Origin: an uncultured Eubacteriales bacterium
Lineage (GTDB): Bacteria > Bacillota > Clostridia > Oscillospirales > Oscillospiraceae
Assembly (NCBI GenBank): GCA_900546615.1
Contig: URDJ01000037.1
Coordinates: forward strand, 1-26,463
Length of the DNA stretch: 26,463 bases
Direction of reading: 5' to 3'
The position numbers were made by a program, and so were the translations under genes. Within the stretch, counting starts at the first letter, position 1, and the number at the start of each line of letters is the position of its first letter. Below the pieces are notes generated by a model, which saw nothing but the letters and a program-made list of their open reading frames with translations, did not search any database and was not told where the DNA came from. Shown piece by piece: positions 1 through 26,463 of this stretch.

Positions 1-38
1 GCCGGCAAATTCAGTCGTTCCCTGACGAGCATCGCCAT
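1..38 (-). CDS. Possible 5' end of a leftward gene, cut by the window edge
   Basis: Reading leftward, an ATG at position 38 opens a frame (MAMLVRERLNLP...) that stays open to the edge. A G-rich stretch (GGGGGCG) about 10 bases upstream could be its ribosome binding site. The distance from the promoter-like element at 73-102 to this ATG (about 35 bases) is close to the distance from the matching element at 839-868 to the small-protein gene (about 32 bases), which is the main reason for choosing this start. A competing ATG at 54 opens another frame (MGATTDGDARQ...) that also runs off the edge. An ATG at 70 gives only a 19-codon frame. Too little is visible to assign a function. Confidence 0.25.
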   Translation of the reverse strand, partial: MAMLVRERLNLP

Positions 39-72
39 CTGTCGTCGCCCCCATGCTCAAGTGTTTTCATTC

Positions 73-102
73 CTTTATACAAGCGCCGGGCGCAGAGGGC
101 TA
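73..102 (-). promoter_or_regulatory. Promoter-like element, copy 1 (putative ECF sigma target)
   Basis: On the minus strand, TAGCCCT (102-96) is followed after 13 bases by TTGTATAAAG (82-73). The same two blocks with the same 13-base spacing recur at 839-868, upstream of the sigma-factor unit, while the bases between the blocks differ. This conservation pattern is typical of paired -35/-10 boxes. It lies just downstream of the sigma gene's stop codon and points at the gene leaving the left edge. Recognition by the neighbouring sigma factor is inferred from position. Confidence 0.5.
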
Positions 103-119
103 AAACTTTTCAAAAATCT

Positions 120-602
120 TCACGCTATCATAAGCCGCAGGCTCCCCAGAGCACGCCTGTGTATGAGCTTCGCGCCGGAATAGGAGATGCCCATCTCCTG
201 CGCTATCTCCTTCAGGCTGCGCCGCTCGTAGTAGTACAGGATGATGAGGTCCCGCTCACGTTGCTCAAGCCTGCCCAGCGCCCCGGCCAGCCGCTCGAGC
301 ATATCCCGGTTTATCAGCTCCTCCTCCACCCCTTCGGCGCGAGAGTCCATACCCTCGTCCAGCTCGTACGACGGCTTTTGCAGCCTGAAATGATTTATCA
401 CCGTGTTTCTCGTTATCGTATATATCCAGGTCGAAAGCGAGGCCCGGCTCTCGTCAAAGCTGTCGAGGTTCTGGTACACCTTTAAAAACACGCTCGACAC
501 CAGATCTTCCGCAGTGTGCACATCGCTCACACGCGACCCGACATAGGCTGCGACCTTCTCCCTGTATTCCAGATAAACGCGCTCCCTCTGCCCTTCAGTC
601 AT
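120..602 (-). CDS. RNA polymerase sigma factor, sigma-70 family, ECF-like
   Basis: This 160-residue protein has the two-domain layout of an ECF-type sigma factor, which directs RNA polymerase to a small set of promoters. Region 2 is visible at about residues 10-75 (AEDLVSSVFLKVYQ, then STWIYTITRNTVINHF). Region 4 is at about 105-158, with the helix-turn-helix SLKEIAQEMGISYSGAKLIHRRA. There is no sigma-70 region 1 or 3 and no C-terminal extension. The start codon ATG lies inside the end of the upstream small gene (8-base overlap), so the two are almost certainly translationally coupled. No membrane anti-sigma factor is visible beside it, so control may come from the small partner. The duplicated element at 73-102 and 839-868 suggests autoregulation plus control of a gene beyond the left edge. 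Confidence 0.9.
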   Translation of the reverse strand: MTEGQRERVYLEYREKVAAYVGSRVSDVHTAEDLVSSVFLKVYQNLDSFDESRASLSTWIYTITRNTVINHFRLQKPSYELDEGMDSRAEGVEEELINRDMLERLAGALGRLEQRERDLIILYYYERRSLKEIAQEMGISYSGAKLIHRRALGSLRLMIA

Positions 603-807
603 CTTCCAGACCCTCCGGCAGCCGCGGCGGTTCGGGGCCGACCCCGGTATCGCCCGCCGCGTTCACAAACTCCAGCTCCTCGTCCCCGAGCTGCCTCGGA
701 TACCGTCCTGCCGTATCCATTATGAGCTTCTCCAGACCCGGTTCTTCCTCGAATCGCTGATATCCAAACAGCTCCGCAAGCAGGCTCTCGAACCCGTCCG
801 CCGTCAT
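595..807 (-). CDS. Small acidic protein with a leader-like motif, coupled to the sigma factor
   Basis: A 70-residue acidic protein with no membrane segment and no cysteine, starting at an ATG preceded by GGAGGTG. I do not recognise a named family. Residues 40-51 read LGDEELEFVNAA. This fits the double-glycine leader pattern LSxxELxxIxGG position by position, with Ala-Ala where Gly-Gly would be. The 19 residues that follow (GDTGVGPEPPRL...) have no Cys or Ser and do not look like a typical modified peptide core. The gene overlaps the sigma-factor start by 8 bases and lies just downstream of a C39-peptidase exporter operon. Possible roles are a regulator of the sigma factor, an exporter-recognised signal peptide, or a degenerate precursor. 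None is proven. Confidence 0.65.
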   Translation of the reverse strand: MTADGFESLLAELFGYQRFEEEPGLEKLIMDTAGRYPRQLGDEELEFVNAAGDTGVGPEPPRLPEGLEDD

Positions 808-838
808 CTCGCACCTCCATTCCCTTCTGCTCCTGACA

Positions 839-868
839 CTTTATACAAACTCGGAGCAATAAGGGCTA
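839..868 (-). promoter_or_regulatory. Promoter-like element, copy 2, upstream of the sigma-factor unit
   Basis: On the minus strand, TAGCCCT (868-862) is separated by 13 bases from TTGTATAAAG (848-839), exactly as in the copy at 73-102. It sits between the stop codon of the exporter ATPase gene (875) and the start of the small-protein gene (807). This gives a predicted 5' leader of roughly 25 bases that includes the GGAGG ribosome binding site. The likely reading is an autoregulated promoter for the small protein plus sigma factor. The exporter operon has no terminator before it, so read-through is also possible. Confidence 0.55.
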
Positions 869-874
869 CTATTT

Positions 875-3076
875 TTACGACACCCCCGCAGGAGCCTCGT
901 CCAGCCTCTGCCTCGCCACCAGCTCGGCGAAGAAGCCGCCCTCGGCCAGCAGCTCGTCGTATGTCCCGTCCTCGATGATCTTCCCCTTGTCGAGCACGAT
1001 TATCCGGTCACACTGCCGTATCGTCGAGAGCCTGTGCGCTATGACTATCCTCGTGCACTTGAGGCCCTCGAGCGAATCGGACACCGTCTTCTGCGTCAGA
1101 TTGTCCAGCGCGCTCGTCGCCTCGTCGAACATCAATATCCTGGGCTTCGGCGCTATCGCCCTCGCTATCATCAGCCTCTGCCGCTGCCCGCCGGAGACGC
1201 CGCCAGAGCCTTCCGATATCAGTGTGTGCATACCCATCGGCATCCTTCTTATATCGTCCGCTATGCCCGCCATCTCCGCGGCTTCCCAGGCGTCGTCCAT
1301 CGTCAGCCAGGGAGCCGAGATCACTATGTTGGAATAGATGTCACCCTGGAACAGCTTGCCGTTCTGCATCACCACGCCGATCTTGCGCCGCAGCGACTTG
1401 AGGTCTATCGTGTCGAGGTCGCGCCCGTCGTAGTACACCGCGCCCTTCTGCGGCTTCTCAAAGCCCAGCAGCAGGCGCATGAGCGTCGACTTGCCGCAGC
1501 CTGTCTTGCCAACTATCGCGACGTACTGCCCCGGCCTTATCTTGAGGCTCAGGTCATCCAGTACCCATGGCATGTTCTCGTTATACCTGAAGGACACGTT
1601 GTTCAGCTCCACCGCGCCCGATACCCGCGTTATTACCTGCTTGCCCTCGGCTATCTCCGGTACTGCCTCGAGCACCGGCTTTATCATCTCGAGCACAGGC
1701 TTTATCTGCGCCATCGTCGTCGCTATCCCGGCAAGGGACAGGAAGGCCCCCGTCACCATGCCGTAGGCCGTGTTGAAGGAGTAGTAATCCGCAACGCTGA
1801 CATTGTTCTTCACCGCAAGGTAATACATGGCTATCGTTCCCGCAAGGCTTATGCCCGTGCTGATAACGGAGTTCACCTTCAGAAACAGCGGCGGGTTGTA
1901 ACTCAGCTCCGCCGACTTGGCGTAGAGCTTTCCCCAGTGGGCGAAGGCCCGCTTCTCCGCGCCGGAGAGCTTAATCTTCTGTATGCCCGAAATGAGCGCG
2001 TAGCTCACTCCGCTCTCCCTCACCGCGGCCTCCATCTGCCTGCGCGTTATCCTTGCCTGCAGCAGCGTCGTCAGCAGCGAGAGCAGCAGCGTCGCCAACA
2101 CCACCAGCAGCGCCGGTACCACCAGAGACGGCGCGTACACAAATATCTGCGAGATATACGTCAGCGAAAACACCGACGTCAGGCCCGTCGAAAGCACCGC
2201 CGACACCAGCAGCGAGCAGATGGCGTTTATGTACTGCGTCCTCTGGTACAACTCGCCCGAGCTGTACTCCTTGAAAAAGCTAGCCGGCAGGCTCAGCACC
2301 CGCATGATGGCAGCCGACTGCACCGAGACCTCCAGCTTCGTGCTTATCCTCGCCATCAGCAGCGCCTTCACCGAGTTCATGAGCGCCGTGCTTATCGCAA
2401 CGCAAATCAGAAACACAAGCATCGCCACGACAAGGCGCGTGCTCCCGCTGTCCACAACGTCGGAAAACACCATGTTGTTCAGCTTCGGCCCCAGCAGGCC
2501 CAGCAACGTCACCGCCAGCGTCGCCAGCGCTATCAGCACCAGGTCCGCCGTCTGAAGGCACTCCGCCATGTACCTGAGCAGGCTGCCCACGTTCATCTTC
2601 GTCAGCGGGAAGGGCTTGTAAAAACAGATGGCTTCCTCGTCAAACAATCCCTCGTTGCTCCCGCTCACCCTGACGTATTTCCCGCTCGCCCGGTCAAAGA
2701 AGCTGTAGCCCTTCAGCCCCCTCGGGATGAGCGCCACGATGCTGCCGTCGTCTTTTCTCACGCCGAGCATCGCGCCCATGGCGTCCTTATACCAGCCGCG
2801 CTCCAGCCTCACCGTCCGGCGCATCACGCCGTAGGGACGCATAAGGTATTCCAGCTGCTCGTTTATGTCTGTGATGCTCTCTGGAGCCTCGCGCAGCTTT
2901 ATGTGGTAGAACCTCAGCACGTCGCCTATGGCATCGCTCGCCGCCCTGCGGTCGCCGCGCAGCGCGCCGGAAAACTTCCGGCCCGCTACAGCGCCCGCTA
3001 TGTCAGCAAAGCAATCTGCAAAGACTTCGTCATCGCTGAGCTTCCGCTGCCTTATTTGTTCGTCAAACCAGCCCAT
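875..3076 (-). CDS. NHLP/NHLM-type bacteriocin export ABC transporter, permease/ATPase subunit
   Basis: This 733-residue protein is one half of a peptide exporter. An N-terminal soluble region of about 165 residues, without a recognisable peptidase triad, precedes an ABC-exporter membrane domain (about 170-450, several hydrophobic helices) and an ATPase domain (about 490-725). The ATPase has Walker A GKTGCGKST, signature VSGGQRQR, Walker B ILMFDEATSALD and the H-loop histidine in IVIAHRLS. The layout and partner genes match the NHLM system ATP-binding subunit (TIGR03797-like), which works with a peptidase-containing partner. Its ATG follows that partner's stop by 11 bases with a GGGGG ribosome binding site, so the genes are co-transcribed. 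No precursor peptide or modifying enzyme is visible nearby, so the substrate is unknown. Confidence 0.88.
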   Translation of the reverse strand: MGWFDEQIRQRKLSDDEVFADCFADIAGAVAGRKFSGALRGDRRAASDAIGDVLRFYHIKLREAPESITDINEQLEYLMRPYGVMRRTVRLERGWYKDAMGAMLGVRKDDGSIVALIPRGLKGYSFFDRASGKYVRVSGSNEGLFDEEAICFYKPFPLTKMNVGSLLRYMAECLQTADLVLIALATLAVTLLGLLGPKLNNMVFSDVVDSGSTRLVVAMLVFLICVAISTALMNSVKALLMARISTKLEVSVQSAAIMRVLSLPASFFKEYSSGELYQRTQYINAICSLLVSAVLSTGLTSVFSLTYISQIFVYAPSLVVPALLVVLATLLLSLLTTLLQARITRRQMEAAVRESGVSYALISGIQKIKLSGAEKRAFAHWGKLYAKSAELSYNPPLFLKVNSVISTGISLAGTIAMYYLAVKNNVSVADYYSFNTAYGMVTGAFLSLAGIATTMAQIKPVLEMIKPVLEAVPEIAEGKQVITRVSGAVELNNVSFRYNENMPWVLDDLSLKIRPGQYVAIVGKTGCGKSTLMRLLLGFEKPQKGAVYYDGRDLDTIDLKSLRRKIGVVMQNGKLFQGDIYSNIVISAPWLTMDDAWEAAEMAGIADDIRRMPMGMHTLISEGSGGVSGGQRQRLMIARAIAPKPRILMFDEATSALDNLTQKTVSDSLEGLKCTRIVIAHRLSTIRQCDRIIVLDKGKIIEDGTYDELLAEGGFFAELVARQRLDEAPAGVS

Positions 3077-3087
3077 TGCAGCACCCC

Positions 3088-5274
3088 CTATTCATTCGAG
3101 ATGAGGCGCGTATAGGCCCCGCCAAGCGCGTACAGTTCCTCGTGCGTACCGCGCTCCACCACCTTGCCGTGGTCGAGCACGATTATCTCGTCGCAGTCCC
3201 TTATCGTCGAGAGACGGTGCGCCACCACTATGCAGGTGATGCCCCTGTCCTTTATCGACTTCACCACCTCGTACTCCGTCTTCGCGTCCAGCGCACTCGT
3301 CGCCTCGTCCAGAATGATTATCGTCGGGTCCTGCGCCAGCACCCTCGCTATCTCCATGCGCTGCCGCTGTCCGCCCGAGAAATCCTTGCCGCCCTCGGCT
3401 ATCTTATAATTGTATCCGCCGTCGCGCTGCATGATATCCGCGTGCAGGCTCGCGTCCCGCGCCGCAAGGATCATCTCGAAGTCCTCTATCGAGCTGTCCC
3501 ACATCTTTATGTTGTTAGCTATAGTGTCCTCGAACAGTATTATGTCCTGATCCACCACAGCCAGCGAACCCGTGAAGACGCTCCGGTCTATCTCCCTTAT
3601 CGGCTTGCCGTCAAACAGTATTTCCCCGCTCCAGGGCTGGTAGAGGCCCGAGATGAGCTTCGAGAGCGTTGACTTGCCGCAGCCCGAGCCGCCTACGAAG
3701 GCCACCCGGCTGCCCGGCTTCAGCTCGAGGTCAAAGTGCTCTATGAGCGGTGCGCCCAGCCTCGAGTAGCCAAAAGTGACGTCCCGCATGACCACGCTGC
3801 CCGAGAGCTTGTCGTACTCCACGTCGTCCTCCAGCTCCGTCTCCGTGTCGTACACCACGTCCTCGGGGTACTGCATGACGTCCTCTACACGCTCCATCTG
3901 CGTGCGCATCTCCTGTATCGTCTGTCCAGCCGACACCAGCGTCATGGCCGGTGAGCTGAAGCTGCTAAGCAGCCCCTGGAAGGCCAGGATCATGCCCGCC
4001 GTGAACTCGCCGCGTATGGTCAGCCACACGCCAGCCATCATCACCGCGCTGTTGGTTATCGTCGAGACCAGCGTGGGCAGCGCGCCCAGATACTTGTCGA
4101 GCTTCTCATAGCGCACCTTCTGCGTGTTCACACTCGCCTGATAGCCCGCCCATTTCTCAAAAAAGCCGTTCTCGGCGCCGCTCGACTTTATCGTCTCAAT
4201 CATCTCTATGCCCGCGACCGTCGCGCCCGCCAGCTTGCCCGAGTCTCGCAGCTGCACCCGCGTGATGTTGATGCGCTTCTTCGAGATGAGCCGCGACAGC
4301 GAGAGATTTATCACGATCGACGCCACGCCAATGAGCGTCAGCAAAACGCTGTACCTGAACATCACGACAAGGTAGAACAGCATCAGCGCCGCGTTTATCG
4401 CCAGCGGCGCAAACACGTTCACCATCGTGCCCGCTATCGAGGCGTTCGCATTCTGCCTCTGCTGGATGTCGCCCGCCATGCGCTGAGAGAAAAAGTCCAT
4501 GGGCAGCCTCAGCACCTTCCACATGAAAGAGGTGCTGCCCACAACGGCCAGCTTGCCGTTTATCCTCATGCTGTACACGGCCTTGATCCACTCGACCACC
4601 AGCCTCACCGCACCGAAAAGGATGAGCGCCAGAGTGAAGCCGCCCAGCCAGTCCGCATTCTCACCCGTCAGCAGCCGGTCAAGGAAGATATGCGAGAAAA
4701 CATTATATATGATGCCGATGACCGACGCGATGAAGGTCGTCAGCAGCATGAACACCACCGCAGGACCCGCCCCGCTCAGCCGTCTGCCCGCGAACTCGAG
4801 CACCGACTTCGGCTTGCCGCCCGGCTCGAATCCCTCGCCTGGCTCGAACATCAGGCAGATGCCGGTGAACGATTTGTCAAAAATTTCCATCGAGACGGCA
4901 TAGCTGCCCTTGGCCGGATCGTTCAGCATGGCCTTGTTGCCCTTGAATCCGTCCAGCACGACAAAGTGGTTAAAATTCCAATGTATGATGCAGGGGAACT
5001 TCCCCTTTTCCTTCAGCGTGGCCGGCTCATAGCGGTATCCCTTGGCGACCAAACCGTAACTTCTGGCCGCCTTGAGTACGTTCTTCGCGTTTGAGCCGTC
5101 CCTTGAAACGCCGCAGTCCGCGCGCACCTGCTCCAGCGGTACCCATTTCCCATAGTACGCCAGCACCATCGCCAGACTCGCCGCCCCGCACTCGAGCGCC
5201 TCCATCTGCATGATCACCGGCACCTTGACATAGCCCTCGCTCACGGGCTGCTTCACCTTTATGTTCTGTCCCAT
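3088..5274 (-). CDS. NHLP/NHLM-type export ABC transporter, C39 peptidase/permease/ATPase
   Basis: This 728-residue exporter subunit is predicted to cut leader peptides and pump the product out. The N-terminal C39 peptidase domain (about 15-150) keeps the whole catalytic set: Cys29 in EALECGAAS, His103 in WNFNHFVVLDGF, Asp119 in LNDPAKG, and oxyanion Gln23. The membrane domain spans about 180-460. The ATPase follows with Walker A GGSGCGKST, signature FSGGQRQR, Walker B IIILDEATSALD and H-loop VAHRLS. I start it at ATG 5274 (MGQNIKVK), with GAGG just upstream overlapping the preceding stop. An in-frame start at 5310 would overlap the upstream gene without need. It matches the TIGR03796-like subunit of NHLM systems. 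C39 enzymes usually cut after Gly-Gly or Gly-Ala, and no such precursor was found in the window. Confidence 0.9.
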   Translation of the reverse strand: MGQNIKVKQPVSEGYVKVPVIMQMEALECGAASLAMVLAYYGKWVPLEQVRADCGVSRDGSNAKNVLKAARSYGLVAKGYRYEPATLKEKGKFPCIIHWNFNHFVVLDGFKGNKAMLNDPAKGSYAVSMEIFDKSFTGICLMFEPGEGFEPGGKPKSVLEFAGRRLSGAGPAVVFMLLTTFIASVIGIIYNVFSHIFLDRLLTGENADWLGGFTLALILFGAVRLVVEWIKAVYSMRINGKLAVVGSTSFMWKVLRLPMDFFSQRMAGDIQQRQNANASIAGTMVNVFAPLAINAALMLFYLVVMFRYSVLLTLIGVASIVINLSLSRLISKKRINITRVQLRDSGKLAGATVAGIEMIETIKSSGAENGFFEKWAGYQASVNTQKVRYEKLDKYLGALPTLVSTITNSAVMMAGVWLTIRGEFTAGMILAFQGLLSSFSSPAMTLVSAGQTIQEMRTQMERVEDVMQYPEDVVYDTETELEDDVEYDKLSGSVVMRDVTFGYSRLGAPLIEHFDLELKPGSRVAFVGGSGCGKSTLSKLISGLYQPWSGEILFDGKPIREIDRSVFTGSLAVVDQDIILFEDTIANNIKMWDSSIEDFEMILAARDASLHADIMQRDGGYNYKIAEGGKDFSGGQRQRMEIARVLAQDPTIIILDEATSALDAKTEYEVVKSIKDRGITCIVVAHRLSTIRDCDEIIVLDHGKVVERGTHEELYALGGAYTRLISNE

Positions 5275-5281
5275 GGCCGCC

Positions 5282-5707
5282 TCAATTCCAGAGGAAGGAC
5301 GCAGGCGCAATGCTCTCGATGACTATCTCAGCCTCGTACACGCCGTCCGCCATGCTCCCGTTCAGCTCGGATACGCAGACATGTCTCCCGGCCTCGAAGC
5401 CGCGCGTGGAAACGCCTGTTATCTCGAACTCCTGTCCGCCCGCACGCACGCTCATGCCGATCTGCACCTCCGCCGACAGGCTGCTGTCATAAACACAGGC
5501 GGTCTCCCCCGCCTCGCTCACCACCAGCGCAGGTACCGTGGTCTCCAGCCGGCCGAACACCCCCCACACGCAGGCACCGATGAGCAGCACGACCACTGCC
5601 GCCAGAACTATCCATACTCCGGGCGAAGAGACCTTCACATAGTCATTGAGCGCCTCAGGAGACGACACCCGGTCGATGCTTTTCTGTCTGAACAGTTTAT
5701 TATTCAT
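5282..5707 (-). CDS. Short HlyD-like secretion protein of the NHLP-type exporter
   Basis: This 141-residue protein has a short cytoplasmic N-terminus (MNNKLFRQKSIDRVSSPEALNDYVK), one membrane helix at about 29-50 (WIVLAAVVVLLIGACVWGVFG) and an external beta-rich domain of about 90 residues. The N-terminal phrase RQKSIDRVSSPEALNDY and the gene order resemble the NHLM system secretion protein (TIGR03794-like). That protein is a membrane-fusion adaptor expected to be longer and to carry a coiled-coil hairpin and lipoyl-like halves. Here the hairpin is missing and only one beta domain remains, perhaps because a Gram-positive cell has no outer membrane to bridge. I chose ATG 5707 (AGGA six bases upstream) over 5749. 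It is the first gene of the exporter operon. Confidence 0.75.
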   Translation of the reverse strand: MNNKLFRQKSIDRVSSPEALNDYVKVSSPGVWIVLAAVVVLLIGACVWGVFGRLETTVPALVVSEAGETACVYDSSLSAEVQIGMSVRAGGQEFEITGVSTRGFEAGRHVCVSELNGSMADGVYEAEIVIESIAPASFLWN

Positions 5708-5777
5708 TTTATTCCTGCTCCCATGCCTTAAAAATCTCAGCTCACACAATCAAACACGACCTGTTATAATCTTTGAT

Positions 5778-5806
5778 ATTATACCATGCGTCCATCTGCC
5801 GCGCAA
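5778..5806 (-). promoter_or_regulatory. Sigma-A type promoter for the exporter operon
   Basis: On the minus strand TTGCGC (5806-5801) is followed after 17 bases by TATAAT (5783-5778). This places transcription start near 5771, about 65 bases before the ATG at 5707. It is divergent from the response-regulator promoter at 5919-5947. The exporter thus appears to use the housekeeping sigma factor rather than the element found before the ECF sigma gene. Confidence 0.5.
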
Positions 5807-5918
5807 GAATATTATATTCCAGCCGCATCCCTCCTCCCCCTCTGCGAGGCCGACGTAAGGCCGGGCATGATGAAGCCGCAATTTACATTTTCTTCTATCC
5901 ATAAGGTGCAAGAAAAAA

Positions 5919-5947
5919 TTGTGAGTTCGGGCAGTATCTGCTATAAT
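5919..5947 (+). promoter_or_regulatory. Extended -10 sigma-A promoter for the sugar-sensing operon
   Basis: TTGTGA (5919-5924), 17 bases, then TATAAT (5942-5947) with TG at 5939-5940, forming an extended -10. Transcription would start near 5954, about 30 bases before the GTG start at 5984. This rules against in-frame starts further upstream (for example at 5786), because they would place the promoter inside the coding region. Confidence 0.7.
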
Positions 5948-5983
5948 GTTGCCAAGGCTTGTTATGGAAGGACGGTGCCGCCT

Positions 5984-7267
5984 GTGAAACACAAGACCTT
6001 TTACACTGTCGTGGTCGCGGACGACGAGGACGAGCTGCGTGAGGCTGTTTGCAGCATGATCCCGTGGGAGGACTGCGGCTTCCAGCTGGTTGGCAGCGCC
6101 AGCAACGGACTCGATGCCCTTCAGCTCGTCGAGAAGCTCGAGCCCGACCTGCTGCTCACGGACATCCGCATGCCCTTCATTTCCGGCATAGAACTCGCCC
6201 GGCAGGTGCGCGAGGTCCGGCCCGCCACGAACATTGCCTTTCTGAGCGGCTTCGACGATTTCGAGTACGCCCAGCAGGCGATACAATACAACATTATCAG
6301 TTATATGCTCAAGCCCCTGACCGTGGAGGGCCTGGGCAATGAATTGCGGATAATACGGCAGAAGATAGACGCGCAGTTTGCCATGTTCCGCCAGGCCCCT
6401 CCGCGGGCAGAAGGCCCGGATCTGCGCGCCGCCATGCTCATGCCCCTCGTGCTCGACGACTTCGTCGACCCCGAGGGAGACTCCCATTCCGAGGCCTACG
6501 CCCGGCAGTGCGGCCTCCTGCGCGAAAAAAGCGACCGGCCCTTCTACACCGTCATGGTCTCCACCCTGTTCGGCGAGGACGGCACGAACCGAACCGCGCC
6601 CTCCTTCGTCGCCTCCGTAGACAGGCTGGCCTCCAAGTACCTGCGCAGCGTCAGCTTCTTCGCCTCCGGCAAGGTCATAACCGTCCTGCTCGGCTCGCCC
6701 TCGGACTTCGACGAGTACCTGCACATCCTTGCCGACGAGCTGCCGCAGATGGCCGACCGCGTACTCGGCCGCCGCTGCCGCATAGGCGTGAGCCGCTCCG
6801 TCCGCAGCCTCGGCGAGCTGCACGGCGCCTACCGCGAGGCCATGGAGGCGCTCCGCCAGGGCGACCGCTCCGAGAGCGGCGCGCAGTTCATAAGCGATCT
6901 CGCGCCCGCCGTCAGGGGCGGCGAGCTGCTATGCCGCCGCGCCCTCGAGGCCATCGACCAGAACTACATGGACCCCGACCTCTCCCTGGTCTCCCTGAGC
7001 GGCATGCTCGACGTCAGCCCCAACCACCTGAGCGCCTGCATCAAAAAATACGCCGGCGAGACCTTCATAAACATCCTCATCCGCAAGCGCATGGAAGCCG
7101 CAAGGGAGCTGCTCAGTTCCTCCACGCTCAGGATACAGGACGTGTCCCTGCGCTGCGGCTACACCGACCAGCATTACTTCTCCTACTGCTTCAAAAAATA
7201 CTGCGGAGAGTCACCCAACGCCCTGCGGCGCAGACTGGAGACCCAAAAGGCAGGTGGCGTCTCTTGA
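5984..7267 (+). CDS. YesN-like response regulator (REC plus AraC-type DNA-binding domain)
   Basis: This 427-residue cytoplasmic regulator should be phosphorylated by the kinase encoded next to it and then switch on sugar genes. The receiver domain (1-125) has the acidic pair Asp13/Asp14, the phosphoacceptor Asp60 in LLLTDIRMP and the conserved lysine in YMLKPL. A linker of about 190 residues follows. The C-terminus (about 325-425) holds an AraC-type double helix-turn-helix (LSGMLDVSPNHLSACIKKYAGETF, then IQDVSLRCGYTDQHYFSYCFKKYCGESP). I chose GTG 5984, preceded by GGAAGG and by a good promoter. Its stop overlaps the kinase start (TTGA), so production is coupled. The mgl-galK operon starting about 2.9 kb downstream is its most likely target, by context. 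Confidence 0.92.
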   Translation: MKHKTFYTVVVADDEDELREAVCSMIPWEDCGFQLVGSASNGLDALQLVEKLEPDLLLTDIRMPFISGIELARQVREVRPATNIAFLSGFDDFEYAQQAIQYNIISYMLKPLTVEGLGNELRIIRQKIDAQFAMFRQAPPRAEGPDLRAAMLMPLVLDDFVDPEGDSHSEAYARQCGLLREKSDRPFYTVMVSTLFGEDGTNRTAPSFVASVDRLASKYLRSVSFFASGKVITVLLGSPSDFDEYLHILADELPQMADRVLGRRCRIGVSRSVRSLGELHGAYREAMEALRQGDRSESGAQFISDLAPAVRGGELLCRRALEAIDQNYMDPDLSLVSLSGMLDVSPNHLSACIKKYAGETFINILIRKRMEAARELLSSSTLRIQDVSLRCGYTDQHYFSYCFKKYCGESPNALRRRLETQKAGGVS

Positions 7268-8982
7268 AAGGCACGGCTCCGCGCAGCCAGCTGCGCATCA
7301 CCACCATCCTCGTCGCCATGGTCGTGGGCATCGTGGCCGTCATCCTAGTCTGCTGCATCCTGCTCTTTCTGAGCCGCTACCGCAGCGCCATGGTCCAGAG
7401 CGCCCGCACCAGCAGCGCTCAGGCCGTCAGCCAGGTCTCCAACACCGTCGGCAGCTACCTCTCCGACATGGACCAGGCCATGGAGCTGGTCGAGCAGTCC
7501 GTCTCCAGCTCAGGCGAGAGCCGGGACGAGCTGCTCTCCGTCTTCCTCAGATACAGGCCGGACGTCGTGGCCGTGACCAGCTACTCACCGGACGGGGAGC
7601 TGCTGGACTGCTGGGCTACAGGCCGGGAGCCCAGGGACGACATATTCAGGAACCTCTCCTTCGACTACGGGAAGGCCCGCGATTCAGGGGACGCCTACCT
7701 CACCGCGCCGCACGTCGAGACCATCTTCGAGGGCTACTATCCCTGGGTGGTCACGATGACGTCGAGGCTCGATGCCGGGGGCGAGGCCGCCTGGCTCTCG
7801 CTGGATCTGAGCTTCTCCGGCATCTCGAGCTATATCAACAACGTCAGTATCGGACAGAGGGGCTACTGCTTCCTCATGGACGAGGACGGCAACATCATTT
7901 ATCACCCCCAGCAGCAGCTGCTCTATGCCGGCCTCAAGTCCGAGGACACCGAGGCCCTCGCCGCGCTCAGCGACGGCGCCTGGGCCGACGACACCGTCAT
8001 CTACAGCCTCAACAGCGTCGGCGACAGCGGCTGGCGCGTCGTCGGCGTCAGCTACGTGGACGAGCTTGTGAACAGGAACGTCAACGAGATGATACGGCTT
8101 TCCTTCTGGCTTGCCGCCGTGGTGCTCTGCGTCGCGCTGCTCACGAGCCTTCTGCTCTCGAAGCTGCTGGGCCGGCCCCTGCGCGGCCTCGCTGACGCCA
8201 TGGAGAGCTTCGAGTCCGACGCCGACCACTTCTCCTATCGCCCCGTCGGCGGCACGAGGGAGGTCCAGGAGCTCTCCGACTCCTTCGAGCACATGGTCCT
8301 GCGCATCCAGCAGCTCATGTCCACCGTCCGCGAGGAGGAAATAAACCTCCGCAAGACGGAGCTGAAGGCCCTGCAGGCCCAGATAAACCCCCACTTCCTC
8401 TACAACACCCTCGACTCCATCGCCTGGATGTGCGAACAGGGCCGAAACGCCGACGCCGTCAAAATGGTACACGCCCTCGCGAGGCTTTTCCGCATCAGCA
8501 TCAGCCGCGGGCACGAGCTTATACCAATCGCCAAGGAGCTCGAGCACGCCGAGAGCTACCTTCAAATCCAGATGTACCGCTACAAAAACCAGTTCACCTA
8601 CGCCTTCGACGCAGACCCCGACTGCCTCGGCTTCTACTGCAACAAGATAACCCTCCAGCCCATCATAGAAAACTCCATAAACCACGGCCTTGACCTCATG
8701 GTCGAGGAAGGCCGCATCGACGTGCAGGTGCGCATGGACGGGGACGACATCGTCTTCTCCGTGCGCGACAACGGCGTCGGCATGAGCGAGGAGCAGATAG
8801 AGGCCATCATGCACAGCGAACAGACCGACCGCACAGGCATAGGTATCAGAAACGTCAACGACAGGCTCAGGATATACTTCGGCAAAAACTACGGCCTGCA
8901 CATCACGAGCGAGCCGGACGTCGGCACCTGCGTCGAGATCAGGATGCCGAAGATAAGGGAGGGCGAGTATGAGACGAAATAA
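7264..8982 (+). CDS. YesM-like sensor histidine kinase with extracellular Cache-like domain
   Basis: This 572-residue membrane kinase has a first helix at about 12-36, an extracellular region of about 245 residues with Cache-like features (YYPWVVTMTS, then GYCFLMDEDGNIIYHP), a second helix at about 282-304, and a HAMP linker. The cytoplasmic kinase belongs to the His_kinase/YesM-LytS class: phosphoacceptor His at about 377 in QINPHFLYNTLDS, N-box IIENSINHGL and G-boxes DNGVGM and GIGIRNV. I start it at TTG 7264, which overlaps the regulator's stop codon by four bases (TTGA) and follows AGGCAGGTGG. Longer in-frame starts lie inside the regulator gene and are shadows. The next gene encodes a sugar-binding lipoprotein that may present ligand to this sensor. 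Confidence 0.92.
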   Translation: MKGTAPRSQLRITTILVAMVVGIVAVILVCCILLFLSRYRSAMVQSARTSSAQAVSQVSNTVGSYLSDMDQAMELVEQSVSSSGESRDELLSVFLRYRPDVVAVTSYSPDGELLDCWATGREPRDDIFRNLSFDYGKARDSGDAYLTAPHVETIFEGYYPWVVTMTSRLDAGGEAAWLSLDLSFSGISSYINNVSIGQRGYCFLMDEDGNIIYHPQQQLLYAGLKSEDTEALAALSDGAWADDTVIYSLNSVGDSGWRVVGVSYVDELVNRNVNEMIRLSFWLAAVVLCVALLTSLLLSKLLGRPLRGLADAMESFESDADHFSYRPVGGTREVQELSDSFEHMVLRIQQLMSTVREEEINLRKTELKALQAQINPHFLYNTLDSIAWMCEQGRNADAVKMVHALARLFRISISRGHELIPIAKELEHAESYLQIQMYRYKNQFTYAFDADPDCLGFYCNKITLQPIIENSINHGLDLMVEEGRIDVQVRMDGDDIVFSVRDNGVGMSEEQIEAIMHSEQTDRTGIGIRNVNDRLRIYFGKNYGLHITSEPDVGTCVEIRMPKIREGEYETK

Positions 8983-9940
8983 ATGCGGCCTGACGTGCAT
9001 CCTGCTGGCACTCTTCCTGCTGACGGGCTGCGCCGCGGAAAACCCCTCCACCGACCAGTATCACGTCGCGCTCGTTGCCAAGTCCACGCAGACCGAATTC
9101 TGGCTCTCCGTCTTCGCCGGAGCCGAGGCCGCTGCCACCGAGTACAACGTGAAGCTCAGCATCACCGGCCCCGAGACCGAGGAGGACTACGAGACCCAGA
9201 ACCGAATGATCGCCGACGCCGTCGAGGACGGCGCCGACGCACTCGTCTTCTCGGCAATCGACTACGAAAACAACGCCTCCGCCATAGACGACGCCGCAAA
9301 GGCCGGCGTCAGGATAGTCGCCATCGACAGCTCCGTCGCCTCCGACATGGTCAGCACCTACATCGGCACGGACAATTTCGCCGCCGGCCAGATGGCCGCT
9401 CAGGCCGCCCTCGACAGGGTTGAAGGACCGCTCGTCGTCGGCATGGTGAACTATGACATCAGCAGCGCCAACGGGCAGGAGCGCGAGCGCGGCGCTACAG
9501 AGCTGTTCCTGCAGAGCGGCAGAGCTGAGATCGCCGCCGTCATAAACACCCTCGCAGAGGCGGGCGCCGCCCAGGATGACACCGTGCAAATGCTCGAAGA
9601 CCACCCGGAGATAAACGTGCTGCTCGCCTTCAACGAGCCTACCAGCGTCGGCGCCGCCTGCGCCGTCGGAGAACTGGGACTCTCCGAGGAGGTCTTCCTC
9701 GTGGGCTTCGACTCCAACGTCGCCACCGTCGACGGCCTGCAGGACGGCAGCGTGGACGCCCTCATCGTCCAGAACCCCTACGCCATGGGTTACCTCGGCG
9801 TCGAAAGCGCATGCAGGCTGCTCTCCGGTCAGGAGGACGAATTGGAAAAAACTGTTGACACCTCGACCCTCACTGTCGACCGCGAAAACATGTTTTCCAT
9901 CGACGGTCAAAAAGCTCTGTTTGCCTTTGAGCAGAGATAA
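8969..9940 (+). CDS. Sugar-binding lipoprotein, probable sensor subunit of the YesM/YesN system
   Basis: This 323-residue protein begins with a lipoprotein signal (lipobox LTGC, lipidated Cys near residue 21), followed by a periplasmic-binding-protein fold of the RbsB/type-1 sugar family (ALVAKSTQTEFWLSVFAGAEAAA near the start, GADALVFSAIDYEN, ALVFS and DSNVATVDGLQDGSVDALIVQNPYAMGY further on). Domain order is canonical, unlike mglB downstream. Its ATG lies inside the kinase gene (14-base overlap) and no permease or ATPase directly follows. It therefore looks like the third member of a sensing unit rather than a transporter subunit. The XylFII-LytS-YesN xylose system of Clostridium beijerinckii is a known precedent for this arrangement. 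The ligand is unknown. Galactose or a galactoside is the best guess from context. Confidence 0.85.
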   Translation: MRRNKCGLTCILLALFLLTGCAAENPSTDQYHVALVAKSTQTEFWLSVFAGAEAAATEYNVKLSITGPETEEDYETQNRMIADAVEDGADALVFSAIDYENNASAIDDAAKAGVRIVAIDSSVASDMVSTYIGTDNFAAGQMAAQAALDRVEGPLVVGMVNYDISSANGQERERGATELFLQSGRAEIAAVINTLAEAGAAQDDTVQMLEDHPEINVLLAFNEPTSVGAACAVGELGLSEEVFLVGFDSNVATVDGLQDGSVDALIVQNPYAMGYLGVESACRLLSGQEDELEKTVDTSTLTVDRENMFSIDGQKALFAFEQR

Positions 9941-9968
9941 TTGTGCTCATTGCACAAATTCATCCCTC

Positions 9969-9995
9969 TTGATTTTGATGCTTTATCATAATCAA
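9969..9995. promoter_or_regulatory. AT-rich dyad in the mglB upstream region (possible operator)
   Basis: TTGATT-T-TGAT, a 5-base centre, then ATCA-T-AATCAA forms an almost perfect 27-base inverted repeat with a single T/T mismatch per arm. It lies in a 188-base AT-rich gap (9941-10128) that stands out from the GC-rich surroundings, about 40 bases upstream of the -35 box at 10032. There is no T-run on the plus strand, so it is more likely a protein-binding site than a terminator. Two smaller overlapping repeats (TGAGCA/TGCTCA at 9928-9949 and TTGTGC/GCACAA at 9941-9957) lie just upstream. The YesN-like regulator is the obvious candidate ligand, by inference. Confidence 0.35.
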
Positions 9996-10031
9996 ATAAA
10001 AAATCACACTTCGTTTCGGTAAAATTTAACC

Positions 10032-10060
10032 TTGTATTCCAAAAAATATTTTAATAAGAT
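10032..10060 (+). promoter_or_regulatory. Probable promoter of the mgl-galK operon
   Basis: TTGTAT (10032-10037), 17 bases, then TAAGAT (10055-10060). Start of transcription would be near 10067, giving a leader of about 60 bases before the mglB ATG at 10129. Both boxes deviate somewhat from consensus, as expected for an activator-dependent promoter. The AT-rich dyad at 9969-9995 lies upstream, where an activator could bind. Confidence 0.5.
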
Positions 10061-10071
10061 TATGGTAGAGC

Positions 10072-10099
10072 AGATGGGAACTTTGAGGAAATCCCATCT
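10072..10099 (+). other. Hairpin in the 5' leader of mglB mRNA
   Basis: AGATGGGA (10072-10079) and TCCCATCT (10092-10099) are perfect 8-base complements around a 12-base loop. They lie a few bases after the predicted transcription start and about 14 bases before the mglB ribosome binding site (AAAGAGG). A 5' hairpin of this kind can protect an mRNA from decay. No riboswitch family was recognised. Confidence 0.45.
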
Positions 10100-10128
10100 A
10101 AATAATGAAATGAAAGAGGTTGATCGCG

Positions 10129-11436
10129 ATGAAAAAGTTTCTTGCGCTGCTTCTGGCTCTGACCATGGTATTCTGCCTGGCCGCCTGCGGCAGCACTGAC
10201 AGCACCCCGACCGACGCCCCCGACGGCGGCGACGGCACTGTGACCGATACCCCCGATGACGGCGGCGACGGCACCGTTGCCAACAAGGATAAGCCCCTTG
10301 TCTGGTTCAACCGCCAGCCCTCCAACAGCACCACCGGTGAGCTGGATATGGCGGCCCTGACCTTCAACGAGAACACCTACTACGTCGGCTTCGACGCCAA
10401 CCAGGGCGCCGAGCTGCAGGGCACGATGATCCTTGACTACATCAAGGCCAACATCGAGGGCCTTGACCGCAACAACGACGGCATCATCGGCTACGTCCTG
10501 GCCGTCGGCGACATCGGCCACAACGACTCCATTGCCCGTACCCGCGGCGTGCGCAGCGCGCTCGGCACCGCCGTCGAGGTCGACGGCGTCATCGACAGCA
10601 CCCCTGTCGGCACCAACATCGACGGCACCTCCCCCTACGTCAAGGACGGCACCCTCGAGATAGACGGCACCACCTACATCGTGCGTGAGCTGGCTTCTCA
10701 GGAGATGAAGAACTCCGCCGGCGCCACCTGGGACGCCGCCACCGCCGGCAACGCCATCGGCACCTGGTCCTCCTCCTTCGGCGACCAGATCGACATCGTT
10801 GCCTCCAACAACGACGGCATGGGCATGTCCATGTTCCTCGCCTGGTCCAAGGCTGAGGGCGTGCCCACCTTCGGCTACGACGCCAACTCCGACGCTGTCG
10901 CCGCTATCGCCGAGGGCTACGGCGGCACCATCAGCCAGCACGCCGACGTGCAGGCCTACCTGACCCTCCGCGTTCTGCGCAACGCCCTTGACGGCGTGGA
11001 CATCGACACCGGCATCGGCACCGCCGACGACGCGGGCAACGCGCTCTCCGAGGACGTCTTCTACTACGACGAGGCCTCCCGCAGCTACTACGCCCTGAAC
11101 GTCGCCGTCACCGCCGAGAACTACGAGAGCTTCCTGGATTCCACCGTCACCTATGAGCCGGTCTCCAACCAGCTCGACGCGACGGCCCACCCGACCAAGA
11201 ACGTCTGGCTGAACATCTACAACTCCGCCGACAACTTCCTGGGCTCCACCTATCAGCCGCTGCTCCAGAAGTACGACGACCTGCTGAACCTGAACGTTGA
11301 GTACATAGCCGGCGACGGCCAGACCGAGTCCAACATCACCAACCGTCTGGGCAACCCCGAGCTGTACGACGCCTTCGCCATCAACATGGTGAAGACCGAC
11401 AACGCCGCCTCCTACACCGGCATTCTCAGCCAGTGA
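10129..11436 (+). CDS. mglB: Galactose/methyl-galactoside ABC transporter binding lipoprotein, circularly permuted
   Basis: This 435-residue lipoprotein (lipobox LAAC, Cys20) should capture galactose or glucose for the importer encoded next. After a Gly/Asp/Thr/Pro-rich linker (22-53), the fold begins at KPLVWFNRQPS (55-65), which corresponds to VPVVFFNKEPS well inside E. coli MglB. Then follow YYVGFDANQGAELQG (84-98), the calcium-loop-like DRNNDG (113-118), a conserved Arg at 137, SNNDGMGM and PTFGYDAN. The segment that should be N-terminal, with NIYNSADNFL and AFAINMV matching TIYKYDDNFM and ALAINLV, instead lies at 355-435. The module order is therefore rotated, as reported for Treponema pallidum MglB-2 (Tp0684). 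I start at ATG 10129, with AAAGAGG upstream. Sugar contacts appear retained, so it is probably functional. Confidence 0.9.
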   Translation: MKKFLALLLALTMVFCLAACGSTDSTPTDAPDGGDGTVTDTPDDGGDGTVANKDKPLVWFNRQPSNSTTGELDMAALTFNENTYYVGFDANQGAELQGTMILDYIKANIEGLDRNNDGIIGYVLAVGDIGHNDSIARTRGVRSALGTAVEVDGVIDSTPVGTNIDGTSPYVKDGTLEIDGTTYIVRELASQEMKNSAGATWDAATAGNAIGTWSSSFGDQIDIVASNNDGMGMSMFLAWSKAEGVPTFGYDANSDAVAAIAEGYGGTISQHADVQAYLTLRVLRNALDGVDIDTGIGTADDAGNALSEDVFYYDEASRSYYALNVAVTAENYESFLDSTVTYEPVSNQLDATAHPTKNVWLNIYNSADNFLGSTYQPLLQKYDDLLNLNVEYIAGDGQTESNITNRLGNPELYDAFAINMVKTDNAASYTGILSQ

Positions 11437-11474
11437 GCCGTCCGGCGCAGTAAAACGCACAGTTAACCGAACCT

Positions 11475-11511
11475 TTGCTATTGGGGGGATCGCGCATCCC
11501 CCTGATAGCAA
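11475..11511 (+). other. Strong intercistronic hairpin between mglB and mglA
   Basis: TTGCTAT and GGGGGGAT (11475-11490) pair with ATCCCCC and ATAGCAA (11496-11511) around a CGCGC loop, with small internal bulges. It is followed by only a short TTT. A second, smaller hairpin (GCCGG/CCGGC, 11524-11540) precedes the mglA ribosome binding site GGGAG. Such structures after a binding-protein gene commonly stabilise the upstream mRNA or act as partial terminators, making binding protein exceed ATPase and permease. That role is inferred here. Confidence 0.6.
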
Positions 11512-11564
11512 TTTGTGATGAAAGCCGGGGAAAATCCGGCAATTCTTGAACGGGAGTAACTAGA

Positions 11565-13073
11565 ATGGCAGATGCGAAAAACGACATCGTCCTTTCAATA
11601 CGCGGTATGAGCAAGTCCTTCGGACGCAACCGGGTGCTTGACCATATCAATCTGGACGTGAAGCGCGGAACTGTCATGGGGCTTATGGGCGAGAACGGCG
11701 CCGGAAAGTCGACGATGATGAAGTGTCTTTTCGGCACCTACCAGAAGGACGAGGGGAAGATCTTCCTAAACGGCAAGGAAATAAGCTTTTCCGGGCCGAA
11801 GGACGCGCTGGAAAACGGTATCGCCATGGTGCACCAGGAACTCAACCAGTGCCTTGAGCGGAGTGTGACCGACAACCTGTTCCTCGGCCGCTACCCGACG
11901 AACGGCGCGGGCGTCGTGGACGAGGGCGGTATGAAGAAGAAGGCTTCGGAGCTTTTCCGCAAGCTGGGCATGACCGTGAACCTCAGCCAGCCCATGCGGA
12001 ACATGTCCGTTTCCCAGCGGCAGATGTGCGAGATAGCCAAGGCCATCTCCTACAACTCGCAGGTCATAGTGCTCGACGAGCCGACCTCCTCCCTGACCGT
12101 ACAGGAGGTTGACAAGCTCTTTGAGATGATGCGGATGCTGCGCGACCAGGGCATCTCGCTCATCTATATCTCTCACAAGATGGACGAGATATTCGAGATC
12201 TGCGACGAGATCTCCGTGCTCCGAGACGGCAAGCTGGTCATGACCAAGCCCGCGGCGGAGACCAATATGGGCGAGCTGATAACCGCCATGGTCGGCCGCT
12301 CGCTCGAGAGCCGCTTCCCGCCCGTGGACAACACCCCGGGCGACACCATCCTCTCCGTGCAGCACCTTTCCACGAAGTACGCGCCGTATTTGCAGGATGT
12401 GAGCTTTGACGTCAGGGAGGGCGAGATATTCGGCCTCTACGGCCTCGTCGGCGCGGGCAGGACTGAGCTTCTGGAGACGATCTTCGGCGTGCGCACCAGA
12501 GCCGCCGGGCGCGTTTACTTCAAGAACAGGCTCATGAACTTCACGAGCGCCAAAGAAGCCATCGAGCACGGCTTCGCTATGATAACCGAGGAGCGCAAAG
12601 CCAACGGCCTGTTCCTCAAATGCGACCTCACCTTCAACACGACCATCGCCAACCTCAGGCAGTACAAGGCCGGCCCCGCGCTCTCCACCCCTAAAATGGT
12701 GAAGGCAACCAACAAGGAGATCAAGACCATGCGCACCAAGTGCATGGGTCCGGACGATATGATCACAAGCCTCTCCGGAGGCAACCAGCAGAAGGTCATC
12801 TTCGGCAAGTGGCTCGAGCGCGAACCCCAGGTCTTCATGATGGACGAGCCGACGAGGGGCATAGACGTCGGCGCGAAGTATGAGATATACGAGCTCATCA
12901 TCAAGATGGCAAAGGCAGGCAAGACCATCATAGTCGTCTCCTCCGAGATGCCCGAGATCCTCGGCATCACGAACCGCATAGGCGTCATGTCCAACGGACA
13001 CCTTTCCGGCATCGTGAACACGAGGGAAACGGACCAGGAGGAACTTCTGAGACTCAGCGCAAAATACCTGTAA
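11565..13073 (+). CDS. mglA: Galactose/methyl-galactoside ABC transporter, ATP-binding protein
   Basis: This 502-residue cytoplasmic ATPase drives sugar import. It has the two tandem ABC domains typical of MglA/RbsA/XylG. Domain 1 (about 5-245) has Walker A GENGAGKST, a divergent signature (MSVSQRQMCEIAKA) and Walker B VIVLDEPTSSL. Domain 2 (about 260-500) lacks a classical Walker A lysine loop (GLVGAGRTE) but keeps the signature LSGGNQQKV and Walker B VFMMDEPTRGIDVGAK. This asymmetry is normal for sugar-type ATPases. The start at 11565 follows GGGAG by 8 bases. It lies 128 bases after mglB, past two hairpins, and 17 bases before mglC. Confidence 0.93.
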   Translation: MADAKNDIVLSIRGMSKSFGRNRVLDHINLDVKRGTVMGLMGENGAGKSTMMKCLFGTYQKDEGKIFLNGKEISFSGPKDALENGIAMVHQELNQCLERSVTDNLFLGRYPTNGAGVVDEGGMKKKASELFRKLGMTVNLSQPMRNMSVSQRQMCEIAKAISYNSQVIVLDEPTSSLTVQEVDKLFEMMRMLRDQGISLIYISHKMDEIFEICDEISVLRDGKLVMTKPAAETNMGELITAMVGRSLESRFPPVDNTPGDTILSVQHLSTKYAPYLQDVSFDVREGEIFGLYGLVGAGRTELLETIFGVRTRAAGRVYFKNRLMNFTSAKEAIEHGFAMITEERKANGLFLKCDLTFNTTIANLRQYKAGPALSTPKMVKATNKEIKTMRTKCMGPDDMITSLSGGNQQKVIFGKWLEREPQVFMMDEPTRGIDVGAKYEIYELIIKMAKAGKTIIVVSSEMPEILGITNRIGVMSNGHLSGIVNTRETDQEELLRLSAKYL

Positions 13074-13090
13074 GGTAGGAGAAAACGCTT

Positions 13091-14743
13091 ATGGTAGCAG
13101 AAAACACAAAGATCCTGACAGCTGAGCAGGAAGCTCAGCTGCTGCAGCCGATCGACGAGCATGTGGGCGCCATACAGGAGAAGATAAACGCCCTGCGTCT
13201 CGACGGCACGGACAAGGTTCTGGATATTCAGAACAGCTTAGAGAACCTCAAACGCGACCGCATCTACACCGCGGAGGAAAAGCAGAAGCGCGCCGCCGAG
13301 CTCAAAGCTGAGCTCGCCAAGGCCAAGGAGGTCGAGGCAAAAAACAAGGCCGAGGTCGCAAAGCTCGTAGCCGAGGCCGAGGAATACCTCAAAGCCAACT
13401 ACGGCGCATATTATCAGGCTGTGGTCGCCAGCTGCGCCGAGGAGAATGTTAAAGCTCAGGAGAGGTACAAGGAGGCCGTCGAGCAGCTGAACCGCGAGCA
13501 CCAGGAGACCGTGGCCAAGCTCTCCGACCAGCAGGAGCTGAAGGACGAGAAGTACGTCCACAAAAACCGCCTGTTCGACGCGAAGATGTCCCTGCTCAAG
13601 GAAAAGCAGAGCATAAAGGACAGGCGCCACGCCGCCTTCGACCACAAGTACCACCTCATAGACCTGCTGCGCATGTCCAAGTTCAGCTTCGGCGAAAGCA
13701 TGGCCCAGAAAGCGGAGAATTACCGCTACACCTTCAACCGCCGCGACTTCTTCCTGCGCAACGGCCTGTACATAGCGATAATCATCATCTTCATCGGCCT
13801 GTGCATCGTGACGCCCATCATAAAGGGCGTGCCGCTGCTCACTGTGAACAACATCCTGAACATCCTGTCCCAGGCCTCGCCGCGCATGTTCCTGGCCCTG
13901 GGCGTCGCGGGCCTCATACTGCTCGCCGGCACGGACCTGTCTATAGGCCGTATGGTCGGCATGGGCATGACCGCCGCGACCATCATCATGCACAACGGCC
14001 CCAACACCGGCTCCGTGTTCGGGAAAGTCTTTGACTTTACCGGGATGCCTATACTGGGCCGTGTGTTCTTTGCGCTCGTCGTCTGCATCGTGCTGTGCAC
14101 CATCTTCACCACGATCGCCGGCTTCTTCACCGCCAAGTTCAAGATGCACCCCTTCATCTCGACCATGGCCAACATGCTCGTCATCTTCGGCCTCGTCACC
14201 TACTCGACGAAGGGCGTCTCCTTCGGCGGCATCGACGGCACCATCCCCGCCATGATAATCCCCAAACTGGGCAAGTTCCCGACCATCATACTCTGGGCGG
14301 CGGCGGCCGTTATCGTAGTGTGGTTCATCTGGAACAAGACCACCTTCGGCAAGAACCTCTACGCTGTCGGCGGCAACTCTGAGGCTGCCTCCGTCTCCGG
14401 TATCTCTGTCTTCAAGGTCACCGTCGGCGCCTTCATCATGGCCGGCGTGCTCTACGGCTTCGGCTCCTGGCTCGAGTGCATCCGCATGATAGGCTCCGGC
14501 TCCGCGGCCTACGGCCAGGGCTGGGAGATGGACGCCATCGCAGCCTGCGTCGTCGGCGGCATCTCGTTCACCGGCGGTATCGGCAAGATCTCCGGCGTCG
14601 TCGTCGGCGTCTTCATCTTCACCGCGCTGACCTACTCGCTGACCACGCTGGGCATCGATACCAACCTGCAGTTCGTCTTCTCCGGTATCATCATCCTCGT
14701 CGCGGTCATGCTGGACTGCCTGAAGTACGTCCAGAAGAAGTAA
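13091..14743 (+). CDS. mglC: Galactose/methyl-galactoside ABC permease with long helical N-terminal domain
   Basis: This 550-residue protein combines a typical sugar permease (from about residue 222: FFLRNGLYIAIIIIFIGLCIV, then LALGVAGLILLAGTDLSIGRMVGMG and GGISFTGGIGKISGVVVGVF) with an extra N-terminal region of about 220 residues. The extension is highly charged, rich in Ala, Glu and Lys, and reads as long helices likely to form coiled coil (TAEEKQKRAAELKAELAKAK is one example). It has no signal peptide, so it should lie in the cytoplasm next to the ATPase. E. coli MglC is 336 residues and has no such domain. AGGAG precedes the ATG at 13091, and the reading frame is continuous, so this is a genuine fusion. 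Its function is unknown; regulation or scaffolding of the ATPase is possible. Confidence 0.9.
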   Translation: MVAENTKILTAEQEAQLLQPIDEHVGAIQEKINALRLDGTDKVLDIQNSLENLKRDRIYTAEEKQKRAAELKAELAKAKEVEAKNKAEVAKLVAEAEEYLKANYGAYYQAVVASCAEENVKAQERYKEAVEQLNREHQETVAKLSDQQELKDEKYVHKNRLFDAKMSLLKEKQSIKDRRHAAFDHKYHLIDLLRMSKFSFGESMAQKAENYRYTFNRRDFFLRNGLYIAIIIIFIGLCIVTPIIKGVPLLTVNNILNILSQASPRMFLALGVAGLILLAGTDLSIGRMVGMGMTAATIIMHNGPNTGSVFGKVFDFTGMPILGRVFFALVVCIVLCTIFTTIAGFFTAKFKMHPFISTMANMLVIFGLVTYSTKGVSFGGIDGTIPAMIIPKLGKFPTIILWAAAAVIVVWFIWNKTTFGKNLYAVGGNSEAASVSGISVFKVTVGAFIMAGVLYGFGSWLECIRMIGSGSAAYGQGWEMDAIAACVVGGISFTGGIGKISGVVVGVFIFTALTYSLTTLGIDTNLQFVFSGIIILVAVMLDCLKYVQKK

Positions 14744-14765
14744 TAACCCATAGAGTAAAAAGCAG

Positions 14766-14810
14766 TAAACCGCTGCAGCGCGGCGCGAAAACGCAGCTTG
14801 CAGCGGTTTA
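14766..14810 (+). other. Intercistronic hairpin between mglC and galK
   Basis: TAAACCGCTGCA (14766-14777) and TGCAGCGGTTTA (14799-14810) are perfect 12-base complements around a 21-base loop that can itself partly pair. No T-run follows, so it is unlikely to stop transcription fully. It could be a processing or stability element, or reduce galK expression relative to the transporter genes. galK starts 22 bases later with its own ribosome binding site. Confidence 0.55.
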
Positions 14811-14832
14811 ACTTCGCAGAAAGAGGCTAGCT

Positions 14833-16125
14833 ATGAAATTGCAGAAACTGTCCGAGATCCGGCGCGCGCTGGAGGCCGGCGAGCTGGACGGGCGGCTGGA
14901 ACAGCTCAGATACGGCGAGACCGAACACGCACGGGCGAAGGTCCGGAACGTGCTCGAGGGCTTTGAGCGCTGCTTCGGCGCAGACGGCGGGCGCGAGGCC
15001 GCGCTCTGCTCCGCGCCCGGGCGCACCGAGCTCTGCGGCAACCACACCGACCACCAGCACGGCCGCTGCCTCGCCGGGGCCGTGGACCTGGACTTCCTCG
15101 CCTGCGCCTCTCCCAACGGCCTTAACACCATTCGCTTCCAGTCCGAGGGCTGGCCAATGGTGGAGGTCGGGCTGGACGAGCTCCTGCCCAAGACCACGGA
15201 GCGGGAGAGCACCGCGGCGCTGGTGCGCGGCATGGCCGGGCTCGTGAAGGAGCGCGGCTTCGCGGTCTCGGGCTTCGACGTCTACGCCGTGTCCGAGGTG
15301 CTGCCCGGCTCCGGGCTGTCCTCCTCGGCGGCCTGCGAGGTGCTGCTCGGCGTCATCGAAAACCGGCTCTTCTGCGGCGACTCGCTCGACGCCGTTGCGA
15401 TCGCCCAGCTAGGCCAGCGCGCGGAGAACGTCTACTTCGGCAAGCCCAGCGGGCTGCTCGACCAGACCGCCTCCTCCGTCGGCGGCGCCGTGGCCATAGA
15501 CTTTGCCGACCCCGGCAACCCCTCCGTAAGCTCCCTGCGCGTCGACCTGGAGGAGCTGGGCTACGCCATGTGCATCATAGATTCCGGCGCGAGCCACGCG
15601 GCGCTGACCGGCGAATACGCCTCCATCCCCGAGGAGATGGGCGCGGTCGCGGAGTTTTTCGGCAAAAAGGTGCTCCGCGAGGTGGACGAGGCCGCGCTGC
15701 TGCGTGCCCTGCCCGAGCTGCGCAAATCCGCCGGAGACAGGGCCGTGCTGCGCGCCCTGCACTTCTTCGCGGACGACAGGCGCGCCGCCGAGGAAGCCGA
15801 TGCGCTCGAGCGCGGCGACATGGACGCCTTTCTCGCCCTCGTTCGCGAGTCCGGGCGCTCCTCCTGGGAGCTGCTGCAGAACATCACCCCGACCGGAGCC
15901 TCGCGCGAGCAGGCCATGGCCGTAGCGCTCACCGTGGCCGGGCGCGCCCTCGGCGGGCGAGGCGCCTGCCGCGTCCACGGCGGCGGCTTCGCCGGCACCA
16001 TTCAGGCCTTCGTGCCCCTCGATATGCTCGAGGGCTTCCAGCGTGAGGTCGAGGCCGTGCTCGGCAAGGGCAGCTGCAAGGCCCTCTCCATCCGCCCCGT
16101 CGGCGGCACCGTGCTCTGGCCCTGA
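14833..16125 (+). CDS. galK: Galactokinase (GHMP kinase family)
   Basis: This 430-residue cytoplasmic enzyme is predicted to phosphorylate galactose at C1, the first Leloir step. The galactokinase signature is at about 61-77 as APGRTELCGNHTDHQHG (E. coli-type: GRVNLIGEHTDYNGG). The ATP loop is at about 155-165 (LPGSGLSSSAAC). The catalytic Asp lies in SGLLDQTAS (about residue 210), and the C-terminal GHMP motif is HGGGFAGTIQAF. The Glu-to-Asn change in GNHTD and a 60-residue N-terminal extension set it apart from E. coli GalK. Similar sequences in Clostridia are usually annotated as galactokinase, and the position after mglBAC supports that. AGAAAGAGG precedes the ATG. No galT or galE is present in the window. 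Confidence 0.87.
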   Translation: MKLQKLSEIRRALEAGELDGRLEQLRYGETEHARAKVRNVLEGFERCFGADGGREAALCSAPGRTELCGNHTDHQHGRCLAGAVDLDFLACASPNGLNTIRFQSEGWPMVEVGLDELLPKTTERESTAALVRGMAGLVKERGFAVSGFDVYAVSEVLPGSGLSSSAACEVLLGVIENRLFCGDSLDAVAIAQLGQRAENVYFGKPSGLLDQTASSVGGAVAIDFADPGNPSVSSLRVDLEELGYAMCIIDSGASHAALTGEYASIPEEMGAVAEFFGKKVLREVDEAALLRALPELRKSAGDRAVLRALHFFADDRRAAEEADALERGDMDAFLALVRESGRSSWELLQNITPTGASREQAMAVALTVAGRALGGRGACRVHGGGFAGTIQAFVPLDMLEGFQREVEAVLGKGSCKALSIRPVGGTVLWP

Positions 16126-16148
16126 ACCACAATCGATACAATATGCTG

Positions 16149-16182
16149 AAACGGGACGTACCTCACGATACGCCCCGTTTTT
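16149..16182 (+). terminator. Intrinsic terminator of the mgl-galK operon
   Basis: AAACGGG-A-CGTA (16149-16160) pairs with TACG-C-CCCGTTT (16169-16180) around an 8-base loop, with one A/C mismatch, and runs into TTTTT. It lies 24 bases after the galK stop and just before the BlaI-family promoter. Confidence 0.8.
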
Positions 16183-16201
16183 CTATTCCCATGTACCCCC
16201 C

Positions 16202-16230
16202 TTGACAAGCAGCTTCTACAAGTGTAGAAT
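16202..16230 (+). promoter_or_regulatory. Near-consensus promoter of the BlaI/M56 pair
   Basis: TTGACA (16202-16207), 17 bases, then TAGAAT (16225-16230). Transcription would start near 16237. The -10 box and spacer lie within one BlaI-type operator and the start site adjoins a second, so the repressor would block polymerase binding directly. Confidence 0.8.
16214..16229. promoter_or_regulatory. BlaI-type operator 1
   Basis: TTCTACAAGTGTAGAA is a palindrome with perfect 7-base arms and a 2-base centre. It contains the TACA-N2-TGTA core known for BlaI/MecI-family repressors and overlaps the -10 box. Confidence 0.8.
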
Positions 16231-16235
16231 GTTAT

Positions 16236-16251
16236 TACTACAAATGTAGAA
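16236..16251. promoter_or_regulatory. BlaI-type operator 2
   Basis: TACTACAAATGTAGAA carries the same CTACA-N2-TGTAG core as operator 1, with its centre 22 bases away, about two helical turns. It covers the predicted transcription start and reaches the ribosome binding site (AAGGAG). The pair supports cooperative autorepression. No further copy of the core was seen elsewhere in the window. Confidence 0.78.
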
Positions 16252-16263
16252 GGAGTGACGGGG

Positions 16264-16638
16264 ATGGCGGAGATACGAAGATTGCCGGATGCGGAGCTGG
16301 CGGTGATGCAGGCGCTTTGGGCGCTGAACGGGCCGGGCACGCGGGCGCAGATAGGCTCCGGGCTGGGCGAGGGGCACAGCATGGCGCCGACGACGCTGCT
16401 GACGCTGCTCTCGCGCCTGGCGGAGCGGGGCTTTGTGGCCGTGGACAGGTCGGAGCGGAGCGCGCTTTACACGCCGCTCGTGAGCCGGGAGGAGTATTTG
16501 GCGGCGCAGAGCCGGAGTTTCATCGACAAGCTCTGCGGCGGCAAAGTCTCGGTGCTGGCGGCGGCACTGTGCGACAGCGGCCTCAGCCGCGAGGAGATCG
16601 CCGAGCTGCGCGGGCTTCTCGAAAGGGATGAGCTGTGA
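16264..16638 (+). CDS. blaI: BlaI/MecI-family transcriptional repressor
   Basis: This 124-residue DNA-binding repressor has a winged helix at about 1-75 (LPDAELAVMQALWAL, then MAPTTLLTLLSRLAERGFVAVDRSERSALYTPLVSREEY). The C-terminal dimerisation helices follow (SVLAAALCDSGLSREEIAELRGLLERDEL). I start it at ATG 16264, eight bases after AAGGAG. A GTG at 16255 overlaps that site and is less likely. Two operators sit over its promoter, so it should repress itself and the coupled peptidase gene. In the classical system the partner's protease action inactivates the repressor. There is no beta-lactamase gene nearby, so its regulon is unknown. Confidence 0.92.
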   Translation: MAEIRRLPDAELAVMQALWALNGPGTRAQIGSGLGEGHSMAPTTLLTLLSRLAERGFVAVDRSERSALYTPLVSREEYLAAQSRSFIDKLCGGKVSVLAAALCDSGLSREEIAELRGLLERDEL

Positions 16639-18068
16639 TGGAGGCCTTTTTCGGACGCTTTTTCATCTCGCTCGTGCTGGCGGCGATCATCACCGCCGGC
16701 TGCTGGGAGCGCATGCGGCAGGAGAACTCCCCGGGCCGCGCCGGGAAGGAGGTCTACAGGCCCTATCCCATGATGGGGCCGCTCGCCATCGTACTGCTGC
16801 TGTGCGGGGCGGGCATCGCGCTCTTTTACGGCCCCGAGCGGGCGCTGGATGAGCTGCTCGGCATGTGGTTCAACGCCTTTGCCGCAGCCTGCGTCTACTA
16901 CCTCGTCCTCACGCCGCTGCTGCCCTGGCTGCGCGAGAGGGTGAGCGCCTGGGCCTGCGCCGTGCTCTGGCTGCTGCCGAACATGCTGTATCTCGTTCAG
17001 ATAAACAGGGTAGTGCAGGGCAGGCCGCTTTTCGTCATAGTGGCCCCGGACGGGCTGGCCTTCGTGCTGCTGGGCCTGTGGGTGGGCGGCTTCTGCCTCA
17101 TAATGCTCTGGAAATGCGCCGAGCACCTCGCCTTCCGCCGGAGGATACTGCGCGCTGCCGCGCCCGCAGAGGCCTGGGAACAGGCGCTCTTTCAGGAAGA
17201 ACTGGCGAGGGTGAATTTCAGGGGCCGGAAACCGCTGCTGCTGCGCTCGGACGCCGTGCAGACGCCGCTCTCCATAGGGCTTTCGCGCCGCTCGACGCGG
17301 ATAGTTCTGCCCGGGCGCGGCTATACCGGGGACGAGCTGAGGCTCGTGCTGCGGCATGAGATCGTGCACATCTGCCACGATGACGCCTCCACCAAGCTCA
17401 GCCTCGTGAGCACCGCCGCCATGTGCTGGCCGAACCCGCTGGTCTGGTTCGCCATGCGCAGGAGCGCCGAGGACATCGAGCTCTGCTGCGACGAGGCCGT
17501 CACCTTCGGCGCGGGCGCTGACGAGCGGCGGCGCTACGCCGAACTCATTCTAAGCTCCGCCGGGGACGAGCGCGGCTTCACCTCCTGCCTCTCGGCGAAG
17601 GCGAACTCGCTGCGCTACCGGCTCAGGAACGTCATGCAGCCGGGCATGAAGGGCTCCGGCGTGCTCGCCATAGGCATCGCGACCTTCCTGCTGTTCATGT
17701 GCGTCGGGCAGGTCGCACTCGCCTACGGCGGTGGAAGCGGGGCGGAGGTGCTTTTCAGGGGCGACGACCCGGCGTTCTTTGTGCTCGAGGACGCGCCCGA
17801 TGCGGACGTCTCGGGCCTGAACGCCTACCTTGCCTCCCTCGAGCTGCTCGAGCTGTCAGGCGACTACGAGTACGACGCGGATGAGGGGAATTACGAGGGC
17901 CTGCTCTACGACGGGCCGCGAGGGCGGCTCTTTGTCGGCATCCACGACGAGGCAGTGGAGTGCATACAGCCCGTGAGCGAGGGCAAGTCCCGGCTGGAAG
18001 TCTACTACGTCCCCGGCGGCGTGGACTGGGCGAAAATCGAGAGCCTTATGCCGGCTCAGGATGCGTGA
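16638..18068 (+). CDS. BlaR1/MecR1-like M56-family membrane peptidase with short sensor tail
   Basis: This 476-residue membrane protein has about five N-terminal helices, then an M56 peptidase domain with the zinc motif HEIVH (about 239-243, in VLRHEIVHICHDD) and the downstream acidic motif AEDIELCCDEAV. Another helix follows at about 342-362. Only about 114 residues remain outside the membrane, and they are acidic with no serine-active-site motifs of a penicillin-binding domain. BlaR1 and MecR1 carry a sensor of about 250 residues there. It probably senses something other than covalent beta-lactam binding, such as cell-wall stress. The ATG overlaps the repressor stop (TGATG). A GTG three bases earlier is equally possible. 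Confidence 0.87.
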   Translation: MEAFFGRFFISLVLAAIITAGCWERMRQENSPGRAGKEVYRPYPMMGPLAIVLLLCGAGIALFYGPERALDELLGMWFNAFAAACVYYLVLTPLLPWLRERVSAWACAVLWLLPNMLYLVQINRVVQGRPLFVIVAPDGLAFVLLGLWVGGFCLIMLWKCAEHLAFRRRILRAAAPAEAWEQALFQEELARVNFRGRKPLLLRSDAVQTPLSIGLSRRSTRIVLPGRGYTGDELRLVLRHEIVHICHDDASTKLSLVSTAAMCWPNPLVWFAMRRSAEDIELCCDEAVTFGAGADERRRYAELILSSAGDERGFTSCLSAKANSLRYRLRNVMQPGMKGSGVLAIGIATFLLFMCVGQVALAYGGGSGAEVLFRGDDPAFFVLEDAPDADVSGLNAYLASLELLELSGDYEYDADEGNYEGLLYDGPRGRLFVGIHDEAVECIQPVSEGKSRLEVYYVPGGVDWAKIESLMPAQDA

Positions 18069-18108
18069 TCGCGTGGTGCCGGGCTTTACATCCTGAATAA
18101 TGAGTTCC

Positions 18109-18144
18109 AGCAGCGCCGTTGGGTATGCACGGCGCTGCTTTTTT
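18109..18144 (+). terminator. Intrinsic terminator after the M56 peptidase gene
   Basis: GCAGCGCCGT (18110-18119) pairs perfectly with ACGGCGCTGC (18129-18138) around a 9-base loop, followed by six T residues (18139-18144). It ends the BlaI/M56 transcript 40 bases after the stop. Confidence 0.88.
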
Positions 18145-18159
18145 GTCCATGCCGCGCTT

Positions 18160-18189
18160 CCAAAAAAGCTTGACGTATCAGGCACGTCA
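18160..18189 (-). terminator. Weak intrinsic terminator of the beta-galactosidase gene
   Basis: On the minus strand TGACGT (18189-18184) pairs with ACGTCA (18176-18171) around a 7-base loop, then AGCTTTTTT follows. The hairpin overlaps the gene's own stop codon. The stem is short, so termination may be partial, but the T-run and position support the call. Confidence 0.5.
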
Positions 18190-20100
18190 GTCCAGGAACG
18201 TTTTGACTTCAAACGGGGCGAGGCTGCGGCCCAGCGCCTCCGCCGGGCGGCTGTTGTGGTTCATGAGTATGCTCAGGCGGCCGCGGCGCGCCAGCTCCAC
18301 GCCCTCGGGGAGCGTTTGCGGTTCCAGTCCCGCGCGGAGCGCTGCGGACTTCACGATGGAGCCGAGCGTCCGGTCGTCCGGCGCCGTGCCGATATAACAG
18401 GCCGTGCCCCGGCCGTAGTCGTTTTGCGTGACAGCGGCAAATTCGCCGTAGAACTCGTCCGCGTAGCCATAGAGCGTCCGGGCCGTCGTGGGTACGAGCA
18501 TCTCACGGAAGACCCCGGCCCTCCCGCCGCCGGTCAGTTCAAAGGCGTCGGGGCTGTCCGCGCTCTCGCTTCCCGCGACGTGCATGCCAAGCAGCTCACA
18601 GAGGCCCACGGGCAGGCGTTCGCCGAAGACCAGCTCGTTATCCCGGCCCTTCACCGCCGTGCGGAAGGTCAGCACCGCGACTCCGCCGGCCTCGACGAAC
18701 TCGCACAGTCTCCGGCGGAAATCCGCGTCCGTCACCGTCATGCTGGGCAATAGCACCAGCTTATAGCCCGAAAAGTCCCGCCCCGCCGGGATGACGTCCA
18801 CGCCGAGCCCGCACCTGTACAGCGCGCCGTGCAGCCGCCTCAGCTCGCGCCCGCCGTCGAGCAGCGGGCTTTGGGGCTGTATGCGAAGGGAAGCCAGCGA
18901 GTCGTAGTCATAGAGTATCGCAGCGTCGCTGTGTATGGGCGTCTTCAGCTCACTTTCAAACTCCCGCGCCTCTTTGAAGAAACTCTGCGCCTCGTAAAAG
19001 CGCCGGCCCTTCAAGTTGTCCGGGTCTATAATGCCGTAGCAGAACTGCTCCGCGCCCCTTGCCGCGCCGCGGTAGCGGAAATAGAGCAGGCCCTCGCAGC
19101 CGTGGGCCATGGCCTGCCAGCTCCAGAGCTTTGCCTGTCCCGGCCTCGGAAGGCAGCCGGTCAGGTCGTGGCCCTGTGCGCCCATGATGGCTTCGGTTAT
19201 CCAGAAGTTCTCCCCCTTCAGGCCGCGCATGTGGTCGAGGCCGAAGGCTATCTCCGACGGCGGCATGGGCGTCATCTGCCCGCCCCAGACGGGATAGTTG
19301 TTGTAGCTCACCCGGTCGAGAAGCGCCGCGACGGAGGTATAATCCAGCGTCTTTCCCGGCCCGCCGCCCGGGAAATCGTGGGTGATGACTGCACCGGGAA
19401 TGAGCTCGCGTATGATGCGCGCCTGCATCGCGGCGAAGTTAACGAGTTTTTCCGAGCAGAAACGCTCCCAGTCGAGCCTCAGCGCCGGGTTGTGCGCGGC
19501 GATGGTCTCCGTCGGCACAGGCACCTCGTCGAACGAGCCGTACTCCTGTCCCCAGAACACTGTGCCCCAGGCGCTGTTCAGGCGCGCGGTATCGCCGTAC
19601 TTGCGCTCGAGCCAGGTGGCGAAGCCTCTACGGCAGTTTTCGCAATAGCACTTGTCGCTGCCCTCATGCCCCAGCTCGTTGTCTATCTGCCAGGCGACGA
19701 TGCGGCGTTCGCCCCGGTAGTGCTCCGCGAGAGCACGGACGATGCCCTTGCAGCGCTCAAGGTAGCTCCGACTGCTGTAGCAGACGGTGTGCCGCCCGCC
19801 ATAGGCGAGCCTTGAGCCGTTTGCCAGCGTCGGCAGCACATCCTCGCATTTGCACACGAGCCAGGCCGGCGGTGCGGCGGTCGGCGTACCGAAAATGACG
19901 TCGAGACCACGCTCACCCGCCTTCTCTATCACCCGGTCGAAGAACGAGAAGTCGTATCTCCCCTCCTCCGGCTCCATCAGGCGCCAGGCGAACTCACCTA
20001 TCCTTATAACGTTGCAGCCGAGCTCGGCTATCCGGTCCAGATCCGCATCCATCAGCGAAGGCCCCCACTGCTCGGGATAGTAATCGACCCCCAGGAACAT
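18187..20100 (-). CDS. Beta-galactosidase, glycoside hydrolase family 42
   Basis: This 637-residue enzyme hydrolyses terminal beta-galactosides and is cytoplasmic, with no signal peptide. It opens with FLGVDYYPEQW, typical of family 42. The acid/base is Glu142 in WQIDNELGHEG and the nucleophile is the Glu of FWITEAIMG (about 303). Four cysteines (107, 151, 153, 156; CYCENC) match the zinc-site spacing of the Thermus GH42 enzyme. The TIM barrel (1 to about 385) is followed by the trimerisation domain (about 390-580) and a small beta domain. I start at ATG 20100, preceded by GGAAAGGGG. An in-frame GTG at 20118 overlaps that site. It converges with the BlaI/M56 unit and is not in the mgl operon, but would feed galactose to galK. 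Confidence 0.93.
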   Translation of the reverse strand: MFLGVDYYPEQWGPSLMDADLDRIAELGCNVIRIGEFAWRLMEPEEGRYDFSFFDRVIEKAGERGLDVIFGTPTAAPPAWLVCKCEDVLPTLANGSRLAYGGRHTVCYSSRSYLERCKGIVRALAEHYRGERRIVAWQIDNELGHEGSDKCYCENCRRGFATWLERKYGDTARLNSAWGTVFWGQEYGSFDEVPVPTETIAAHNPALRLDWERFCSEKLVNFAAMQARIIRELIPGAVITHDFPGGGPGKTLDYTSVAALLDRVSYNNYPVWGGQMTPMPPSEIAFGLDHMRGLKGENFWITEAIMGAQGHDLTGCLPRPGQAKLWSWQAMAHGCEGLLYFRYRGAARGAEQFCYGIIDPDNLKGRRFYEAQSFFKEAREFESELKTPIHSDAAILYDYDSLASLRIQPQSPLLDGGRELRRLHGALYRCGLGVDVIPAGRDFSGYKLVLLPSMTVTDADFRRRLCEFVEAGGVAVLTFRTAVKGRDNELVFGERLPVGLCELLGMHVAGSESADSPDAFELTGGGRAGVFREMLVPTTARTLYGYADEFYGEFAAVTQNDYGRGTACYIGTAPDDRTLGSIVKSAALRAGLEPQTLPEGVELARRGRLSILMNHNSRPAEALGRSLAPFEVKTFLD

Positions 20101-20129
20101 CGTATCGCCCCTTTCCACGTACTGGCTAC

Positions 20130-20158
20130 ATGATACAACGTCTCGCCCCCGCCGTAAA
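20130..20158 (-). promoter_or_regulatory. Candidate promoter of the beta-galactosidase gene
   Basis: On the minus strand TTTACG (20158-20153), 17 bases, then TATCAT (20135-20130), about 30 bases before the start codon. The match is moderate. The rest of the gap to the next gene (20159-20325) holds an inverted repeat at 20172-20208 and a small dyad TACCA-ATG-TGGTA (20240-20252). Only a weak rightward candidate for the GAF-ABC operon was seen (TTGGCA at 20269, spacing 17, poor -10). Confidence 0.35.
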
Positions 20159-20171
20159 CAGCAAACGCTAC

Positions 20172-20208
20172 GGCGCGCCGCCAGAATAAAAAATTCCCGC
20201 CGCGCGCC
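20172..20208. repeat. GC-armed inverted repeat in the divergent intergenic region
   Basis: GGCGCGC (20172-20178) and GCGCGCC (20202-20208) flank an AT-rich centre that contains GAAT-AAAAA-ATTC. The structure lies between two divergent genes. It could be an operator, a stray terminator-like hairpin or chance pairing in GC-rich sequence. Confidence 0.35.
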
Positions 20209-20325
20209 GCAAGTCGCGCTGATATTCTTAAAATTATTATACCAATGTGGTAAACTATTATGAGTTTATTGGCAGAATATGATAATTTCTGCTGTATGTC
20301 CATACAGGTGCAGAGGGTGGTCAAA

Positions 20326-21549
20326 ATGAAAAATAACAGGATAAATTACACGCAGGTAGTATGGGAGATTACAAAGCTCCTGCAGGAAGCGGAATCACTC
20401 GAGGATGCGCTGCGCACAAGTCTCAGCGAGGTGGTTAAAGCAGTTGGCGCAGAGGCGGGCACGATCTGGTTTTACAACTCAGCCGGGGACAGGCGCATCT
20501 ATCCCTCCTTCATCATAGGAGGCGCCGACCTCACGGGCATGAGCCTCGCAGAAGGCGAAGGCATCGCCGGTCAGGTCGTGCAGTCAGGTAAGACCACAGT
20601 CGTAAAGGACTGCCAGAAGGACGAGCGATGGGCCGGGCGTTTCGATGAGGCCACCGGCTTCGTCACAAAGAGCATGATCTGCGTGCCGCTCATCAACAAG
20701 TATGAGACCATCGGCTGTATCCAGATCATAAACAAGAAGGACGGCTCGCTCTACGACGATGCCGACGTTGACCTGTGCGAAAACCTCGCCATGCTCACCG
20801 CCATCGCCATTGACGGGCGCGGCCTGAACCTCGGCTTTGCGGAGGAGAAGAAGTCCATCATCTCCCTGCGCGGCGTCACAAAGGTCTTTGGCCAGGGCGA
20901 CACGCAGATACAGATACTCAAGGGCGTGAACCTCGACGTGCGCGAGGGCGAGTTCCTCGTCATCCTCGGCGAGTCCGGCTGCGGCAAGAGCACCATGCTC
21001 AACATCATAGGCGGCATGGACCAGCTCACCGGCGGCACCTTCCTCTTTGACGGCGAGGACTATTCCCACGCCGACGAGAAGACCCTCACCATGTACCGCC
21101 GTCACTCAGTGGGCTTCATCTTCCAGGCCTACAACCTCATGCCGACGCTCACCGCCAGGGAAAACCTCGAGTTCATCGGCGAGCTGTGCGAGGACCCGAT
21201 GGACGCCGAGGCCGCGCTCGAGCGCGTCGGCCTGCTGGGGCGCAAGGATAACTACCCCTCGCAGATGTCCGGCGGCCAGCAGCAGCGCGTCTCCATCGCC
21301 CGCGCGCTCATGAAAAAGCCGCGTCTCATCCTCGCCGACGAGCCCACTGCCGCGCTCGACTACGAGACCAGCATTGAGGTCCTCACCGTGCTCGAGGAAG
21401 TCATCAAGGCCGGCACGACCATGCTCATGGTCACGCACAACGAGGAGATCGCCAAAATGGCCAACCGCGTCATCCGCATGAAGGGCGGGGTGGTAGCCGA
21501 GATCATAGTAAACAGGCATCCCGCCGCCGCGAAGGAGTTGGTCTGGTGA
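20326..21549 (+). CDS. ABC transporter ATPase with N-terminal GAF sensor domain
   Basis: This 407-residue cytoplasmic protein joins two modules. Residues about 20-170 form a GAF domain, a small-molecule or redox sensor fold ([59 protein letters not shown]). Residues about 180-405 form a LolD/MacB-type ATPase with Walker [10 protein letters not shown] (about 215), signature MSGGQQQR (about 313), Walker [13 protein letters not shown] and the switch His in [10 protein letters not shown] start it at ATG 20326 (AGAGGGTGG six bases upstream) rather than 20260. The stop overlaps the permease start, so the two form one transporter. A GAF domain fused to such an ATPase is uncommon. It suggests that ATPase activity is gated by a cytoplasmic signal, which is an inference. 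Confidence 0.9.
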
Positions 21550-24500
21550 TGAAAGCCACAGGTCTTAAACATCTGCTGCGCAGCATCCGCAAGAGCGGAG
21601 TGTCCTTCCTCGCCGTCGCGGTCATAGCGGGCGTCAGCATAGCCATATTCCAGGGCTTTCAGTCCTCCGCCCACGCCATACTCAGGCGGGCGGACCAGTA
21701 TTTTGTCGAGAACAGGCTTGAGACGCTGGAAATAAGCTGCGCCAACGGCGTCACCCAGGAGGACATAGACGCCATAGCCGGCTGGGACGGCGTACGCTCC
21801 GTCGAAGGCGGCTACACCGACTCCGCGCTGCTCGACCTCGGCAGCGAGCGCGTGCTTGTGCAGGCCCGCTCCCTGCTCGAGACCATGAACACGCCCGTCA
21901 TAATAGAGGGCGAGCTGCCCACCGCGGCAGACGAGGCCGCCATAGAGGAACGACTCGCCGCGGAGCGCGGCATAAAGGTCGGCGACAGCATCACGCTCGA
22001 AAACGACGGCTGCCTGCTGGAGACTCAGTTCACCGTCACGGCCATCGTGAACCTGCCCGTCTACGTCTGCGCCGGGCTGGAGGACACGCGCGGCACCGCC
22101 GACGCGGGTCTCGGCTCGAACGAGTACTTCGTCGCGCTCGACAAGTGCGCCTTCGACGCGGACAATTACAGCGACTGCTACACCACCGCCTACATAGACA
22201 GCAGCAAATTTGACGGCGTCTACTACTTCTCCGACGAGTACGAGTCCGCCGAGGACGAGTACATAGCCGCGCTCGAGCCGCTCGCGGAGGAGCGGGCGGC
22301 ACTGCGCTATGAGTCGCTCAGCGCCGAGGTGCAGGACGCGCTGAACGAGGCACAGGCAGAGATAGACGACGCAAAGGCCGAGATTGCCGACGGCGAGCAG
22401 GAACTGGCCGACGGCAGGACAGAGATAGAGGAGAACCGTAAGAAGCTCGAGGACGCCCGGGCGGAGATAGCCGACGCGGAGGCCGAGATAGCCGACGCAG
22501 AGACGGAGATCGCCAGCGGCCAGCGGGAGCTGGACAGCTCGAAGGCGGAGTTTGCGGAAAACGAGCAGGCCCTCGCGGACGCGAAGGCGGAGCTGGACGC
22601 CCAGCTGGGCGCGCTCGGGCTCGGCACCGACCTCGACGCGGCGCTCGTCATACTCGAGGGCTACGGCGAACAGGGCGCGCCGCTCATGGCCGCCATACAG
22701 GAATTCAAAGCCTCGGAGGCCCAGCTTGAGGCCGCGAGGAGTGAAATAGCCTCCGCTGAGGCGACGCTCGCAAGCTCGAGGAGCGAGCTTGCAAACGCGA
22801 AGGCCGAGCTTGCCGACGCCTATGCCGAGGTCGCGGACGGAGAAGCCGAACTCGCCGAGGCCGAGCAGGAGCTGGCCGACGGTGAAGCCGAGCTGGAGGA
22901 CGCGAAGGCCGAGCTTGCCGACGGCGAGGCCGAATTCGCCGACGCGCAGGCCGACGCCGCTGAACTTAAGGAGAGCGGCTGGATAATCTCCGGCAGGAAC
23001 GAGGTCGGCGACGTGCGCGGCGTGGAGACCATAGTGAAGGCCATCTTCGGCCTGAGCTACGCCATGTCGGCGGTCTTCCTCATCGTCTCCGTGCTGGTCT
23101 GCTTTGCCGCGATAACGAGGGTCATACGCGAGCAGCGCGTGCTCATCGGCGCTCAGAAGGCCCTCGGCTTCACGGCGGGCGAGCTTTTCAGGCATTTCAC
23201 GCTCTACAATCTCGTCTGCGCCGTGCTGGGCGTGCTCGTCGGCTGGCTGCTCAGCGTCGTCATAGTCGAGTACATGTCGCTCTACATCTTCATGCCGAAG
23301 TTCACCTTCAAGGACGCCTCCATCGTCTTCGTCTGGAGCACAGCTCTCATATCCGCCGTCATCTGCATAGCCGTCTTCCTCGCCGCCACCTTCTTCACCT
23401 GCTCGAAGCTCGTGAAAGAGCCGGCGACGGAGCTGCTGCGCGGCGAGGTGCCGTCAAAGGGCGGCAGGATGTTTTTCGACCGCTGGGGCATATACAGGAA
23501 GCTCAGTCTTTTTTCGCGCTCCATCGTCAAGAATGTGCTCAGCGACAAGGGCCGCATGCTCACGACCGTCATGGGCATCATGGGCTGCACCGCCCTGCTC
23601 GTCGCCTGCTTCACCATAAAGCTCGGCATCAAGAACGCCTCCGTCGAGCAGTTCGGCACCTACTCACTCTACGACTACCGCCTCTCCATAGACACTGCGA
23701 CCGGCTCCGCCTCCGATTTCGAAGCGCTGCTGGACGAGGGCGGGGTCGAGAATCTGCTCATCCAGGATAAGCTTGAGAACTTCCGCGCACCCGGCGGGGA
23801 CTGGGACAACGCCCATGTGCTGACGGTCTCCGATGCCGAGGCGCTTAAGAACTTCATGTATCTCAAGGACTTGGACGGCGGGGCTGAGATCACCGTGCCG
23901 GAGGAGGGCGTGCTCATCTCCCGCAAGGCCGCGGAGGCGCTTGGACTTGCGGCCGGCGGCACGGTGGAGGTCATGGATGAAAGCGGCGAGGCGCACAGCT
24001 TCGATATTGTCGCCGTCGTCGAGAGCTACCTGCCCTACCACACCCTCATCATGAGCAGCGGATATTATGAGGAAGTCATGGGCGAGGCCCCGGACGAGAG
24101 CGTCTTCCTCATAAAGGGCGGCGTGGACGGCATCCGCGCCGAGGCAGAGGGCATGACGGGCTTTGTCTCCCTGCGCGACAACAGCGAGTTCGTGCGCAGC
24201 GGCAGCGAGCTGGACCTCGCCATCTACATCTGCGTCGGCCTTGCGGCGGCGCTCTCCGTGCTCGTCCTGCTCAACCAGATAACCATGCACATCGACCACA
24301 AGGCCAGAGAGCTGGCGGTCATGCGCGTGAACGGCTACACCCTCGCCCAGACCCGGGCCTACGTCTCGCGCGACAATGTCGTACTCACGGTGCTGGGCCT
24401 GCTGCTCGGCTGTCTGGCCGGCATCGGCCTCGGCTACATAGACACGCGCATGGTCGAGGCGGGCGCGGAGCACTATGTCCGCGACCCGAACCTGCTCGCC

Positions 24501-24605
24501 TGCCTCGAATCCGTCGCCATCGTGGGCGCGTTCGCCGTGATCGTGAACATCATCGCCCTCAGGCGCATCGACAAGCTCAACCTCACGAACGTCAGCTCGA
24601 ACTGA
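21549..24605 (+). CDS. Large MacB/FtsX-like ABC permease with extracellular coiled coil
   Basis: This 1018-residue permease is the partner of the GAF-ATPase. One helix at about 18-36 leads to an external region of about 450 residues. From about 255 to 475 that region is a long Ala/Glu/Asp-rich coiled coil built on repeats like AEIADAEAEIADAE. Three helices follow (about 490-620, first FtsX module). Another helix at about 672-695 is followed by a second external domain, and three final helices (about 885-1010) form the second FtsX module. This doubled-FtsX layout with a coiled coil is typical of Gram-positive ABC permeases that act on the envelope or export lipids and peptides. The ATG overlaps the ATPase stop (TGATG). 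The substrate cannot be read from sequence. Confidence 0.9.
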   Translation: MKATGLKHLLRSIRKSGVSFLAVAVIAGVSIAIFQGFQSSAHAILRRADQYFVENRLETLEISCANGVTQEDIDAIAGWDGVRSVEGGYTDSALLDLGSERVLVQARSLLETMNTPVIIEGELPTAADEAAIEERLAAERGIKVGDSITLENDGCLLETQFTVTAIVNLPVYVCAGLEDTRGTADAGLGSNEYFVALDKCAFDADNYSDCYTTAYIDSSKFDGVYYFSDEYESAEDEYIAALEPLAEERAALRYESLSAEVQDALNEAQAEIDDAKAEIADGEQELADGRTEIEENRKKLEDARAEIADAEAEIADAETEIASGQRELDSSKAEFAENEQALADAKAELDAQLGALGLGTDLDAALVILEGYGEQGAPLMAAIQEFKASEAQLEAARSEIASAEATLASSRSELANAKAELADAYAEVADGEAELAEAEQELADGEAELEDAKAELADGEAEFADAQADAAELKESGWIISGRNEVGDVRGVETIVKAIFGLSYAMSAVFLIVSVLVCFAAITRVIREQRVLIGAQKALGFTAGELFRHFTLYNLVCAVLGVLVGWLLSVVIVEYMSLYIFMPKFTFKDASIVFVWSTALISAVICIAVFLAATFFTCSKLVKEPATELLRGEVPSKGGRMFFDRWGIYRKLSLFSRSIVKNVLSDKGRMLTTVMGIMGCTALLVACFTIKLGIKNASVEQFGTYSLYDYRLSIDTATGSASDFEALLDEGGVENLLIQDKLENFRAPGGDWDNAHVLTVSDAEALKNFMYLKDLDGGAEITVPEEGVLISRKAAEALGLAAGGTVEVMDESGEAHSFDIVAVVESYLPYHTLIMSSGYYEEVMGEAPDESVFLIKGGVDGIRAEAEGMTGFVSLRDNSEFVRSGSELDLAIYICVGLAAALSVLVLLNQITMHIDHKARELAVMRVNGYTLAQTRAYVSRDNVVLTVLGLLLGCLAGIGLGYIDTRMVEAGAEHYVRDPNLLACLESVAIVGAFAVIVNIIALRRIDKLNLTNVSSN

Positions 24606-24615
24606 GAGGTCTGCC

Positions 24616-25422
24616 ATGGACAACGATATCCGTGTAAAACTCATGGGCGTGCGCGGCACCATGCCGGTGCACGGGGCAAACTGCCGGGTATTCGGCGGGG
24701 CTACGAGCTGCGTCTTCGTAAAAGCGGCCGGAGAGGTGGTCATACTCGACGCCGGCACGGGGCTTTCCGGGAACGCATACCAGGAGTTCTTCGGCAGCGC
24801 AAAGCGCTTTTCGCTGCTGCTCACACACTCGCATGTCGACCACATCATGGGCTTTCCAGCCTTCCCGCCGCTCTTTGACCCCGCCTGCGAGGGCGAGGTC
24901 CGTCTGAAGACGCGCGAGGGGATGGACGCCCGCGCACAGATCGAGGCGCTCATGTCGCCGCCCCTCTGGCCGGTGAAGACCGGGGCCTTCAAAGCGCGGG
25001 TGAAGTTTCGCGACGTGGAGGCCGGCTTCACCATCGGGCAAATACAGGTGGACACGATGGAGTCTAACCACCCCGGCGGCTCGACAATATATAAGCTCAG
25101 CGCCTTCGGAAAATCGCTGGTCTACGCCACGGACTATGAGCCGGAGGGCGACGCGCCGGAGGACTTCATCCGTTTCGCCGGCGGCTGCTCACTGCTGCTG
25201 CTCGACGCGCAGTACACCGGCGAAGACTACCTGCGCACGAGGGGCTTCGGCCACTCCACGATAGGCAGAAGCGCCGCCATTGCCAGATGCTGCGGCGCGG
25301 AACAGACGATTTTTGTCCACCACGACCCGGGCAGGACGGACGCTCAGCTCCTTGAGCTTGAATCCAGTCTGAACGTCCCCGGCCTGCGCTTCGGGCGAGA
25401 GGGAGAGGAGGTCATCCTTTGA
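24616..25422 (+). CDS. Metallo-beta-lactamase-fold hydrolase, phosphodiesterase-like
   Basis: This 268-residue cytoplasmic enzyme has the two-metal motif His71-x-His73-x-Asp75-His76 (THSHVDHIMGF) and later metal ligands in ESNHPGGS, YATDYE, GFGHST and VHHDP. The opening KLMGVRGTMPVHG and GGATSCVFV resemble the PhnP/RNase Z-like and cyclic-phosphodiesterase branch of the superfamily rather than beta-lactamases. That suggests hydrolysis of a phosphodiester such as a cyclic nucleotide, which is an inference. GAGAGG precedes the ATG, 10 bases after the permease stop. Its stop overlaps the FecR-gene start (TTGA). Its place next to a GAF-domain ATPase invites a signal-degrading role. Confidence 0.87.
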   Translation: MDNDIRVKLMGVRGTMPVHGANCRVFGGATSCVFVKAAGEVVILDAGTGLSGNAYQEFFGSAKRFSLLLTHSHVDHIMGFPAFPPLFDPACEGEVRLKTREGMDARAQIEALMSPPLWPVKTGAFKARVKFRDVEAGFTIGQIQVDTMESNHPGGSTIYKLSAFGKSLVYATDYEPEGDAPEDFIRFAGGCSLLLLDAQYTGEDYLRTRGFGHSTIGRSAAIARCCGAEQTIFVHHDPGRTDAQLLELESSLNVPGLRFGREGEEVIL

Positions 25423-26442
25423 AAAACACCAAAGAATACGCGGCCCTGAACCGTGGGACGCTCAGGCTGCTGCTGTGCTTTGTCCTGGCCTTCGCGCTGG
25501 TGTTCAGCCTGCTCTCGGCAGCCATTTTCGCCGAGACCGCCACGGCCGCGGATATGAGGCTCCAGAGCACCACCGGCACGGTCAGCCTCAAGAACGCCAG
25601 CGGCAAGAGCGTCTCCATACGCGAGGGCATGAAGCTCTACAGCGGCTATACGCTCAGCACCTCGTCAAAAAGCTACGCCTACGTCAGCCTCGACAGCTCC
25701 AAGGTCGTGAAGCTCGACGCCTCGACCAAGGTGCAGGTCAAAAAGAGCGGCTCCAAGCTCGAGCTGCTGGTGTCTTCGGGCAAGCTGTTTTTCAATGTCT
25801 CCGCCCCGCTCTCGTCGAGCGAGACGCTCAATATCCGCACCTCGACCATGGTGACGGGCGTGCGCGGCACCTCGGGCGTGGTGAGCGCAGACGGCGCGGG
25901 CAGCTCGAGCGTCGATATCTACGACGGCGCGGTGACGGTAAACACCGTCTCCGGCAGGGAGAGCCTCACGGTGACGGCAGGTGAGAGCCTCACGGTCGCA
26001 CTGGGCGCGGCTGAGATGGCTGCGCTCACCGAGGACGACATCCCCGGCTTCGCGGCCGTGGAGATAGCCGCGGACGAGAGCCTGCAGGAGCGCATCGAGT
26101 CGGCCTCCGGTCTGGATGTCGCCGGGGTCGTGAGCGGCGCGCAGGAGAAGCTGGCCTCCGACGAGGCAGAAGCCGAGGCGGCGCAGGCCGAGGCGGACGA
26201 GGCCGCGGAAGCGCTCAACGGCGGCAGCGTACAGCTGCCCGGCATAGAGCAGGTGCAGCCCTCGATACCGGTGATAATACCAGACTTTACAGATGCGCCC
26301 AGCCCGACGGATACGCCGACTGCCGACCCCTCCACCGACCCGTCCACCGACCCGTCCACCGATCCCTCTACCGACCCGTCGGATGACCCGACGGATGAGC
26401 CGACGGTCTCGCCCACCGAATCGTCCGACCCCGCCCCCTCCC
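25419..26442 (+). CDS. Secreted FecR-domain protein, 3' end missing
   Basis: At least 341 residues are visible. The TTG start at 25419 follows a perfect AGGAGG by 7 bases and overlaps the hydrolase stop. A signal or anchor helix (about 14-36, LRLLLCFVLAFALVFSLLSA) leads to a FecR domain (about 45-180). That domain includes GTVSLKNASGKSVSIREGMKL, SYAYVSLDSSKVVKLDAST and the hallmark TSTMVTGVRGTSGVV. An Ala/Glu-rich helix and a Pro/Thr/Ser/Asp-rich tail with DPST repeats follow. In Gram-negatives FecR relays signals to a sigma factor, but here the domain is outside the cell and no FecI sits beside it. The true C-terminus is unknown because adapter sequence begins at 26443. The apparent ending PVSYTHL is adapter translation. 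Confidence 0.88.
26325..26372 (+). repeat. Four 12-base tandem repeats encoding DPST
   Basis: Four consecutive units close to GACCCGTCCACC (two identical, two with 1-3 changes) encode Asp-Pro-Ser-Thr each, continuing into degenerate DPSDDPTDEPT. They form the wall-spanning or linker-like tail of the FecR protein. This low-complexity GC-rich stretch probably contributed to the contig break just after it. Confidence 0.85.
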
Positions 26443-26463
26443 CTGTCTCTTATACACATCTCC
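26443..26463. other. Nextera transposon mosaic-end adapter (sequencing artefact)
   Basis: Positions 26443-26461 read CTGTCTCTTATACACATCT, the complete 19-base Tn5 mosaic end used in Nextera libraries. The last two bases, CC, are the first two of the read-2 adapter that follows it. Read in reverse this gives the familiar spurious peptide start MCIRDR, and forwards SYTHL. It is not genomic. Confidence 0.97.

Follow-up and report, generated by a model that had tools for sequence, protein, structure and literature searches.

A circularly permuted MglB in a Clostridia importer operon, and relatives with three chain orders

The permuted binding protein and its operon

The window, by which we mean the whole stretch of DNA that was analysed (26,463 nucleotides of contig URDJ01000037.1, from an uncultured Eubacteriales bacterium), carries the following features at the locus of interest, H, C and N being the segments of the binding protein:

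5786..7267, +, response regulator with AraC-type output (start approximate)
7270..8982, +, histidine kinase with dCache_1 and HAMP (start approximate)
8969..9940, +, sensor-type binding lipoprotein in canonical order, AlsB/RbsB-like (PF13407, profile positions 1-258)
10129..11436, +, permuted glucose/galactose-binding lipoprotein (type A, order H-C-N), 435 aa from the ATG (Pfam, match to TpMglB-2, structural model)
10129..10188, +, its lipoprotein signal up to C20, with an LAAC lipobox (sequence)
10291..10464, +, segment H, residues 55-112 (KPLVWFNRQPS...), which lies inside the chain of ordinary MglB but opens the folded protein in this case
10465..11136, +, segment C, residues 113-336, with the calcium loop DRNNDG, the C-lobe and a stretch aligned to the ordinary C-terminal tail (a part placed by alignment with relatives, and not significant on its own)
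11137..11190, +, linker, residues 337-354, between the former C-terminus and the former N-terminal segment
11191..11433, +, segment N, residues 355-435 (PF18610), which corresponds to the first ~80 residues of ordinary MglB and carries two sugar-site residues, D368 and F370
11565..13073, +, 502-aa MglA-type ATPase that belongs to the permuted cassette (664.5 bits with NCBIfam PRK10982, cut-off 828)
13091..14743, +, MglC-type permease, 550 aa (PF02653 at 254-538; NCBIfam PRK09478, 268.1 bits, cut-off 386)
13091..13732, +, helical N-terminal extension of MglC, about residues 1-214, without a Pfam or NCBIfam match
14833..16125, +, galactokinase-like GHMP kinase, 430 aa (Pfam/NCBIfam)

The preliminary description of this DNA had proposed that the binding protein is a circularly permuted MglB, with the boundaries given above and with Treponema pallidum TpMglB-2 (Tp0684) as a precedent, and both proposals were borne out. 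The Pfam domains are rotated: residues 81-289 match PF13407 (profile positions 94-256 of 258) and are followed by PF18610 at 356-426, and the protein is collinear with TpMglB-2 (PDB 5jx2), residues 52-433 aligning to 19-385 with an E value of 4.1e-89, while enteric MglB matches it in two separate stretches only. The MglB equivalog model NF011924 (PRK15395) likewise matches in two stretches, with 87 bits for a cut-off of 420. Rotation of the mature chain raised its best single-domain score against an HMM of canonical MglBs from 55.0 to 71.3 bits and brought no gain with an RbsB-like HMM (24.8). The weak point is the moved segment taken alone, which scores just 3.5 bits with the canonical HMM, the best of 200 shuffles reaching 2.8.

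Strand order in the predicted fold (pLDDT 88.9, pTM 0.88), which had been named as the point to check, agrees with the permutation: the model has the two-lobed Type I MglB-like fold and ends in b-a-b-a-b-a, and the first three strands of the N-lobe lie at the C-terminus of the chain, as in Type Ic / Cluster Bc. A connecting stretch of 61 residues precedes them. Order-dependent structural alignment covered 365 residues with TpMglB-2 (TM 0.77-0.84); with E. coli GGBP (2fvy; TM 0.46-0.49) it paired only positions 1-286 of the model with 78-306 of the chain. Chance resemblance of residues 355-435 to MglB was rejected through the TpMglB-2, HMM and profile-profile comparisons, and the protein is an MglB circular permutant of order H-C-N. 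Compared with MglB of E. coli and Salmonella (GGBP; 2gbp, 3gbp), to which it is homologous in all three segments and with which it has the sugar site and calcium loop in common, it carries the N-terminal ~80 residues at its C-terminus and has insertions in the C-lobe.

For the sugar site we used the ten glucose-binding positions of Table 2 in PMC4990184, whose equivalents here are D368, F370, N61, H131, D133, R137, W201, N228, D251 and Q270. With all ten aligned, nine are identical to E. coli and nine to TpMglB-2 (5jx2, 6bgc, 6bgd), which has Asn in place of D368, an Asp in E. coli as well (D14). By analogy with TpMglB-2, for which this has been shown in print, the protein should close on its sugar.

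TpMglB-2 was solved, and its permutation described, by Brautigam and colleagues; their paper (PMC4990184) also notes the permuted topology in many Gram-positive, largely gut, bacteria and proposes the name Type Ic / Cluster Bc. The gene in the window is a further member of this published family, and its presence in a different phylum, pointed out in the preliminary description, is not new because Gram-positive gut bacteria had already been reported there. Elsewhere in the open-access literature PF18610 appears in just one more paper, within a list of profiles. A homolog at 99% identity was found in Candidatus Scatomorpha pullistercoris, among the best 120 of 7,814 scored relatives.

Binding protein, double ATPase and BPD_transp_2 permease lie in one operon, as in CUT2-type Mgl-like importers. 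MglA and MglC stay below the equivalog cut-offs of NF008215 and NF007014, each still being the best NCBIfam match for its protein. Pfam and NCBIfam also confirmed the complete mglBAC-galK-type operon beside a sensor lipoprotein of canonical order that had been described; kinase, regulator, sensor lipoprotein and galactokinase-like gene distinguish this locus from that of TpMglB-2. The lipoprotein would be the substrate-binding part of a galactose/glucose ABC importer, followed by MglA, MglC and then the galactokinase-like gene, and to judge from the operon and the sugar site its substrate should be galactose or glucose. Control is expected to come from the kinase, response regulator and sensor lipoprotein encoded alongside. 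A GH42 beta-galactosidase (PF02449, E 1e-119) is encoded near the importer on the opposite strand (18187-20118, -).

Elsewhere, the window contains an ECF sigma factor (120-602), two NHLP-type bacteriocin export ABC proteins (875-5749, -), both over their NCBIfam cut-offs and adjoined by a short HlyD-like ORF that matches just the first ~47 of 421 positions, and BlaI/CopY-like repressor and BlaR1-like membrane protein genes (16255-18068), both under NCBIfam cut-offs. Between 20260 and 24605 there is an ABC ATPase whose N-terminal ~200 residues fall outside the ATPase match, and after it an FtsX/MacB-like permease of 1019 aa into which a long coiled coil is inserted. The last letters of the window, cTGTCTCTTATACACATCT (26444-26461), give rise to a spurious minus-strand ORF (MCIRDR...); we take them to be the Nextera transposon adapter, left over at the contig end.

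The permuted cassette and its exchange

The permuted family is patchy, and in a phylum sample it was present in two of 249 genomes, one of them the seed. PF18610 was found in 28 of 250 genomes of one family and in 9 of 180 of another, and in both cases exactly the same genomes hold the MglC extension. In a third group of 179 genomes PF18610 occurs in seven and the extension in nine, six being common to both, and the exceptions led to the unrotated and C-N-H loci treated below. In viral contigs, 83 pattern matches yielded no relatives.

All 86 complete permuted cassettes among the loci first compared (83 of them distinct in the final 250 residues of MglC) have an MglC of 508-568 aa and the same type of MglA, versus an MglC of 327-353 aa, never extended, in all 30 complete canonical cassettes; those with a cut MglC were left out of this count. 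Canonical Mgl cassettes of Clostridia (L150-L159, L205-L224) have the same order of binding protein, MglA and MglC, often with the same kinds of kinase, regulator and sensor alongside, but their binding protein is unrotated, their MglC lacks the extension and their MglA and MglC fall in a separate branch. MglA and MglC of the permuted cassettes form one branch each, Treponema included (support 1.0 each, unrooted trees). On plasmid pTS2 of Treponema saccharophilum, a permuted cassette encodes an MglA 66% identical to that of the window and an extended MglC (562 residues) whose identity is 44% overall and ~24% in the extension alone.

The extension, of ~215 residues, is helical in the predicted structure, with local pLDDT mostly between 84 and 93; the MglC model as a whole has a pLDDT of 71.7, its membrane part being poor, and showed no PDB relatives at E <= 0.001. 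Its position ahead of the first membrane helix, and the basic residues that come after it, make the extension probably cytoplasmic, and our guess is that it contacts MglA or a regulatory protein. Its apparent occurrence as a widespread free protein was discarded: of 235 matches among 802 candidates of limited length, judged on the best 120, nearly all are short, lack a Pfam domain and are probably cut permease genes. An apparent extended MglC in one genome (G837) proved to be an insertion in a PotA-type ATPase, and an apparent permuted gene in another (G734) a plain canonical MglB with a weak PF18610 match.

Permuted and canonical cassettes occur beside recurring neighbours. A set of regulator, kinase, sensor and canonical MglB lies upstream of 12 permuted and 8 canonical cassettes, and a downstream set with canonical MglB accompanies 14 permuted and 8 canonical ones. 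The sensor type of the window goes with 22 permuted cassettes and, by best match, with four canonical ones, one of which (L220) has no canonical MglB assigned next to it. These counts cover loci with a complete kinase gene, and loci overlap in at least one genome. A rapidly built tree of 68 kinases, several of whose long branches were flagged, requires a minimum of seven changes in the permuted/canonical label, six of them forced by well-supported branches. These recurring neighbours and label changes indicate that whole importers have been exchanged repeatedly under the same kind of regulator.

In many Lachnospiraceae loci (L147:5963-6964 and similar) a canonical MglB-type protein is encoded next to the kinase, beside a permuted or a canonical importer, which suggests separate MglBs for sensing and for transport. 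A 252-kb plasmid of Agathobacter rectalis (L226, NZ_CP143948.1) carries a complete permuted importer together with its kinase, its regulator and a gene for a canonical MglB-type protein. Integrase and IS91 genes lie close by; this plasmid is a possible vehicle for cassette exchange.

Chain orders and junctions

The relatives fall into three chain orders: type A (H-C-N; the window, other Clostridia and Treponema), type B (C-N-H) and Cx, in which an unrotated protein accompanies an extended MglC. The loci compared here (L242-L244, L262-L267) come from the class of an Erysipelotrichaceae MAG (L014), L264-L266, from related genomes, being ordinary type A. The Cx loci L242, L243 and L267 combine the permuted type of MglA and an extended MglC (556-557 residues) with a binding protein in ordinary order that nevertheless shares a C-lobe insertion with the permuted family; L242 and L267 are collinear with canonical MglBs, and L243 is a near-copy of L242. 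The type B sample comprises three loci from two genomes. The lipoproteins of L244 and L262 begin with the C-lobe (DGELNY and DGELGY) and finish with N and then H, and HMMER placed each on two offset diagonals against TpMglB-2 (32-342 to 82-384 and 356-408 to 21-72 for L244; 36-315 to 82-382 and 308-368 to 8-71 for L262). L263, in the same genome as L262 and 38% identical to it over 32-370, is a 501-aa type B lipoprotein (L263:5641-7146) with an additional N-terminal region, and the 13 kb covered at this locus include neither an MglA nor an MglC gene.

The junctions differ among the three orders. The calcium loop that joins H to C is present in all 14 type A and all three Cx proteins, in 7 of 9 canonical ones and in neither of two type B proteins, whereas the spacing from N to H is 22 in Cx (3/3) and in canonical proteins (8/9, the ninth being off the pattern), 20 in L262 and 31 in L244. 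The artificial join from C to N, in which the old C-terminal tail and a linker of ~20 residues lead into N, is common to A and B; the resemblance of the linker to a canonical C-tail HMM is not significant, 82 and 100 of 500 shuffles reaching it. Each rotated order lacks one native junction and keeps the other. With the H-C join kept in type A and the N-H join in type B, both are expected in the ancestor common to the two.

Support values were read from unrooted trees; the trees of 83 rows leave out SENS2, the second half of L146, L129 and L130, and the cassette tree was built from 28 selected cassettes and an outgroup. In the combined binding-protein tree, support is 100 for A with B and Cx, 100 for A with B, 99 for A with L244 and 91 for A by itself, so that type B is not a group: (Cx,(L262,(L244,A))). 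A, B and Cx also form one group by the N segment (97) and by the C segment (88). In the MglA plus MglC tree all extended cassettes group together (100), with Cx placed weakly among type A (49, 69); A plus B without Cx is not recovered, in conflict with the binding-protein tree.

The surviving junctions suggest a single fused tandem MglB as the source from which each rotated form was trimmed. In this scheme the ancestor would already have had an MglC with the helical extension before any rotation; two mglB copies would have fused, the C-terminus of one leading into the N-terminal segment of the next, and later trimming would have left H-C-N or C-N-H, sister genes staying unrotated as Cx. That one importer lineage, with its own MglA and extended MglC, holds three natural circular orders of which A and B are alternative trimmings of a single fused tandem is in our judgement evenly balanced in its chances. 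No fused intermediate was seen in the permuted family. In Hungatella hathewayi WAL-18680, a 553-aa protein (L146:4655-6316) consists of a canonical MglB-like part and, continuing in the same frame, a damaged second N-half, a type found in 1 of 250 genomes by one query. It is a partial duplication in an ordinary MglB and was rejected as an ancestor of the permuted family; it does give an example of an N-half becoming duplicated in a related MglB.

Two successive rotations, from the canonical order to C-N-H and then to H-C-N, each with its own duplication and trimming, would fit the branching of type B in the tree and the C-to-N join common to A and B. The second step, however, would have had to rebuild the calcium loop, which is missing from type B, and the loop letters in Treponema and L264 (DRNGDG) are the same as in Cx; conversely, deriving B from A would require the N-H join to be rebuilt. 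We regard the route by two successive rotations as rather unlikely. An ancestor with both joins, that is, a fused tandem MglB, accounts for all three joins.

Partners, anchoring and the source of the moved segment

Whether the rotation alters docking to the permease had been asked in the preliminary description, and the partner does differ. The consistent pairing in complete cassettes and in the two genome families could be read as functional coupling, the rotated protein needing an extended permease for docking. We consider this improbable: the Cx loci pair an extended MglC with an unrotated protein, which means that the extension is not a consequence of rotation, and a cytoplasmic extension, if so placed, would lie on the opposite side from the binding protein and could not meet it. 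It seems slightly less probable still that rotation is an adaptation to lipid anchoring, as suggested in PMC4990184; a lipobox pattern was recognised in 13 of the 14 type A proteins examined, but also in 8 of 9 canonical and all three Cx proteins, and anchoring alone therefore does not track rotation.

As to the moved segment, PMC4990184 reports an identity of 13% and raises, without deciding it, the question of an origin in another gene, that is, capture of a C-terminal segment that converged on the MglB N-lobe. Several of our results are in line with capture. Identity to canonical transport MglB is 17% in the N segment versus 32% in the rest; the segment adds just 3-19 bits to canonical-HMM scores, less than RbsB-like segments do; its profile (A4) matches only TpMglB-2 in the PDB up to E 10; and an AU test (39 of the 83 tree rows, before bridging sequences were added) does not reject an origin outside MglB (p 0.10). 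Against this, the profile of A and B N segments, with bridging sequences, matches canonical MglB N segments with P 97.3 and E 1.9e-11, versus P 9.3 and E 0.0035 for eight RbsB-like N segments. Against six triples of canonical proteins without L246, P ranges from 22 to 97, being just 22 in one of the six. PF18610 also matches weakly the N-terminus of L246, a plain canonical MglB (residues 31-92, E 0.0015), and the unrotated Cx proteins group with A and B by both segments. Capture is accordingly disfavoured, as the least probable of these alternatives, and on the profile comparisons the moved segment is MglB's own, which answers in part how the rotation arose.

Taking the three observed orders, the shared partners and the tree support together, we think it likely that the protein is the H-C-N MglB permutant of what would be a galactose/glucose importer, putatively under its neighbouring regulators, and that A and B were trimmed from a presumed fused tandem MglB. 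On the cassette-wide link and the three circular orders, the open-access literature (subscription journals being outside the scope) gave nothing beyond PMC4990184. The permuted protein's own MglA and extended MglC, the way permuted and canonical importers alternate next to sensor genes of the same kind, the pairing of an extended MglC with an unrotated protein, the second rotation C-N-H and the assignment of the moved segment to MglB itself were not found in print.

Natural circular permutations are usually inferred from two endpoints. Here the same protein exists in three chain orders among relatives, which makes the origin of such rotations testable and, if our reading is true, provides a natural record of the duplication-and-deletion route to circular permutation. 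The cassette-wide link points to an unannotated helical domain on the permease, and shows that gut bacteria which switch between ordinary and permuted sugar importers exchange the entire importer, not the binding protein alone.
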